From the NCBI RefSeq assembly GCF_000591055.1, contig NC_020388.1, forward strand, positions 1,860,001-1,924,000: a stretch of 64,000 nt of DNA, read 5' to 3'. Positions 1 through 64,000 of this stretch are shown here, in pieces. The position numbers and the translations under genes were made by a program. This DNA is from Natronomonas moolapensis 8.8.11 (GTDB lineage Archaea; Halobacteriota; Halobacteria; Halobacteriales; Haloarculaceae). Every line of letters starts with the position of its first letter. The stretch's first letter is position 1. The notes beneath the pieces are model-generated. The model had not been told where the DNA came from and did no database searches. It was given only the letters and a program-made list of their open reading frames with translations.

Positions 1-1
1 G

Positions 2-1405
2 ACAGAGAAGTACGGCGGCTATTCGCAGGCCCGTTTCGAGGTCGAGGCGACGCCCGCCGAGCTCCCCGTCTCCGAGCACCGCGCCGGGGACACCCGGATC
101 GAGATCGAGCGCGAGCGTCGCGACGGGATCGAGTACCGACCGCTGGCGAAGCGTCGCGACCACGTCGTCGTGGGGATTGATCCCGGCACGACCACCGCCG
201 TCGCCGTGACCGATCTCGACGGGGACGTTCTCGACGTGTGGTCGAGTCGAACGGTCGATACGGCCGACGTGATCGAGTGGATCATCGAACACGGCCGGCC
301 GATCGTCGTCGCCGCCGACGTCGAGCCGATGCCCGAGACCGTAGAAAAGATCAGGCGGAGCTTCGACGCCGCCGACTGGATCCCCGACAGCGACCTCTCG
401 GTCGACCGGAAGCTCCACCGGACGCGGGAGGAGCACTACAATAACGATCACGAGCGTGACGCGATGGCGGCGGCACTGTTTGCCTACGACGATCACGCAG
501 ACCAATTCGAGCGGATTGCCGAGAAGGTCCCCCCACAGTTCGACCGCGGGGAGGTCATCGCCGCGGTCGTCTCCGGCGACGAAAGCGTCGAGTCTGCCCT
601 CGAGGGGATGCGTGACGAGGACGGGGACGAACCCGAGGAGTCGACCCACGACCCCCGGGAGCTCACCGACGACGAAAAGGAGATCAAACGGCTCAAGGAC
701 CGCGTCCAGCGCCTCGAAACACACGTCGAGGAACTCGAAGCGACGGTCTCACAGAAGGACGAGCGGATCGAGGAGTTGGAGTCAGAGCTCTCCGAGGCCC
801 GCCGCGAGGAGCGCCGGGACGCCAGAGAACGCCGCGAGGTAACCCGGCTCGAACGGGAGACCGAACGGCTCAAGCGGGAGCTCTCCGAGGCCGAATCGGC
901 GAACGAACGACTGGAGGACAAACTCGAACGGCTCAAGGAGCTGTGGAAGCTCGACCACTCGAACTTCGCCGACGTGGCGGAACGAAAACGCGGTCTCGTC
1001 CCGGTCAAACCGATCGAGCAGTTCACCAAGGACGCGATCCGGCGCGCGGACGAAGCGTACGGCGTCGCCCCCGACGACGTCGTCTACCTCCGTGACGCAA
1101 GCGGCGCCGGACGCGAAACCGCCGAACGGCTGGCAGCGTACGATCCACGCGTCGTACTCCGGGATGGTGGCCTCTCCGAACAGGCCGACGAGGTCCTCTT
1201 CGAGCACGAGGTTCCGGTCGGTTCGGCCTCGGAGGTTGCGATCCAGGAAGTCGACGAACTCGCTGTCGCCCGCGAAAGCGAGGTCGAGGCCGTGATCGAG
1301 GACTGGAACGATCGGGCGGCCGAGCGGCGACGCGAGCGGAAGGCCGCCGAAATCGACCAGTTGATAAGCGAACACCGAGCGCGGGATCCCGAGCGGAGCG
1401 GTTGA
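2..1405 (+). CDS. DUF460 RNase H-fold protein (5' partial)
   Basis: The frame is open from base 2, so the start lies outside the window; 467 residues are visible. About 55 residues in, a strand ending in GIDPGTTTAVAV followed by VVAADVEPMP is the RNase H/Holliday-resolvase-like fold of the archaeal DUF460 family. Near bases 660-960 there is a long, strongly charged heptad-rich coiled coil, and after it a small C-terminal domain. Family members are about 650 residues, so roughly the first third is missing here. The role is not established; a nuclease or nucleic-acid-binding function is proposed from the fold. The next gene is convergent. Confidence 0.85.
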   Translation, partial: TEKYGGYSQARFEVEATPAELPVSEHRAGDTRIEIERERRDGIEYRPLAKRRDHVVVGIDPGTTTAVAVTDLDGDVLDVWSSRTVDTADVIEWIIEHGRPIVVAADVEPMPETVEKIRRSFDAADWIPDSDLSVDRKLHRTREEHYNNDHERDAMAAALFAYDDHADQFERIAEKVPPQFDRGEVIAAVVSGDESVESALEGMRDEDGDEPEESTHDPRELTDDEKEIKRLKDRVQRLETHVEELEATVSQKDERIEELESELSEARREERRDARERREVTRLERETERLKRELSEAESANERLEDKLERLKELWKLDHSNFADVAERKRGLVPVKPIEQFTKDAIRRADEAYGVAPDDVVYLRDASGAGRETAERLAAYDPRVVLRDGGLSEQADEVLFEHEVPVGSASEVAIQEVDELAVARESEVEAVIEDWNDRAAERRRERKAAEIDQLISEHRARDPERSG

Positions 1406-1459
1406 GTCCGCTATCGTACTCGGGTTGTCCGGCCACTGGCGGGCGCCCGTCCGACGGCC

Positions 1460-1831
1460 TCACGACTCCCGGGCGGTGATATCCGCCATCGAAACCATCC
1501 CGAGGAAATCGTCGTCTGCGACGGGGATGTGATCCGTGTCGAACGTCGTCATCATCGCGGCGGCCTCGTTCAGCGGACAGTCCGGCGGGACGGCCTCGGC
1601 GGGTTGTGTCATCACCACCTCGACGGTGGCGGTGGTCGGATCACGGCCGTCGGCGGCGGCGTCGAGGATGTCGCTTTTCGTCACGATCGCAGGTGGAGCC
1701 GTCGTCACCAACAGCGCGCCCAGCCCCCGTCTTCGCATCTCGGTCGCCGCCGTCGACACCGTCTCCTCCGGCTGGATGATCTCCAATGTTTCCGTCATCG
1801 CCTCTTCGACGAGTGTGGCGTGTTCGCTCAT
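1460..1831 (-). CDS. Two-CBS-domain protein
   Basis: 123 residues forming a tandem CBS pair: an N-terminal EEAMTETLEIIQPEETVSTAA segment with GALLVTTAPPAIVTKSDIL, then a second repeat VVMTQPAEAVPPDCPLNEAA with HIPVADDDFLGMVSMADI. CBS pairs bind adenosyl ligands such as AMP, ATP or SAM and act as energy sensors; this one is stand-alone with no attached enzyme. The start MSEHATLVEEAM is preferred to an upstream ATG that would add only six residues. Ligand unknown. Confidence 0.85.
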   Translation of the reverse strand: MSEHATLVEEAMTETLEIIQPEETVSTAATEMRRRGLGALLVTTAPPAIVTKSDILDAAADGRDPTTATVEVVMTQPAEAVPPDCPLNEAAAMMTTFDTDHIPVADDDFLGMVSMADITARES

Positions 1832-1909
1832 CGTGGTAAACGTTCTCACACATTACACTTCAATCGTCGGATTCCGGGGCGTTTATTTTCACCGCCGTCC
1901 GTCGTCCTT

Positions 1910-2776
1910 TCATTTCGTCCTGTGGCTCTCCGGGACAGTCACCACCGGAACCGAAGCCGAACGAACAGTCCGTTCGGTGACGCTCCCGAGGAGTCGCCGC
2001 TCCAACCCGCGGCGCCCGCGCGCACCCATCACGACGAGATCGATGTCGTGTGTCCCGACGTACGATTCGATCGCCCGGCGGATCGACGAAGCGGTCTCTG
2101 TGGCCCCGACCACGGATCCGACGCCGGCGTCCTCGGCGACGGACGTCGCGGCGTCGACGAGTTCGCTCGCCGGCCTGTCGCCGGCGTCGGTCGGCGACCC
2201 GACTGCTGGATCCGACTCGTCGGCGACACAGAGCACGTGCAACGTCGCTCCCGTCCCCGCCGCGAGTTCGACCGAGAGCTCGAGGGCCGCCTCCGCACCC
2301 GCGCTCCCGTCGGTCGGCACGAGCACGCCCCTGGCGGGATACGTGACCGAGTCGTCGGCCGGATCGAGGGTGAGTACCGGCACGCTCGAGCGCCGGAGGA
2401 CGCGATCGGTCGTGCTCCCGAGCAACAGGCGCTCGAGTCCGGTTCGTCCCCGCGTCGGCATGGCGATTAGGTCGATCCCGTACTCCTCTGTGTAGGCGTC
2501 GACGGTGGCGGCCACGCCGCCCTGGACGACGTCCGTGACGGCCGGGATCCCCCGCCCCGTGGCGCGTTGTGCCGCCGCCTCGACGACCGTTTCACCCTCG
2601 CGCTCGAGGACGTCGACGATCTCACCCTGGATCCGCGTGACGCTGTCGTGGGCAGTGTCGGCTACGTTGAGAACGTGGACGGTCGCAGCGTGCGTCTCGG
2701 CGACGTCCAACACGCGGTCGAACACCGCATCCGCGCCCTCGCTCCCGTCGGTCGGGAACAGAATCCGGTCGAACAT
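1910..2776 (-). CDS. Tandem UspA universal stress protein
   Basis: 288 residues with two complete UspA domains. Each opens with a hydrophobic strand ending in PTDGS (MFDRILFPTDGSEGAD; ARGVLVPTDGSAGAE) and closes with the ATP-binding loop (AMPTRGRTGLERLLLGSTTD; VMGARGRRGLERRLLGSVTE), so both halves keep the nucleotide-binding G-x2-G-x9-G-[ST] pattern. The ATG at 2776 is chosen because it opens the first UspA strand; the longer frame upstream has an unlikely composition. A TATA-like box lies about 20 bases upstream. It is divergent from another UspA gene at 2950. Confidence 0.93.
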   Translation of the reverse strand: MFDRILFPTDGSEGADAVFDRVLDVAETHAATVHVLNVADTAHDSVTRIQGEIVDVLEREGETVVEAAAQRATGRGIPAVTDVVQGGVAATVDAYTEEYGIDLIAMPTRGRTGLERLLLGSTTDRVLRRSSVPVLTLDPADDSVTYPARGVLVPTDGSAGAEAALELSVELAAGTGATLHVLCVADESDPAVGSPTDAGDRPASELVDAATSVAEDAGVGSVVGATETASSIRRAIESYVGTHDIDLVVMGARGRRGLERRLLGSVTERTVRSASVPVVTVPESHRTK

Positions 2777-2795
2777 ACCACGGCTATCGCGGCGG

Positions 2796-2806
2796 TATAT
2801 AAAAAT
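2796..2806 (-). promoter_or_regulatory. TATA-like box of the tandem UspA gene
   Basis: The minus-strand run TTTTTATATA, in otherwise GC-rich DNA, ends 20 bases before the ATG at 2776. This is the spacing expected for an archaeal box A with a leaderless or nearly leaderless mRNA. Confidence 0.6.
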
Positions 2807-2949
2807 GCCCGGCAGAGCGGCCGCTTTCGACCGCGCTCTGTCCGACGACGTCGATCCGAGAGCCCCGGTAGCCCCCCCGCGATCCGCGGGGGAGAAGGGT
2901 TTCATACACCACCCGGTAGCAATAAACGGCCGGAGCAAGACGTTCGAAT

Positions 2950-3459
2950 ATGACGTTCGTCGTCCCGTTCGACGGGTCGAAGCTCGCCGAAACAGCGCTC
3001 GTTCGAGCGCGAGAATTTAGCGATGTGCTCGAGGAGGAATCGGTCGTCGCTGTCGTTGTTGTTCCAAACGAAAACACGGAGTATGCCAGAGATCGCGGAT
3101 GGCTCCGGCCCGAGGAGCCGTTCGAGACGGACTCCGTCGTGGAACGGCTCCACAAGCAGGTGATGGCCCTGGCTCCGTCGGCCGACTTTCGTCACCTCGC
3201 CGTCGACAGATACGCCCCGCTGGGAACTATCGCGTCCGCAGTACGTGACTTTGCGAACGAGACGGGTGCGTCTATGGTGTTCATCGGGAGCGAAAACGCC
3301 GGTCACATGGTCACAGGTATCAGCAGCGTGGGTAGCAACGTCGCTACTGAGGACGCCTACGATGTCGTCATTATCCGGAACAAGACCCCATCAAAAATAG
3401 CAGCGATCAGAGACTCTTCTCCATACAAACCACCGAAGTCGGACTTCTACATCTCGTGA
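2950..3459 (+). CDS. Single-domain UspA-like protein
   Basis: 169 residues. It opens with MTFVVPFDGSKLAETAL, the first strand and turn of a UspA domain, and carries MVFIGSENAGHMVTGISSVGSNV where family members have the ATP-binding loop. That loop deviates from the usual G-x2-G-x9-G, so nucleotide binding is uncertain. A polar tail of about 25 residues (KTPSKIAAIRDSS onward) extends past the domain. It is divergent from the tandem UspA gene, suggesting a stress-response pair. Confidence 0.85.
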   Translation: MTFVVPFDGSKLAETALVRAREFSDVLEEESVVAVVVVPNENTEYARDRGWLRPEEPFETDSVVERLHKQVMALAPSADFRHLAVDRYAPLGTIASAVRDFANETGASMVFIGSENAGHMVTGISSVGSNVATEDAYDVVIIRNKTPSKIAAIRDSSPYKPPKSDFYIS

Positions 3460-4021
3460 ATGAAGCCCGCTAGCCCGGCCGGGAGCCGTGCTGGCACGGC
3501 TTGCGCCCTCATCGCGCACTGGTGGGGGACCTCTCGGCCGCCTCGTTCTCGACGTGGTCGAGAGTCGCCGTCTTGGGGGCACCCTCGGTCGTAGCCGTCT
3601 CGGCTCGCAGGTCGTCGCACGACACAGCCACCGTGTTCTCGGCGGCGCGTTTGGCCCGGTCGCGCTCGGCGTCGACCCACGCCTCTGCCGAGAGGCCGCT
3701 CGCCGGGCTCACAAAACGGTTGCGCGTGTCGACGGCCGAGAGGACGAGTTCGTTGCGGCTTGGCGCCGTCGTTGAAAATCACGACCCAAATACGCTGCCA
3801 ACCGTGGTATTTGCCCCGATGATTCGTACACGACGTTCAGGAGTGCCGCGTGAGCTGCCGTGTCGAATGCACGCTGTACACCTCAGACGCCCACCGCTGG
3901 CAGCGGTCGACGAGACAATGTCTCATGACGGACCCAGAACCGAAGCCGAAACTAAAGCCGACTCACACCGGCTCGGAACCGGACTGGACTGAAACCGGAC
4001 TGACCGTCCTGCGGCCGCCGG
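3460..4021. other. Gene-poor gap with a possible coding relic
   Basis: No intact gene was found. On the minus strand, about 3509-3770, there is an acidic, haloarchaeal-looking stretch (SAEAWVDAERDRAKRAAE ... TLDHVENEAAERSPTSAR) with high third-position GC. It begins directly after an in-frame stop and has no start codon of its own apart from an internal GTG. It could be the tail of a decayed gene; the family was not recognised. Bases 3470-3500 contain GC-rich hairpin-forming sequence. Confidence 0.35.
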
Positions 4022-4933
4022 TTACTCGCCGGCGACGGGGGCATCTGCGACCTCGAGGCCGCCGGTGAGCGTCCGGTGGGGGTAGGGGATGTCGATGCCG
4101 GCCTCGTCGAAGCGGGCCTTGACCCGCGTGACGTACTCGCCGCGGATCTTCACGAAGTCGGCCCGCGAGGGGTTCCGGATCCAGATCCGCGATTGGAGGC
4201 CGACAGACGAGTCGCCGAGCTCCGTCAGCCGGACCGACGGCTCGGGGTCGTCCATGATGCCGTCGTGGGCGTGGGCCTCCTCGAGCATAATATCTGTGGC
4301 GGTCTCGATGTCGTCGTCGTAGCCGATGCCGAAGACGAACTTCAACCGGAGTTTGTCCGCGTCGACGGGGTTCTTGACGACGCTGTCGGTGAGCTGGGAG
4401 TTCGGCACGGTCAGGAGTTCGTTGTCGAACGTCCGGAGGCGGGTAATCCGGAGGCTGATGTCCTCGACGACGCCCGAGTTGCCGTCCCACTCGATCCAGT
4501 CGCCGATCTTGAACGGTTTCTCCGTGAAAATGAATACCCCGGAGACGAAGTTCTTGAGGACGTCCTGCATCGCGAAGCCGATCGCCAGCGTCGCGGCGGC
4601 GGCGATGGTCGCAAGCGACCGGAGAAAGCCGTTGTAGCCCGCGATCCCGAACGCGACTGTGACCGCGAGAAACAAATAGAGGATCCACACCACCTTCTGG
4701 ATCGGCGTCTTGGCGTGCCGACCGAGGTTGCGGGCATCGAGGAGCCGATCGAGAAGCGGCAATACGACGCGCCTGCCGAGGAAGTAGGCGACAGCGAACG
4801 CGACGGCGAAGAGTACGCCGCCGAGGGCGGCGTCGCCGACTGATCCGGCGACGCCAGCCGGCAGCCCGAGGGATTCCAATACGCGTCCGAGCCACCCGCT
4901 GGCGCCGTTCTGCAGCGGCACCACCGGCGTCAT
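4022..4933 (-). CDS. MscS-family mechanosensitive channel
   Basis: 303 residues. Three hydrophobic helices occupy the N-terminal third (ALGGVLFAVAFAVAYFLG; VVWILYLFLAVTVAFGIAG; SLATIAAAATLAIGFAMQ), the last being the glycine/alanine-rich pore helix. It runs into VLKNFVSGVFIFTEKPFKIGD, VVEDISLRITRLRTFDNELL and TVPNSQL, hallmarks of the MscS beta domain. A C-terminal alpha/beta domain ends in IPYPHRTL. It should act in the cytoplasmic membrane as an osmotic release valve. The start MTPVVPLQN overlaps the stop of the YhbY gene (ATGA), so the two are probably co-transcribed. The longer frame upstream is shadow sequence of YhbY. Confidence 0.95.
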   Translation of the reverse strand: MTPVVPLQNGASGWLGRVLESLGLPAGVAGSVGDAALGGVLFAVAFAVAYFLGRRVVLPLLDRLLDARNLGRHAKTPIQKVVWILYLFLAVTVAFGIAGYNGFLRSLATIAAAATLAIGFAMQDVLKNFVSGVFIFTEKPFKIGDWIEWDGNSGVVEDISLRITRLRTFDNELLTVPNSQLTDSVVKNPVDADKLRLKFVFGIGYDDDIETATDIMLEEAHAHDGIMDDPEPSVRLTELGDSSVGLQSRIWIRNPSRADFVKIRGEYVTRVKARFDEAGIDIPYPHRTLTGGLEVADAPVAGE

Positions 4934-5172
4934 CGATCGAACACCGCGGTGTGGCCGCGAACGTCGAGGAGGTCGGCCCCCGTCCGATCGGCCAACGTTT
5001 CGGCCAGCGCTTCGGTCGTCGTTCCGCCGCGGGCAGCCCGGAGGAACTTCGCTTTGACAGGTCCGTCGTCCAACTGATCGGCCAGCTCGTCGACGACCGG
5101 GTCGATTCCCGACTTCCCGACCCAGACGGTCACGTCGAGGTCGTGAATATCCGCAGCGTTCTCGTTCGGCAT
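4930..5172 (-). CDS. YhbY/CRM-domain RNA-binding protein
   Basis: 80 residues spanning one CRM domain: DLDVTVWVGKSGIDPVVDEL followed by VKAKFLRAARGGTTTEALAETLADRTGADLLDVRGHTAVF. The lysine and alanine/arginine-rich turn plus the terminal GADLLDVRGHTAVF strand are characteristic of the YhbY fold, which binds structured RNA and in bacteria associates with pre-ribosomes. It lies between the RNase P protein gene and mscS, probably in one operon; its stop overlaps the mscS start. Confidence 0.85.
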   Translation of the reverse strand: MPNENAADIHDLDVTVWVGKSGIDPVVDELADQLDDGPVKAKFLRAARGGTTTEALAETLADRTGADLLDVRGHTAVFDR

Positions 5173-5232
5173 GCCCCCCGCTTTGGCGGCTGTTCATAAA
5201 AAGCTGATACATCGACGGGGGGCCGTGGGCGT

Positions 5233-5523
5233 TTACCCTTCCCGTTCCGGGTCGTAGGGATACCGTGCGTGTTCCCCGCAGGCACAGGTCACGACCACGT
5301 GGCCGCTTTTAGTCCGGACGCGTGCGGTGCGACCGGGAACGAAATACGCGTCACAGCGGGTGCAACTGAAGCGCTTGAGCCGCTCTGGGAGGTCGATGCG
5401 GTTCCGCTCGGCGACCCGGCGAGCCCGCCGGACGTACCGTTTAGCGAGGTCCGACTCCCCCGAGCGGGCGGCCTCACGAGCCAGATCGGCGAGCTGGTCG
5501 ACGCGCTCCTCGGCGATGCTCAC
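5233..5523 (-). CDS. rnp4: Ribonuclease P protein component 4 (Rpp21)
   Basis: 96 residues. An N-terminal helical part (ERVDQLADLAREAARSGES; AKRYVRRARRVAERN) is followed by a zinc ribbon with CTRC and CACG pairs, as in archaeal Rpp21. It is a protein subunit of RNase P, the ribonucleoprotein that removes 5' leaders from pre-tRNA. The GTG at 5523 (VSIAEERVDQL) is preferred because homologues begin at this point; an in-frame ATG nine codons upstream is the alternative. The YhbY gene follows on the same strand. Confidence 0.9.
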   Translation of the reverse strand: MSIAEERVDQLADLAREAARSGESDLAKRYVRRARRVAERNRIDLPERLKRFSCTRCDAYFVPGRTARVRTKSGHVVVTCACGEHARYPYDPEREG

Positions 5524-5588
5524 GCTATCGGGTTTTCCCGGCGGATACAAAACCGTTCCGCGACGTCCGCGCGTTCGGAGCGGCGGCG

Positions 5589-5927
5589 CTAGCTCGCGGC
5601 GGCGTCGATGTCGCGGGCAGCGTGTTTGGCCTCGAAGACGGCTCCGGCTGCGAGTTCCCGGGCGAGTGACTCGACGTCTGCGTCCCCGTCGACGTCGGCG
5701 TCGATCCCCGCGGAGACGACCGACCCGGCCGGTGGTTGGACAGCAACGGTCGCCCGCAGCCCACTGTCGTCGTCGGCTATCTCTCCGCCGACGACGAACT
5801 CATCGGAGAGCAACTCCCGAGTCGAGGAGGCGACTCTGACAAGGTCCCGACGGAGGGTCCGGCGGTGCTCCGGGGTCGCCTCCGCGTCGGCGGCCGGCGC
5901 GCCTGCGTACGGCGTGTTTCCGTGCAT
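5589..5927 (-). CDS. DUF5811-like haloarchaeal protein
   Basis: 112 residues starting MHGNTPYAGAPA. A basic helix (HRRTLRRDLVRVASSTRELL) leads into DEFVVGGEIADD and VAVQPPAGSVVSAGIDADV, ending in an alanine-rich helix. I match it from memory to a small conserved haloarchaeal family of unknown function (DUF5811). The ATG at 5927 is chosen over one eight codons earlier because MHGNTPYAG is the conserved opening. It lies on the same strand as its RNA-related neighbours. Confidence 0.65.
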   Translation of the reverse strand: MHGNTPYAGAPAADAEATPEHRRTLRRDLVRVASSTRELLSDEFVVGGEIADDDSGLRATVAVQPPAGSVVSAGIDADVDGDADVESLARELAAGAVFEAKHAARDIDAAAS

Positions 5928-6023
5928 TGAACGGCCCCATATACAGGACACGCCGATAAAAACCCGTCGGCCGCCGTGACGGACGGTGTCGTCCGGCGCA
6001 GTCCGGTCGGCCCGCCGGTCTCG

Positions 6024-6503
6024 CTACACGAGCGGGGCGCTCTCTCCGTACACGGCGAGGACGACGGCGGTCGCGTACCGCTCGGGGTCGGGATCAGCGA
6101 CGGCCGAAAGTCGGCCCGGCTCGCCGAAGTCCCACTCGCGAAGCGCTCGGCCGGCATCGAGGCCCCGGTCGACCCGGTCGGGGACCACCTCGGGATCGGT
6201 CCCGGAGGCTTCATAAAAGATGCCCGGTCCCCCGGGGACTCTGTCCCACCCGAGACACGCGACCGCGGGGTCGGATCGGCCGGGGGCGACAGTCGCCCGT
6301 CCCTCGACGACGGTCAGGCGCTCGCCCGCAGGGCCGAGTTCGGGGGCCGTCCCGACGACCTCGACGGTCGCGTTCGCCGGGATCACCGAGGAAACGGAGA
6401 CGAGGTTGTAGTTGTGGACGCCCGCGGCCGCGAGTGCGGCGTCGTAGGCGGCCATCGCGGTCGGCTCGCTCGCGGTTCCGCGGACGATTCGGATGCTACC
6501 CAT
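6024..6503 (-). CDS. pdaD: Pyruvoyl-dependent arginine decarboxylase
   Basis: 159 residues starting MGSIRIVRGTASEPTAMAAYD. The block GVHNYNLVSVSSVIPANATVEV holds the serine pair at which this family self-cleaves to form the pyruvoyl cofactor (SSVIPA). Further conserved parts are VACLGWDRV, GIFYEASG and YATAVVLAVYGE. The enzyme converts arginine to agmatine, the first step of polyamine and agmatidine synthesis in archaea. The start is set by the first strand of the domain; the frame extends upstream but is unlikely to be used. It is divergent from the AbrB gene. Confidence 0.92.
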   Translation of the reverse strand: MGSIRIVRGTASEPTAMAAYDAALAAAGVHNYNLVSVSSVIPANATVEVVGTAPELGPAGERLTVVEGRATVAPGRSDPAVACLGWDRVPGGPGIFYEASGTDPEVVPDRVDRGLDAGRALREWDFGEPGRLSAVADPDPERYATAVVLAVYGESAPLV

Positions 6504-6570
6504 CGCCCGAAGCTCCGCGGTCGACGAGTAAAAACGGTGGGATCGACGCCGCCGCCCTCGGGGCGTTGAA

Positions 6571-6590
6571 GTAGTGTCTACGCACACTAC
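6571..6590. promoter_or_regulatory. Inverted-repeat operator upstream of AbrB antitoxin
   Basis: GTAGTGT-CTACGC-ACACTAC is a perfect 7-bp inverted repeat with a 6-bp spacer, 20-50 bases before the candidate starts of the AbrB-type gene. Antitoxins of this type often repress their own operons through such palindromes; binding here is inferred. Confidence 0.5.
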
Positions 6591-6622
6591 GAGTTACCGA
6601 TGGTGACCTCATGCTCCCGTCT

Positions 6623-6871
6623 GTGAGTGATGAGAGCGCGGACTCCGAGAGCGAGGTTTCGAGAAATCAGGCGAATATCCCCGCCCGCATTCGCCGGGAG
6701 CTCGGCATCGACGACGGGGGCGAGCTTCGCTGGCGCGTCGAGGACGAGGGAACGCTCTGCGGGGTCGTCCAACGGCGTAGTGGTACGCTCGATGATTTCG
6801 ATGGCCACGACGGCGGTCAGACGACTGCGAACGAGAGTGACCGCGATACGTGGGACGTCGGCCCCGAGTGA
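6623..6871 (+). CDS. AbrB/MazE-type antitoxin, orphan
   Basis: 82 residues from a GTG (MSDESADSESEVSRN); an in-frame ATG lies four codons upstream. The core NQANIPARIRRELGIDDGGELRW is the swapped-hairpin AbrB DNA-binding fold, followed by a short acidic tail that would contact a toxin. Family members usually precede a PIN-domain (VapC-like) toxin gene. Here the bases immediately after the stop match an IS200/IS605-type right end and no PIN gene follows, so the toxin appears to have been lost. Confidence 0.75.
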   Translation: MSDESADSESEVSRNQANIPARIRRELGIDDGGELRWRVEDEGTLCGVVQRRSGTLDDFDGHDGGQTTANESDRDTWDVGPE

Positions 6872-7120
6872 CATCCTCCTCGCGGTAAGCGGAGCGGGAT
6901 CGCGGATCCCGCAGGCAGTCGGGTGACGCCCGACGACGGCGCGGCTTCCCGTGCTGCAGGTGGGATACCTGTCGACCTCCAGTCACACAACGTGTTCTCG
7001 TGAGACGATTCTCCCCGTCGATGCATCGGACAGGTGGACCGATGGCTGTGTCGTCCGAAAGGCGTGCCGCGGCTTTCGTGGTGACGAGAGAGCAACGCTC
7101 TCTCGAACCACCACACGACA
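6872..7120 (-). mobile_element. Relic of an IS200/IS605-type right end
   Basis: Read on the minus strand, the sequence ends CCGCTTACCGCGAGGAGGATGTCA. The GAGGAGGATGTCA tail is the same as at the right end of the TnpB element near 19330, in the opposite orientation. Upstream of it on that strand lies GC-rich sequence like a decayed TnpB 3' tail. No tnpB core remains. A perfect 9-bp hairpin (CGAGAGAGC-AAC-GCTCTCTCG, 7085-7105) lies near the far side. Confidence 0.5.
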
Positions 7121-7168
7121 GTGTTCGAACAAGGACGAAGAGTGAGGCGCTGCGTTTTTCGGGTGCTT

Positions 7169-7530
7169 ATGCGAGAAAACGCCCGAAGTAACGGCTGTTT
7201 AGACGAGATCGAATCAGGCTTTGTGGAACGAGAAGTGACACCGAAACTGCTGATGAAGCTCAGTATTCGGCTCCATCTCGCCGGATTGTCTCTTTCACAT
7301 ACTGTTTTGTTTGTTGAGATTTTTGATGTTGATCGGGGCCAGCCCATCGTTCATACCTGAGTTCACAAGGCCGATTGACAGCCGAAAGCAGGGCAGAGCC
7401 CAGATCACGTTGCGGTTGGTGAGACTGTGATTCGACCTGACGATGAACAGTATTGACTGTACGCTGCTGTCGGTCCGGAAACGAGTGATCTACTCCACAG
7501 ACGGGGTAAGCCGGCGACAAATAACCGCCT
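7169..7530 (+). pseudogene. Decayed IS6-family transposase fragment
   Basis: The frame opens MRENARSNGCLDEIESGFV and continues EREVTPKLLMKLSIRLHLAG ... LSHTVLFVEIFDV, the N-terminus of haloarchaeal IS6-type transposases; a homologous fragment lies at 19338-19520. The match runs through HKAD, SPDHVAVGETVI and LYAAVGPETSDLLH. It carries in-frame TGA stops, two of them at positions where related proteins have tryptophan. The catalytic second half is missing. Confidence 0.75.
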
Positions 7531-7567
7531 TCGACTGTTGACCTGATTGACCACTCGGTTCCCAGTT

Positions 7568-7776
7568 GCCCCGGGTCGATAGATGTTCCAGTATCTTCGT
7601 TTGCGATCGGACGTCTCGGCTGACTCCCCGTCCGACCCGGTCGCCGCTTCTCGGGCGTACTCGCTTTCGATCACCGCCTGCTCGTTTTTTAATGCGTGGA
7701 GTTCAATCCCGCGCCAGTCGCCGTCGAGGCCGTCGAGGCCCACGAGCGCCTGGGATAGCGTTATCACGTAGTGATA
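7568..7776 (-). pseudogene. Unidentified coding relic
   Basis: The minus-strand stretch GLDGDWRGIELHALKNEQAV through ATGSDGESAETSDRKRRYWN has haloarchaeal acidic composition and high third-position GC, unlike the shadow frames around it. It has no convincing start or end and sits between IS debris and a broken gene. I do not recognise the family. Confidence 0.35.
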
Positions 7777-7791
7777 CCAGGGTTCAGAGGC

Positions 7792-8049
7792 ATGGGTAAA
7801 GACAAGGAGCCGAACGAGGGAACGCTGCCGTGTATGGTCTGTGGGACGTTCCAGAGCTATCTCAACACGGCCCATATGGGAACACACGACCCGGAACAGC
7901 CACAAAGCGTGCCCGAGTACCGCGATTGGGTAGCAGAACATTCCAAGCTGGAACGAACCAATCCCGCCATCGACTCGAACCAGCTACTCAAACCGCAACT
8001 CTGGCGGGAGAACGAGCACCTCTTCGAGGGATGGCGAAGCTGGCGTTAG
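7792..8049 (+). CDS. C2H2/MucR-like zinc-finger protein, possibly the N-terminal part of a broken gene
   Basis: 85 residues. LPCMVCGTFQSYLNTAHMGTHD gives a C-x2-C-x11-H-x3-H finger followed by VPEYRDWVAEH, an arrangement resembling Ros/MucR fingers. The remainder is NPAIDSNQLLKPQLWRENEH. It ends at a TAG at 8047-8049. The same frame continues without a frameshift into the P-loop sequence that follows, so this may be the intact first domain of a longer inactivated protein instead of a complete gene. A related C2H2 finger heads the tubulin-like protein at 41831. Confidence 0.55.
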   Translation: MGKDKEPNEGTLPCMVCGTFQSYLNTAHMGTHDPEQPQSVPEYRDWVAEHSKLERTNPAIDSNQLLKPQLWRENEHLFEGWRSWR

Positions 8050-8076
8050 ATACGGCCCAGAGCGATCCCTCGTGGC

Positions 8077-9114
8077 GTGGTCGGCTCGGTTGATCATGGG
8101 CTGGGCTGGTCTTCCGGCGACGGGCGGATGGACGGGAACACTCGCTGGCACGTCGCCTGTTTCGAAGCTGCTAATTACTGCGCTCATCACTACGCCGAAT
8201 ACGAATCCGCAGAGCTGGACAAGGACCTGCCGTTCCTGTTCCTTCACGGCGACAACGACAGCGGGAAAGGCATGTTCCTGCGGTTCGGGACACGCCTCAT
8301 CTCGAATGGATACGTGCAGGAAGTCACGACCGGCGATGACTTCGTCAAAAACAACATCGAGCGAGCTCGTGCGTCGGACACCGTTTTCCCGTACATTGTT
8401 GACGACGTGGCGAAATCCAAAATCGACCGGGACATCATCAAATCCTACTGGGAGGGGAGGTGGGATGGGTCTATCCAGATGCCGACGTTCATTTTCTCCT
8501 CGAACGATTCGACGAAACCCAAGTCCGAACTCCGCACTCGGATGAAGACGCTGGATTTCAACGTCAACTTCTCCGAACTGAAGAAAGACGAACGCGAAGC
8601 CGCCGCGCAGATCGCGGGGCAAGCGGACAGCTGTAACCTGTTCCCGTGGTTCGCCCACCTGTTCTTGCAGCGGGATATCTCGCTGCCGGACCAGTCGGAT
8701 CGACTCGCGGATGCTCGGGACGTGTTCGCGGAGCTGTATGCGTACGCGTAGAAAGAACCACCAGAGTACGTGCCCTTAGAGACACCCGCCGAGCAGGAGC
8801 ACGATCCGGGCCGTCGGAAGTGGATCAGTGCGCTGTCCGACGGGCTGTGTGAACTCGATTTCAAGGACGACGGGCGTATCGTCGCTGATTTCTCAGCGAA
8901 TCTGGACCACCAACAGTGCTGGGAGTTCCAGAAGGCAACGCCACCCCATATCCGGGCAGGTATTTACGGGCCGGCGGTTTAATGTGAAAACGCAAACAGA
9001 TTCCAGAATTGGATTGATGAGCCCAGTGTCATTGAAGATGCACGACGCGACACCGAGGCAGCCACTGACGACACCGGTGTGCTGTCTCGGGTCACGCGGC
9101 TCGTCCGAGGGTAA
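8077..9114 (+). pseudogene. Broken P-loop (SF3/AAA-like) ATPase gene
   Basis: One frame runs from about 8077 to a TAA at 9112 but is interrupted by TAG at 8749 and TAA at 8980. It encodes LFLHGDNDSGKGMFLRFG (Walker A), TVFPYIVDDVAKSK (Walker B) and TFIFSSNDSTKP (polar sensor strand), the order expected in viral or plasmid superfamily 3 helicases. The sequence after each stop stays protein-like (EYVPLETPAEQ; ANRFQNWIDEPSVIEDARRD), so the stops look like recent nonsense mutations. Probably a leftover of an integrated plasmid or virus. Confidence 0.6.
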
Positions 9115-9119
9115 TAGCC

Positions 9120-11177
9120 ATGTCTGATCACACATCTCACCGGCAGTTCGACGGGACGTTAGTCACGGTCCCGTTCGGGGGCGAAAACGTCGAACGGACA
9201 GCGCAAAACGAATACCGGATGCTTCTCGACGAGCACGATTCAGAGGATGTGCTCGTCATCACCGGTGCGCCGACGAGCGCAGACACGTTCCGTGAAGCGT
9301 TAGGTGCGGAACTGCCGGGCGCGGCGACGCCGTACGTGACGTCGTCGGTCGTGCACGCGACCGACGTCCTCAATCAGACCGACGACCGCGTCATTCTTTC
9401 GGATGCGCTGCGACGAGAGCTCCTGTACCGGTTCCTCCCAGACCACGAGTGGGAAACGGAGTACCTCCAACGGGCGTCTGCGCAACCGTCGTTCATCGAA
9501 GACGTGGCTGCCGTGATGGGCACGGTTTCCTGGCAGACAATCACACCTGAGGAAACTCCGGAACTCCGTGACATCACGGCTGCACTCGACGGGTTCCACG
9601 AGTGGCTCGCGGAACACGGGCATATGGAGCGCGGGCAACTCATCTCGGAAGCGCTCGATGTCCTCACTGGGGATGCCCGCGACGAGGTCGTCGATTTCGA
9701 CGCGGTGCTCGCAGTGGAGTTTGAGGAGTTCTTCCCACTTGATCGCGCGTATCTCGACGCGCTTGCGGGAGACTGCGAGCTCGTCTGTGTCGCCGAAGAG
9801 CACGCGAGTGTGCGTCGGACGTGGGTCGAGACCGGGCCAGTCACGGACTACGTCTCGTTCGGCGACTCCCGGCGTGGGACATCGGGGGCACCGTCGACAC
9901 GACCAGCTGCGACGGCGGCCTATTTCGCCGACGAAACGGTTCCGGAGGATCCGGGAACTGGATCGGTCTCCGTGCTCGCGACAGACTCCAGTGACGAACA
10001 GCTCGCTGAGATTGCGAACGAAATTGAAGCACTCGTCGCACAGTCGGACTGGGAGTACGACGACATCGCTGTCGCCACGAAGCAAAGCGGGAGTGCTGTG
10101 ACGGACAGTATCAAAGCGCTCGAAAGCACCGGGATCCCAACGGAATCGACAACGGTCACCGGGTTCGGTGACGATCCCGCGATTCGGGAACTCCTCGCTG
10201 CCGTTCGGTACCGTGCCGAGGAGGAAGATGATGACTCCGGCCACGGTCCGGAACTCGATACGGACCGCTTGGACCGGGTCAGCGAGACCGAGAGCCTCGA
10301 AGACGCGATTCACTGGTGGGCGACGGACGCTGGATTGAAAGAGCGGGTCGCGGAGCGAGCGGCCCCGCTTGACGCTCGGGCGCAGTTCGGGAACGTCCGG
10401 CGGGCGTTCCGCATGGCTGAGTTCCTCGAAGAGACCGAGTTCGTGGATGCGACGTGGGAGTCTTTCAAGCAGATGCTCGAACGCGCTCACGAGTATGCAC
10501 CGCAGCAGAATCAGACGAGTGCGACGGATCTCGACGGCGGGGTCCGCGTCGATCACTTGCAAGCGATCAAGAACGAGTCCTTTCGCGCGGTGTTTCTCGT
10601 GAATCTCGTCGATAGTGAATACCCAGGTGACCCGTTCCAAACACGGTTGTTCCCGACTGAGCGAGTCGCGTCGATGCCGGACTATCCTGGTGTAACGGAA
10701 CTCGATAGATCGGATGTGGATGCGACGTTCCCGACGACGTCGACGGCGTCAGCCCGACCGTTCGCGCAGTACCACACGGAGCACGCGCGGCGACGGTTAG
10801 CTGTCGGTGCTAACGCGGCGACAGAGCGACTCTACTGTTGTCTCTACGAGTACGAAGACACAGCGCTCGAAGAGCGTGCGCAGGCGTCGCGGTTCCTCAC
10901 AGCGGCGTATGCGGAGCTTCCGTGGGTGACCGAGGCCGATGAGCCACACATTACGAGTGAGCAAGCGGCGGAGCAGTACCTGTTATCGCGGGTTGACGAC
11001 GCGCTCGCGGAGGTGCGCCGCGCGAACAGTCAGGACGTGACGGTATCGCTCGACGAGGTCGAAGCGGAACTCGGAGAGGTTCAGGACCTCCTCAGACAGA
11101 GCGGCTCCCGAGGAGACGAGCTCCGAGAAGCGTTGCGTGCACGTGTCGAATTCGCCAACGGGGAGGTGCGGCGATGA
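9120..11177 (+). CDS. AddB-like inactivated helicase subunit
   Basis: 685 residues. The N-terminus (ESEDVLVITGAPTSADTFREAL-like region at residues 40-58) matches the position of a UvrD-type Walker A strand but lacks the GKT triplet. A later segment, VDHLQAIKNESFRAVFLVNL plus DSEYPG, corresponds to the SF1 motif V region (normally SSKGLEFDHVFL) and is also degenerate. No nuclease domain is present. This is the pattern of AddB/RexB, a helicase fold that has lost its motor. It overlaps the following nuclease gene by ATGA, so the two together look like a split AddB. An alternative is another UvrD-derived accessory protein. Confidence 0.65.
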   Translation: MSDHTSHRQFDGTLVTVPFGGENVERTAQNEYRMLLDEHDSEDVLVITGAPTSADTFREALGAELPGAATPYVTSSVVHATDVLNQTDDRVILSDALRRELLYRFLPDHEWETEYLQRASAQPSFIEDVAAVMGTVSWQTITPEETPELRDITAALDGFHEWLAEHGHMERGQLISEALDVLTGDARDEVVDFDAVLAVEFEEFFPLDRAYLDALAGDCELVCVAEEHASVRRTWVETGPVTDYVSFGDSRRGTSGAPSTRPAATAAYFADETVPEDPGTGSVSVLATDSSDEQLAEIANEIEALVAQSDWEYDDIAVATKQSGSAVTDSIKALESTGIPTESTTVTGFGDDPAIRELLAAVRYRAEEEDDDSGHGPELDTDRLDRVSETESLEDAIHWWATDAGLKERVAERAAPLDARAQFGNVRRAFRMAEFLEETEFVDATWESFKQMLERAHEYAPQQNQTSATDLDGGVRVDHLQAIKNESFRAVFLVNLVDSEYPGDPFQTRLFPTERVASMPDYPGVTELDRSDVDATFPTTSTASARPFAQYHTEHARRRLAVGANAATERLYCCLYEYEDTALEERAQASRFLTAAYAELPWVTEADEPHITSEQAAEQYLLSRVDDALAEVRRANSQDVTVSLDEVEAELGEVQDLLRQSGSRGDELREALRARVEFANGEVRR

Positions 11178-12076
11178 GTTCGTCGCTCTCCCCGTCGCGG
11201 TTAGCGAACTACGCGACGTGTCCGCGGCTGTACGACTACCGCTACGCGCAAGACGTGAACGCGCCGGACCGTACAGAACTGTATCTCAACCAAGGAACGA
11301 TCTACCACGAGACTATCGAAGACGTGTGTGATGCGACTGACCGCGATAACGACCCGGAGACGATACACGACCGGGCGATGCAGGTCTTCGATGCGAAGTG
11401 GGACGAACACAGTACCCCGGACGACTACGAATCTGCTGCGCATCAAGAATACCAGCGAGCCGAGAACCGCGCTGCTATCGCGTCGTTCTTCGATCCGGAC
11501 GGTGGGGATGGGATCGAGCACGCTCGCTACTCGGTTGCTACGGAATGTTGGGTGGAGTGCGATGTGGACGGCCGAGAACTCCACGGGAAAGCTGACAACG
11601 TCGTCCGGACTGATGACGGGCTGCACATCTTCGACTACAAGCGGAACACGGACGGGGTTCTTTCGTCGGGGACGGCCGAGTACCTTGGCGAGCATCTCGA
11701 CGGGGAGGCCCACGAACCGAAGCGGGTTCGGAACGCGTTCCAGACGGCGACATACGTCGAAGGCGTCAAGAACGAACCGTTCTACGAAGACGGGATGGAA
11801 GTCCGGTTCAGTTTCTACGGCCTCCTCAACAGCACGTCGTTCGAGAGCACGCCGTCTGGATACGACGTGTCTGCACGCGGATGGGGACGGGAAACGACTG
11901 AGATTTACGAGGATCACTACGACACGATCTGGGCGCTCATTCGCGCCGCACACGACGGCATCACCGATAAGACGTACGAGCCGGAGCCGTTCGAGCTCAT
12001 CACCGAGGAGGCGTGCCCGGACTGTGACTACCGAGAGATGTGTGCTGATCGCCTGTCGACAGAGGTGCGACGATGA
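11174..12076 (+). CDS. Fe-S PD-(D/E)XK nuclease (Cas4/AddB type)
   Basis: 300 residues. CPRLYDYRYAQDV near residue 16, GTIYHETIEDVC, a GKADNVVRTDDGLHIFDYKR core (D and E/D-x-K nuclease residues) and a terminal CPDCDYREMC give the single Cys plus C-x2-C-x5-C of the iron-sulphur clasp found in AddB, Cas4 and Dna2 nucleases. It should cut single-stranded DNA ends. The ATG overlaps the upstream gene and the TGA overlaps the downstream helicase gene (both ATGA), so the three are translationally coupled. The product is the size of a free-standing AddB C-terminal domain. Confidence 0.85.
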   Translation: MSSSLSPSRLANYATCPRLYDYRYAQDVNAPDRTELYLNQGTIYHETIEDVCDATDRDNDPETIHDRAMQVFDAKWDEHSTPDDYESAAHQEYQRAENRAAIASFFDPDGGDGIEHARYSVATECWVECDVDGRELHGKADNVVRTDDGLHIFDYKRNTDGVLSSGTAEYLGEHLDGEAHEPKRVRNAFQTATYVEGVKNEPFYEDGMEVRFSFYGLLNSTSFESTPSGYDVSARGWGRETTEIYEDHYDTIWALIRAAHDGITDKTYEPEPFELITEEACPDCDYREMCADRLSTEVRR

Positions 12077-15000
12077 GCGACGAGACGGAGTACCCGTCGT
12101 GGTTCCCCGTTCCAGAAGAAGACGTGTCTCCGGAGCCCCAGCAGGAGACGATCATCGATTCCGAGGCGTACCCGATGCGTGTCCTCGCCGGTGCAGGGAC
12201 GGGGAAGACGTTCACGATGGTGCGGAAGATCGAACACCTCATCGACGAGGAGGACGTCTCGCCGGACCGGATTCTCGCGTTGACGTTCACGAACAACGCG
12301 GCGGACTCGATGCGGGAGAAACTTAACGCGAAACTCGGGACAGCGGGGTACGACATCGACGCGTACACGTACCACTCGATCTGTAACGAGATCCTCACCG
12401 ATTACGCGTACGAGGCGGGGATCGATCCGGACTTCGAGGTCGCCACGGACGCCGAGAAGTACGCCGTCGTGCTGGACGTCCTAGACGACATCGAGTACCG
12501 GTCTGTGAAACCCAACGTGTACGGGAGCGACGGGTATGCGTCAGGGGCCGCGTCGAAGCTGCTCAGCTTTATCGGGTCGATGAAACGCAGCGGCATCACC
12601 CCTGACGACATCGACACGTTCCTCGGGCCTGCCGACCGCGTGTATGAACTCGTCGACCTCTCGGAGTGCGTCGAGGCTATTGCCAGTGACCATCTGGGCG
12701 GCCGGTCCGTGTCAAGCGTACTGGGCTCGCTCCCAGACGTGCGTGTTGACCTCGTTGAAGAACGTGATGCGCTGGGGACGGACGGAATGGAGGCCAGTGT
12801 ACGCGACTTTCTCGACCGCTTAGTGGATCTTTGCGACGCGCTGGAAGTAGCGTTCGAAGCCCACGAGGCAGGCAACCAGGAACTGCCGGACAGCGCGTAC
12901 AAGCTCCCGAAATACCTGCTCGGCGGGTACGCGAACGGTGCGCCGAAAGGAATCCCCGGTGATATCGACCTCGAACTCACGGATCATCTCGACTCGTTCC
13001 TCTCGGACTGTCTTACGGCCCGTGACCTGACGCCCGGATACGCCGCATACGAGCGTGAACTTGACGAGCGGAACCTGATAGACTTCGACGGCCTCGTCGT
13101 GGAGACGGCTGCACTGATGGAGTCGCCGGTCGGTGAGGAAATCGCTGATCGGTGGGACTACGTGTTCTGTGACGAGTTCCAGGACACCGACCGGCTGCAG
13201 TTCGATCTCGTCACGTCTCTCGTCACCGACGACAACCTGTTCGTCGTCGGTGACGACGATCAGGCGATCTACGAGTGGCGTGGCGCGAACGTCGCCAACA
13301 TCACTGACGAACTCGACCGCGCATTCGCCGCACTCGAAGATGAACCGTTAGAAGAGAACTTCCGGTCCCGACAGCCGATCCTCAATCTGGCGAACGAAGC
13401 AATTCAGAAGCTCGATCACCGCGAACGACATAAAACACTCACTCGTGTCGACGAACCCGCGTATGACGGGGATACCGTCGCTACCGTCGAACTCCCGGAC
13501 GAAGACGACGACTCGGACGCGGCACCCCAACTTCGTACCGTCGTCCAGAATCTGCTGAGCGGTGCGGCGGAAAAACTCGATGAGACGTACGATCCGGGCG
13601 ACATCGCGTTACTCGTCCGGAAGAACGACCACGCGACACCGGTTATCGAGGAATTCGAAGACGCGGGCATCCCGTACCGAGTCGCTGGCGATTTGGCCAC
13701 GGAATCAGTCGGCGTCGGCACCGTCACCGCCTACCTGAAGGCACTCGCACGCCCCGAAGACGAGGTCAGTTGGAATCGCGTCCTCCTGATGCGGTACCGG
13801 CTGTGCGACGCGGACTTCCACACGCTCAACGCGGGCGACGAGCCTCTCGTGGATGCGCTCCGGGAGACGCCGCTCGACGAGTTCGAGGAGCCCGACCGCG
13901 TCGCAGAAGCCCGCGAGCACGCCACGGAACTGCTCGATATTCGTGACTCGGCGTCGCTCACGCACCTGTACCGCGAACTCACAGACCGAACAAACATCGA
14001 GTGGTATCTCAGCGAGCAGGAGCGAAGAGACCTCGCCCAACTGGAGGACGTCATCGAACAGTACGGGGACAGTGCCGTCCAACCACCGCTCACGCCGGAG
14101 TTCATCGACTCGCTCGAACACTACGACTCCCTGTTCGACGAGAGCGGCGCCTCGCCGACGAGTCAGCCGGACGTCGCCGACGACGCGGTCAACGTGATGA
14201 CCATCCACAAGAGCAAGGGTCTGGACTTCCCGGTCGTCCTCATCCCACAAATCACGGCTGACGAGTGGGCACCGAGTTCACGCACCTACGACGCGCTCGA
14301 AACCAGCCTCTCGGACGGAGCAAAGGCAGCGTTCGCCGAGGACTTCGTCGAGCGGGATGCCCGCGAGACCCGCCGCGTGTTCCACGTCGGGATCACGCGT
14401 GCCGAAGACATCCTTGTCCTGCAGGGGGCCAGCGAGGAAGGCGACGATGCTGCGGACGAGGATTCGGTTTCAGCGGTGGTCGACGAGATACTGCCGTCTC
14501 GAATCCCGTGGCAGCCAGAGCGAGGGCAACTCCCGATCTGGACCGATGTTCAAGAGTGTCTCCCGAACGACGCAGTAGACTGGACGAATACGCTGGCCAG
14601 CGAGACTGTCGGAACTGTCGGCGGTACCGTCAGACACGATGGGGAAGAGCTCGCGGTTGGGGTTGCGCGCGACCGTGTGCTAACCCTTGCAACGGCCACG
14701 CTCGATGGGAGTCTCTCACCGAGCGCCGAGCGGGAGATGCTCCAGGTTGAGTCGCTGACTGGCCCGTCGACACCGCCACCGTCGCTCTCGCACAGCTACA
14801 CGTCGCTTTCGGCCTACGAAGAATGCCCGCGGAGTCATTATCTGGACTACGTGGTCAATGCGTTCCCCGATTATCAGGGGACCACAGCCACGAGCGATTC
14901 CGGAGGCGGTGTCTCACAACGCGAAATCGGGGTGCTGTTCCACGATACCGCAGAACAAGCCGCGAATCAAGATGCGGAGCGTCGTGAGGGGTGGTACGAA

Positions 15001-15534
15001 ATCTGCGAGCGACTCGCCAGTCAGCGCCGCGCTGGGGACGCCCTCCCAGCAGCAAAACAGTGCATCGACCGGTACTTCGAGTTGGATCTCCCCAGTTACG
15101 AGATCATCGACGCGGAGCGAGAGTTCGAGCTCACTATTGATGGGCACGAACTCGTCGGCTACATTGACGCCGTCTACCGGACGCCTGACGACGAGCTGGT
15201 CGTCATCGATTACAAGGCAACCGAACGGCACCGCGACCTACGGGACGACAAGCAACTCCCGATCTACCTGTTAGCGTGCGGTGACCTGTACGATGAGCCT
15301 GTCGCACGCGCGGGATACGCCTACGTCGGAGACATCGGGCCAAAAGTCGAATCCCGAACGTTCAGCGATGGTGACCTAGAAGCACTCAGAGAAGATGTGA
15401 CGTCGTCGATGAATGATATTGCGGCGTTCTCGTTCAGTCGGTACACGTCGGGTGAGCACTGCCGGTGGTGTCAGCACAACCAACTCCCCTGCGCGCCGGG
15501 CTCATTCACTGTTGGCCCTGGGTTCGAGGAGTGA
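12073..15534 (+). CDS. UvrD/AddA-type helicase-nuclease
   Basis: 1153 residues. SF1A helicase motifs are complete: LAGAGTGKTFTM (residues ~39-46), ALTFTNNAADSM, VFCDEFQDTDRLQ (~366), VVGDDDQAIYEWRGA, MTIHKSKGLDFPVVLIPQ and FHVGITRAEDILVL. From about residue 905 a PD-(D/E)XK nuclease follows: SLSAYEECPRSHYLDYV, IDAVYRTPDDELVVIDYKAT (~1045) and a terminal CRWCQHNQLPC, again an iron-sulphur pattern. This is the AddA/RecB architecture: a motor that unwinds broken or foreign DNA while trimming it. Last gene of the three-gene operon. Likely roles are recombinational repair and degradation of invading DNA. Confidence 0.9.
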   Translation: MSDETEYPSWFPVPEEDVSPEPQQETIIDSEAYPMRVLAGAGTGKTFTMVRKIEHLIDEEDVSPDRILALTFTNNAADSMREKLNAKLGTAGYDIDAYTYHSICNEILTDYAYEAGIDPDFEVATDAEKYAVVLDVLDDIEYRSVKPNVYGSDGYASGAASKLLSFIGSMKRSGITPDDIDTFLGPADRVYELVDLSECVEAIASDHLGGRSVSSVLGSLPDVRVDLVEERDALGTDGMEASVRDFLDRLVDLCDALEVAFEAHEAGNQELPDSAYKLPKYLLGGYANGAPKGIPGDIDLELTDHLDSFLSDCLTARDLTPGYAAYERELDERNLIDFDGLVVETAALMESPVGEEIADRWDYVFCDEFQDTDRLQFDLVTSLVTDDNLFVVGDDDQAIYEWRGANVANITDELDRAFAALEDEPLEENFRSRQPILNLANEAIQKLDHRERHKTLTRVDEPAYDGDTVATVELPDEDDDSDAAPQLRTVVQNLLSGAAEKLDETYDPGDIALLVRKNDHATPVIEEFEDAGIPYRVAGDLATESVGVGTVTAYLKALARPEDEVSWNRVLLMRYRLCDADFHTLNAGDEPLVDALRETPLDEFEEPDRVAEAREHATELLDIRDSASLTHLYRELTDRTNIEWYLSEQERRDLAQLEDVIEQYGDSAVQPPLTPEFIDSLEHYDSLFDESGASPTSQPDVADDAVNVMTIHKSKGLDFPVVLIPQITADEWAPSSRTYDALETSLSDGAKAAFAEDFVERDARETRRVFHVGITRAEDILVLQGASEEGDDAADEDSVSAVVDEILPSRIPWQPERGQLPIWTDVQECLPNDAVDWTNTLASETVGTVGGTVRHDGEELAVGVARDRVLTLATATLDGSLSPSAEREMLQVESLTGPSTPPPSLSHSYTSLSAYEECPRSHYLDYVVNAFPDYQGTTATSDSGGGVSQREIGVLFHDTAEQAANQDAERREGWYEICERLASQRRAGDALPAAKQCIDRYFELDLPSYEIIDAEREFELTIDGHELVGYIDAVYRTPDDELVVIDYKATERHRDLRDDKQLPIYLLACGDLYDEPVARAGYAYVGDIGPKVESRTFSDGDLEALREDVTSSMNDIAAFSFSRYTSGEHCRWCQHNQLPCAPGSFTVGPGFEE

Positions 15535-15739
15535 ATCAACCGGCACCACGCGAAGAGCGGTTTCCCGTACATATCGTTCCCATCTCACCTGCATCCCTCG
15601 GTAGGTTCGGTGTCTTGGTCGCACTGCGAGAACACTCCGATGATAGCCACCCGAATCCCTAACTCATTATCGCCGCAATCAGTATCCTAAGTATGACCTT
15701 TTAACACCGGGAGGAAGAACCCAATACACTCACCGCTGC
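15535..15739. other. Intergenic stretch without recognisable genes
   Basis: After the helicase stop there is no reading frame with coding character and no clear hairpin. With the two relics that follow it marks the junction between the AddAB-like operon and the nested IS region. Confidence 0.4.
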
Positions 15740-15919
15740 GGTGGGTCACCCGGTTCGGACTTCGTTGTCGTCTATGGTCGGCGTCGGGTCGGGAAGACGG
15801 AACTCCTCAAAGAATTCTGTGCTGACCGTCCCCACATTTGTTTCCTTGCCGCGCAGGAAGCCGAGCATCGACAGCGCGAGAAGTTCCTCGGCCAAGTTGC
15901 GGATCACCACCATTCATAA
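15740..15919 (+). pseudogene. Fragment of an archaeal ATPase (DUF234-associated type)
   Basis: About 55 codons reading FVVVYGRRRVGKTELLKEFC ... ICFLAAQEAEHRQREKFLG, the Walker A region of the archaeal ATPase family often annotated with DUF234. The residues before the P-loop and everything after the first ~50 residues are gone; the frame ends at a TAA at 15917. A truncated remnant without function. Confidence 0.7.
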
Positions 15920-15966
15920 TGGATTTTGCTACCTGAACACGGTGGAACAACGAGAGAGCCGGTAGC

Positions 15967-16240
15967 TCAATCGAGGTCGAGACTCAGCTTTAACGCCTCG
16001 TCGACTGCAGCCATCGTGGGTCTGTCGAGTGAACCGACGACCGAATGAATCTGTTCCGGAACCGAGACGGTTCGAATTTGGTCGAGCCGGATTGACGAAT
16101 CCTTTTCGAGCGGTGACCCGTCAGCCCCGACGAACACCTCGAACGGATACTCGCGGTAGGTTCCCGTGACGGGCGCGACGATGGTCGTGTTGGAGTTTCG
16201 GTTTCCGATATCGTTTTGAATGACCACGGCTGGCCGCGTT
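15967..16240 (-). pseudogene. MazF/PemK toxin gene decapitated by an IS element
   Basis: The minus-strand frame reads RPAVVIQNDIGNRNSNTT, APVTGTYREYPFEVFVGADG, SSIRLDQIRTVSVPEQI and ends SLDLD, covering most of a MazF endoribonuclease. Intact members start about 20-25 residues earlier. Here an in-frame TAA sits just before KTRPAVV, at the junction with the TnpB element, so the start codon and the first strands are lost. A cognate antitoxin gene, which would have been upstream, is absent. Confidence 0.8.
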
Positions 16241-17389
16241 TTTTATAGAGAGCAAGGAGAATACCTGCGGCTTTAGCCGCAGGATGAATCCGACAACTCC
16301 TCCACAACCCACCGCCGATAGCACGGCTAGATATTCCACCGTTCTCAAACCGAACCTTTACAAGAAACACAAGTATAAGTGATTATAGAGGCGTTCAGAA
16401 TGCTGGAAATCCATCGAACCCACCGAGCGAAAATCCTCAACCACAACCAAGTGGCTGAGATGCTCGACAGGCACGGGTGGAGTGCCAGCAAACTCTGGAA
16501 CGTCGCTAATTACCACTCTCGACAAGAGTGGGATGATACGGGTGAGATTCCCGACCGCGGCGACCTCAAAGACGAGTTGAAAGGTCACTCAAAATACAAG
16601 GGATTGCACTCGCAGTCCAGTCAGCGCGTTCTGGAGGAACTCGCTGAAGCCTTCAACTCGTGGTACGAAAAGAGGAAGTCTGACAATCGAGCGAATCCGC
16701 CCGGCTACCGCAAGAAAAACTACTACGACGACCACGGCAACCGCGTCCACGAAGAACACCCGCGTAGCACGGTGACGTGGAAACAAAACGGCATCAAACA
16801 CGACACGAAGAACAACCGTGTCCGTCTCTCAAAGGGCGCGAATCACAAGGAACACCCGAAAGCATGGGAATACATCCTTGTCGAATACGAAACCCGTCCC
16901 GGCGTCACTGTTGAGAACCTCCAACAGGTTCGCGCCGTCTACGACAAGTCAAAGGGTCGGTGGGAACTGCACCTCGTCTGCAAGGATGAAATCGAGACAC
17001 CCACCGCACCCGGAAACGAGACAGCGGGTATCGACCTCGGCATCTGTAACTTCGCGGCGGTCACGTACAGCACTGAACAAGCCGACCTCTACCCCGGCAA
17101 CCGGTTGAAACAGGACGGGTACTACTTCCCGAAAGAAATCGCCAAGTGCGACGACTCGGGTGGTGAAGAAGCGACTCGTCTCCACGCGAAGTGGTCGGAG
17201 CGCCGCACCCACTTTTTCCACTCGTTAGCGAAACACATCGTTGAGAAGTGTATCGAGCGTGGTGTTGGGCGTATCAACATCGGGAAGCTCGCTGGTGTCC
17301 GTGAAGACGACAACGGCGAGTCGAAGAACTGGGGGCGGCACGGCAACCTCGACCTGCACGGCTGGGCGTTCGACAGGTTCTCGAACATC

Positions 17390-17397
17390 CTCGAATA
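17390..17397. repeat. IS66 target-site duplication, left copy
   Basis: CTCGAATA here is repeated exactly at 18944-18951. Eight bases is the duplication length typical of IS66-family elements, confirming both ends of the insertion. Confidence 0.92.
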
Positions 17398-18943
17398 GTA
17401 TGTGTTTACCCCGAGGATGCAACAGCGGGTACGGTCTGAGCTCGTGAAATCATCTCGTTGTTTCGAGCGATTCGCTTGAACTCGTCGTAGGGATTGCGTC
17501 CCTGCTGGCGGCACGTCGCCAGCAGGGACAGCAGCGTCTCATGCACGAACATACCGCGGTCGTTCCGGAGTGTTCCGATGATTTTCCGGAGAACCACTGG
17601 CTCACGGAGCGCATTTTCAGCGGCGTTGTTCGTTGGGGAGACCGCTGGCTCACCGATAAAGGTGAGCCAGTGGTCGAGGCCTCCTTCGATCTTGCCGAGT
17701 AGTGTTGCCACTGGTCCGTCAGGAACTGACCGTTCTATCAGCGATTCAAGCTCTCTCCGCGCCACACGTTGGAGTTCTGCTCGCTCGCGGACTGTCAAGT
17801 CGCTCTCCAGCCGGGTCTGGAGAGCGACGTACAGCTGTTTGAGGGCACGGTAGATCGGTTCGCCTTCCGTCTGTTTCTCGGCGGCGTCTTCAGCCTCCCG
17901 TAGAATATGCGCCCAACACCGCTGGAGGTTGCTGCTGAAAGCCGGATACGCCGTCCACCCGTCACAGACGACTGTTCCCGCGAAGTCCTCGCCGAGGACT
18001 TCCGCGGGAACATCACTTCCTCGACTCTCCCTAGCCACGTACAGCGTGTGCTCCTCGGTGGTGAACGTCCAGATCCATGCCTGTTCGCCGTCGCGTTTAA
18101 TTCCAGTCTCGTCAACGTGGACAACGTCGGCTTGCTGGATCTGACGGCGAATCTGCTCGTATTCACAGCGACCGGCGCGTGCAACGCGCTCGGTCGCGTG
18201 CCACGCGGACGCACCCGTGAACTCCAGTCCGTGGAGTTGTTCGAAGCGATCGGCGATCTTCCGGTAGGGAAGGCGGTGATCGTACCGAGAGAGCGCCGCC
18301 TGTGCGATGACATTCACCCCGAACTGCCCCTCATCGGGGCAGTCGGGGTGTGAGGCGACAGTCTCGGCACCACAGGAGTGGCACTCGTAGTGATGGCGGT
18401 TGTACTGTGTGACCTCTGGTGGCTGTGGATCCGGGAGTTCCTCGACGAGTCGGGGGCTGACGCCCGCCGACTCGTCGAACGCTTCACCACAGTCTGGACA
18501 GCAGTCACAGGTAACCTCGATCTCTTGATCCGGGTCAGGAGCGTCGCGCCATTCCGGGTCATGTCCGGACTTTCGGCCAGGCGTGCCACCGTCAGTACGT
18601 GGTTGTTCGTCGTCCTCGTCCCCATCGGACGAGGACGACTCCTCCTGGTCCGATTGGTCTTTGCTCGGTGGTGTATGGGGTCCCTCGTACCACCGAAGCT
18701 TGGCTCTGAGCCGCTTGTTCTCCTCTCGAAGTTCCTCGTTCTCTTTCTCAAGTGCGACCAGACGCTCAAGGATCTCTTCCTTGGTAGGTTCCGAAGAGGT
18801 CATGAACAGGCGAGACGGGATGGTCTCCGGTCTGGAGACCATCCCTCGAAAGCGTGTTTGCCCGCCTGTTGCATCAGTCTACGACACCAGTTGGGTGGCA
18901 CTCACGAGAGAGTGACGATATCCATCTGGGGGTAAACACGTAC
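17398..18943 (-). mobile_element. Complete IS66-family element, 1546 bp
   Basis: The ends are imperfect inverted repeats: GTATGTGTTTACCCC at the left and, read inward from the right, GTACGTGTTTACCCC. It is flanked by the duplication CTCGAATA. It carries a single transposase gene without the small accessory genes (tnpA/tnpB type) of the long IS66 form. The intact ends, intact gene and perfect duplication point to recent insertion into tnpB. Confidence 0.9.
17406..18803 (-). CDS. IS66-family transposase
   Basis: 465 residues starting MTSSEPTKEEILERLVALEK. An N-terminal leucine-zipper-like helix (ELREENKRLRAKLRWYEG) is followed by an acidic linker, a zinc-binding segment (CDCCPDCGEA; CHSCGAE) and the DDE core: VVHVDETGIK, VVCDGWTAY and SPTNNAAENALREP. 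HPTP-like linker TPPSKDQSDQEE is as in other haloarchaeal members. The ATG at 18803 is preferred over one 13 codons upstream. It appears intact and potentially active. Confidence 0.93.
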   Translation of the reverse strand: MTSSEPTKEEILERLVALEKENEELREENKRLRAKLRWYEGPHTPPSKDQSDQEESSSSDGDEDDEQPRTDGGTPGRKSGHDPEWRDAPDPDQEIEVTCDCCPDCGEAFDESAGVSPRLVEELPDPQPPEVTQYNRHHYECHSCGAETVASHPDCPDEGQFGVNVIAQAALSRYDHRLPYRKIADRFEQLHGLEFTGASAWHATERVARAGRCEYEQIRRQIQQADVVHVDETGIKRDGEQAWIWTFTTEEHTLYVARESRGSDVPAEVLGEDFAGTVVCDGWTAYPAFSSNLQRCWAHILREAEDAAEKQTEGEPIYRALKQLYVALQTRLESDLTVRERAELQRVARRELESLIERSVPDGPVATLLGKIEGGLDHWLTFIGEPAVSPTNNAAENALREPVVLRKIIGTLRNDRGMFVHETLLSLLATCRQQGRNPYDEFKRIARNNEMISRAQTVPAVASSG

Positions 18944-18951
18944 CTCGAATA
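18944..18951. repeat. IS66 target-site duplication, right copy
   Basis: CTCGAATA, identical to 17390-17397. The interrupted tnpB frame resumes within this copy. Confidence 0.92.
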
Positions 18952-19309
18952 CAAGGCCGAAGTCGAGGGTGTCGAAGTCGTAGGGGTCTCAGAGCGCGAC
19001 ACGAGCAAGACGTGTTGCGTCTGCGGTAGAGAAGACGAGAGTCAGCGTGTCGAACGTGGCTTGTATGTCTGCGAGCCGTGTGACGCGGCGTTCAACGCTG
19101 ACGTGAATGGGGCGGAGAACATCCGTCTCGAGTTGAAGCAAAGTAACTCCGAGTCTGCTCCCGATTTGGGTGGGGATAGGAGTACCGGCTGGTTGGCACA
19201 GCCCAAAGTCTACCTTCATGGCCTCTCCCGAGGATTCCAACCTCGGGAAGAGGTGGTGGACTGCAAACCCTAATATCCCAATCCAGCGGTGCGGTGCCGT
19301 GGGATTCCG

Positions 19310-19323
19310 CCGCCTTCAGGCGG
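19310..19323 (+). repeat. Right-end hairpin of the TnpB element
   Basis: CCGCC-TTCA-GGCGG, followed by AGGAGGATGTCA. In IS200/IS605 elements the right end folds into hairpins that are recognised during transposition, and the transcript through it forms the scaffold of the TnpB guide RNA. The sequence after the element, from about 19335, would be the guide. Confidence 0.65.
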
Positions 19324-19337
19324 AGGAGGATGTCAAG

Positions 19338-19520
19338 TACGGTCGAACGAGCGCGTTGGATACCGAATATTTCAACAACGGAGACAGTATTCGAAAGCAA
19401 AAGTCCAGCCAAATGCAGCTGAATACCGAGCTTCATCAGCAATCGCGGTGTCGCTTCTCGCTCCACAAGGTCTAACTCGAGTTGGTCGATACTACCGCTG
19501 AGGCTAGCGTTTTCGGGCAT
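19338..19520 (-). pseudogene. IS6-family transposase N-terminal fragment
   Basis: MPENASLSGSIDQLELDLVE, REATPRLLMKLGIQLHLAGL and NTVSVVEIFGIQRARSTV are the first ~60 residues of a haloarchaeal IS6-type transposase; the frame then runs into the TnpB right end. The TnpB element therefore inserted in, or recombined with, an older IS6 copy. A related relic lies at 7169. Confidence 0.8.
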
Positions 19521-19592
19521 AGAGCACTCGGAAGACGCTACGCCTCACTCTTCAGTCCTTATTTGAACACCGCGTTGGCAATCGAGGAATGG

Positions 19593-19601
19593 TTTTTATA
19601 C
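19593..19601 (+). promoter_or_regulatory. TATA-like box of mcrBC
   Basis: TTTTTATAC lies 25-33 bases upstream of the mcrB ATG at 19626, the box A distance of a leaderless archaeal transcript. It is just outside the IS debris, so the operon seems to have kept its own promoter. Confidence 0.6.
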
Positions 19602-19625
19602 CCCACACGACACCTGTATGTCATA

Positions 19626-20855
19626 ATGAGTAGCTCGTCGGAGGAGTATACTGTCGAGGAGGCAAAGGAGAACATTGGGGTTCTTCGACGTGTTGCCGAG
19701 GATGTCGTCGACGCGATCGAAAATGCAGAGGGTGAAGAGGTACTGGAGTATCTCATCGAAGAACAAGCGCTCGACAGATTACACGACGGTGAGCGTGGTC
19801 TCGGCCAGGTTCGTCGGGGCGTCCTCGAATCACCACTTGCATCCGACCGACTCAAGCGTATTGTGAGCCTCCGGGGCGACGAAACCCCTGAGGAAATTCT
19901 GGTTCCTCAGGGTGTTCAGCGAAACGCAAAGGTTGCACTAGAGGCTGGGAAGCCGGTCGTCCTCTACGGGCCGACCGGGACCGGGAAAACGACCTTCGCC
20001 AAGCAGCTCGCTCGGGAGACGAGCATCGGCTACAGTCTCAATACTGCGACGCCGTCGTGGACTCCGTCCGATATCATCGGTGGTATCAGTCCGGATTATA
20101 CAGGCGAATCGCTCAGTTACCGTACGAAGCTCGGATGTGTCTCTGAGGCGGTGGAGCGTGCACGTGACTTCGATGTCAAGTATGGAGTGATACTCGACGA
20201 AATCACACGAGCGGACATCTCGAAGATTTTCGGACCCCTCTATACAGCCATCGAGAACCCCCACCAGACGATCTTTGAGACCGACGAGGAGACGACGATC
20301 GAACTCGACGAGCGGGTGAACATCATCTGTACGATGAATATGTCGGACCGAACGGTGAACGAACTCGACAACGCGATCACCCGCCGATTTGCGATGATCG
20401 AGCTCGACGAGTACGAGGAAGACAAACGTCGGCAGCTGTTCAAACACTGGATCACCACGTACGTTACCAGCGAGACGGATCTTGACGAGAACGAGATTCT
20501 ACGGCTTTTCGAGCGTGATTACGAGGGGATCAATCACGGGAATGAAGCGACCTCACAGGGACCGATTATGCGGTTCGGCCCGATGCACTACCGTGACGTG
20601 GCAGTCTTCCTCGGCGTCGGATGTCGTGAGGGCGGCGAATACGAATACGACCAAACGGACGCAGTCGGCCAAGCGTTCCGTACCTACATCGTTCCTCGTC
20701 TGCTGAATGCCGCGGCATTCCCGCAGATCGAACGGATCGCAGAACACTACCGAGCACTCAACGGCGAATTCGAGGACTACGACCTATCACCCGCAGCTGA
20801 ACTCGCAGAACGCGAACTCGAACAGGAGCGTCGCCAGATGGGTTCCTACGAGTAA
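19626..20855 (+). CDS. mcrB: McrB-like AAA+ GTPase/ATPase subunit
   Basis: 409 residues from MSSSSEEYTVEEAKENIGVL. A helical N-terminus of about 90 residues precedes a MoxR/McrB-type AAA+ module: VVLYGPTGTGKTTFAKQLA (Walker A, ~112-122), YGVILDEITRAD (Walker B), VNIICTMNMSDRT (sensor 1) and NAITRRFAMIEL (arginine region). McrB forms hexamers that power DNA translocation for the McrC nuclease, restricting modified DNA. The N-terminal part is short and lacks a recognisable modified-base reader, so the recognised modification is unknown. It overlaps mcrC by one base. Confidence 0.85.
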   Translation: MSSSSEEYTVEEAKENIGVLRRVAEDVVDAIENAEGEEVLEYLIEEQALDRLHDGERGLGQVRRGVLESPLASDRLKRIVSLRGDETPEEILVPQGVQRNAKVALEAGKPVVLYGPTGTGKTTFAKQLARETSIGYSLNTATPSWTPSDIIGGISPDYTGESLSYRTKLGCVSEAVERARDFDVKYGVILDEITRADISKIFGPLYTAIENPHQTIFETDEETTIELDERVNIICTMNMSDRTVNELDNAITRRFAMIELDEYEEDKRRQLFKHWITTYVTSETDLDENEILRLFERDYEGINHGNEATSQGPIMRFGPMHYRDVAVFLGVGCREGGEYEYDQTDAVGQAFRTYIVPRLLNAAAFPQIERIAEHYRALNGEFEDYDLSPAAELAERELEQERRQMGSYE

Positions 20856-22621
20856 TGAGCACCGTCGACGAAGTCTACGAATACGGGCAAGATACCTTCA
20901 ATATCCCCGAGCGGGGAAAGATCCGGATAGAGGGCTGTCCGTCGTCCATACTGGATCAGCTTCGTCGCGCGTCGTTCACCCAGGAGAGTCCCGGCGTTTT
21001 CACGAAGAGTCAGGAAGCATTCGATTCGGATCAAGAATACGAGGTCGTGACCGTCACAGTAGACGGTGACGACAACGAGACACTCCACGTCGAAGCGACG
21101 GACATCGTCGGCGTCGTGAGCCTCACACCATCGTCGAAGGTACAGGTCGATCCAAAGATCGACTGGGAGTACATCTTCGATATGCTGTTGGCGGTTTACG
21201 ACCAAAACCGGTCGATCGAGTATCACGGCATCCCACTCCAGGATTTCCTCTCCGACGACATCCATCTCGACGACGTATTCGTCGTCTTGGCGATCAACTA
21301 CCTCGACGGGGTGGAGAGGATCCAGCGGAACGGATACATCCGGGACCTCGTCATCAGACGGACGAATAGCTTGGACGGTCGCGGAAACATCGACGTCGAG
21401 CAGACGCTCTTGAATCACGCTCGGGGAACGATCGAGCCACAGTGGATTCACAACGAGACTGAATACAACAACGCTGTCAACTCACTGCTTCATTACGCGG
21501 GGAAAACACTCCTTCGACTGTTCCGACAGAACGCCCACGAGAACGATCATCCGGCGTACGACCGCATCTTCTCCGAGGTTCATCGGGAAGTAGAGCGACT
21601 AGAGAGTATGGAAGTGGACAGCGGGCTGGATCGGATGGACGAGTACAGAGAGATCTCGTTGTATGACCTTCCGAAACAGCGTCAGTACTACGAGAAAGCG
21701 TTCGATATTTCCAAGGCGGTGATGTCCTCGTCTCTCGGCCAGCAACTGCGTGACGGGCCCAGAGAGCTGGTCGTGGACTACGTCCTGAATATGGAGTCGC
21801 TCTTTGAGCAGTACTCCCAAGTCGTCATCGAACGGGAACTCAACCATATCAACTCCTACGACCACCTCGGTGACTTAGATGACGTTACTCCGGTTCGGTC
21901 ACCGTCGGTCAAGCCGTTCGAGGGCGAAGGCCAAATATACCACGAGCCCGATCACGCGCTGCAGGAAGGCGAGGAGACTATCGCCGTGTTGGACTCGAAG
22001 TACTACGCTGAAGGCCACGATCCGGTGAAAGAGTCCCCGTCGCGGTCGAGGCTGTTCAGTTACGCCTACCTGCTACAGACTGAACGGCTCGCATTCCTCT
22101 GTCCGTTGCTCGAACCACGGCGACGACAGGTGGCACAGACGGGAGCCGAATTACAGATTGTCTCACCGGAAGGTGAGTTCGGGTTGGACGCGTACGACGA
22201 GGTCGTCCACGATTATCTCCATAGCGTCCTCGTCGAGAGAGCCCCAGAACTCGAAGCATTCCGTGCTGTCGCAGAGCCAAAGAACGAACTGTGTATTGAT
22301 GGCGTTGACGAAAGCGATCTGGAACGTGCGACGGATATGAGTGGTCCCTTCACGTTCAAAGACGCACGGGACTTCTCCCTACGGATCATCAAAGCAGCTG
22401 CTGACGAACACTCGTGGGACGTTCGCAATCGATACGATCTGGAGCAGGACGGCGACTGGACGCGAGAACAGATCGAAACGCGGTGTGAACGCCGGTACGA
22501 GCATACGACGACGTGTGTGCCCGTCTTCCGCCGGGATGGTGGACAAGAGTGGATTGATCTCTACTTCCTTGAGAATGGGACCGGTGAAGTAGAAAAGGAA
22601 GGGCCGCTGAAACTGTTGTAA
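20855..22621 (+). CDS. mcrC: McrC-like restriction nuclease subunit
   Basis: 588 residues. The N-terminal beta domain (SLTPSSKVQVDPKIDWEYIF) and helical middle (LINYLDGVERIQRNGYIRDL-like region) are typical of McrC, which activates McrB. The catalytic block is HEPDHALQEGEETIAVLDSK plus YYAEG (D near 380, D-S-K), the PD-(D/E)XK motif. At 588 residues it is longer than E. coli McrC (~350); the extra ~150 C-terminal residues (from about FTFKDARDFSLRIIKA) may be an added domain. Cotranscribed with mcrB. Confidence 0.85.
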   Translation: MSTVDEVYEYGQDTFNIPERGKIRIEGCPSSILDQLRRASFTQESPGVFTKSQEAFDSDQEYEVVTVTVDGDDNETLHVEATDIVGVVSLTPSSKVQVDPKIDWEYIFDMLLAVYDQNRSIEYHGIPLQDFLSDDIHLDDVFVVLAINYLDGVERIQRNGYIRDLVIRRTNSLDGRGNIDVEQTLLNHARGTIEPQWIHNETEYNNAVNSLLHYAGKTLLRLFRQNAHENDHPAYDRIFSEVHREVERLESMEVDSGLDRMDEYREISLYDLPKQRQYYEKAFDISKAVMSSSLGQQLRDGPRELVVDYVLNMESLFEQYSQVVIERELNHINSYDHLGDLDDVTPVRSPSVKPFEGEGQIYHEPDHALQEGEETIAVLDSKYYAEGHDPVKESPSRSRLFSYAYLLQTERLAFLCPLLEPRRRQVAQTGAELQIVSPEGEFGLDAYDEVVHDYLHSVLVERAPELEAFRAVAEPKNELCIDGVDESDLERATDMSGPFTFKDARDFSLRIIKAAADEHSWDVRNRYDLEQDGDWTREQIETRCERRYEHTTTCVPVFRRDGGQEWIDLYFLENGTGEVEKEGPLKLL

Positions 22622-22637
22622 TTTGGATTTAGAGGGC

Positions 22638-23021
22638 TCAGAACGGCGACGTGATCCAATTACCGTCTCCCCGCCGCTCCAGCTGTGGCCCGAAGACCTC
22701 CTGCAGCGAGTAGAGCTCATCATCGTATCGCAGGTCGTAGGTTTTCCCTTGGCGATGGAAGGACCCCTCGACGACGATCTGGATCGTCGGACTCTGGTAC
22801 TCCAGGTCGTCGGCCCGTTGATCCATCTCCCTCGCCAACTCGTTGACGAACTCCTCGTCGTCGAGCAGCTTCTCCAGTCCGACTACGCTCACCTCGTCCG
22901 GGACATCGTCGTTCGTGAGACGCTGGAGAAACTCCTCAATCGGCATCTGGTGGTCGAACGTCTCGTACTCCCCAGCCACGACGATGTTGTACTGCCCGGG
23001 GATTCGGCCTGGTCCTGCCAT
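22638..23021 (-). CDS. Small protein of the DUF1156/DUF499 cassette
   Basis: 127 residues starting MAGPGRIPGQYNIVVAGEYE. It contains PIEEFLQRLTNDDVPDEVSV, an acidic helix pair (LLDDEEFVNELAREMDQRAD) and a beta-rich end (TIQIVVEGSFHRQGK). It has no recognised family. It starts two bases after the methyltransferase stop, so it is almost certainly translated from the same mRNA and works with that enzyme. In bacterial relatives of the cassette a small DUF3780 gene is often present; equivalence is a guess. Confidence 0.7.
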   Translation of the reverse strand: MAGPGRIPGQYNIVVAGEYETFDHQMPIEEFLQRLTNDDVPDEVSVVGLEKLLDDEEFVNELAREMDQRADDLEYQSPTIQIVVEGSFHRQGKTYDLRYDDELYSLQEVFGPQLERRGDGNWITSPF

Positions 23022-23023
23022 CG

Positions 23024-25684
23024 TTAGTAGCTCGTAATGTCCCGATCCCCAAGTACTCGGGTGTAGGTGTCGTCGCCCGTCACGTCCGCCAGCCGCCCGG
23101 CGAGTTCGCGCAGGTCGTCGTCGACACCCCACTTGTCGACGTAGTTCTGGACGGCCCGACCCTTCTCGTAGCGGTAGCGCAGGAACTGGAGCTTGTCGAG
23201 ATTCGAGAGGTGGTCACCGCCGTCGCCGTTGACGCGCTCTTGGATGTACCCTCGGCGTTTCTCGGTGTCCCACGTCCCGAGTTCGAAGCCGTCGTCCTGA
23301 TCGTAGAGACGCATCTCTTTCAGTTCCTCGGGCGTGGCGTTCGTCCCCCGGCAGAGTTTGTTCACATCATCGAAGGATGGATTGTCGCTATCGAGGAGAT
23401 CGATGAACACGTCCTCGACGCCGATGTCGCTGGCTTCTTGGATGATCCCATAGATCTCCTGGACGACTTCTTTCGCGGACATAATCTCGCCGTCGCGCTG
23501 GACCTTACCGTGGTGCTTGGAGTATTCGCGGAAACACGCACCCATCTCCATCACGCCGATGTCGCCACGGGAGAGGTCACGGTTCTCTTCGAGTTGCTTG
23601 CGGGTGCGGCGGGCTGTTCGGTAGATGTCTCGGCGGAGTGAGTTCCAACTCGCTGCGTCGCGGTCGTTTGCTGGACGTGCAATAATAACTATATCGAACG
23701 AAACCGACTCACCTATTACCAATTTATTGAGGTCGGCCGAAACAGGATACGTAGCAGTTACCTCGAACCCGACCTCGCAAAGTGATTCTAAGAGTTCACC
23801 CCACGAATCCGAGTCACTATGATGATAGGTGAAACAAAATGCACCATCCTCTTTTATACAGTGTCTGACGGTGGCGAACGCTTGTTTGATTTCTTCCTCA
23901 AACTCTTCAACACCCTTCCCCTGCGACGGATTAGCGACAATACTGTCTTCTTTAGGCGTCTCGGTCGGGTCGAAGTGCTCATACTCGGTTTGGAGCACGA
24001 CCCGTAGCCAAACGTAAAAAAAGTCAGAAAGCTCAGAGTAAATGATGTTGTCATAATATGGCGGATCTGATAGCACAACGTCGAATTCATCTTCCTTATC
24101 GATTGTTCTAGCGTCACCGTACAGGAGCGTCGAATTTTCACCGATAGGCTTTCCAAACTCGGGGGTTTCAACGCTATCTCCATCCTCGACATATCTTTCA
24201 GTCGGTGCCGATGCGTACCTGATTCCCCGCAAAAGCTTTCGCCACGTAGATTCAAATGTGCCTCTTCCGTACTCTGTTCCCCAGACATTGTTCTCAACAA
24301 AGTCCATCTGGGGATCAAACCCATTACTCTTAAACACACCCTCAATCTTGTTCGCAGAGAGATTATAAATGGTAAATGTGTTCTGGAACATCAGAGAGTC
24401 TGAGAAAGCAAGCAGAAGGTACTCTTTTAGATTCTGATCTTCGATCTCTGAAATGGATTTCAGCAGTTTCGACAATACGAGTTTCTGGCGGTCGTTGAAC
24501 ATATCCGACCAGTGCTCGTAGCCGTGTTCGAACACGTCGCTACCATCAATCGACGAAGACTGGGTTTTGGATCCTTTTGGAATGGATAAGCTTGGTACGA
24601 ACTGCTTCAGCTCTTCCGCTTCTTCCCACTCCTTCTCCGCAGTTTCGGCTCTCTCTAAGTCGCTAGGTAGCGCTTCTCTGTAGCCCTTCACCTCGGAGCG
24701 GTCCAAGTCCTTATCGTCGCAGTGTTCACAGTAATATTCTAAAGCATAGAGGCGTGTTCTGAACTCGCCTTGCTCTCCGATTGCATCAGTGATATTGTAT
24801 TTCTGTCCGCAATCGGGACAGTTGTACTTCCCACCACGGGAGACGTTCCCTTCCTTCGGAACGAACCCATGCCCACATTCGTTGCAAACGCTCTCCGATT
24901 GCCAGTCGTCTACGAGCGTCACCGAACCACAGTCGGGACAGAGAACATTATACTTGTCACTATTTTCGTAACGCCCCGCAGCAACTCGATAATCCTTGAA
25001 CAGCGGAACCGTGTGCCCACAGGAGACGCAGTCTAACTCCTTCACCCAAAAGTTGTACATCACATCGGCGTCATGATCTCCGTTCGGACAGAGCGTCTTG
25101 TAGTACTGCGTGATCTCTTCGGCAACATCAGCTTTGACCTGCTCAAAGGCCGCCTCTAATTCCTCGACATCGGTCACGCCTGCTTCGAGTTCCTTCTTCG
25201 TGACGAACCATGCGACAGGATTCAGGTCGTTACCGACGACCTCGGCACCGAACCGTGACGCCTCAACGAGCGACGTACCGCCGCCCATAAACGGGTCCAA
25301 GACCTTCTTGTCCGCGACGCGAACGTCCTTGGAATACAGTTCCCAGAGGCTCTCAGGGTCGCTCATATCGACGCGATCGATGAGCGATGCGATGTTGGTC
25401 TGCGTCTCGTCGCCCCAATCAGCGAGCGTCTCGTTATCCTGTCCGGGCTCGAAGACCTCGACCTTCTCTGGGTCGTCGAGAAGCGTGTACAGCGAAATTG
25501 TGCGGAAAACACATCCGAGTCTTCGGGCCCACCACTTGTGCATCGTGTAGATCGGCCGGTAGTACATCTTCGCCCGGCCTTCCTTCGCTGCGATTTCGTT
25601 CACGCGCTCGATGGGGAAGCCCCGTTCGATGGGGAGTTCTGTCCGCTCGCGTTCAGTTGGTGGAGACCCGGATTGCTCAGACAT
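23024..25684 (-). CDS. DUF1156 DNA methyltransferase
   Basis: 886 residues. The DUF1156 N-terminus (PIERGFPIERVNEIAAKEGR; MHKWWARRLGCVFR) is followed by the SAM-binding motif VLDPFMGGGTSLVEASRFGA (~131), NDLNPVAWF, several zinc-ribbon Cys pairs (CVSCG, CPDCG, CNECG, CPDCG between ~215 and 300) and the catalytic VVLSDPPYYDNIIYSEL (~538). The DPPY motif indicates amino-methylation of adenine or N4-cytosine. It is known from phage-defence cassettes with DUF499 ATPases and SNF2 helicases, all present nearby. The likely role is marking host DNA as self. The zinc ribbons may guide site recognition. Confidence 0.9.
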   Translation of the reverse strand: MSEQSGSPPTERERTELPIERGFPIERVNEIAAKEGRAKMYYRPIYTMHKWWARRLGCVFRTISLYTLLDDPEKVEVFEPGQDNETLADWGDETQTNIASLIDRVDMSDPESLWELYSKDVRVADKKVLDPFMGGGTSLVEASRFGAEVVGNDLNPVAWFVTKKELEAGVTDVEELEAAFEQVKADVAEEITQYYKTLCPNGDHDADVMYNFWVKELDCVSCGHTVPLFKDYRVAAGRYENSDKYNVLCPDCGSVTLVDDWQSESVCNECGHGFVPKEGNVSRGGKYNCPDCGQKYNITDAIGEQGEFRTRLYALEYYCEHCDDKDLDRSEVKGYREALPSDLERAETAEKEWEEAEELKQFVPSLSIPKGSKTQSSSIDGSDVFEHGYEHWSDMFNDRQKLVLSKLLKSISEIEDQNLKEYLLLAFSDSLMFQNTFTIYNLSANKIEGVFKSNGFDPQMDFVENNVWGTEYGRGTFESTWRKLLRGIRYASAPTERYVEDGDSVETPEFGKPIGENSTLLYGDARTIDKEDEFDVVLSDPPYYDNIIYSELSDFFYVWLRVVLQTEYEHFDPTETPKEDSIVANPSQGKGVEEFEEEIKQAFATVRHCIKEDGAFCFTYHHSDSDSWGELLESLCEVGFEVTATYPVSADLNKLVIGESVSFDIVIIARPANDRDAASWNSLRRDIYRTARRTRKQLEENRDLSRGDIGVMEMGACFREYSKHHGKVQRDGEIMSAKEVVQEIYGIIQEASDIGVEDVFIDLLDSDNPSFDDVNKLCRGTNATPEELKEMRLYDQDDGFELGTWDTEKRRGYIQERVNGDGGDHLSNLDKLQFLRYRYEKGRAVQNYVDKWGVDDDLRELAGRLADVTGDDTYTRVLGDRDITSY

Positions 25685-25753
25685 AATTCACTATACGGTA
25701 GGGATTACAGACGAGCCTCATAAGTGTACAGTCTCCTGCTGTCGTTCGTTCGG

Positions 25754-26599
25754 TCACTCGGAGTTCTCAGTACGCACGACCGAGCCGTCCGACGCCCGTT
25801 CGATTACGCCGATCTGTTCTAACCATTCGATCCCCGACGACGCAGTCTCATCACCGACGCGTCGCTGGATGGCCGGCTCTGGAACACCCCGGTACAGGTC
25901 GTCGCTGTATTCGTGTTCTCGAAGTGCGTCGATGGCGGTGCTGACCGCCCGACCATCTTGAACTCGGTCGTGGAGCACGTTGATTTCCTCGTGAATATCG
26001 AAGACGTACCCCTGGTCACGCAACCGGTCCAGTTTGTGTTTCATCGCGCCGATGAACTCGTCTCGCCCAAGCAATTCGAGCTGGGTGTGAACCTCGTCGA
26101 CGATTACGTCCTCGTCGATTCCCGTCTGGGCGATCCGGACCATATCGTCGACATCGTCCTCTCGATTGGCGACGGCTTTGAACAGGAAGATGTCGTTCAA
26201 CGAAACCGCTCTGACGGTGAGATGCCCCTCGTCGAACAGGTGACGACTCCGATCGACCATCGACTGAGTCAGTCGGATGACGCCGGCCACCTGTTCGTGA
26301 AACACGTCAAACCGCCGTCGGTCGTTTTGCAGAATGAACGCAGCCCCGAGTTCGTCGTATTCCTCAGAAAGCTCCTCTTCGGGCTCGTATCCCGCAGCCG
26401 TCAGTACCTGCCACAATCGCTGGAGTTCGGCTTGTTCCCGGACGATTAAATCGATGTCCTTCGTGGCGTTCTTGAGATCGTCCAGTGTGAGCGCACCCCC
26501 ACCGATGAGATAGACCGTTAACTCGTCTTCAAGCAGGCCTGCAAGTTCACTGAACTGTCCCCGAATCGCGTCCGAGCCGAAGGTAGCTTCTCTAGTCAT
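25754..26599 (-). CDS. Nucleotidyltransferase-fold protein (DUF6036/AbiEii-like)
   Basis: 281 residues starting MTREATFGSDAIRGQF. VYLIGGGALTLDDLKNATKD plus IDLIV is the Gly-Gly turn and the D-x-D-type acidic pair of a minimal nucleotidyltransferase, followed by RRFDVFHEQV. The C-terminal half is helical and ends in a winged-helix-like segment. It overlaps the upstream wHTH gene (ATGA), an arrangement like AbiEi-AbiEii toxin-antitoxin pairs where the NTase is the toxin. Whether it transfers nucleotides is not shown. Confidence 0.75.
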   Translation of the reverse strand: MTREATFGSDAIRGQFSELAGLLEDELTVYLIGGGALTLDDLKNATKDIDLIVREQAELQRLWQVLTAAGYEPEEELSEEYDELGAAFILQNDRRRFDVFHEQVAGVIRLTQSMVDRSRHLFDEGHLTVRAVSLNDIFLFKAVANREDDVDDMVRIAQTGIDEDVIVDEVHTQLELLGRDEFIGAMKHKLDRLRDQGYVFDIHEEINVLHDRVQDGRAVSTAIDALREHEYSDDLYRGVPEPAIQRRVGDETASSGIEWLEQIGVIERASDGSVVRTENSE

Positions 26600-27522
26600 A
26601 GTTCGACCCCGTACTCGTCGGCCAGCGTTTCGAACTCTTCCCACCGTGGCGTTGCTTCCGACGACTTCTTGCCGTCCGTCTCTAGGAACTCCAACAGCGG
26701 TTCGACGATCTCCGTAATCCCGTAGTCGTCTGCAACCGTTTGTAGACGCTCCGGTGAAAGATCCGTCTTCACAGCCAACAAGAGCGCGTACTTCCGGTGG
26801 CGAGAGTCGTTTTCGATGAGGAGCAAGTGACAGAACAGGTCCTCGGGCGTGAGGGACTCGCGCTCTGGTGAATAGAAATAGTATTGCTCTGAAGTCGTGA
26901 AAAATTGGAGCCCGTGTTCGGCAAACGCATCGAGTCCCGTTCGGTGGTAGTCCGGTAGCTCAATAGCAGTCTCGGTGCGGACGAGAAACTCTTCGTGGGA
27001 TTCCCAGACGATCGTTCCGCCCTCAAGATCCTGTTTGATCCGGACACGGTGGGTGTGATGCTGGAGCTCGTACGCGAAGACGTGCAGCTCGTTGAATTCT
27101 TCGGTGAGTCTGTATCGGCTATGCTGCTTGACGGCGATCGCTCGGTTCGTGAGCGTTCTGAGTCCGCGATAAATCGTTGCTCGGGCGTGTCCTGTGTGCT
27201 CTGTCAATTCGGTTGCCGTCCACGCCTCGTCGCTACTCAGGTAATACAAGATATTCAGCAAGGACGGGGTGAGTAGATCCGGGAAATCGATATGCGGATT
27301 CGATCGTGTGAGTGACTGATACACCTCAACACAGCGCGCATCGCCTGGTTTGGCGATGACTCTGTTTCCCTTCCGTTCCTTGTCGATGAGATCACGCCGA
27401 GCTAGGTCGCTGAGAGCGCCCGATACCGTGTCCTCTCGGTAATTTAGTTCGTCTGCCAGCTCCTGACGCCCTTTCGGGGAGTCAACTACCGAGAGAACAC
27501 GTAGATCTCGCTTTCTTATCAT
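26596..27522 (-). CDS. Winged-helix regulator, candidate antitoxin of the NTase
   Basis: 308 residues. A first winged helix (SPKGRQELADELNYREDTVS; LSDLARRDLIDKERKGNRV) and a second (TATELTEHTGHARATIYRGL; NRAIAVKQHSRYRLTEEF) lie in the N-terminal half. The C-terminal half (HHTHRVRIKQDLEGG; FFTTSEQYYFYSPERESLTP; HRKYALLLAVK) is alpha/beta. Paired with the NTase gene it resembles an AbiEi-type antitoxin-regulator but is longer. A TATA box directly upstream gives it its own promoter inside the methyltransferase/DUF499 minus-strand array. Confidence 0.75.
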   Translation of the reverse strand: MIRKRDLRVLSVVDSPKGRQELADELNYREDTVSGALSDLARRDLIDKERKGNRVIAKPGDARCVEVYQSLTRSNPHIDFPDLLTPSLLNILYYLSSDEAWTATELTEHTGHARATIYRGLRTLTNRAIAVKQHSRYRLTEEFNELHVFAYELQHHTHRVRIKQDLEGGTIVWESHEEFLVRTETAIELPDYHRTGLDAFAEHGLQFFTTSEQYYFYSPERESLTPEDLFCHLLLIENDSRHRKYALLLAVKTDLSPERLQTVADDYGITEIVEPLLEFLETDGKKSSEATPRWEEFETLADEYGVEL

Positions 27523-27545
27523 ATTGTCTCATATTCACCCGTGTT

Positions 27546-27555
27546 ATATTTAAAT
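27546..27555 (-). promoter_or_regulatory. TATA box of the wHTH-NTase pair
   Basis: The palindromic run TATTTAAATA lies 24-33 bases upstream of the ATG at 27522 in a 113-bp intergenic region, indicating a leaderless transcript that starts inside the defence cassette. Confidence 0.7.
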
Positions 27556-27635
27556 ACCTTGGCAAATACGGGACAAACAGTAAGACAAATTATGTCTAGT
27601 CGTGGTTCGATACGTTGGCGATCTGCCTGTTATTA

Positions 27636-30600
27636 CTACTTCTGGAAGCTAATTTCGACTTTCAGGCTCGTCGCCTCATCCGGCATCCGTTCGAACATGT
27701 CCTGCACCTTCGTGTAGTCCTGCTCAGATTGCAGTGTCAGGCTTATCTGGGTTCGTTCAGTATCGGCAGTTCCCTGTAAGGCAGCGGGAACACCCTCTCT
27801 GTCGGGCAACATAAATGTGACATCCCCTACCTCGACCTCGCCCGTCTGATGTTCGTCACGCCACTTTTTCCGCATCGCTGCAACATCGTCTCCGTTGTAT
27901 TTGAAGCGCCAAATGCCTCTCCCCGGGTCGTACTTCCGGAATGGATACCCCGGCACCCAGTCGGACGCTTTGTCCGACCCGGTCGTGTTGACGACGTATT
28001 CGGGTTCTTCGTCCTTGCCGATGTTCTCAAGCAAGAACGTCCGGACCATATACTCGGTGACGCTATCATCGAATCGGTCCGTCACCTTGTTCACAGTGAA
28101 CTGCTCTCCGGATTCGAGATCTCCGATGTACTCTATGATTTGCTCACCGATCCGACCGGGAACCGTCGGAACGATTTTGACTGTCGTCGGGTCACGATCA
28201 CCGAGCGACTCCAAGTATCGACCACCAGCTTCGAGGACGTAATCATCCACGAGGAAGTCGTTGACCGCTTCACGTGCGACGGTCTCAGTTTCATCCGGTG
28301 GTAGGAACACGCTCTCGTCGCTGCGGAGCTCCCCAATAATCGTATCGAGTTTCGCGTACCCGTTCTCGTCGATCGACTCTTCAACCTGTTCAGAGAGGTA
28401 AGATCCCCCAACTACGGTCGCGCTCCCGACATCACGCAGCGTCGCGTCCGACTGTGGTTTGTCGAGAATCTCGTTCCCCCGGACGATGACGTACTGATCC
28501 TCACGGTTGAGCCGACCGGCAGCTCGCATAATGATGTCGTGGCTGTCCCCGTCGATCCAGATCTCTCCGTCTTGAACGAGTTCGAGTTCGAAGTTCCCGA
28601 TGTCGAGCGCTGTCGTCCCGCTTCCGAACCGTTGTCGGAGTTCTTGTTCCACGTCGTCGACGCCCCATACCCCGACGGCATCTTTGTGGACGAGTACTGT
28701 ATCGAGCGAACTACCGGAGAGGTCGTCACGGAATCCACTCGAATCGCGGGCAAGAATTAGCTTTCCTTCTAGCGCTTTGACGGTAGCGTTCAGTACGTCG
28801 TTTGCGCTTCCGGGGATGGGGAGTTCGGGATCTCGCAGGAACTGTTCGTAGATGTCCTCGATTGAAATCTCACCACGACGGTCGAGTAAGTCTTCGACGA
28901 TCGGCCAGACGTGGGTTTGAAGATCGAAGGGGTCCGCAGCTGCGGAGTCAGCGATGTTGGATGCGCTCAGCTCAGCGCCATCTAGGACGTACACATCGAG
29001 GTCCATCGGAGCCGCAAGGTCGAATTCGTTGAGTAGGTCGTCGCCGTCGAGGACCTCTCCATAGAGCAACTGGAGTTCCTCTTGGAGTTCGTTCACTTCC
29101 TGCTCTTTCATACTCTCGATGGACTCACGGATCTCTTCGTCGAGAGACTCGTCTGCAAGCACCTGTCGAGCCCCCTCGATGTACCGAGCCTTGTCGATGT
29201 ACCGTGTTCCGGATTCGATGGCCTTGTCGCCAGCCGGCTGGACGAACACGAGCGTGTTGCGCCACTCACGGCCATGTCCATCGTTCGTGATGGCTTTCTC
29301 CACTTCTTTTTGTGTCCACTGGTCGTCTTTCACCACGACCTTGGTTTCACGAGATTCGGGGATGTCTCGGATGTCGTTCGTACGGAACCCGACCGGATAC
29401 GCGTTCGAGCCGAAGATGTCCGTAATGAAGTCCGCAATCTCGGCTTTCGCTGCCGTTTCGGACACATCGGTTGCGGCGTTCCGGATGAGTGCGTTCGGGT
29501 TCTGCCGATCGCGGATTGCGTACTTCCCGTTGAGTTTGTGGAGATGCCATGCCACCCCGTGGAGCCGTTCGAGATCCAGCACGATGTCGGCGACGAGGTC
29601 TCCGGTCTGATACGCGCCCATCACGATCTCCGAGACATCGGCTCCTTCTCCCTCACTGGGTTTCAGCGAATACAAGAGAATCGTGTTCAGGACCCGGCGG
29701 CCGTGAGGTACGTCGTCAGTGTCGACGCGGTTGTTGATGTCGCCTGTCGCCGCGTTCAACCGTTCGTAATTGATCTTCGCCAGCTCGTTTTCGAACTCGA
29801 TCGCGTCGATGTCGCCGTGCGTGATCAGATCTGTCTGATCCTGCATTTCGAGAAGGACCTTCGAGAAGAGATAGATCATCCCGCGGGTGTTCTGGTTCCC
29901 CTCGTCGGCATAGTAGCGTGTTTCGAGGGCATCGAGAAGCACAGGGTGGAACGGGTAGAGATCGTGCATATCTGCCAGGAGATCATCGGGAAGCGTGACG
30001 TGGTCGGACTGGTCGTACGCGTCAAAATAGCCGTTGACGATCTCGCGGGCGGCGCTCTCGTCAATATCGTCGATGAGGCGGTGGCGCAGGACTTCTCGCT
30101 TGTCCACCTGATTGTTCATATTGACTTCGACCGCTTGTTCCCGATTCAGAATGTCGTGAACCTCAGAACCCTCACGAAGAACAGAGACGATCGTGTATAG
30201 GTCGAGATCGGAGAGGGCTGTCGATTCAAGTAGTGATTGCAGAAACGCCTTGTTTGAGCTCTTGCGGTCACCCTGAAGTGTGTCGAACCAGTCTTCAAGC
30301 TCGTCGACAAGAAACGCGATAGTTTCGTCCCCAACGGCATCTCGGATCGTCTGCATATCGGGGTAGCCGCCAGATTCGAACGTCCCTGGGTCGTAGTTCA
30401 ATGCTTCGAAGAACGGTTCCCAGAGGTACTCGTATTGTTCGTTCTGCATTGCGACTGTTATCGGAGTCGCGTTATCAGGGAGCGCCGACTCGAATCCATC
30501 TACTGAGCCGCTGGCCCAATCAGTTGCAGCAGCGGGGGCGTCGAAGCAGTGATAGAGGGCAACCATCTGGTGGGACTTCCCACTTCCGTACGGGCCATAG

Positions 30601-30842
30601 AGAATATGCGTACCTCGTGGGTCGTCACCGGTGAGTGAATCTCGGAGAATGGAGAGGGCCTCTCGAAGTCCTTGGGTCATCAGCGTCCTATCGAAGAAGA
30701 GTTCGGCGTCCGATTCGAACTCGTCGTCATCTTCGACATTGTAGAGTTTTACTTGTCCGTCTATTTGTCCATCCTCCCGAAGCTCACGGCTCAGGGTGAC
30801 CGTGTCATCGAGAGTTCTGGGCAAGGACTCAGTCTCGGCCAT
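27636..30842 (-). CDS. DUF499 P-loop ATPase of a defence cassette
   Basis: 1068 residues from MAETESLPRTLDDTVTLSRE. The conserved N-terminal block FFDRTLMTQGLREALSIL leads to ILYGPYGSGKSHQMVALYHC (Walker A, ~81), the diagnostic DUF499 signature; IAFLVDELEDWFDTL is the Walker B region. The middle and C-terminal parts are mixed alpha/beta, ending with VTFMLPDREG and LKVEISFQK. DUF499 ATPases accompany DUF1156 methyltransferases in defence islands and are related in organisation to DISARM and BREX-type systems. The ATG at 30842 is preferred over one 11 codons upstream. It is divergent from the SNF2 gene across 107 bp. Confidence 0.85.
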   Translation of the reverse strand: MAETESLPRTLDDTVTLSRELREDGQIDGQVKLYNVEDDDEFESDAELFFDRTLMTQGLREALSILRDSLTGDDPRGTHILYGPYGSGKSHQMVALYHCFDAPAAATDWASGSVDGFESALPDNATPITVAMQNEQYEYLWEPFFEALNYDPGTFESGGYPDMQTIRDAVGDETIAFLVDELEDWFDTLQGDRKSSNKAFLQSLLESTALSDLDLYTIVSVLREGSEVHDILNREQAVEVNMNNQVDKREVLRHRLIDDIDESAAREIVNGYFDAYDQSDHVTLPDDLLADMHDLYPFHPVLLDALETRYYADEGNQNTRGMIYLFSKVLLEMQDQTDLITHGDIDAIEFENELAKINYERLNAATGDINNRVDTDDVPHGRRVLNTILLYSLKPSEGEGADVSEIVMGAYQTGDLVADIVLDLERLHGVAWHLHKLNGKYAIRDRQNPNALIRNAATDVSETAAKAEIADFITDIFGSNAYPVGFRTNDIRDIPESRETKVVVKDDQWTQKEVEKAITNDGHGREWRNTLVFVQPAGDKAIESGTRYIDKARYIEGARQVLADESLDEEIRESIESMKEQEVNELQEELQLLYGEVLDGDDLLNEFDLAAPMDLDVYVLDGAELSASNIADSAAADPFDLQTHVWPIVEDLLDRRGEISIEDIYEQFLRDPELPIPGSANDVLNATVKALEGKLILARDSSGFRDDLSGSSLDTVLVHKDAVGVWGVDDVEQELRQRFGSGTTALDIGNFELELVQDGEIWIDGDSHDIIMRAAGRLNREDQYVIVRGNEILDKPQSDATLRDVGSATVVGGSYLSEQVEESIDENGYAKLDTIIGELRSDESVFLPPDETETVAREAVNDFLVDDYVLEAGGRYLESLGDRDPTTVKIVPTVPGRIGEQIIEYIGDLESGEQFTVNKVTDRFDDSVTEYMVRTFLLENIGKDEEPEYVVNTTGSDKASDWVPGYPFRKYDPGRGIWRFKYNGDDVAAMRKKWRDEHQTGEVEVGDVTFMLPDREGVPAALQGTADTERTQISLTLQSEQDYTKVQDMFERMPDEATSLKVEISFQK

Positions 30843-30949
30843 TATTAGGTACGTAACTACTGCTTGTGTCGACATAATAAACGCTCGGGTGACAGTATCT
30901 GTGTAGGTATCGCATAACGTATTTGCCTCTCACGTGATTCTAACGTGAT
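30843..30949. promoter_or_regulatory. Divergent regulatory region between DUF499 and SNF2 genes
   Basis: 107 bp serve two divergent defence genes. Two direct ACGTGAT copies (30932-30938 and 30943-30949) sit 11 bp apart, one helical turn, immediately before the SNF2 start; the first is part of the palindrome TCACGTGA. This would suit a regulator bound on one DNA face. The TATA boxes are not obvious. Confidence 0.4.
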
Positions 30950-32704
30950 ATGGCAGACTTCGACCTCGTTGAGACGGAGGTCACTCACGAATCTGCGGAC
31001 GATCTTCTGGATTCGATAGATGAAGACTCTACTGATGGTGATCACGTTCAAGCCGTTCAAGCAGTTCGTCTACAGGCCGGCCAACCGGATTCCGAACTTA
31101 GATCCCTCAAACAACTGGATGAAGAGTCGGTTAAATTGCTTGAGCATCAAGTCGATGCTGCCTATCGGGCGCTTTTTGAGATGGATGGGAAAGCGCTACT
31201 TGCTGACGAGGTGGGCTTAGGCAAGACGATCGAAGTCGGGATGATTCTGAAGGAGATGCATTTCCGCGAGACAGATGATTCCGTTCTCGTTCTCACCCCG
31301 GCCCAACTCGCCAAGCAGTGGCAGGGTGAACTATTGGAGAAGTTCGGGCTTGAGTTCGTGTGTAACTACGACGACGAATTCCGTGGGTTCGACAAGCACG
31401 ATCACATCATAGCGAGTATCGATACGGCGAAGAGCGATCGGCATCGAGCAACAGTCCTCAACCGAGATTGGGACGTTCTTGTCCTTGACGAAGCGCACTA
31501 CGTCAAAAACGAAGAGACGGATCGCTATGACCTGATTGACGATCTATCCTATCAGTACGCATTCTTCCTGACCGCTACCCCGATTCAAAACGAACTCACG
31601 GATCTGTATAACGTGGTTTCTCTGCTTCGACCAGGATTATTTGGGACGCGCGATGTCTTCCATCACTATTTCGTGGACAGTAATCAGGAGACACTCGTCA
31701 ACCGTGAGGAGCTGCAGGATCGGCTGCACAAGGTAATGATTCGGAATCGGCGCGCAGATACGGATATTGACTTCACGAACAGAAACATAGATACTCGAAC
31801 CTTCGATCCGTCCCCGGAAGAACGGGAACTCTATCAGGCAGTCTCAGATTACGTCAGAGGCGCGTATAGTGAGGACCAAGGTCAAAAGCTGGTTCTAATG
31901 CTCCTTCAGAAAGAGGTCGTCAGCAGCCCAGCAGCGCTGAAAGCAACTATTGAGAAACGGCTTGATGACCAGTCCGAACTCACCCATACCGAGGAACTGG
32001 AAACGATTCTCGATTTGATTGAAGAGATCGAGACTGTCACAAAGCAAGAGAAGCTACTCAGCATCGTTGAGGAAGCCCGTGATCATGTCGAGATGGGACG
32101 CGTCATCGTCTTCACTCAGTTTAGAGCGACCCAGCGGGAGATCCTTGATCGATTGACCGAGGAAGGATACACTGTCCACTCCTTCCATGGGGGCCATTCC
32201 AGCCAGGAAAAAGAACAGATCGTGAAGAACTTCGAAGAAGAAGGTGGCGTGTTAGTCTCTACAGACGCTATGTCAGAGGGTCGAAACTTACAATTTTGTA
32301 ATATAATGGTGAACTACGATCTACCTTGGAATCCCATGCGCGTAGAACAGCGTATTGGTCGTATCCATAGAATCGGTCAAAAACGCGACGTGTACGTGTT
32401 CAATATGGCTCTGAAGGATACAGTCGAGGAGTATGTATTGGAACGACTGTATCACAAGATCGATCTGTTCCAGCAGTCCGTGGGGGAGTTGAGTTCTATC
32501 CTCACACGGCTAGAGGAATCCGGAACGACGTTTGAAGATGAAATCTTCGAACGGCTGGTTGCGGCTGACTCTGAACGGGATCTGGAGAACGACTTCGATG
32601 CGATGGCCGTTGACTTACAGGAGCAGCGTGAACTTGCAGAGAAGTTAGAGGAATTCAACAGCGGCGTCTTCGAAGGCTTCGATCTGGGGGCGAGTGATGA
32701 CTGA
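30950..32704 (+). CDS. SNF2-family helicase of a defence cassette
   Basis: 584 residues. Complete SNF2/RapA-type motifs: HQVDAAYRALFEMDGKALLA then DEVGLGKTIEVGMIL (~85), VLDEAHYVKN (~180), FFLTATPIQNELTDLYNVV, VIVFTQFRATQREILDRL, VLVSTDAMSEGRNLQFCN and EQRIGRIHRIGQ. It is a compact ATP-dependent double-stranded DNA translocase, probably moving along or probing incoming DNA for the methyltransferase/DUF499 system. The next gene starts inside its last codons, so the two are coupled. Confidence 0.93.
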   Translation: MADFDLVETEVTHESADDLLDSIDEDSTDGDHVQAVQAVRLQAGQPDSELRSLKQLDEESVKLLEHQVDAAYRALFEMDGKALLADEVGLGKTIEVGMILKEMHFRETDDSVLVLTPAQLAKQWQGELLEKFGLEFVCNYDDEFRGFDKHDHIIASIDTAKSDRHRATVLNRDWDVLVLDEAHYVKNEETDRYDLIDDLSYQYAFFLTATPIQNELTDLYNVVSLLRPGLFGTRDVFHHYFVDSNQETLVNREELQDRLHKVMIRNRRADTDIDFTNRNIDTRTFDPSPEERELYQAVSDYVRGAYSEDQGQKLVLMLLQKEVVSSPAALKATIEKRLDDQSELTHTEELETILDLIEEIETVTKQEKLLSIVEEARDHVEMGRVIVFTQFRATQREILDRLTEEGYTVHSFHGGHSSQEKEQIVKNFEEEGGVLVSTDAMSEGRNLQFCNIMVNYDLPWNPMRVEQRIGRIHRIGQKRDVYVFNMALKDTVEEYVLERLYHKIDLFQQSVGELSSILTRLEESGTTFEDEIFERLVAADSERDLENDFDAMAVDLQEQRELAEKLEEFNSGVFEGFDLGASDD

Positions 32705-33860
32705 CGCTGCTATTCCAATCACCCAATCAGCCGTCGAGCAATTTACAGAGCAGTATCTGAGTTCTCTTGGGTCTACGATCGAAAAACACGGGAATCGGTG
32801 GGAAGTCACCGTTCCAGATGATGTGACGACAGACCTTCCGTCTGATCGGTTCGTCTTACTCTGTGACGATGCTGCTACTGAGTTGGATAAGAATGAACGA
32901 CATCTTCATCCAGAGAGTTCTTTCTTCCAAGAGCTCCTTGCTGACGCGAGTGAGAGACAGCCAACAGGCAAGGTCGCAATTGGTTCAGAGGACACTCAGA
33001 TCGAAATTCCTGCGTGGCTTCAAGAGAACAATATCAGCGTGAACGACACAACGTTCACGCCATACTACGATCGCTCCGCCATAGCCATCCTCTACCGAAT
33101 CAGTATTGAGACGGTCAGCGAATACCAATCGGAGTTACTCCGCGTGACTGCAATTGACATTCGGTCAAAGGAGCGCCTTCCGAAGCTCGAAGAGACGTTT
33201 CTGGAATCCACGCTACCGACTGAATCACAGATTGAGAGTCAACCCGTAGATATTGACAAATCCACGGCGAATGAGTTGATTGCACAAAGTCGTGAACAGA
33301 TTGTTGAGCGTGTTCAGCCGAAGATTGACGAGATTCATCGAGAGGCATCTAGAGCAGCGGATGCTGAAATTGAAGAGTACAGACAGATGCAGAAGCAACG
33401 GATTGAGGAATTAGAAGAGAAGAAAGCCCGAGTCTCGAACCGGATTGAGGATCTTAGTGAGTCAATCCAACAGGGCGGCGATGAAGGGGATCGTATAGAA
33501 GCACTCCAGAAACGGAAGGAGCTCAAATCGGAATGTGAGGATTTAGATTCGGAGCTTGAGGAACTTCGTCATCAACGTGAACGAGGCTATCCCAAGAAAC
33601 AGAAAAAAATCCGTGAGAGACACGCTCTGGAAGTCGTTGTAAGCCCACTTACGATAACACAGGTCGAATACGAGCAGGGCGAAATTGAGATTGAATTAGA
33701 GGAAGGAATGGTGACCCGGTCGCTGACACTGGGATACGGAGATGGCGTCGGAATAACTGAAGAACTAGAGTGTGAGTTCTGTAATCAGGCGGTGGGAGAA
33801 CATAACTCACTTCGGACGATTCAAGACGGTCTGCAGTGCTCACAATGCTATTCGAGCTAA
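32697..33860 (+). CDS. SNF2-coupled coiled-coil zinc-finger protein
   Basis: 387 residues, overlapping the SNF2 gene by 8 bases. The N-terminal ~190 residues are alpha/beta (WEVTVPDDVTTDLPSDRFVL; IAILYRISIETVSEYQSELL). A long charged coiled coil follows (~210-300: EIEEYRQMQKQRIEELEEKK; LQKRKELKSECEDLDSELEE), then a beta-rich region and a C-terminal CEFC ... CSQC zinc finger. It resembles the portion that follows the motor in full-length RapA/HepA-like helicases. The family is not recognised. The coiled coil may bring the helicase to partners or DNA. Confidence 0.75.
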   Translation: MTDAAIPITQSAVEQFTEQYLSSLGSTIEKHGNRWEVTVPDDVTTDLPSDRFVLLCDDAATELDKNERHLHPESSFFQELLADASERQPTGKVAIGSEDTQIEIPAWLQENNISVNDTTFTPYYDRSAIAILYRISIETVSEYQSELLRVTAIDIRSKERLPKLEETFLESTLPTESQIESQPVDIDKSTANELIAQSREQIVERVQPKIDEIHREASRAADAEIEEYRQMQKQRIEELEEKKARVSNRIEDLSESIQQGGDEGDRIEALQKRKELKSECEDLDSELEELRHQRERGYPKKQKKIRERHALEVVVSPLTITQVEYEQGEIEIELEEGMVTRSLTLGYGDGVGITEELECEFCNQAVGEHNSLRTIQDGLQCSQCYSS

Positions 33861-34373
33861 TCCTGATGATGGACGAATAGCGGCGCAGGTGTACGCGCCC
33901 TCACCAATAGTTGTGTTACTGGCCGAGGTGGCTCTAATAATGCGGGTATTAGAAAATGTGTATCACAGACGCGAACCAGAGAGACCGCGGGCGCGCTTGT
34001 CAATAATCAACGCAACTATTCGACTACTGGGGAAAGAGCGTCCAATCGTTTCGATCCTGCGTCGCATCCAATGACCCAATGATTATACCCTTTCCACCCG
34101 GGTTTGAATGTACGCGAATCACCAGAAGGCACCCACCTCATTTGGATTCGTTCGATAATCGAACGAGATCGAATCTGGCATCCAAGTCTGGTTTATAAGG
34201 GATCCGACGCTGTCTGTCGGATTCTAATCGTTCGAAGAACGAATGGGCGCTGCAGGCCTTGGTCACGCGGCGTGACAACCCTTCCTTTTGGCTATTTCGG
34301 GCGTTGTAGCCGTTGGTTTGGAATGGGTAGTAACCGGGACTCGTGGGATTCGCTTGACCAGAGAAGACCAACT
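33861..34373. other. Non-coding stretch before the integrase
   Basis: 513 bases without a credible gene. It contains a perfect palindrome at 34148-34166, a TATA-like TTTATAAG near 34192, and a second short inverted repeat (CGTTC-GAA-GAACG, ~34230). The integrase frame is open upstream to 34104, but that extension has no integrase character. It may hold an attachment or control site. Confidence 0.4.
34148..34166. promoter_or_regulatory. Perfect 19-bp palindrome upstream of the integrase
   Basis: TCGTTCGAT-A-ATCGAACGA is a perfect 9+1+9 inverted repeat about 25 bases before a TATA-like box (34192). The symmetry and position suit a dimeric regulator site controlling integrase expression; an attachment-site function is the alternative. 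Confidence 0.5.
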
Positions 34374-35384
34374 ATGAGTCTCGAACCAATCGACGCAGAA
34401 ACCGCACTCGAACTGTACCTCGCAGACAAGGAGAACGAACTCTCGGAGGCCTCGATCAAGGGCCACAAGTATCGACTCGGTCACTTCGTTCGCTGGTGTG
34501 ATGAGAAGGAGATTGAGAACCTCAACACGCTCACCGGTCGCCAGCTCCACCGGTATCGGCTCTGGCGGCGCGAAGACGGCGATCTGAATAAGGTCAGCGA
34601 GAAAACTCAGATGGACACGCTCCGCGTGTTCATCCGATGGCTGGAATCCATCGACGGCGTAGAACAAGACCTGAGTCAGAAGGTTCTGTCTCCGTCGATC
34701 ACACCGGACGAGAACTCTCGAGACGTGATGCTGGACAGCGACAGTGCCTCGAAGGTACTCGCTCATCTGGAGAAGTACAAATACGCGAGCATCCAGCACG
34801 TCGCAATCGCACTGATGTGGCACACGATGATGCGTGTCGGTGGCGTGCATGCGCTGGACATTGACGACTATGATCCAGACGACCAGTGTGTGAAGGTTCG
34901 TCATCGACCAGAATCGGGGACGCCCATTAAGAATCAGGGAAAGGGCGAGCGGATGGTTGCGCTTTCAGATCAACTCTGCGACGTACTCGACGACTGGCTA
35001 GCCGAGAAACGACCATCAGTCACTGACGAGTACGGACGAGAGCCGTTACTCGCCTCGCGTGAGGGCCGTACGAACAAGACGACGCTTCGAGCGTACGTCT
35101 ATCGATGGACTCGGCCCTGTACCTACAGCGCCGAGTGCCCGCACGACCGAGACCTCGGTGAGTGTTCGGCATTAGAACGCGATACTGCCTACCGCTGCCC
35201 ATCAAGCGTGAGTCCACATGCAATCCGACGAGGGAGCATCACCCACAGCCTGAACAGCGACATGCCTGATAAGGTGGTCAGCGACCGCGCGAACGTCAGC
35301 CAGCGGGTCATTGAACAGCACTACGACCGCCGTACTGAACGGGAGAAAATGGAGCAACGGAGAGAGTATCTAAGCGACTTGTAA
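34374..35384 (+). CDS. Tyrosine-type site-specific integrase
   Basis: 336 residues from MSLEPIDAETALELYLADKE. The SAM-like core-binding domain (ASIKGHKYRLGHFVRWCDEK) is followed by the catalytic domain with the first arginine in MWHTMMRVGGVHALDIDDYD (~154), the SPHAIRRGSITHSL box (H and R, ~282-285) and VIEQHYDRR with the nucleophilic tyrosine (~316). A Cys/His-rich insert (CTYSAECPHDRDLGECSALE) is typical of haloarchaeal integrases. It probably mobilised the adjoining island; the att sites were not identified. Confidence 0.92.
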   Translation: MSLEPIDAETALELYLADKENELSEASIKGHKYRLGHFVRWCDEKEIENLNTLTGRQLHRYRLWRREDGDLNKVSEKTQMDTLRVFIRWLESIDGVEQDLSQKVLSPSITPDENSRDVMLDSDSASKVLAHLEKYKYASIQHVAIALMWHTMMRVGGVHALDIDDYDPDDQCVKVRHRPESGTPIKNQGKGERMVALSDQLCDVLDDWLAEKRPSVTDEYGREPLLASREGRTNKTTLRAYVYRWTRPCTYSAECPHDRDLGECSALERDTAYRCPSSVSPHAIRRGSITHSLNSDMPDKVVSDRANVSQRVIEQHYDRRTEREKMEQRREYLSDL

Positions 35385-35463
35385 TCGGACATCTGAACTG
35401 ATTTCTCTCTTCCTTTATTCATCTCAAACGAGATTCAAAACATAATCACAAATAATATATAAG

Positions 35464-35561
35464 CTCAGCTTTGCACGTTAGCGTCAGGGAAGTCCGTAAT
35501 CGGCATCATCCGTCCTTGCCACCCCCTACGCCACGCTCCTAGTTCAACGTGCAAAGCTGAG
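35464..35561. repeat. 98-bp element bounded by 16-bp perfect inverted repeats
   Basis: CTCAGCTTTGCACGTT at the left is matched by its exact reverse complement AACGTGCAAAGCTGAG at the right, around 66 bp of GC-richer sequence in an AT-rich gap. It encodes no protein. It looks like a MITE or the collapsed ends of an IS; it could also be transcribed as a long hairpin. No clear target duplication was seen. Confidence 0.6.
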
Positions 35562-35662
35562 TCTATTAGTTGATTTTCAACCAGTGGGGATATATATTTA
35601 AATCATACAACACCGATTGAATACTGCCGCCAAACTAAGTGATACGCTATATACTATATTAT

Positions 35663-36655
35663 ATGTCACGGCCTCCAGACTGGGAAGACGTTCAAAAACG
35701 AGAGCAGTTTGCGTCGATCGGATTAACAGAAACGCTTAGAGTAGAGTCAACAGGTCGAAACACATACGTGGGTGATTGGCTGTCGATTGCAACCTTCGCC
35801 CATCTCCATCGGAATTCATACATCTGTACTGACGATGACGTCATTCCGACGAATTACACAAGTCGGTATCGCTATGCCGACCCGTTGGCAGCGGTTGAGT
35901 TCGATCAAATGAAACAGATACGATTCAAGGAAAAACAGTCAATAAGTGCTACAAAAAAGTACGATTCACTAATCGATCACGCAAGGACATTAGATACTTC
36001 TCAGCCAACAATAGTGACGTATGGGACGGACGAGTCATTCTGGCAAGCGCTTGGCGCGTTTGAGATTGCCGATCGAGATTATATTATCTTTCCGGAGGTA
36101 TTGAGCAGACGCTGGACTGTCGGCATACCGGATCTGACCTGTTTCAAGCTTGGGGATATACAAGACGTCCTCGCTGATATTGGCATAATTCCTGGTGGAG
36201 CCCCGCTGATTGAGATCGAACTTCGTGCAAAATATAGGAAGTACACCTCAACAAAGGCTTGTAGTAATGAGTGTATCGGGGTCGCAGAAGCAAAGAGGGA
36301 TGGTAGCAGTCGTGACGGGGTGCGTGAATTAGTTGATCGCCGGAATTCTAATAAGCCTCCATACTTGTCTAAGGGTAGTATCGAACGGGGCTGGATAGTG
36401 AGTCCAAACGCCGGTCAGCTCCTTCGATCAAATCGTGATGAGATTGGTGGCGTGACTTGGGATAGCGAAGGCTCAACATATATCGAACCGCCGCGGAAAA
36501 AGGGTCAAACTGAAGATCAAGAAGTAATGATACGTATGGCTAAACGGATTGTACTGGAGCGAGTACTACGGTATCAACAGCTCTCGGAGTCACTTGAGCA
36601 AATGATTGAAAAATGCATAGACGACCCAGAGCATCTCTACACGGTATTTTCATAA
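35663..36655 (+). CDS. Unidentified protein, possible PD-(D/E)XK nuclease
   Basis: 330 residues from MSRPPDWEDVQKREQF; a GTG at 35639 is an alternative start. A TATA-like run (TATATATTTAAAT, ~35590) lies upstream. The middle has VGIPDLTCFKLGDI and, ~50 residues later, CIGVAEAKRDGSSRDGVREL, together the spaced PD ... (E)xK arrangement of restriction-like nucleases. The C-terminus is helical. It shows no family I know. Lower GC and its place next to an integrase suggest mobile cargo or a defence gene. Nuclease activity is a hypothesis from two motifs. Confidence 0.55.
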   Translation: MSRPPDWEDVQKREQFASIGLTETLRVESTGRNTYVGDWLSIATFAHLHRNSYICTDDDVIPTNYTSRYRYADPLAAVEFDQMKQIRFKEKQSISATKKYDSLIDHARTLDTSQPTIVTYGTDESFWQALGAFEIADRDYIIFPEVLSRRWTVGIPDLTCFKLGDIQDVLADIGIIPGGAPLIEIELRAKYRKYTSTKACSNECIGVAEAKRDGSSRDGVRELVDRRNSNKPPYLSKGSIERGWIVSPNAGQLLRSNRDEIGGVTWDSEGSTYIEPPRKKGQTEDQEVMIRMAKRIVLERVLRYQQLSESLEQMIEKCIDDPEHLYTVFS

Positions 36656-37046
36656 CGAGCTACTCAAAGATCAGTAAGCCGTACTCATCCGGTTGGACGT
36701 ACAGAACGACAGCTGATATCAATCAGAGATTAGTACAGCAATATTGACAAGTGTTCTGGAATTTAGCAGCGCCTCGTAAAGCAATAAACCCCCGATGCTT
36801 GTGCTTATACTACTCTAGACATGTGCAACTGAGAGCGTATGGAAGAAAACATTCATCTTTAGTTGAGCACAGTAGTAGTATTTGTTATTATCCATGAGAG
36901 TATTGGCTACAGAAAGATCACGTCTTAGAATCCAGTACTACCGATAGCAGACGATATTTTCCCGCTGTAGGAGCCGTGATCGGCCCAGGTTTGGAAAGAA
37001 CGCAGTCAGACAGTATTACTCCGAGTTCTAACTAAAGGCGGACGAT
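36656..37046. other. AT-rich gap with nothing recognised
   Basis: 391 bases between converging genes. No reading frame with coding character, no RNA gene and no clear hairpin were found. Confidence 0.4.
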
Positions 37047-37862
37047 TTAATACGCTATATTACCACGACAAGCAACCACCTCATTAGCCTTATTGAGGAG
37101 TTCAACAGTCGAGAGGGCTGCATACTCGTCAGTTAGCGTTAGCCGGAGCTGTGACCGACCACCCCCGATTGGCACCTTCTCGCTCGTCAAAATACCGTTT
37201 TCAACCCACGCTGTTTTGACGCGGTTGAACGTCTCTTTCGACGCTAGGCTGAGTTCTTCACCCCACCTCAGAAGATCATCGAATAACAAGTCATGCGTGC
37301 CAGCAACTAGGAGTGCGATCTCAGGTGTATCAAGCACTGGTTCGTCAACGGTTTTTGTCCACTCCTGTATCGCGAACCGAAAGTCGTTTTTAACGTCAGT
37401 ATTGAAGCTTTCGACGAGCGTTTCAGAGACTTTCCCCCATGCCGGCGTCCGAAGATCAAATGACTCCGCCTTGTGGTGCTGTCTGCAGGCTTCAAGTAGC
37501 GATTCCGGAGTAGATGAGGCCTCAAATAGGAGTCGCTCGTTATCGATATGAGCGATCGAATGGGCTGTCTCATCAGTAACGAGAACGGTACCGCGACCTG
37601 CTGGAGTTGCTGCGGTCAATGTCAGTTGGTCTTGACTGGATAATTCAGCAATAGAAGAGGCAAGGCGGAATCGTCGTCGGACTGTCCGAAGGTCGTCTTT
37701 AGAAGCGAGTATATGCAACAGTGGTGCATCGGCATCAGCAGCCTGAACGAGCAGTTCAAGCGTTGCAGGCGCTGGTCGAAGTACGTAGAGTGGGTCGGTA
37801 GCATCTGTAAGAAGTGATCGCATGGCCGCCACTCCTATGTTGCTCGCCTCAGGAGCACTCAT
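37047..37862 (-). CDS. TbsP-like (DUF5821) transcriptional regulator
   Basis: 271 residues starting MSAPEASNIGVAAMRSLLTD. The N-terminal alpha/beta part (DPLYVLRPAPATLELLVQAA; VLVTDETAHSIAHIDNERLL) is followed by a helical section and a C-terminal winged helix (WGEELSLASKETFNRVKTAW; GGRSQLRLTLTDEY). The layout matches the haloarchaeal DUF5821/TbsP family, from memory. Target genes cannot be told; it stands alone between a possible nuclease and IS remnants. Confidence 0.6.
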   Translation of the reverse strand: MSAPEASNIGVAAMRSLLTDATDPLYVLRPAPATLELLVQAADADAPLLHILASKDDLRTVRRRFRLASSIAELSSQDQLTLTAATPAGRGTVLVTDETAHSIAHIDNERLLFEASSTPESLLEACRQHHKAESFDLRTPAWGKVSETLVESFNTDVKNDFRFAIQEWTKTVDEPVLDTPEIALLVAGTHDLLFDDLLRWGEELSLASKETFNRVKTAWVENGILTSEKVPIGGGRSQLRLTLTDEYAALSTVELLNKANEVVACRGNIAY

Positions 37863-37942
37863 ACCTCAAGTCTTATTTTGCGGAATATATCGTCTTATCG
37901 GTGCCAAGCAAATGGTCGAGAATGGAATCTCCGGCCTCGCTA

Positions 37943-38119
37943 TTATGTGGAACTGCGGAAGACCCTAATAACGATCCGATCGTCAGTATCGATTCGATCG
38001 CTCGCTCCACAGTTGCACTTCCGACCACCGTGTGTTATCGTTTCTGGGTAAGATCGCGTTGTTCCACAACCAGGGCAGGCGACGTCGTGATGCTCAGCCA
38101 CTAAAACAGAGCCTGTCAT
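37943..38119 (-). CDS. Small zinc-ribbon ORF at an IS boundary
   Basis: 58 residues: MTGSVLVAEHHDVACPGCGT, then TRSYPETITHGGRKCNCGAS, giving CPGC and CNC metal-binding pairs. Its ATG lies in the outermost bases of an ISH8-like end, so the original start may have been replaced by the insertion. It could be a truncated zinc-finger gene or a fortuitous frame. Confidence 0.4.
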   Translation of the reverse strand: MTGSVLVAEHHDVACPGCGTTRSYPETITHGGRKCNCGASDRIDTDDRIVIRVFRSST

Positions 38120-38157
38120 AGAAAGCGTCACGTACGAAGCAGCAGGGTGCGGGAAGT

Positions 38158-38295
38158 GTGTCCAACATCAGCGCAACCCTGCAAGATGTAGCTTCGGTAG
38201 ACGAGTTCTTGAATGTCGCGGCTACCGAGACGGTACCACTGTTCGAATATCTTGAGTTCGAGTTTCTGCTGGAGTACGACGTGTTCGCCCCCTGA
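38158..38295 (+). pseudogene. ISH8-type transposase N-terminal fragment
   Basis: From a GTG, 45 residues read LQDVASVDEFLNVAATETVP, LFEYLEFEFLLEYDVFAP and stop at a TGA. This is the N-terminus of ISH8-like IS4-family transposases; the rest is missing. Confidence 0.75.
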
Positions 38296-38411
38296 GTGCA
38301 CGGATTTCTAAGCTTGTAGCGCTCTAAAACAGTAATTTGAATGAAGTGTGGGAACTACCTATGAAAATCCTGCAACGAAAAATAGCAGGTGATTGATGAT
38401 AATTATTGGGG

Positions 38412-38434
38412 TGAGCTTCAGCTCACCCGAATGT
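38412..38434. ncRNA. Candidate structured RNA segment in the IS110 non-coding end
   Basis: GGGGTGAGC-TTCA-GCTCACCC folds into a near-perfect stem-loop, and a second strong hairpin (GTGCCTGAGCGAT-CCGATAG-ATCGCTCAGGCAC, 38551-38583) overlaps the transposase stop. IS110-family elements encode a bridge RNA in a non-coding end. Which end carries it here was not determined. Confidence 0.35.
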
Positions 38435-38566
38435 AGGCCATCGAATCACCAGACAGCAGTGATCTCCGACCGGTTCGTTATCCGATAGGCTGGGGACTCG
38501 TGAATGCGGTAGCGGTTGCTGTGCGGACGGAAGGCGAACCCGTGCCTGAGCGATCCGATAGATCGC

Positions 38567-39559
38567 TCAGGCACTCACCCCCGGTGGATCGTATGGTTCC
38601 TTCCGCGTGAGCATATGGAAAATCGAGACCAACATCTTCCGAGCCGTTGCGACGATTGCGATCTGGTGGTTCTTCCGCTGTTCCAGCCGTGTGTAGAAGT
38701 TCCCGAGGTACTCGTCACACCGGACAGCTATGCTGGCACATTGGACGAGAGCCCAGCGCAACGGCGCTGAGCCCTCTTTGCTGATGCTCCCACGCACCTC
38801 TTTGTCACCAGACTGGTGGACGACTGGATCGAGTCCAGCGTAACTCACGAGCTGTTTGTCCTTGTCGAACCGATCAATCTCACCAATCTCAGCCACAATT
38901 ACAGCAGCTGTGTACTGACCAACTCCAGGAATCGTCAGCAGCCGTTGGGCTACTGGCGATTCCAGTACCTTCCGTTCGATCTTCTCCTCTATCTTCTCGA
39001 TCTGCTCGTCGTAGGCGTCAATCACTGAGAGGTGAGCTTCTAGAATTGCTCGATTAGCATCGCTGAGAGAGAGTTCCGCCAGGAACTCTCGGCCAGTTGG
39101 ACCAAACAACTCGTTGTCGTAGGTGTTGTCGGTACGCGTAAGGACAGCTCTGACGCGGTTTTTCTCAGCTGTCCGCTCTTCGACGAGCGATTTCCGCGTC
39201 CGGACGAGATCCCGCAGGACGCGGATCTCGTCCGGCGGGACGTAGCTCTCAGCGAGCATATCTGCCCGAAGCATCTGGGCGAGCCGCTTCGCATCGACGC
39301 GGTCAGTCTTGACTGCCGCGTCGGCGATGATCCGGTTCTTTGATGAGTTAACGAGGGTGACATCGAGATGCTCGTCGAGCATCTCGTAGATCGGGCGGTA
39401 GTTGCCGGATGCTTCGATGGCAGCTTCACTGCCAGCGTATTCCTCGGCGAGTTCAGAGAGACGATCGTTTGGCAAGCGAATCTCGTCTTGCAGGTTGCCG
39501 TCGTCGTCCACGACGGCAACCTGCGAGTACCGTTTGTGAGTGTCGATTCCAAGGTACAT
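38567..39559 (-). CDS. IS110-family DEDD transposase/recombinase
   Basis: 330 residues. The N-terminal RuvC-like DEDD domain begins MYLGIDTHKRYSQVAVVDDD, continues AAIEASGNYRPIYEML, NSSKNRIIADAAVKTDRVDA (K-T-D-R-x-D-A signature) and ends with a helical linker. The C-terminal Transposase_20 domain reads RLLTIPGVGQYTAAVIVAEI, VSYAGLDPVVHQSGDKEVRG and SISKEGSAPLRWALVQCA, with the catalytic serine region. The gene looks intact. Confidence 0.93.
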   Translation of the reverse strand: MYLGIDTHKRYSQVAVVDDDGNLQDEIRLPNDRLSELAEEYAGSEAAIEASGNYRPIYEMLDEHLDVTLVNSSKNRIIADAAVKTDRVDAKRLAQMLRADMLAESYVPPDEIRVLRDLVRTRKSLVEERTAEKNRVRAVLTRTDNTYDNELFGPTGREFLAELSLSDANRAILEAHLSVIDAYDEQIEKIEEKIERKVLESPVAQRLLTIPGVGQYTAAVIVAEIGEIDRFDKDKQLVSYAGLDPVVHQSGDKEVRGSISKEGSAPLRWALVQCASIAVRCDEYLGNFYTRLEQRKNHQIAIVATARKMLVSIFHMLTRKEPYDPPGVSA

Positions 39560-39804
39560 TGAACGCCTCCGTTGGGGCTGATCACGCGTGAATCAGAGAG
39601 ACACCTATGCGTGCTCTGTGGCACAGTATTCTTCGTCCTATCACGGTGCTAAGACCAGTCATTCTAGCGTGCTTGTTGCACTAGTTCCCACTCGGTCTTT
39701 GCCAACCCCTGTTGATCTGATTCACGCGCCAGGGGCTTAGTTGCAGGATTTTCATAGAGTCATTCTATGACACCCTCTAGCCCCGGCAATAGGCGTCTAC
39801 AAGG

Positions 39805-39812
39805 ATTAAATA
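39805..39812 (+). promoter_or_regulatory. TATA box at the start of the tubulin cluster
   Basis: ATTAAATA lies 24-31 bases before the ATG at 39836, between the IS110 region and the first gene of the cluster. The spacing predicts a leaderless mRNA. Confidence 0.6.
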
Positions 39813-39835
39813 GTAAAGAGGCAAAGATGTGATAT

Positions 39836-41554
39836 ATGCTAAAAAACCGGGGAGCGTTCTCTGCGTGGGTAACCGCTGGAGTCCCACTTATATTCTCCCT
39901 GCTACAGATTGGTGTTATAGAGGTCATGGGACCCAATACGGTCGGCGTGTTATTGATTCCTGTTGGGTTCTACGAAGCAGTGGTGGTAGCCAGAGGGAGC
40001 AGTGTTGCTGTAATGGCACTTTGTCTACTTGCAACAGGATGTTGGATTATCCAGGGGCAGTTGCTACTTATACAAAGAAAAAGTCAAGTCGGGAGTATTG
40101 TTGGTGGAATAGCTGTCCTTACGGTAATCGTTTTATTTATTGCAATATTATACATTACATTTACTGCAGGCATTGTAGACACGTTCGTTCCGCTCACAAA
40201 AGCAGGTATAGCGTCTGTTGTCACGATTGGAGGAATCATAGGTATGGTTATCTTAATACCAGAGGGTTCAATGTCTGAAGTGAAACCGAAAAAAAATACA
40301 CCTAATGAGCACGAAAAGAAACTAATGGGATCTAGTGATCATCAGCAGACATCTGATCAAGATATTGATGAGGCAACTCTTGATCGACTTGAACCGGTAG
40401 TTCCTGATACAGTCAACCAGATCCGTAAAAAAAGAGGGGACGAATCGATAAACGAAATTAAATTAGAACTTCGTCATAGTATTGAAAATGCGGTTGCGGA
40501 TGGAGAACTAGATCTATCGGTGAAATCAAGATACGGGCAGCAGTACAATATTCTTAACCTTCCGAATCAGTTTCGTGAAATTGAATCCCCAATATTTAAT
40601 CGAAACGTATATATTCAGCAGATAGAACAAGAAATATATCAATTAGCTACAGATGGAGATGCATCAATTCGTGAACTATCTTTCGCTATTGAAGCAATTT
40701 TGGATCACAAATCTAAGATTCAAGATTATATCGGCGAAAAAGAGAGAGAATTTGACGGGCTTTGTTCCACAATAATCTCTGATACTACATCTATAAAACA
40801 GATTGCTTCCGAAATTGATGGAGATGTGGGTGATCGAACACAGATGCTAATCGTTGAAGATCGCCACCCAGATGTCAAAGGCGTCGGCGCTATTGAAACT
40901 GAAATATTAGAGACGAAATCAATGCTTCATGAGTGTGCGTTTTCTGAGAGTCTCCAACAGCTCCAGTCACTCCATTCGGACACCGATAAGTTATTGACTA
41001 CAATTGAATTCCTCAGGAGCCTTGTTGGTGGAATCAAACATAATCAGCAATCAGCGCGGCTGCCCAGTTCAACAGCTAAACAAGTATATATTGATCTTGA
41101 AGGACTTTTAGAACAACAATACAGCATTACCCTCTCGCTAGAAGAGGACATAATATCTATCGAACCAAATGAGAGCTCAGAGACGGATAGTCCCCCGAGT
41201 AATAAACAGCATCAATCGGCCAGCAAGGAATATCGCTCTCAACAGAGAGCAGAACCGGGAGAAGTAACCGATGAGATACTGTATGCTCTTCGGGAGGTTA
41301 AGAAGGCACATATTTCTGGGAGCACAATTGAGTATCAAACTGGACAACTGCCGGATAGCGTCTCAACTCCAGAGATTCTTAAAACATTAAAGCTGTTTTG
41401 TCGCCGACAATCGGACATTGTGGCTGAGGTAACGGTTCAAGATGGTGCACCGCCTGGTTTCTTCCAAATCGAGTTCACGGATACAACTGATGCTATTGCT
41501 GGTACTGATGAACTTATTAGTCGCTTTGTTGATCGGTATAGTGCCACAGAATAA
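39836..41554 (+). CDS. Membrane protein with long cytoplasmic helical domain, tubulin cluster
   Basis: 572 residues. Four or five hydrophobic helices fill residues ~8-145 (WVTAGVPLIFSLLQIGVIEV; VMALCLLATGCWIIQGQLLL; GIAVLTVIVLFIAILYITF; ASVVTIGGIIGMVILI). A charged ~420-residue soluble part follows, largely helical (LDHKSKIQDYIGEKEREFDG), ending in a small alpha/beta domain (VTVQDGAPPGFFQIEFTDT). No family recognised. The layout suits a membrane anchor presenting a helical rod to a cytoplasmic filament. It has its own promoter, and codon use is more AT-rich than in the left half of the window. Confidence 0.75.
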   Translation: MLKNRGAFSAWVTAGVPLIFSLLQIGVIEVMGPNTVGVLLIPVGFYEAVVVARGSSVAVMALCLLATGCWIIQGQLLLIQRKSQVGSIVGGIAVLTVIVLFIAILYITFTAGIVDTFVPLTKAGIASVVTIGGIIGMVILIPEGSMSEVKPKKNTPNEHEKKLMGSSDHQQTSDQDIDEATLDRLEPVVPDTVNQIRKKRGDESINEIKLELRHSIENAVADGELDLSVKSRYGQQYNILNLPNQFREIESPIFNRNVYIQQIEQEIYQLATDGDASIRELSFAIEAILDHKSKIQDYIGEKEREFDGLCSTIISDTTSIKQIASEIDGDVGDRTQMLIVEDRHPDVKGVGAIETEILETKSMLHECAFSESLQQLQSLHSDTDKLLTTIEFLRSLVGGIKHNQQSARLPSSTAKQVYIDLEGLLEQQYSITLSLEEDIISIEPNESSETDSPPSNKQHQSASKEYRSQQRAEPGEVTDEILYALREVKKAHISGSTIEYQTGQLPDSVSTPEILKTLKLFCRRQSDIVAEVTVQDGAPPGFFQIEFTDTTDAIAGTDELISRFVDRYSATE

Positions 41555-41830
41555 TTTTATTGATCGCTCTTGCGAAGCAGATTGTTGGTAAGGACTCTCC
41601 GGACTGAACGAGCTCGGTCGACTGATTCTTGCAGCCTGTCTCGCCTCCGTTCTAGTGAGTACACCGCCGTGCAGAGCTACAACAAAATCGCCCGACAGCT
41701 CGCCACCAACGATGTTCTACCTAAGAGCGTTATTGATACAGCGACTGTGGCTATGTCGTTTTAGATTGAAATAGGGGACCACCCACTATTTAATATTCGC
41801 GCGCGATACGGTTTGACAGGCGGATACATT
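41555..41830. other. Intergenic region before the first tubulin gene
   Basis: 276 bases. A 64-codon frame within it (41570-41764) is rich in arginine and serine and does not look like its acidic neighbours, so I do not call it. The only clear signal is the TATA-like TATTTAATATT at 41787-41797, placing a start of transcription near 41815. Confidence 0.5.
41787..41797 (+). promoter_or_regulatory. TATA-like box of the first tubulin gene
   Basis: TATTTAATATT; predicted transcription start about 25 bases downstream, shortly before the ATG at 41831. This supports ATG 41831 over the TTG at 41813. Confidence 0.55.
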
Positions 41831-43420
41831 ATGACCAGAGTATGTAAAATCTGTATGGAGCGAACGGAGCAGTGGGACAGTGGGACGCTTGTAGGACATA
41901 TTCGTGCAACTCACCTAGATGAGAAAGAATCTATAGAGATGATGTATCCCGAATTAGTATCAGACATATTTGATGGCGAAAATATAGCGGATAGAAACAA
42001 GCAGTCAGAGATTCAAACTGCCCCCTCAGAGATACCAACTGATGATCATATGGATTCTGCATATGGAAAAAAGTGGTACCTGATTGGAGTCGGTGGGGCG
42101 GGAAACAATATTCTTGATGCAGTTCTACTTAGACGTGATACACTTGAGAAAAACAATGAACAGCGCGCTGTCATCTGGAACGGCGGGCTAGCGGGGCAGG
42201 GGTCACTCAATACAAATATTAGCGAACTCGAACAGACGTACTACGCCCAAGAAGAGAATAAATACAGCCGGAACGACCTGCTACCGAACTGTATTATTGG
42301 TTTCGGGAAGCATGATTACGCCGGTGCCGGGTTTCGCTGGGATCTCGGTCGTGATCTTATTGAAGCTGATTTTGCAGATGGAGGAAACCCATTTCAAGAA
42401 CGCTGGGATATCAAGCAGCAGCGACTAAAAGACTCTCAGGCTGTGATGTTCATTCACAGTGTCACCAAAGGTACTGGCTGTGGAGCAACACCAGTGCTGG
42501 CCGAAATGATTCGAGAACGTGTGCTTGATGACGATTTTGTGGTTCAGAAACCATTCTTTAGTAGTATTGTTCTTCCATCTCGTGGACGTCGATACGGTGA
42601 CTTCGGTGGGCGTGCAAAAGTCAATGGGATTGTGGGTCTCACACGCGCTTCAAAGGCTGTGGACGCGATTATCCCGTTTGATAATCAGCGTCTCAGTAGC
42701 GTTAAGGAAGAAATTAATCCACGGATTGACCGACTTGACGAATATAATCCACCTCAGTATGAATCTCTGAATAAGCCGCTCGTCGCGTTCTTAGAGGCGT
42801 TTACTATGTCTTCTGTTCCACAATTCCTCGACCGTGAAGCGACGATGTCGATCATGGGTGATGTTTTCGATCCAGCGGATAGTTTCCGACCGGTACAGGA
42901 CAAGTATCGGGTTGATCCTGAGCGTGAGTACACTCCTGCTGTTATATTGGCTCCTGTGCTCGGTCGGCTACGAGGAAGCTCTTTTGACCGATCCAAACTA
43001 GAGATTCTATGTCGGAATGCATTATTCCAAAACAAACTTGCTGAATTTGATCCAACAACGGCATGGGGAGGAACATTCTTATTGTATGGTCCGGAAGAAA
43101 AAATGCAGGAAATATCAACATATATAAATAACGGAGTAGTTTCGGATATACTCGCTGGCGATGAATTCCTTGATGCCAACGATACTGTTGGATCTGAGTC
43201 TATTGACATTCATGTTAATCAACTTGTCACGCCGCATCTTGATGATATCTTCCTGTGGGGAACACTATGGAATCCAAAAATACCACCGCTTGAGGAGATG
43301 TACGACTACGCAAAGAAACTCAAAGAAGAAGGAAATAGCGAGCAGGCAGAAAACATTCGGGGGGTCTGGGAACACATTGAGCCACTATTTTCCTGCCTCG
43401 GTCGAGAGAATATGCCGTAG
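41831..43420 (+). CDS. Tubulin/FtsZ-superfamily protein 1 with N-terminal C2H2 zinc finger
   Basis: 529 residues. Residues 5-28 form a zinc finger (CKICMERTEQWDSGTLVGHI then RATH; C5, C8, H23, H28). After an acidic linker, YLIGVGGAGNNILDAVL (~86-93) is the glycine-rich first nucleotide loop of the tubulin fold, and MFIHSVTKGTGCGATPVLAE (~208-227) is the tubulin signature, here KGTGCGA instead of GGGTGSG. Later parts include VDAIIPFDNQRL and LVAFLEAFTMSSVPQFLD, as in the FtsZ C-terminal half. It probably binds GTP and polymerises. The family looks closest to the divergent Tubulin_2/FtsZ-like group rather than FtsZ or CetZ. A zinc finger on a tubulin is unusual. Confidence 0.85.
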   Translation: MTRVCKICMERTEQWDSGTLVGHIRATHLDEKESIEMMYPELVSDIFDGENIADRNKQSEIQTAPSEIPTDDHMDSAYGKKWYLIGVGGAGNNILDAVLLRRDTLEKNNEQRAVIWNGGLAGQGSLNTNISELEQTYYAQEENKYSRNDLLPNCIIGFGKHDYAGAGFRWDLGRDLIEADFADGGNPFQERWDIKQQRLKDSQAVMFIHSVTKGTGCGATPVLAEMIRERVLDDDFVVQKPFFSSIVLPSRGRRYGDFGGRAKVNGIVGLTRASKAVDAIIPFDNQRLSSVKEEINPRIDRLDEYNPPQYESLNKPLVAFLEAFTMSSVPQFLDREATMSIMGDVFDPADSFRPVQDKYRVDPEREYTPAVILAPVLGRLRGSSFDRSKLEILCRNALFQNKLAEFDPTTAWGGTFLLYGPEEKMQEISTYINNGVVSDILAGDEFLDANDTVGSESIDIHVNQLVTPHLDDIFLWGTLWNPKIPPLEEMYDYAKKLKEEGNSEQAENIRGVWEHIEPLFSCLGRENMP

Positions 43421-43521
43421 AAGATTTACATCAAGATCCGGATCAACCTGCTCCGTGTGTAATACTTGATGAGGGTCTGGCACTCGGCTAAGTCCGCGTT
43501 ATAGCCACTTTCGACAATAGA

Positions 43522-43532
43522 TTTTTTATTTA
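43522..43532 (+). promoter_or_regulatory. TATA-like box of the zinc-ribbon membrane protein gene
   Basis: TTTTTTATTTA ends 25 bases before the ATG at 43557, consistent with leaderless transcription of a separate unit. Confidence 0.55.
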
Positions 43533-43556
43533 CCCTTCTAAATGTTTGGCTAATCG

Positions 43557-45554
43557 ATGGGCAATACGAACTCAAAAAGCGGGGTGGGATACTGGCTGAA
43601 ACCACTCATCACGGGCGTTATTGTCACAAAAATAGCATATTTGATACCGGTTGTGAATTTGTTTGCACCGATTGTCGGAGGTTCTGTAACCGCTTATATG
43701 CTCGATAGCGGGGCTATTGAGGGATTAAAAGGGGGATTCCTGAAAGGCATTCTTATGACGCTTCCGGCGATTATACTGGGGGTATTTTTTGCTGATATAT
43801 TGGCAGGGATCCCAATTATTGGAAACCTACTTGCAGGAAGCCTTGGGTTAGTCGTCGCAGTTATACTACTCCACTCGGTTGTTTTAGGGATGCTTTCTGG
43901 GTTTGTTACAGGAGCAATTGCAACTACTGCCAAAGAGGCCGATCCAGTTGAGACAACGGCGAAAAAGACAGCAGCCGCAGCAAATACAGCTGACAAGGCA
44001 AAGGAAACCTACTCAGAGAGCCGAAAAGAAGCAAAAGAAACCTATTCAGAGAGCCGTGATGCCGATTTAGGCGAACAAAGTGCTTCCGGATCTAATAATG
44101 TAACAGAGTCTAGAACGAGTAATAGCCTGGATTCAGAGGCCCATACAGGAACTGACCAACAGCCCAAGCAAGCATCTGACTCTGTTAGCGAAAAGCAAGA
44201 ACAATTATCAAACTGTACCGATTGCGGTACAGATGTTTCTCCGGACGCGAACTTTTGCCCTGAGTGCGGAGCTGAGTCTCCGTTTTCTTCAGACGGTCGT
44301 CAATCGTCCCAGTATACGGATTCAGCAAGCCAGTCAAACGCTACACAATCGAAAGAGAACCACCGGCAAACCGTTTCAACAACGGCAACATCCGAATCAG
44401 ATGTAGTTCGGAGGACCGTTGAGAAGATTGAGGACCAGAAACATATCAACTCTCAAGCCGCAAATCAGCTCTGTGAAGCACTTTCGGACCCCAACAACAG
44501 TGACCATGTTGAATCCGCTCTTGATGAAGCCATTGACCGATTAGAAGTGGTGGAATCGACTGAGGAGGCGATCACAGGGATTAATGATTACTCCTCAACC
44601 CGACAGCTTGAATCAGCACAAAGACAGCTTGTCCAAACCGACAGCAACTTTGCCGATAGTATAAATTCGGTTATCGACCGTATGATTAAACTTGAAAACG
44701 ATGTAGATCAGCGGGCACAAGAACATGATCGACTTACAGATGCGGCAGACACCATCTGTCGGGTCGCAGAAGATAGTAACGCTGTGACGCTCCACGCCCG
44801 TGGCACAGTTGATCGCACCCAGCAGCTGGCTGAAAAGCTTGACTCTGAGACTATGCAAATCAACGAATCAAGGTCATCTGTCTCAACTCTCGCCGAAGAT
44901 ATTAGACATTCGATCCAGCCAGAAACGGACCAGTCGCGAAAACTCTTAGAAACACTCATCAATCCGGAAGGACGGGATGTTAAGGAGATATTGAAAACGA
45001 CAGTCAAAACGGTTGATGAGCACGCTGAGACCAGACAAATGCTTTCAGAGATTGGGACGAAAGATGTCAAGCGGAGGCTTGATTCGCTAAGCCAAGAGCT
45101 TGGGAATAAAGACACATCGATATATAGCCATCTTTCCGATCGGATCCGTGAATTAGAAGCATTACTTGACGATCCCGATTGTGTAGGCAGCATACAGCTA
45201 TATGCGATCTATCAGGAGGTGTTATATTATGACCGAACTCTGCTTCCACGGCTCTCTCGATCACTGTCTCGTGGCGGGTCTGTTGACGCTGAGGAGATGT
45301 TTTCAACGGTTCAATGGCAGATCGAAGACCTCAAATCGGAATTTGTCTCAGTCAGGCCTGATCACAACCACTCAATCCCAAAGCACTTTCTCGGATTAGC
45401 TGAAGAACTAACTACCGACGCTGAAAAAGAACTTACCGATAGGCCCGAACGGGCAGCAGGAATCTTACTAGCCGCTGACGCACTTATTGATCATGTCAAA
45501 GCACTCTACCAACGGAACGAGTACAGTGTGATGCTTCGGCGACTCAGAGGATAA
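43557..45554 (+). CDS. Membrane protein with zinc ribbon and coiled coil, tubulin cluster
   Basis: 665 residues. Hydrophobic segments span ~10-120 (ITGVIVTKIAYLIPVVNLFA; ILMTLPAIILGVFFADILAG; LGLVVAVILLHSVVLGMLSG). A repeat KETYSESR occurs twice (~155-172). A double-Cys zinc ribbon follows at ~220-238 (CTDCGTDVSPDANFCPECGA), then a serine/glutamine-rich linker and ~370 residues of predicted helical bundle (SLSQELGNKDTSIYSHLSDR; LLPRLSRSLSRGGS). The order membrane - ribbon - helical rod suggests an anchor or adaptor for the neighbouring tubulins. Not assigned to a family. Confidence 0.75.
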   Translation: MGNTNSKSGVGYWLKPLITGVIVTKIAYLIPVVNLFAPIVGGSVTAYMLDSGAIEGLKGGFLKGILMTLPAIILGVFFADILAGIPIIGNLLAGSLGLVVAVILLHSVVLGMLSGFVTGAIATTAKEADPVETTAKKTAAAANTADKAKETYSESRKEAKETYSESRDADLGEQSASGSNNVTESRTSNSLDSEAHTGTDQQPKQASDSVSEKQEQLSNCTDCGTDVSPDANFCPECGAESPFSSDGRQSSQYTDSASQSNATQSKENHRQTVSTTATSESDVVRRTVEKIEDQKHINSQAANQLCEALSDPNNSDHVESALDEAIDRLEVVESTEEAITGINDYSSTRQLESAQRQLVQTDSNFADSINSVIDRMIKLENDVDQRAQEHDRLTDAADTICRVAEDSNAVTLHARGTVDRTQQLAEKLDSETMQINESRSSVSTLAEDIRHSIQPETDQSRKLLETLINPEGRDVKEILKTTVKTVDEHAETRQMLSEIGTKDVKRRLDSLSQELGNKDTSIYSHLSDRIRELEALLDDPDCVGSIQLYAIYQEVLYYDRTLLPRLSRSLSRGGSVDAEEMFSTVQWQIEDLKSEFVSVRPDHNHSIPKHFLGLAEELTTDAEKELTDRPERAAGILLAADALIDHVKALYQRNEYSVMLRRLRG

Positions 45555-45580
45555 GCACCATCGGTTGATCTAATCGGTAG

Positions 45581-45590
45581 TTATTTTATC
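45581..45590 (+). promoter_or_regulatory. TATA-like box of the second tubulin gene
   Basis: TTATTTTATC lies 31-40 bases before the ATG at 45621, allowing a leader of about 10 bases. Confidence 0.45.
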
Positions 45591-45620
45591 TGACGACGAA
45601 AACTGCAGTTTTGTGAACCA

Positions 45621-46895
45621 ATGACTTACTTGTTTGTGGGGGCAGGGCAGGCTGGAGGGGCGATCGTCGACGCATTATTCGAGTACACAGACGACTCGCT
45701 ACTTGGCCTATTTAGCAGCCCGGACATCTCAACCCTCGGGGCACCGATCGTTTTTAATTCAACCATCCGAGACCTGGAGAACCTAGCGAATGTTCCAGAG
45801 GCCAATCAATTTGGGATTGCAGAACAGCACGGACTGGTGGAACGGTCCGAGCCGGGGTTTGAAGAGATGGTTACTGGAGGGTTCGGTCGTGACCCTGTTA
45901 GGGCGAATGATGTGATGGCTCAGTACGATACAGAGATTCAAAACCTCTTAGACCGACGGTTCAGCGAAGCAGTTGCCCCGTCTGATGAAGAAGGAGATGC
46001 ACCGACGGTATCTGATACGATTGACTTCGTATTTTTGTGTCTCGGCCTCGGCGGCGGGACTGGTTGCGGGATCTCTCCACATCTAGCTCGACAGATCAAG
46101 CAATATACTGACGGGCATGCACAAGTGATTGCGATTGCGATTCTGCCCAATACAAAAGGAGCAGCTGATTCAGATAATGATGAGCAAGTGGCTGCCGGGA
46201 GGCAGGCATGGAACACCAGATATGGACTTGACCGTCTTGAATCCGAGGTTGATGGGATCGTTCTTGTCGACAATCAACGCATCTCGTATCTTGACTCTTC
46301 GGCAGGACAATTCGGTGAATACAATAATTACGTGGCAGCATCGCTCTACGACCTGATAACTGGTCCAGTGTTCAGTAGCGTTGACGCCAGTAAGGTAGAT
46401 GACGTTGACACACCGGATATCGATGTCCAAGATATCATTACCTCACTCTCGTTTGGCATCGGCTCCGACGAATCACAACCCGGGTATGCCGCGATTGGCC
46501 GATCCGTTTCAATGACACAAACGCTATCAGGTTACCTGCTTCCGTTTATTGGGAATCGTGAGGTCGACAGCGCAGCGCTGTCACGGTTATCAGCGTCTAA
46601 ACAAACATTAGCTAATGCAGATAGCCAAAAAGCTAAAAAAGCTATATCATTAATTCGAGCGCCTAGCTCATATCTTACCGACGGAAGTTATAGCGTTGAA
46701 ATGTCCACTATACAGAAATTTTTAGAGCAGAGCTGCGGGTCAAGCGAGGTGAATCTTGGAATCGCGTTAAGCGACCGGAACATGGCATCGCTAACGACGC
46801 TACTGACATACCGACGTGAAGACATCGATAGACTGGACGAGATCGACTCCATAGCGACAGCTTATGAAATAGAATCGGAGCAAATGACAACATGA
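45621..46895 (+). CDS. Tubulin/FtsZ-superfamily protein 2
   Basis: 424 residues. MTYLFVGAGQAGGAIVDALF is the N-terminal nucleotide loop at the very start of the protein, and VFLCLGLGGGTGCGISPHLA (~136-155) is a near-canonical tubulin GGGTG[ST]G signature. AIAILPNTKGAADSDNDEQV and DGIVLVDNQRISYLD match the strands and helix after the signature in FtsZ. Of the three it has the most canonical GTP-binding loop, so it is the best candidate for an active GTPase. It lacks the conserved C-terminal peptide of FtsZ and is not a division FtsZ. Its last codon overlaps the next small gene. Confidence 0.87.
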   Translation: MTYLFVGAGQAGGAIVDALFEYTDDSLLGLFSSPDISTLGAPIVFNSTIRDLENLANVPEANQFGIAEQHGLVERSEPGFEEMVTGGFGRDPVRANDVMAQYDTEIQNLLDRRFSEAVAPSDEEGDAPTVSDTIDFVFLCLGLGGGTGCGISPHLARQIKQYTDGHAQVIAIAILPNTKGAADSDNDEQVAAGRQAWNTRYGLDRLESEVDGIVLVDNQRISYLDSSAGQFGEYNNYVAASLYDLITGPVFSSVDASKVDDVDTPDIDVQDIITSLSFGIGSDESQPGYAAIGRSVSMTQTLSGYLLPFIGNREVDSAALSRLSASKQTLANADSQKAKKAISLIRAPSSYLTDGSYSVEMSTIQKFLEQSCGSSEVNLGIALSDRNMASLTTLLTYRREDIDRLDEIDSIATAYEIESEQMTT

Positions 46896-47128
46896 CTGGA
46901 TCGCCGGGGTTCATAACGCTCATGTCGTTTATCATTAGTGTTCAGCCTTCGCCAACCGAAGTCCGCCAGACTGGCAGACTGGCGTGGGAATTCAATAAGC
47001 TAACAAATGAGCTAACGTTCGTTGCTGGCGGGGGGGTGTTGATCGGCCTTGGTCTTGGAATAATAGTTTCGGGCGCTGTTGTATACGTATATAAACGAAA
47101 ACAAATAAACGCCAGACTCCACCCATGA
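46892..47128 (+). CDS. Small single-pass membrane protein
   Basis: 78 residues. A polar N-terminus (SPTEVRQTGRLAWEFNKLTN) precedes one hydrophobic helix (VLIGLGLGIIVSGAVVYVYK) and a basic tail. It overlaps the tubulin 2 stop and the next gene's start by 4 bases each (ATGA), so it is coupled to both. Function unknown; small size and placement suggest a subunit or membrane tether. Confidence 0.7.
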   Translation: MTGSPGFITLMSFIISVQPSPTEVRQTGRLAWEFNKLTNELTFVAGGGVLIGLGLGIIVSGAVVYVYKRKQINARLHP

Positions 47129-47922
47129 TTCGCCGTACTTCGCTCGTCATCGTAATTGTATGCGTTGCTGGATTAGCGCTCTCTGGCCTTGTAGTGCCGG
47201 GAGCAACTACAGGTACATCAGAGAACAGCGACAACTCAAGAGAGGCAGTCGTGACCAGTTCGGATGTTGTTAATAAAAATACCCCAACGTTCGGAATTAA
47301 TATTTCAGCCTCACCAGAACTTAAAACACAAGAGCGTCGGTTTAAGACCGCTTCAAATCAGACCAGTAATGCGTCCGAATCCTTGTCTGAGACCACCAGT
47401 ACAATCGAGGAAGCAGACTCATATGGTGGGGTTGAACATAATCGCGCAAAGCAAAATATTACTGAGATTGAGCAAGGATTGAATAACCTTTCAACCGCTG
47501 AAGATGGTATAAAAAAAGTGTTAAAGGAAGGAAGAGGTCAAAAAGATGTTACCCCAGCTGAACAGTTTTTATTGCTCAGCGTAATTGAAGAGGAACGGAG
47601 GGAAACAGAATCAACAGCTGAGAACTCCCTCAACCAATACGAAAATGCGGTGAGTGTGCAGCGCAGAGGTACACAGTCAACTGTAATCACGTATTTCGCT
47701 GGTGCGCTGCTCGCAGGGCTGTTTGGCGGTGCTGCATTGGGTAGCGTGGTTCCACTTATCGAAGCAAGGAACGTTCGCAATAAAATGAAACTCAGCCGAA
47801 ACGTATCATATAATCGACGCGCTGGCATCGTTCCAGTCATCGTTGGAGCCATCGTTCTTGTTAGCGGCTTTGCAGTGATATGGCATATTGGAGTATTAGA
47901 TCTAATTGGGGTGATCCTATGA
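47125..47922 (+). CDS. Exported membrane protein, tubulin cluster
   Basis: 265 residues. An N-terminal signal segment (RRTSLVIVIVCVAGLALSGL), a mainly helical outside domain rich in S, T, N and Q (FKTASNQTSNASESLSETTS), and two membrane helices near the C-terminus (ITYFAGALLAGLFGGAALGS; IVPVIVGAIVLVSGFAVIWH). No family recognised. ATGA overlaps join it to the genes on both sides. Confidence 0.7.
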   Translation: MIRRTSLVIVIVCVAGLALSGLVVPGATTGTSENSDNSREAVVTSSDVVNKNTPTFGINISASPELKTQERRFKTASNQTSNASESLSETTSTIEEADSYGGVEHNRAKQNITEIEQGLNNLSTAEDGIKKVLKEGRGQKDVTPAEQFLLLSVIEEERRETESTAENSLNQYENAVSVQRRGTQSTVITYFAGALLAGLFGGAALGSVVPLIEARNVRNKMKLSRNVSYNRRAGIVPVIVGAIVLVSGFAVIWHIGVLDLIGVIL

Positions 47923-50006
47923 ATTCAAGCACACAGAGAACTTTGACAATCGGAGGACTCGTTGTTGCCGCAGCTGCCATAGGAGCTGTTGTTTTCGTTG
48001 TGACAGGCACGACGGAGGTCGTCTGGGGGACAATGATTAGCCTCCCGATTATTATTGTCGTCGGTGTTGCAGTATACGTGCGGGGGCTCATCACGCGGAG
48101 TAAGACCAGTGAACAGCAATACGTCCGCAAACGGGGGCGTAGTGTAGCCGAGGATTTTCAGAATCATCTCCGCACTCTGGATGAGTTGCGAGATTCATAT
48201 CCCGACTGGTCCCCAAATATCGAGGCCCGTACTAATTCTCTTGTTGCCGATTTCCAGAATCAGGGCGTGAAAATCCAGCCCGATTCAGGGGCATTTGAAT
48301 TAACTAGCGGGATTGATAATGCTGATGTTCAGGAGTTCGAACGTCTTGAAACAGAGGTCGAGAGGTTCCACGACGAGTTTGAGGAGCTGTTTCGAGAATT
48401 TGTGCGTTCAGAAATAAACGAAACTGAGGAGCAAATCGCCAATCTCAGTGATGTCGATCTTATTGTATCTGTGCCAACGGCATCAGAACCTCCTGCAACT
48501 GACCCAATCCCGGCATATCAAGACACTCTCTCCCATACTCGTGAACAAGCTGATGACGCAGTTGAAACAGCGATCGAAACAATTCGGGAGATGACACGGG
48601 GAGATATGCGGCCTGAAGATGTTGACGCCATTGAACAAGAGCTTGAGGCTGCCTCCAACGCAGCTGATAAACATGATTATAATAAAACAGTCGATTCAGT
48701 GCTGGATGCTCGCGACCGGCTTCGTGACCAATTCTCTGGGTCCTTTGAGGTTGAGCGTGAACGACTCTCTAATCTTCTTGATGCCGTTCTGAAGTCGAAT
48801 GTTGACGAGTACGTTGACGCAGAACAAATTGACTTGATCACTGAAATGGACCAGCGTGTTGACTCTCTTGACTCAGCGCTGGAACTCGCTGAACTAATGA
48901 GAATGCAGAATCAGCTCAGGGAAACTTGCGTTTCAATTCTACGTTCGATGGAGTCGGACCTCAACGGTGCAGTCAAGACCCTTCGATCAGCAGAAACTCC
49001 AGATGGATACTATAATGAGCCAGCCGTTGTCGACGAGTCGCTTGGCAGCAAAGTTGCAGATATAGACGATCTTGAACGGTTTACTGCTGAGTGGGCTGAC
49101 GCAGCCGCTCGCCTAACTGATGCGCTTGAAACGGCAAGTACGAAAGCGTCGGTTATTGGAGCGTACGACGATCTTGCCGGTACAATTGAGACCAAATTGA
49201 ACCAGACCGGTGAAGTGACTGCCGACGATCTACCGGTCCGACATGCCGAGGAGTTCCTTGGTCTCTACAATCGTCGCAATCCATCCGTTGAGTTTGATCC
49301 CGCGCAAGTGCTTCTACGACGTGGGGATGTTGAACAATATGATCTTACTGTTGATCTACAATATGAACACGGAGGCGAGTCTCGACAGGCGACTATTGAA
49401 ATCAACGGGGGAGTATACTCCGAGACAAAAATGGTTGAAACACATGTCGCTGCTTCTGTTGAATTCACCGACATTCCTCAAGGGGAATATACCCTTTCAG
49501 CTGACCCTGGGGCCAGTAAGTTCGGGACAATCAAACGTGAACTGGTTATTGAGGACGATCTTAGCGTAAGCATCAAATTCAGTGAGCGGTCGCCTCGTGA
49601 ACGCTTATGTTCGGGGATAGATCAAGACATGACGGAATATCTTCCTGCGATTGAGTCACAGGTCTCCTCAAGATTCAGAGAACAAGGCTACGTTTCGGCA
49701 AGTATGGATTTACCTGTACAAGATGAATACGGCCCATGCCTAATTGCCATATGGGGTGAACAGAGCGAACACGATGTGGCCGAATTTAATGACGATGTAG
49801 TTGTATACGACCGGTCCCAAGTCCGGCGTGAACTTGAAAACACGGTTCAGTATAATATTGAGCCTGGCGATGAGCTTCAATTTAGTGACGCAAGAAATAA
49901 TTTCTTGTCCGTACCCGTGCCAGACGAGACCATACGCGAGATGATTGGGGATCTACAGACAGACGATGACGTAACCACGACGAAGACAGCGATCAAAATG
50001 GAATAA
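47919..50006 (+). CDS. Membrane-anchored coiled-coil protein with beta-sandwich domain
   Basis: 695 residues from MNSSTQRTLTIGGLVVAAAA. Two membrane helices lie in the first ~65 residues (AAAIGAVVFVVTGTTE; WGTMISLPIIIVVGVAVYVR). A long acidic helical domain covers ~80-430 (VQEFERLETEVERFHDEFEE; TAIETIREMTRGDMRPEDV). A PEGA/CnaB-like beta-sandwich (~465-560: YDLTVDLQYEHGGESRQATI; FTDIPQGEYTLSADPG) and a final alpha/beta part follow. The bulk should lie in the cytoplasm, next to the tubulins. It has the same logic as the 39836 and 43557 products: membrane helices first, helical rod after. Confidence 0.75.
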   Translation: MNSSTQRTLTIGGLVVAAAAIGAVVFVVTGTTEVVWGTMISLPIIIVVGVAVYVRGLITRSKTSEQQYVRKRGRSVAEDFQNHLRTLDELRDSYPDWSPNIEARTNSLVADFQNQGVKIQPDSGAFELTSGIDNADVQEFERLETEVERFHDEFEELFREFVRSEINETEEQIANLSDVDLIVSVPTASEPPATDPIPAYQDTLSHTREQADDAVETAIETIREMTRGDMRPEDVDAIEQELEAASNAADKHDYNKTVDSVLDARDRLRDQFSGSFEVERERLSNLLDAVLKSNVDEYVDAEQIDLITEMDQRVDSLDSALELAELMRMQNQLRETCVSILRSMESDLNGAVKTLRSAETPDGYYNEPAVVDESLGSKVADIDDLERFTAEWADAAARLTDALETASTKASVIGAYDDLAGTIETKLNQTGEVTADDLPVRHAEEFLGLYNRRNPSVEFDPAQVLLRRGDVEQYDLTVDLQYEHGGESRQATIEINGGVYSETKMVETHVAASVEFTDIPQGEYTLSADPGASKFGTIKRELVIEDDLSVSIKFSERSPRERLCSGIDQDMTEYLPAIESQVSSRFREQGYVSASMDLPVQDEYGPCLIAIWGEQSEHDVAEFNDDVVVYDRSQVRRELENTVQYNIEPGDELQFSDARNNFLSVPVPDETIREMIGDLQTDDDVTTTKTAIKME

Positions 50007-50012
50007 ACAATA

Positions 50013-51239
50013 ATGGCAACAAATACGTTTACCAGATGGAGTGTGATTGCGTCAGGGGAGGGTGGTGGACGAGTCGCCTCACAGTTCTTTGAACGCGCAG
50101 AAAATCCTGGAATCGATGAACGGATACTGGTCATGAACACGAACCGTTCTGATCTTCGAAACACAATTGACCGGCTCGAAGAACATATTGGGCCCTCAGA
50201 TGACGAAGATCAGCTTATGGGCAATCATGCTATTGAGTTCGGATCTCAAGCGGGAGCTGGTAACTTCTTCCCAAATGGGGAAGCATGTGCTCGAGAGGAT
50301 ATCGATAGAATTGTTAACAATATCAGTAATCTAGCTGGCAACACGGACGCCTTCATGCATATCGCGACGCTGGGTGGCGGAACCGGAAATGGTTCAATTC
50401 CGTACATTATTGATCAATTCAAGAATGGTCTTCCCGATGCTGTAGACGAGAATGTTGAGGACTGGATGGGTAGCGTCATCCATGCAGCATTCGGAATATG
50501 GCCGTACTATTATGAGCAGCCGCAGCGACATTTTAATGCGGTCTGTGGGCTCTCGCGGCTATTACGGACAGGGAACGAAAGGCAGAATGCAGATATGGTC
50601 CTACTGGCGTCCAATTCGCATCTTGAGGACTCTGATAGTGAAGGAGACGATCAGTATGGTTCAATCAATAACGCGATAATCAGAGCGATTGATTTGATGA
50701 TTGGGGCTGGGCGGGAAACTAGGAGTGTTATCGATATCAAGGACTACGTAACTATCCCTTCTCAAATGGACACATATCACTTTACACCTGCTGTTTCGAC
50801 TGGTTTAGATGGATCTGTCTTCGAGCTTGAGTATATGCTAGAGAAAGCATCTGAAAATGCATATGTGCCGATGGATGTCGAAACGACGCAAGCCGCGTAT
50901 GCGATTGTTCGAGCACCAGAGGCAATGATTGACAATGATGAGATTTCTGAACCGGATGTCTATGATGCGTTTCGAGATTGGACAAGTAGCCATGGACTTA
51001 ATGTGGCAGGACAGGCCAGCCTAACACCAAAACGTGGAAGGGGGAGCGATGTCGATGTTTTGCTTCTATTGGGCGGATTTAGCCTAGATCCCCTTTTAGA
51101 TCACTCTTGGGATGATTTCGAAATGTTAGGTGAAAGTCTATCTGGGTCAGGCAGCGGCAAGTCTAAACTTACCCGCGCAGAACTTGATAGAATCGTTTCA
51201 AATCTTGAAGAGTACGCAGACCACAACATCGGGAAATAA
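50013..51239 (+). CDS. Tubulin/FtsZ-superfamily protein 3
   Basis: 408 residues. SVIASGEGGGRVASQFFERA near the N-terminus is the first loop, and HIATLGGGTGNGSIPYIIDQ (~115-134) is the tubulin signature (GGGTGNG). FGIWPYYYEQPQRHFNAVCG and VLLASNSHLED follow where FtsZ has its post-signature strands. It is more divergent than protein 2. It begins six bases after the previous stop and ends adjacent to the next gene, so it is part of a long operon. Three non-identical tubulins in one locus raise the possibility of mixed filaments. Confidence 0.85.
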   Translation: MATNTFTRWSVIASGEGGGRVASQFFERAENPGIDERILVMNTNRSDLRNTIDRLEEHIGPSDDEDQLMGNHAIEFGSQAGAGNFFPNGEACAREDIDRIVNNISNLAGNTDAFMHIATLGGGTGNGSIPYIIDQFKNGLPDAVDENVEDWMGSVIHAAFGIWPYYYEQPQRHFNAVCGLSRLLRTGNERQNADMVLLASNSHLEDSDSEGDDQYGSINNAIIRAIDLMIGAGRETRSVIDIKDYVTIPSQMDTYHFTPAVSTGLDGSVFELEYMLEKASENAYVPMDVETTQAAYAIVRAPEAMIDNDEISEPDVYDAFRDWTSSHGLNVAGQASLTPKRGRGSDVDVLLLLGGFSLDPLLDHSWDDFEMLGESLSGSGSGKSKLTRAELDRIVSNLEEYADHNIGK

Positions 51240-51280
51240 TGATTTTGACTATAGACTCTCAAGCCGGCTCTCGAGCAATA

Positions 51281-54253
51281 ATGAGAACCATTGTCGTTTT
51301 AATTATAGTCAGTGGTTTCGTCATGTCACCCGTATCTGCTGAGACGGAAGGCATAGACAGGATTGAGCATGACGGTACAAGCACGATCGCCAATCAACTG
51401 CAATCAAGCATCGCCAGTACAGGACAATCTTCGGAAAGTCAGGCTCTCAGTGTTGAGCGAACTACCGTCGATCAAATCACCATAACGCTTGACGCGGATG
51501 TAGTCGGTGAAGACGGGTTAATAAGTGGACCACAGAACGTTTCACTAATGACAAACCATGGCATTGGCTGGGGAGATCTGAGTCTGAATGGTGAACCTGA
51601 AAACGGAAAATACCAATGGAATGAAAGTGTAAAGATACTTGACGAACGGCGTATAGGCGAAAATTCGCTAACCAACGCGACGGTTAAGATTGAAGATACA
51701 GAGCTATCTGATACTGTTCACCTACATACCATAGAGCAAGCAAGTATCAACAGTTGGATACAAAATGGTCAATTATACATACCGGTAGATACAGTCGGCG
51801 TTACTAATCCCGATGAAGTTGATCCTTTGCTTGCAACAAAAAACAACGAGGATCTTGAGGCTGACTTCGTTGACTCACATACGGTCGAAATTAATCTTAA
51901 TAAATTCCGCGACGCGACAGATTCTAGTGGGTCAGGAACTGGAGCCCCTGTTTCCAATAATTTTGAAACTGATGGAGTCCCTGTCGGATCTACTGACCCA
52001 ATAGTCCCCCAGATCAGATTCTATCACGGCCAGATGGTTTTCTGGCATCCTGCTATTGAGTCGGAAACAGAGTATACAATAACGGTTCATGATATTGGAA
52101 GGAGCAATGAAGAACTCTCAACAGATGAAGTTAGCTTAGATTCTGGAGTTGCTCCGTTACCAAACGCCGATAGAGTAGCTGGGGCGGAGAATGTTACACT
52201 GTCGGTTCGTCAAGCAGGTTCGGACGCACTGTTATTTGGCCATAGAAATATCAATACGGATTCAGAGCCAGAGAGCTTCAATGCAACCTTGATTGATGAT
52301 CAGACAATCCAAGGTGAGAGATCGATTGAGCGGTTGAATGTGTCATCGATAATCGTTGAACCTGAACTGAACTACATAAGTAAAACTAACACAGAGGTTG
52401 ATGGTAATGAGCTGACATTATCCGATACGAGTCTTGAGTCAGAGAATACAATCCGAATGGCAACTGATGCTGGGATTGTCAATGTCAAACTCTCGCAGTC
52501 AGCTACTACTGGAAGCCTGAATTCCATACCAATTATTCCCGTTATTATCGGTGTTAGTGGGATTGTTCTGTTTGTCATAGGAATCTTTATTGGTAGTAAA
52601 CGCCCAGTAAAGCTCGATATTATAGAGAAATCTTTTATATCGGTACTCATTGTGTTCATATTATCGGTTCTTATAATAAGTCAAGTACGCCCCGCCTCAG
52701 TCCCAGGGGACTTCCTAAGACACCACCTCCCGATGTCTGTAGTGCTTGTTCTCCCGGTGCTTGGATACTTTACTGGGAGTACTCTATTCCACCGTGAGCA
52801 AGCTCAGTATAAACAGAGTGGGACACAAACGCAAACACATACAGTACAACAACAAGTTAATATAACTGATGGAGCGCAGCCGATTAAGCAGCGTGCTAAA
52901 ATCACAGCTCGAAAAACCGGAGACGCCAATAGCACAAGTCGGACATCAGTTATCACCGGTGGCTCCGGATCTATATCGCTTCCCACCGGGAAATGGACTA
53001 TCTCCGCCAAAATAGAAAATGAACAGATTAGCTCAGAAACTGTTCAAAGATCGGTCTATCAAGGTGACAGGGGTCCTCCAATCGAATTGACTGTTAACCT
53101 TCCAGAAATATCTATAACCGTTCAAGACAGCACTCGCGATTTTCGTGTGCCAGATGCAAAAATTCAACTTGAGTCTGATCAAGAAAAGACGACAAAACGA
53201 AGCGGTGAGGACGGTCGAGTAACCTTTGACTCAAAGCTTGGTCAAAAGACTGTAGGAGTCACTGTCAGCCATGAGAAATACGAAAAGACAACGAATGAGT
53301 ACCAAGTTACTGATAACGGTCTCAGTGAGACGGTCACACTTAAACCACAAACAGGAAAGCTTCGAGTTGTATCGCAGATCGATGGAGTTGAGACGGAGAA
53401 TATAGACGCTAAAATAACTCCTGAAGAACCGATTCTCAAAGGGATCTACGGAGAACAAAAGAGCATTAAAAAGGCCGGGCAGGAGGGCGAATATGCTGAA
53501 GGAGATATATTAATCGGGCAGTACCGCGTGGGTCTTGAGCTCTCAGACCGACTTGAGACTCTGTTTAAAACCACAGAAAAACGAGTAACGGTCAGCGAAC
53601 ATGGTGAAACCGTGGTAGCCGAAGCATCATTTGATTGGCACCTTTCGGAGTCACATCATGATCGGATTCGACGCCTTCGTGAGGAAATTCAGGGCGTGAC
53701 GGCGAAATCTGGTATTGATACCGCAATTCAACGGTACTATGCTTCGGTCATCAATCAAGTTCTCGATGAAATTGAACAGTTCCCCAAACAGGGGCACTAT
53801 TTTGTGAGGGTTGACTCCCACCCAGATGAAGTCACTGATGCGACGCTGGAGGCAGTGGCTAACGCCGTTGAGACGATCTCAGAAGCAATGTCGACAAAAC
53901 GGAATTTAGATCTATTTACCGCATGTTCAGACATGGTAGATGCAAATACACAATGGCAAGGGACGTTCGACATGGAAACATTCGCTAATCGACTCCAAGC
54001 GGGGCCAGTAGCAGCACGACGCACGTTCGCAGAGCAAGTCGATGATGTCTCAGCACGGATTGACAGCGAACGTGGTTCGCTTTCTGAGATTGCACCGGCA
54101 CAAGAAATGTTAGAACGGATCGAGATAAGTGATAGCGGTAAACGTATCAATAATATCGCGTCTATCCACCTCGCTATTCTGTTGTTGAGCGCGGTTGAGG
54201 AACTATTTGAGCATCGTGAGCTTAGAGAACGACTCTCACGGACGGTGTTTTAA
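51281..54253 (+). CDS. Large membrane protein with ecto- and endo-domains, tubulin cluster
   Basis: 990 residues; ATG 51281 chosen because it begins a signal peptide (MRTIVVLIIVSGFVMSPVSA). Residues ~25-410 are a beta-rich exported domain. Three membrane helices follow (~415-440, 451-470, 486-505), placing the rest inside. The cytoplasmic part has PEGA/carboxypeptidase-regulatory-like beta-sandwiches (~530-760: SISLPTGKWTISAKIENEQI; DAKIQLESDQEKTTKRSGED) and a C-terminal helical domain (SGIDTAIQRYYASVINQVLD). It physically links cell surface and cytoplasm, a good candidate for coupling filaments to the envelope. Confidence 0.75.
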   Translation: MRTIVVLIIVSGFVMSPVSAETEGIDRIEHDGTSTIANQLQSSIASTGQSSESQALSVERTTVDQITITLDADVVGEDGLISGPQNVSLMTNHGIGWGDLSLNGEPENGKYQWNESVKILDERRIGENSLTNATVKIEDTELSDTVHLHTIEQASINSWIQNGQLYIPVDTVGVTNPDEVDPLLATKNNEDLEADFVDSHTVEINLNKFRDATDSSGSGTGAPVSNNFETDGVPVGSTDPIVPQIRFYHGQMVFWHPAIESETEYTITVHDIGRSNEELSTDEVSLDSGVAPLPNADRVAGAENVTLSVRQAGSDALLFGHRNINTDSEPESFNATLIDDQTIQGERSIERLNVSSIIVEPELNYISKTNTEVDGNELTLSDTSLESENTIRMATDAGIVNVKLSQSATTGSLNSIPIIPVIIGVSGIVLFVIGIFIGSKRPVKLDIIEKSFISVLIVFILSVLIISQVRPASVPGDFLRHHLPMSVVLVLPVLGYFTGSTLFHREQAQYKQSGTQTQTHTVQQQVNITDGAQPIKQRAKITARKTGDANSTSRTSVITGGSGSISLPTGKWTISAKIENEQISSETVQRSVYQGDRGPPIELTVNLPEISITVQDSTRDFRVPDAKIQLESDQEKTTKRSGEDGRVTFDSKLGQKTVGVTVSHEKYEKTTNEYQVTDNGLSETVTLKPQTGKLRVVSQIDGVETENIDAKITPEEPILKGIYGEQKSIKKAGQEGEYAEGDILIGQYRVGLELSDRLETLFKTTEKRVTVSEHGETVVAEASFDWHLSESHHDRIRRLREEIQGVTAKSGIDTAIQRYYASVINQVLDEIEQFPKQGHYFVRVDSHPDEVTDATLEAVANAVETISEAMSTKRNLDLFTACSDMVDANTQWQGTFDMETFANRLQAGPVAARRTFAEQVDDVSARIDSERGSLSEIAPAQEMLERIEISDSGKRINNIASIHLAILLLSAVEELFEHRELRERLSRTVF

Positions 54254-54254
54254 G

Positions 54255-55247
54255 ATGAGGATCATAAACAACCGACAGACAGTCGTGCTGATGGTCTCAA
54301 TTATTGTGGTGTCGCTTCTGGCACCAGCAGTCGCACCAAGCGCCACAGCACAAGAACCCGAAAGTGCGGATGATTACTTCAATACCCTTCGCGGGATGAG
54401 TGATCTAGAAATTTATGATGAGTACAGCGAACTTGAAACGCTCCACACGCAGTCACTTACAGGGGTACAGGTTGGAGAGTTTACCGATGAGCAGGCACGT
54501 GAGCTTGACGCGGTCATCGCAACTATCCGCCAATTTGAGGAAGCACAGGCACAGTTTGAGAATGAGGAATATGAGGCTGGATTTGAGACCGCCGCAGATG
54601 TCCAGAGAAGTATATCCGAACTTGAGACACACGACGAATCGCTCGCTGCACTTTCCAGGCTCGCTCTAACCCGGTACTATGAGCAACTTGGTAGCGAACT
54701 TGCCTCAAGAGCAGAACAAGCCGATAATACACCTACAGAAATTGAACTTCGAGAGCTAGCAGCTGAAGCTTATCGGGGGGCTAATCAGCCGGAACAAGCA
54801 GCTGAATTCACCCGTCAGGTGGAGCAACTCAGAGCAGAGCTGAGTGCTGATAGGGAACAGATGGATGACGCTGAAGCAGCGGTAGGCTCATTAACTGAGT
54901 CGTGCAGTAACTGTGAAAGCTCAACCAGCGCAATTAGCGAACATAATATTGGCGTTATCAAACGATACCAACCGGCATTGCAGACGAGTTCAATGATAAC
55001 GGATGCCGTACAGCGCGCCAATCGTCATGGGCTTTCTGACCGCCAGACATCTCTTGAAGCCCAAGCTAACACAGCAAAATCGATACGGCTCTCAATCGCG
55101 ATCGCTTCTACGACGATCCTCGTCGGGTATGGGCTCATTCTTGGGCTGTTAGTTGCGATTATCACCTCACGCCTCTTCGCATGGCAAAGAACGTTTGAGG
55201 CTGCAAATGTAGACTCTGTAGTAGCTGTGGGTGATAGCGATGTATAA
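54255..55247 (+). CDS. Exported helical protein with C-terminal membrane anchor
   Basis: 330 residues. A signal peptide (TVVLMVSIIVVSLLAPAVAP then SATAQ), an acidic helical repeat domain resembling TPR arrays (ARELDAVIATIRQFEEAQAQ; LRELAAEAYRGANQPEQAAE), a C-S-N-C pair (ESCSNCES) and one membrane helix near the end (LSIAIASTTILVGYGLILGL). The body would be outside the cell membrane. The start follows the previous stop by one base, and the stop overlaps the next gene. Confidence 0.7.
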   Translation: MRIINNRQTVVLMVSIIVVSLLAPAVAPSATAQEPESADDYFNTLRGMSDLEIYDEYSELETLHTQSLTGVQVGEFTDEQARELDAVIATIRQFEEAQAQFENEEYEAGFETAADVQRSISELETHDESLAALSRLALTRYYEQLGSELASRAEQADNTPTEIELRELAAEAYRGANQPEQAAEFTRQVEQLRAELSADREQMDDAEAAVGSLTESCSNCESSTSAISEHNIGVIKRYQPALQTSSMITDAVQRANRHGLSDRQTSLEAQANTAKSIRLSIAIASTTILVGYGLILGLLVAIITSRLFAWQRTFEAANVDSVVAVGDSDV

Positions 55248-57543
55248 ACGGACTCTCGTCTTGTTCGTAATCATCTCATTGGTACTATCACTTGGGGCCT
55301 CTGGAGGAGTAGGTGCACAGACGAGTAATTGGACTCTCGATGAAACCAGCGAAACAGTTACATTCGGCCCAGGTGAAGACACTATAACTGATACTGTAAC
55401 CGTTCGTAATGATGATAGAAACAATTCAGTCAGTCTTTCTGCATCAATTGACGGTGGACACACAGTAGCCGGTCAACCAGGAACTCTTGGACCAGGAGAG
55501 AGTACAAATATAGAAGTTGAACTTAGAAGTAGCGGCTCTGAGTCAGCGACACTCACTGTTGATGGTGGCGGCAAAACGCAGAGGGTTGATTATACTGTCG
55601 AGACCCCAGCTTACGTCGAAATATCAGGTATGCCGGACTGGCTAGATGACGAGGGTGTTCTACGTGGCGATTCTCGGACTGCACAAATAACTGTTGAGGA
55701 GACTGGCGGCCATCAAGGATTCAACGGAATAGATGTGCAAGGAGACGATGGTGGGATTAGGGGACTTGAGAATGTAAGAGTTGGTGCAGGGGGCAGCACA
55801 ACGGTCACTGTCACGTTTACCGCTGACAATAGTGCCAACCAATACGACGACATCGGTGGGCGATTAGAGCTTGATCCAAATGAGTTGGGAACTGATTATA
55901 ATGTTGAGAGCGATGTTACTCTTGAAACATTCGTTGCGTTTCCAGCGCAATTCGGCGATATAAATCTTGAGTTAGAGGAGTTTGAGTTTGACGAACCACA
56001 GAGCGTTGGATCAATCACTCGACAGACAACCATTGAAATCGAAAACAGCGGAGACCGCAAACTTAATTTTAATCGGGTGGCAATCGGTTCAACACCATTT
56101 AGTAGTGTAGAAGTATCAAGTGAGCCGAACTCAATCGGTCCCGGGGAAACGGAATCAGTAGGTCTTGAGATCACTGCAGAGACCAGCTTGGACGAAGGTG
56201 CGTATGATTTTGACGCCGCACTATACGCGAACAACGTTGATAGCTCAGACCTCACCGACACTGTAGATATTGAACACGGCGTTGAAATGTCAGTAAGCAC
56301 ACTCCAGATCCGATCCGGCGATGTGCCGATCGGCAATACGGACTCAGCTAGCATCACGGTAGAGGAAGAATTAGGATACAAAGATATCGAAAACGTCCAG
56401 ATGACCCTTTCAGAGGGCCCTCAAGAGTGGATTGAGGTGACTAATAATATTGATTCTTCAATAGATACCAACGGGTCCTCTGATGTAGAATACGAGATAC
56501 AATTTGGGCCCAATGCAGATATTGGGTCCACATACAGTTGGACGTTTGTGATCAGTGGCGATGAAGTTGCAAATCGAGAAGTCACTGTAAGCGCGACTCC
56601 GATACCACTTAATCTAGAGCCTCTCAAAGAATCTCTTGAGGAGGCTCCGGGGGAAAGCCAGGCACTTGAGCAAACCTCCACAGAGACTCTTGAACTCGTA
56701 AATCAGATGGACAATCAAATTCGAGAGGGCGAGATTCCTCGCGAAGATGTCACAACTGCCCTCACGTTTGGGGATGGAGTCATTAGGTATTTGGAAGCAA
56801 TTGATACCGTTGATAATTCGGTTGCCGATGGGAACCATGATGCCGCACAGGAAGAACTAATCCGTGCGGCAGTCGCGTTCGACACAATGTCTGTCTACGG
56901 GAACGCAATCCAAGATGATGATCTTCGAAGTAGGGCATCTTCAGTTCGTGAAACAGCCGGTACAGAACTCTCTTCGCGTATTGAAACGCAGGAGGCTCAT
57001 TACGAAGAGCAACTTGAATCAGGGGACACAACGCCAGTCGAGGAGGCAAGAATCAAAACCGAATTAGCAAGGATCGCTTCGTTACAGGGTGACTCTGAGC
57101 GGGCAGAATCACTTGAAGCCGAAGCTGATTCGGCATTTGAAACATATAGTACGCTGGTGGGCGAAGGTGAAACAAAGCGTCAGGAGGCTATAGACGACTG
57201 GGAAGAGATGGAGTCAGATATCTTTGTAACTGTTGTTGGGCAGCAACTCATTCTTAATCCAGTACATTATGACAAGTTTGAGGACCGTTCGGATACACTA
57301 CTTTCGGCTTATGACGATGCCGAGATGGCATTCACTGAAGCGGGGGAAACAACCCGCGCAGAGGCAGTCGCCGAAGAACGAGCCCAACGTGCGAATGCGT
57401 TAACAATCGCGCGATGGTCACTCTTTGTCTCAATGGCAATTGGGGCGGTCATTATTATTTCAATAATCACCCACACTGCCCGAGGGATGTATTGGTACAT
57501 CGAAGATTCTAAAGAGTCAATTAGTGGGGACTTTCTCATATGA
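55240..57543 (+). CDS. Exported beta-sandwich repeat protein with membrane anchor
   Basis: 767 residues from MYKRTLVLFVIISLVLSLGA (signal peptide). Residues ~30-460 are several CARDB/NEW3-like beta-sandwich repeats (TITDTVTVRNDDRNNSVSLS; TLGPGESTNIEVELRSSGSE; NSIGPGETESVGLEI). A helical domain of ~250 residues and one membrane helix (ARWSLFVSMAIGAVIIISII) with a short cytoplasmic tail follow. The helical-plus-anchor end resembles that of the preceding gene. Acidic ectodomain repeats of this kind suit the haloarchaeal cell surface. Confidence 0.75.
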   Translation: MYKRTLVLFVIISLVLSLGASGGVGAQTSNWTLDETSETVTFGPGEDTITDTVTVRNDDRNNSVSLSASIDGGHTVAGQPGTLGPGESTNIEVELRSSGSESATLTVDGGGKTQRVDYTVETPAYVEISGMPDWLDDEGVLRGDSRTAQITVEETGGHQGFNGIDVQGDDGGIRGLENVRVGAGGSTTVTVTFTADNSANQYDDIGGRLELDPNELGTDYNVESDVTLETFVAFPAQFGDINLELEEFEFDEPQSVGSITRQTTIEIENSGDRKLNFNRVAIGSTPFSSVEVSSEPNSIGPGETESVGLEITAETSLDEGAYDFDAALYANNVDSSDLTDTVDIEHGVEMSVSTLQIRSGDVPIGNTDSASITVEEELGYKDIENVQMTLSEGPQEWIEVTNNIDSSIDTNGSSDVEYEIQFGPNADIGSTYSWTFVISGDEVANREVTVSATPIPLNLEPLKESLEEAPGESQALEQTSTETLELVNQMDNQIREGEIPREDVTTALTFGDGVIRYLEAIDTVDNSVADGNHDAAQEELIRAAVAFDTMSVYGNAIQDDDLRSRASSVRETAGTELSSRIETQEAHYEEQLESGDTTPVEEARIKTELARIASLQGDSERAESLEAEADSAFETYSTLVGEGETKRQEAIDDWEEMESDIFVTVVGQQLILNPVHYDKFEDRSDTLLSAYDDAEMAFTEAGETTRAEAVAEERAQRANALTIARWSLFVSMAIGAVIIISIITHTARGMYWYIEDSKESISGDFLI

Positions 57544-57579
57544 TCAATTACATAACAGTACGCAATCCCTAAGACCGAG

Positions 57580-60405
57580 TCACTGGAAAGACGTTGAGAT
57601 CCGTGGCGGAATATCGAGATTCAACTCAGTCTTGTCATCTATCGTCCACGAGTTCCGATGTTTGTCTGTCCACTCTGCTTCGGTTTTGACTGCTGGCCCG
57701 CTTGCTCGGAGTATACGTGACTTTTCGGTTGCGTTTTCCTCGGTGTAGGTGATACTGATGTCAAACTCAATAGTCCCAGCCTCAGTCTTCAGGTCTACGT
57801 AGTGTTCAATTCTTTCATTAGGCGGAAGAACCTCTCGATGGGCTTGAGAATACAACATGTCGTTTATTTTCTCACCCTCTGCTTTGATAGAGACGTCTGA
57901 TAACGACTCGTTAGTGCCATTCTCAAAGACCATTACAACGGTTCCGTAATCGCCAGCGACCTGTGTAGCTGGCCCGATTGCCGTCTGGATTAGAGTATTA
58001 CTGTTATAATTTGCCTCACTATCCTCAATAGTTACTGTGTTAATCTCTTCCTGCATCCCACTTGGACTAGATGTCATAATTTTCGTCTTAACATAGTCCG
58101 ACACCTCGGATGTGAGCTTCCGTCCGGTAAACACCGTTTGATTGCCAGTTGCGAGGGTCTGCGTGTCAATATTAATTTTTTGACCGCCAATTTTAATCCA
58201 ATCAACTTGCCGATCTGAGTCAGTGCGATTCTCAAGTTCAACTTCATATTCATCATTTACCGTACAGACAGCGCGATGAACAATCAGGCCGCTATTTATT
58301 ATTGTTATTTTTTTAGCCGGAATACTACTAATGATCTGACCATCTTGTTCAACGGTAGCCTCTGGAAGTTGCGTATTACTATCTGAAAAGAATACGTGGG
58401 TTCGTTCAGTCTGCCATGTATCACTAGGAGCGAGTTTGCCCGTATCAAATTGGTTGTCACCGACAACAATTGTTGGCTTGACAGTGCTATAGCCGTCATT
58501 TCGAACTGTAATCCGTTCACAGGTAGCGTGTCCGATTGGCACTTGATTCTTAGAGATATCGCGCTGTATAGAAATCTTTTCAGAAGTACGGCTACCAGAA
58601 TCACTACTGATTTTCATACTGTACTCATCAGACTCCGATGATGTCTCGTCTTGACTTCGTGTTTCCCTTTTCTCAGACGTTTGAGTTTCAGTTGTTACCT
58701 CATCTCTTGATTCAGTCTGGGGTTGATCAGGAAGCAACGAGTGGTCAGTTTGTGTGCGAGTCTTCGTCTTCTTATTAACATCCTTGGTAAGACGAGATAA
58801 TGGGTCTTGACTACTCATTTGAGCTTGATCCGCAATTTGGATCCCGGAAAGCTCAATCCGGGCAATCCCCTCTTCATAGATCGGAAGCACTACAACTAAC
58901 GTGCCGTCTTCGATCTGGACTGGCGATCGAGCACGGTCAGCTCCCGGTACATCAATGACGAGTTCGTCAGACCACACTACCCGGTTGTCGCCGTTAATCC
59001 GCCCATGTAGGGCGTCGCGTTTCTGTTTTAGTTCAATTGAAGGATGTTCAGGGAGTTTGCAAGTTGGTGCGAGCTCTGTCCGTCGATTTCCGCGAAAAAT
59101 CTCTACCCCAACGGTTATGACCTGTTCTGGCTCATACGATCTCGTGATGGTTTTTTCCCATGTTTCACTGGGGCCGACATTCGTTTTTTCTTCGCTGTCT
59201 TCAAATACCTGAACTGAATCAAAGGGAATACTTCCTGTGTTTGTAATTGAGAGTTCAAGTTCTATGATACCATCCTCAATTTTGATAGGCTGCAGATCCG
59301 CATCAGCCGCAATCACGCTCTCAGCTGCATCGGTGATCTCAATGAATTCTCCTGCAACCCTCCGGTCTTCAATATAGAGCGAAAATTCTGTTTTCCCATC
59401 TGTGCGGACAGAATCAACTGGAAAATCAGTTGATATTGGGTCCAATGGTGTGAGCTCTATCCGCCGTTCATTTGGAGAAAGGTCGGCATTATTGAGCTTT
59501 CCTTTGATTCGGACGTCATTTACAGTCTCACCAAGATTTGTTACACTTACATCAATTGTACCGCCCACGCCGACGGACTCAGTAAGAATGTCAACATCAA
59601 TCAATTCTTGCTTCAGGATGTGCGAAACAACGGTTCCATCTGAAACCGAGCAAGCGACTGAACCATCCCAACTGGTATATATATCACCGGCTGCGAGGCC
59701 CTCAGCGAAATGGATCGATCCGTCCGCGGCGATTGATTTAGGACCGTCTTCAGTACTAATGAGCAAGTTCTGGTTACTAACGGGGGAAAGTTGTTTAGCT
59801 GGAAGCTCGGTTTCCCAGCGCTTTTTTCCAGTTGAAGCATCGAAACCTTTCAATTGGTCATTTTGTAGGGATGCAATAATCACGCCATCGCAAAATCCTA
59901 TGTCACGTATCGCTGTATTCAGATTTTGATCAAATATTTCCTCACCAGAAGCGTCAATACAGCGCAGAAATGACCATGTAGCGGAAACGAATCCGTCTTT
60001 GATCCCAATAAACCGATCACTCTGTGGTTGCCCTGACCGGTTTCGTTTGCTTGTAAAGCTCTCTTGACCGGTCTCTGAGTCAACTGTACATATTTGATCC
60101 CGCTCTAAAATACCAAATAGTGCTTTATTTGAAAGGGCAGCGACTGAATATGGAGAATTAAAACTCCGGTTCCAAACTTTTGATCCGTCGCGGGTATACG
60201 CTGTAACCTGATCAGATGAGAGGATGATGACTCGCTCGTCTATCGCGATATCTTCAATCCGAGCCTCATGCTCAAACTCAGACCGGTCCGTTCCAGAAAT
60301 AAGGGTGACTCGGTTGTCGGACGCAATCGCAATCGTACTCTCACTGACCCCAACAGAATCAATCTGAGAACGATTGAACGAATCAATCCGCCGGTAGCCA
60401 TTCAT
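57580..60405 (-). CDS. Large cytosolic beta-propeller and beta-sandwich protein
   Basis: 941 residues, no signal peptide or membrane helix. Residues ~1-270 are PQQ/WD-like propeller blades (DSVGVSESTIAIASDNRVTL; AYTRDGSKVWNRSF; FDASTGKKRWETELPAKQLS). CARDB-like beta-sandwich repeats follow (VDILTESVGVGGTIDVSVTN; IIELELSITNTGSIPFDSVQ), interrupted by a low-complexity S/T/E/Q linker (~580-650), then more sandwiches. It shares its repeat type with the exported 55240 protein although it is cytosolic. Its start overlaps the AAA+ gene stop by 4 bases, so the two are coupled. Probably a scaffold. Confidence 0.7.
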   Translation of the reverse strand: MNGYRRIDSFNRSQIDSVGVSESTIAIASDNRVTLISGTDRSEFEHEARIEDIAIDERVIILSSDQVTAYTRDGSKVWNRSFNSPYSVAALSNKALFGILERDQICTVDSETGQESFTSKRNRSGQPQSDRFIGIKDGFVSATWSFLRCIDASGEEIFDQNLNTAIRDIGFCDGVIIASLQNDQLKGFDASTGKKRWETELPAKQLSPVSNQNLLISTEDGPKSIAADGSIHFAEGLAAGDIYTSWDGSVACSVSDGTVVSHILKQELIDVDILTESVGVGGTIDVSVTNLGETVNDVRIKGKLNNADLSPNERRIELTPLDPISTDFPVDSVRTDGKTEFSLYIEDRRVAGEFIEITDAAESVIAADADLQPIKIEDGIIELELSITNTGSIPFDSVQVFEDSEEKTNVGPSETWEKTITRSYEPEQVITVGVEIFRGNRRTELAPTCKLPEHPSIELKQKRDALHGRINGDNRVVWSDELVIDVPGADRARSPVQIEDGTLVVVLPIYEEGIARIELSGIQIADQAQMSSQDPLSRLTKDVNKKTKTRTQTDHSLLPDQPQTESRDEVTTETQTSEKRETRSQDETSSESDEYSMKISSDSGSRTSEKISIQRDISKNQVPIGHATCERITVRNDGYSTVKPTIVVGDNQFDTGKLAPSDTWQTERTHVFFSDSNTQLPEATVEQDGQIISSIPAKKITIINSGLIVHRAVCTVNDEYEVELENRTDSDRQVDWIKIGGQKINIDTQTLATGNQTVFTGRKLTSEVSDYVKTKIMTSSPSGMQEEINTVTIEDSEANYNSNTLIQTAIGPATQVAGDYGTVVMVFENGTNESLSDVSIKAEGEKINDMLYSQAHREVLPPNERIEHYVDLKTEAGTIEFDISITYTEENATEKSRILRASGPAVKTEAEWTDKHRNSWTIDDKTELNLDIPPRISTSFQ

Positions 60406-61997
60406 TTTTCTGTTTCCCCCGAGTCGTCATCGCCCCCAAGCAACTGTTCGGCAAGTGTAGGCCCGCCACCGATACTAATGCCAAGCTCTTCAGCTTGCTG
60501 TTCAACGTACCGCTGCATTTCTGGATATCCCTCGATATCATCAAGTTGGTTTCTAACGCTCGTAACGTACTGTCGGATGGTTTTTGCTTCTGTCTGATCA
60601 AGTCGTGATAAAAAGTAGTCTGTATCAGGGACGACCGGCTCACGGTCGGGTCGGTGGACACTCTCTACGAGATCACGTTGAAACTCACTGCCTAAAACTC
60701 GATCAGCGATTTCGGCTGGCGTGTATCCGACAGATGCCTCTCCAAGTCGTTCAAAATCAATTCGATCTGCGCTCTCAATCGAGTCCAAGTTCTTCTCCCA
60801 GACTTCAGCCATGACGTGTTTGTCCGGCTGTGGAATGAACTGCTGGATCGGGAACCGACGGGTTGCTGCCGGATCTATTGTAAACGGCATATTAGTTGCA
60901 CCGATGACAAGCAAGTTGTCCTCAACATCATTCATTTCTTGTAAGAAAGCGTTAGTTAACGAGCGCTCGTGTCGCTGTAGAGAATCTTCACTCCGATCTG
61001 GAATCAAAGTCTCAACCTCGTCAAAGAATAGAATCGCAAAGCCCTCCTGTGCAATCCCATGAGCCTTCTCAAATATCGCCTCAACTCGCTTTTCTGATTC
61101 GCCAGAGTACTTAGAGAGCACATCGCTGCCCTTTATTTCAAGAAACTTTACCTCTCCATAGTCTTCCTCAATTCCTGAGTTGTACTTTGCCTCATGTGCA
61201 ATCGCTTCTGAAACAAGCGTTTTTCCACAGCCCGGTGGCCCATACATCATCATGCTGTTGCCTCGGGTAGCAAAACTATCTCCATAGCGCTCAATTACTT
61301 CATTTCGGACCGATGGATCAAAAAGCGCCAGAAGCATATCTGCAGTCTTCTTAACCTCTGAGAGTCCAGCAACATCCTCTTCAAAACTGGCTGTTGGTTT
61401 CTTTGGATTGAGACTGACAGATATCTCTTCTTTTTTACTCTCTGGCCCACTAGCCGCGTTCCGCCGTCCATCACGGCTCCTACTTGAACTCAGTTCACGG
61501 AACTCACCTGCGTCAACGAAATCGATCTCAGTTGTGTCTGTGACCCGAAGCGTAGTGTAACCAGTGGGTTCCATTGATGCAATCTCGAAGGAAACGAGTT
61601 CGTCCCCCTTTGGTACAATCTCCTCAATCGGATGTAATAGATACTCATTTTGCCGAAGGAACGGTTCTAACTCGTCTGGCGTGATTTCGTTTGTGAATAC
61701 TTTGACTGAATTGCAGATCTCAACCGCTCGTTTACTTACATCTGGGTCGACTAGAAAGTCCGAACTCCAGTCAATTCCACCGAACAGGGACACCACATTT
61801 CGATGCATCTTCACCTTATTACCGATTTTGTCGACGACCGAGTCTTCGACTAGATCAACATAAAAATGCGCTCGCGTCCCTTTATGCATTATTTCAACCA
61901 TCTCTGTTCCTGGACCGACTTTTTTCCTACCAACCTTGATTTTCGACGAAGGCTGGTCCCGTTTCACTATCGGTGTTAAATTAAGCATCTGTATCAC
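60402..61997 (-). CDS. Cdc48/Vps4-type AAA+ ATPase, tubulin cluster
   Basis: 531 residues; an ATG three codons in (61988) is possible. A ~210-residue N-terminal domain (VGPGTEMVEIMHKGTRAHFY; LVSFEIASMEPTGYTTLRVT) precedes a single classical AAA module: MMMYGPPGCGKTLVSEAIAH (~250), FAILFFDEVETLIPDR, NLLVIGATNMPFTIDPAATR plus RF (arginine finger region), and a small C-terminal lid (VGYTPAEIADRVLGSEF). All catalytic motifs are intact. Such ATPases pull apart protein assemblies; katanin, spastin and Vps4 act on tubulin or ESCRT filaments. Here disassembly of the local tubulins is a reasonable but unproven role. It overlaps the upstream gene by 17 bases. Confidence 0.88.
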   Translation of the reverse strand: MIQMLNLTPIVKRDQPSSKIKVGRKKVGPGTEMVEIMHKGTRAHFYVDLVEDSVVDKIGNKVKMHRNVVSLFGGIDWSSDFLVDPDVSKRAVEICNSVKVFTNEITPDELEPFLRQNEYLLHPIEEIVPKGDELVSFEIASMEPTGYTTLRVTDTTEIDFVDAGEFRELSSSRSRDGRRNAASGPESKKEEISVSLNPKKPTASFEEDVAGLSEVKKTADMLLALFDPSVRNEVIERYGDSFATRGNSMMMYGPPGCGKTLVSEAIAHEAKYNSGIEEDYGEVKFLEIKGSDVLSKYSGESEKRVEAIFEKAHGIAQEGFAILFFDEVETLIPDRSEDSLQRHERSLTNAFLQEMNDVEDNLLVIGATNMPFTIDPAATRRFPIQQFIPQPDKHVMAEVWEKNLDSIESADRIDFERLGEASVGYTPAEIADRVLGSEFQRDLVESVHRPDREPVVPDTDYFLSRLDQTEAKTIRQYVTSVRNQLDDIEGYPEMQRYVEQQAEELGISIGGGPTLAEQLLGGDDDSGETEK

Positions 61998-62622
61998 CCC
62001 TGAGAACGGTTATTTCACGCTCTATCGATTTTAATAAATTATCCTGATTGTGGTCTGTTCTATGACTAACGTAGCCATTCGTTGCCGTGCTGCGGTCAAG
62101 AGTATATTCTAAGACTTCAAGCATCTCAAGAATATTCTTACATGACCTATTGAGCCTCTTTTCACCACCATCCGTTTGAATCCGATGAGAGATTTGATTG
62201 AAGTCGCTAACAATTTCTGGCAGTCGCTGTTGTAGAATCTTAATCACTGGATTCCAGTTTTTTGCTTGAGCGCCGTCTTCGCCAAGTGGGACAAAGAGCC
62301 ACGACCCGCCGTACTCAATTTCAGCACCCTGTCGCGCGGTATCTATAACCTCCGTTCTGAGTTCTTCTTGAGCCGGTGAAAACGTCTTATACTGATGCTT
62401 GAGGATGTTCATCACGGCTGATTCAACGTGGCTTTTGTGCTGGTCGGCTGGCAATGGTGTGCTGGATCGAAGTAACTCAGCGAGATCAATAAGCGTTGAT
62501 TGCGTTTGGAGAAGCCGTAATTCAGTTTCGAACCCAGAAAGCATCCGCATCTCAAGTATCTGGCTAGCATGAACCTCAATTTGCCTGACAGAGCGAAGCA
62601 GCGAAACCGCGTACATCCGCAA
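61981..62622 (-). CDS. Helical protein upstream of the AAA+ gene
   Basis: 213 residues, all predicted helical (SVRQIEVHASQILEMRMLSG; RTEVIDTARQGAEIEYGGSW; RSCKNILEMLEVLEYTLDRS). No signal peptide, membrane helix or known motif. An ATG two codons in is an alternative start. It starts next to the stop of the coiled-coil gene and overlaps the AAA+ gene, so the three are translated together. It may be an adaptor for the ATPase. Confidence 0.65.
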   Translation of the reverse strand: MRMYAVSLLRSVRQIEVHASQILEMRMLSGFETELRLLQTQSTLIDLAELLRSSTPLPADQHKSHVESAVMNILKHQYKTFSPAQEELRTEVIDTARQGAEIEYGGSWLFVPLGEDGAQAKNWNPVIKILQQRLPEIVSDFNQISHRIQTDGGEKRLNRSCKNILEMLEVLEYTLDRSTATNGYVSHRTDHNQDNLLKSIEREITVLRGDTDA

Positions 62623-63666
62623 TCAACCCATCTCAAGATTGCCTGATTGTTCCTGCGTAGTCTCTTCACCAGCGGTTTCAGTTGCGCTCTCCGTCGCTTC
62701 TGATACCTCCTCTGTCATCTCGTCAACGAGCGTAGCGAGTTCGTCAGGCGGTGTCTCCTCGACCTCTTCTTCAATGCCGCCAACGCCAGCCAACTGGGTA
62801 GCCAGTTCTCCCATGTTCTCGACGATGTTGTTCGCGCCTTCGGGAAACTCTTGTTCCTGTAGCGCTCTAGTTCGAACCTCCTGTTGTTTTTGATCTAATG
62901 CGAATCGCGCGCTTTCGAGCTGTTCGATACTATCGCTAAGCTTGTTCGTCCCTTGTTCAACTTTTTCAGTTAAATCAATATCAATCACTTCTTGCATTTT
63001 CTGATGGAAGACGAACTTCCGCTTGAGTTGGTTATATCTCGATCGTTCCTCCTGAGAAAGTTCATTAGGATCTTGCGGAACACCTGGACCATCTCCGAGA
63101 CTTTTTAATTCTTGCCCAGTTTCCTGTATCTTTCCTTGAATCTCACCAGGGTCTTGATCAATCTCATCCATCCGGTCCTCAAGTTTTTCTTTTGCATTCC
63201 TAACACGTTCTATAGTCTCTGAGATTTTTTCAACACACGCATCGATCCCAGCAGCCCAGTTAAGAATCATCCGTCCGCCCATTGCTGTCTCATCTTGTGG
63301 ATTGCGTAGTACTAAGACATCCTCTCCATCCATTTCAACAATCCCTTCGTCTGCAAAGTACTCAATGAGCGCCTCGGCTTGGTCTTCACTTGTTACGATC
63401 GGTCCCTCATCGTCCTCAATCTCTGAGAGAGTTTGTATCGCGTTTCTACGCTCAATCCGACCATTGCCCTCTTTCATTTCCATTGACCCGAGGAGGTCGG
63501 ATTTAATGAGAGAGCCGATTGCTCGTTCCCACTCTCCTTCTATGTCGTCTCCCTCTATCCATTGTGCTTTGAGTCGGACGGGATCATTATTTTCGTTGAT
63601 TGGATCCGCAATTACGTACTCTGTTCCCCCACTCTCAATCGATTCGAAGTTATATTTTTTCGCCAT
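62623..63666 (-). CDS. Coiled-coil protein with acidic tail, tubulin cluster
   Basis: 347 residues. The N-terminal ~130 residues look like winged-helix modules (IKSDLLGSMEMKEGNGRIER; AEALIEYFADEGIVEMDGED). A long coiled coil spans ~140-280 (KISETIERVRNAKEKLEDRM; LDQKQQEVRTRALQEQEFPE), followed by a strongly acidic, alanine/threonine-rich tail. The shape recalls coiled-coil substrates of Vps4-type ATPases, but no ESCRT-III motif is evident. First of the visible minus-strand operon AAA+/propeller genes apart from the partial gene upstream. Confidence 0.7.
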   Translation of the reverse strand: MAKKYNFESIESGGTEYVIADPINENNDPVRLKAQWIEGDDIEGEWERAIGSLIKSDLLGSMEMKEGNGRIERRNAIQTLSEIEDDEGPIVTSEDQAEALIEYFADEGIVEMDGEDVLVLRNPQDETAMGGRMILNWAAGIDACVEKISETIERVRNAKEKLEDRMDEIDQDPGEIQGKIQETGQELKSLGDGPGVPQDPNELSQEERSRYNQLKRKFVFHQKMQEVIDIDLTEKVEQGTNKLSDSIEQLESARFALDQKQQEVRTRALQEQEFPEGANNIVENMGELATQLAGVGGIEEEVEETPPDELATLVDEMTEEVSEATESATETAGEETTQEQSGNLEMG

Positions 63667-63732
63667 TGTTTAATTAACAATTGGTACGCTATGAAGCGAC
63701 ATTGTTCTTTGGTTCTATTTGATTATTCATTT

Positions 63733-63999
63733 TCAAAGCGCCATCCCACCAAATTTCTCTTCGTTAACTATCTTTTTATATCGCTCTCTGATTTCGGTAC
63801 GAATTTGCTTATTCACTGCGTTAGTGTTGCTGACACGAACCTGTTCAAAATGCTCTTCTGCCGCCTCAACCCACCCGTCGAGCTTCCCTGGCTCAACGTC
63901 AATTTCCCCTTGAATATCTTCTAGGATCCGGCGGGCTTCGGCCTCTGTATGTTGCTCAAATTCTTCCGTCTGAATTGCGACTGACCTGTTAACTTCAAT
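63733..63999 (-). CDS. Helical protein of the same operon (5' partial)
   Basis: 89 C-terminal codons of a gene entering from beyond the right edge. The visible part is charged and helical (VAIQTEEFEQHTEAEARRIL; LDGWVEAAEEHFEQVRVSNT; RTEIRERYKKIVNEEKF) and ends GGMAL. The AT-rich codon use matches the cluster. It indicates that the tubulin-associated gene set continues outside the window. Function unknown. Confidence 0.7.
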   Translation of the reverse strand: MEVNRSVAIQTEEFEQHTEAEARRILEDIQGEIDVEPGKLDGWVEAAEEHFEQVRVSNTNAVNKQIRTEIRERYKKIVNEEKFGGMAL

Positions 64000-64000
64000 A

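Follow-up and report, generated by a model that had tools for sequence, protein, structure and literature searches.

A conserved zinc-finger-like module at the N-terminus of a haloarchaeal tubulin-superfamily protein, a candidate tether within a three-tubulin operon of membrane and exported proteins

The window analysed here is a stretch of 64,000 nucleotides from the main contig of Natronomonas moolapensis 8.8.11 (NC_020388.1, positions 1,860,001 to 1,924,000). It includes the gene for a tubulin-like protein, Z1, which is the second gene of a conserved plus-strand operon (39836-57543) encoding membrane and exported proteins in the order A, Z1, B, Z2, s, C, D, Z3, E, F, and G (Table 1; transmembrane (TM) segments were called by a simple hydropathy scan). 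Z1 is one of three diverged tubulins encoded in this one operon, a context absent from the preliminary description of the locus, and the T4 and DxxD loops were intact in all of the Z2 (9/9) and Z3 (9/9) sequences examined. The genome encodes eight PF00091 proteins, three within the cluster and five elsewhere. A facing operon (57580-63666) is conserved beside the tubulin operon in Halobacterium salinarum pHS2, and at least its propeller, ATPase, and J genes are conserved in Halobaculum roseum; it probably extends beyond the window. The tubulin cluster itself is plasmid-borne in H. salinarum, Natrinema, and Halobaculum and lies on the main contig here.

Table 1. Features of the tubulin operon, the Z1 protein, and the facing operon (positions in the window).
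Feature	Position	Strand	Evidence or remark
A, multi-TM N-terminus and long polar, helix-rich-looking region, 572 aa	39836..41554	+	flanks Z1 in 20/20 loci
Z1, tubulin-like protein with finger, 529 aa	41831..43420	+	ORF; PF00091 E=1e-11; 40 homologues
Z1 C2H2 motif, residues 5-28 (C5, C8, H23, H28)	41843..41914	+	ligands in 40/40
Z1 conserved segment next to finger, residues 29-48 (D30, S34, Y39, F47 kept)	41915..41974	+	alignment column counts
Z1 hypervariable acidic linker, residues 49-77	41975..42061	+	pN/pS 0.34-1.57; 83% disorder-promoting residues
Z1 tubulin/FtsZ core: T1 GVGGAGN (86-92), T4 KGTGCGATP (213-221), T7 D347-x2-D350	42062..43417	+	invariant alignment columns
B, multi-TM N-terminus and long polar stretch, with a zinc ribbon here, 665 aa	43557..45554	+	flanks Z1 in 20/20 loci
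B basic C-terminal tail LYQRNEYSVMLRRLRG, candidate docking peptide	45504..45551	+	most strongly conserved segment of B
Z2, second tubulin-like protein, 424 aa, GGGTGCG and DxxD loops	45621..46895	+	
s, single-TM protein, 78 aa	46892..47128	+	
C, signal-like N-terminus, TM segments, 265 aa	47125..47922	+	
D, long polar region behind two TM segments, ~695 aa (possible alternative start at 47880)	47919..50006	+	
Z3, third tubulin-like protein, 408 aa, GGGTGNG and DxxD loops	50013..51239	+	
E, signal-like N-terminus, internal TM segments, 1004 aa	51239..54253	+	
F, TM segments at both termini, 350 aa (start uncertain)	54195..55247	+	
G, signal-like N-terminus, Ig-like (HYDIN/choice-of-anchor) domains, C-terminal TM, 770 aa	55231..57543	+	
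H, beta-propeller (PQQ_2) protein, facing operon	57580..60405	-	
I, AAA+ ATPase, facing operon	60402..61997	-	55% identical in H. salinarum pHS2
J and K, the two remaining conserved genes, facing operon	61981..63666	-	

The Z1 reading frame runs from an ATG at 41831 to the stop at 43420, and the protein begins with MTRVCKICMERTEQWDSGTLVGHIRATH. Near its N-terminus, two cysteines and two histidines form the motif C-x2-C-x14-H-x4-H; the frame, coordinates, and residue numbers (5-28) first assigned to it are correct. We reject chance as the origin of this motif, which appeared in 0/200,000 random 45-mers of whole-protein composition and whose ligands are retained in 40/40 homologues. C2H2 zinc fingers combine C-x2-C with H-x3-5-H, have x12 between the two pairs, and adopt a beta-beta-alpha fold. 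The ligand pattern, C-x2-C with H-x3-5-H, is present in Z1 and conserved throughout the 40 homologues. When a profile of the finger was searched against the PDB, the matches were weak (E from 0.05) and nearly all were C2H2 fingers; against Pfam it gave no confident finger family, only weak C2H2 matches. AlphaFold2, applied to the finger alone, predicted a helix at residues 17-27 and no beta hairpin in a weak model (pLDDT 66), with which Foldseek found no PDB match. Judging from its ligands, we regard the Z1 finger as a putative zinc binder.

A tblastn search of 392 genomes of the order detected 35 strong and two divergent full-length relatives; these, together with plasmid records and after removal of duplicates, gave the 40 Z1 sequences that were compared. 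The alignment selection demanded the motif, a requirement through which 0 homologues were lost. The C-x2-C...H-x4-H arrangement occupies the same N-terminal place in every one of them, down to ~30% identity, with a cysteine-to-histidine spacing of x14 in 35, x11 in three, x12 in one, and x9 in one, and with an extra histidine in four of the x14 homologues. Z1 proteins of the divergent loci L038 and L039 are 32-33% identical over the aligned length and have the fingers CTICGQWEDDLQSHLTDEH and CPECGEEFDNIVKFERHKVEEH. Besides the four ligands, I7, W15, L20, D30, Y39, and F47 are well kept in the alignment. Across 11 pairs, pN/pS was 0.13-0.43 for the finger, 0.34-1.57 for the linker, and 0.06-0.16 for the core, a pattern indicating that the finger is under purifying selection and that the linker is nearly free of it. 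Since the finger values lie well below those of the linker, the N-terminus must be translated and selected as protein, and we therefore reject a downstream start that would leave out the finger, against which the retention of the ligands in 40/40 homologues also speaks. The same retention, and a finger pN/pS far under that of the adjoining linker, make it extremely improbable that the Cys/His motif is a functionless structural relic, even if the lack of a confident Pfam finger match would suit such a relic. The family-wide alignment, in which close homologues show no loss of ligands, thus bears out the initial proposal of a zinc-finger-like N-terminal module fused to a tubulin-superfamily core. 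Homologues of Z1 were found in at least five families of the order among the genomes sampled, and their distribution is patchy (2/11 sampled genomes of the genus). In 393 genomes spanning the phylum, a profile search detected no full-length relative outside the order, and a search of viral and phage collections found no relatives.

The linker that follows the finger measures 32-131 aa across the homologues, a roughly fourfold range; acidic and disordered-looking, it may serve as a flexible tether. Beyond it, the core reaches a conserved C-terminus (LGRENM or similar). The T1 and T4 glycine loops of the GTPase domain are present and invariant, as are the T7 acids D347 and D350. In FtsZ, the T1, T4, and T7 loops serve GTP binding and a catalytic site that is completed across the filament interface. 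Since Z1 keeps T1, T4, and the T7 acids, it probably polymerises and is active as a GTPase, with polymer-coupled hydrolysis, and with all three loops conserved its earlier description as a complete tubulin-like core was a fair one. AlphaFold2 modelling of full-length Z1, from an alignment of only 6 sequences, gave a pLDDT of 34.

Z1 matches the Tubulin family (PF00091; Table 1), and phmmer against the PDB returned almost only FtsZ, weakly (best E=0.011). We reject an assignment of Z1 to FtsZ, as it scored 34.5 bits against a TIGR00065 cut-off of 295.2 and lies outside the FtsZ clade. In a 43-row tree, Z1, Z2, Z3, CetZ, and FtsZ formed five separate, fully supported clades on long branches (100/100 for Z1, 100/99 for CetZ), among which the tree gave no branching order. 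The separate clades likewise exclude assignment of Z1 to CetZ, and an assignment to Tubulin_2 was rejected as no PF13809 match was found up to E=1; within the cluster, Z2 alone matches PF13809, below the cut-off.

Profile searches of the fetched loci found A and B adjoining Z1 in 20/20 Z1 loci. The divergent A-Z1-B modules at L038 (229-3330) and L039 (13030-15666) keep the finger and have neither Z2, D, nor Z3; the loci L049 and L085 carry Z2-C-D-Z3-E-F and contain neither A, Z1, B, nor a finger. Strong matches to Z1, Z2, and Z3 fell in the same 35/392 genomes, compared by hand. Given that A and B are found at all 20 Z1 loci and that Z2 and Z3 are separable from them, Z1 travels with the membrane proteins and not with the other tubulins. 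L038 also encodes a 1033-aa Tubulin_2 (FtsZl1-type) protein and L039 a kinase-domain protein, both near the A-Z1-B modules, which suggests that modules are exchanged. It has to be considered whether the finger is instead a self-association or filament-regulating module, which would bundle filaments or pair Z1 with Z2 or Z3. The three tubulins are co-inherited and C2H2 fingers can bind proteins, but L038 and L039 retain the finger together with A and B while lacking Z2 and Z3, and we consider this function unlikely.

On balance, we favour a model in which the Z1 finger couples GTP-dependent filaments to an envelope-spanning assembly via a membrane protein partner. As a member of the tubulin superfamily, Z1 would form filaments in a GTP-dependent manner. 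Its N-terminal C2H2-like finger would then act as a docking module on a flexible tether, and its partner would most likely be the membrane protein B, perhaps through the basic C-terminal tail, or else A. The assembly would also employ Z2 and Z3 and the exported or extracellular proteins C, E, F, and G, with the AAA+ protein I as a probable disassembly factor. Such a machine would probably remodel the membrane or envelope, or form an apparatus at the surface. Zinc binding, polymerisation, the finger as tether, and the choice of partner are all predictions drawn from the sequences. A bolder version of the model, put forward more tentatively, takes in all three tubulin families: jointly they might constitute an envelope-spanning cytoskeletal machine of haloarchaea that had not been described before, in which Z1 is tethered to A and B by its zinc finger, extracellular Ig-like proteins are connected to it, and an AAA+ ATPase together with a beta-propeller protein carries out remodelling.

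Because A and B always adjoin Z1, the finger is more likely to connect the filament with a membrane machine than with DNA. Of the possible partners, B is the strongest candidate because its tail is the most conserved part of the protein (mean conservation 84% over the last 16 residues versus 30% for the whole of B), is basic, and would match an acidic finger well. In L038 the tail motif is changed and in L039 it is partial, yet both retain the finger, so A or another surface of B may be the partner instead. A zinc ribbon is not a family feature of B, being present in only 6/21 rows, one of them a duplicate, and C-terminal homology between B and E had a probability of 22%, too low to claim. The preliminary description had offered two roles for the finger, a link from the filaments to DNA or to a partner protein; the second gains inferential support from the constant neighbours A and B, which are membrane proteins.

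The first role, in which the finger would bind DNA and connect filaments to the chromosome or a plasmid in a TubZ-like segregation system, is not supported, and we regard it as decidedly improbable. Some C2H2 fingers do bind DNA, and the locus is carried on plasmids in Halobacterium, Natrinema, and Halobaculum. However, Z1 has only a single finger, and the 13-residue His segment has a mean net charge of -2.55 that is never above 0, being acidic or neutral in 40/40 homologues. Acidic protein composition is general in haloarchaea, and for that reason the charge of the finger alone is insufficient as an argument against nucleic acid binding. Furthermore, the two gaps scanned, before A and before Z1, have no iteron- or centromere-like repeats, no adjacent TubR-type DNA-binding partner was recognised in the operon, the neighbours are membrane proteins, and the locus is chromosomal here. 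Given that the finger is never net positive, that the gaps are without iterons, and that the partners are membrane proteins, we believe DNA binding to be the less likely function and have rejected it as the leading idea.

We are doubtful of a reading in which the cluster would serve in conflict or defence, like the GTPase-tubulin systems proposed in PMC7159879, its filaments being the effector or a scaffold. Points in favour of that reading are the patchy distribution of the cluster, the restriction-like genes, integrase, and IS110 upstream within the window, and the presence at the divergent Z1 loci of a Tubulin_2 protein or a kinase. In contrast, PADLOC gave no match for the six non-AAA proteins tested and matched the AAA+ protein only to AAA-containing models, and on the plasmids of other species the cluster has metabolic genes or transposases as its neighbours. 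The GTPase-centric tubulin systems have been reported in firmicutes and actinobacteria together with GAP1/DO-GTPase and vWA proteins (PMC7159879). The Z1 cluster resembles them in that its tubulins stand alongside NTPases, membrane proteins, and regulatory partners, but neither GAP1/DO-GTPase nor vWA was found in it.

Known FtsZ proteins are anchored to the membrane by way of a tail, a helix, or an adaptor, and the docking tail of FtsZ, carried on a linker, reaches SepF, FtsA, or ZipA. Among the Odin proteins, the membrane tether of OdinFtsZ1 is an N-terminal (amphipathic) helix, and that of OdinFtsZ2 is a C-terminal tail with SepF (PMC12583498). Like FtsZ and OdinFtsZ1, Z1 is predicted to join a docking element at one terminus to a polymerising GTPase core. 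Unlike FtsZ, it has an N-terminal tether ending in a C2H2-like finger and no SepF-type tail, the core running to the C-terminus. CetZ is also an archaeal tubulin-superfamily GTPase of haloarchaea, from which Z1 is set apart by its own 100/100 clade. The FtsZl1/FtsZl2 (Tubulin_2) systems, for which Makarova and Koonin, 2010 proposed membrane remodelling (PMC2875224), resemble the Z1 locus in being multi-gene, membrane-associated operons around a diverged tubulin, and the Tubulin_2 protein at L038 provides a link to them. However, Z1 belongs to PF00091 and not to PF13809, its T7 is identifiable, no vWA protein was detected here, and a zinc finger is absent from the text on those systems (PMC2875224). 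The 'Halo.Tub' group of Halobacterota tubulins, with several quasi-tandem copies and coiled-coil neighbours (PMC9871819), may overlap with the three-tubulin cluster, although its description mentions no finger, no three distinct families, and no module structure.

In the open-access literature we found no description of a zinc-fingered FtsZ or tubulin (subscription papers lay outside the search). A zinc-finger tether kept throughout a family, if true, would be a new way of joining tubulin filaments to a membrane complex, and Z1 would bring a new tethering architecture to the tubulin superfamily, within an uncharacterised multi-tubulin system. The three-tubulin cluster is unstudied and is present in the culturable H. 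salinarum R1, as genes OE_RS12075 to OE_RS12025.

A similar finger had also been suggested in a small ORF at 7792. This claim is weak: the ORF (7771-8049) has C-x2-C-x10-H-x3-H, a spacing unlike that of Z1, and the Z1 family finger profile does not find it, the best second copy in this genome reaching only E=1.6 and lying elsewhere. We therefore reject kinship between the two fingers. Elsewhere in the window, genes with UvrD helicase and PD-(D/E)XK nuclease domains stand in a row at 9120-15534, and an IS66 transposase gene occupies 17406-18842. A restriction/defence-like island followed by a phage integrase spans 19482-35384 and contains a McrB/McrC-like pair, a DUF1156 methylase (HmaB-like), a DUF499 ATPase (HmaC-like), and an SNF2 helicase. 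An IS110 transposase gene (38567-39559) lies just upstream of the tubulin operon.
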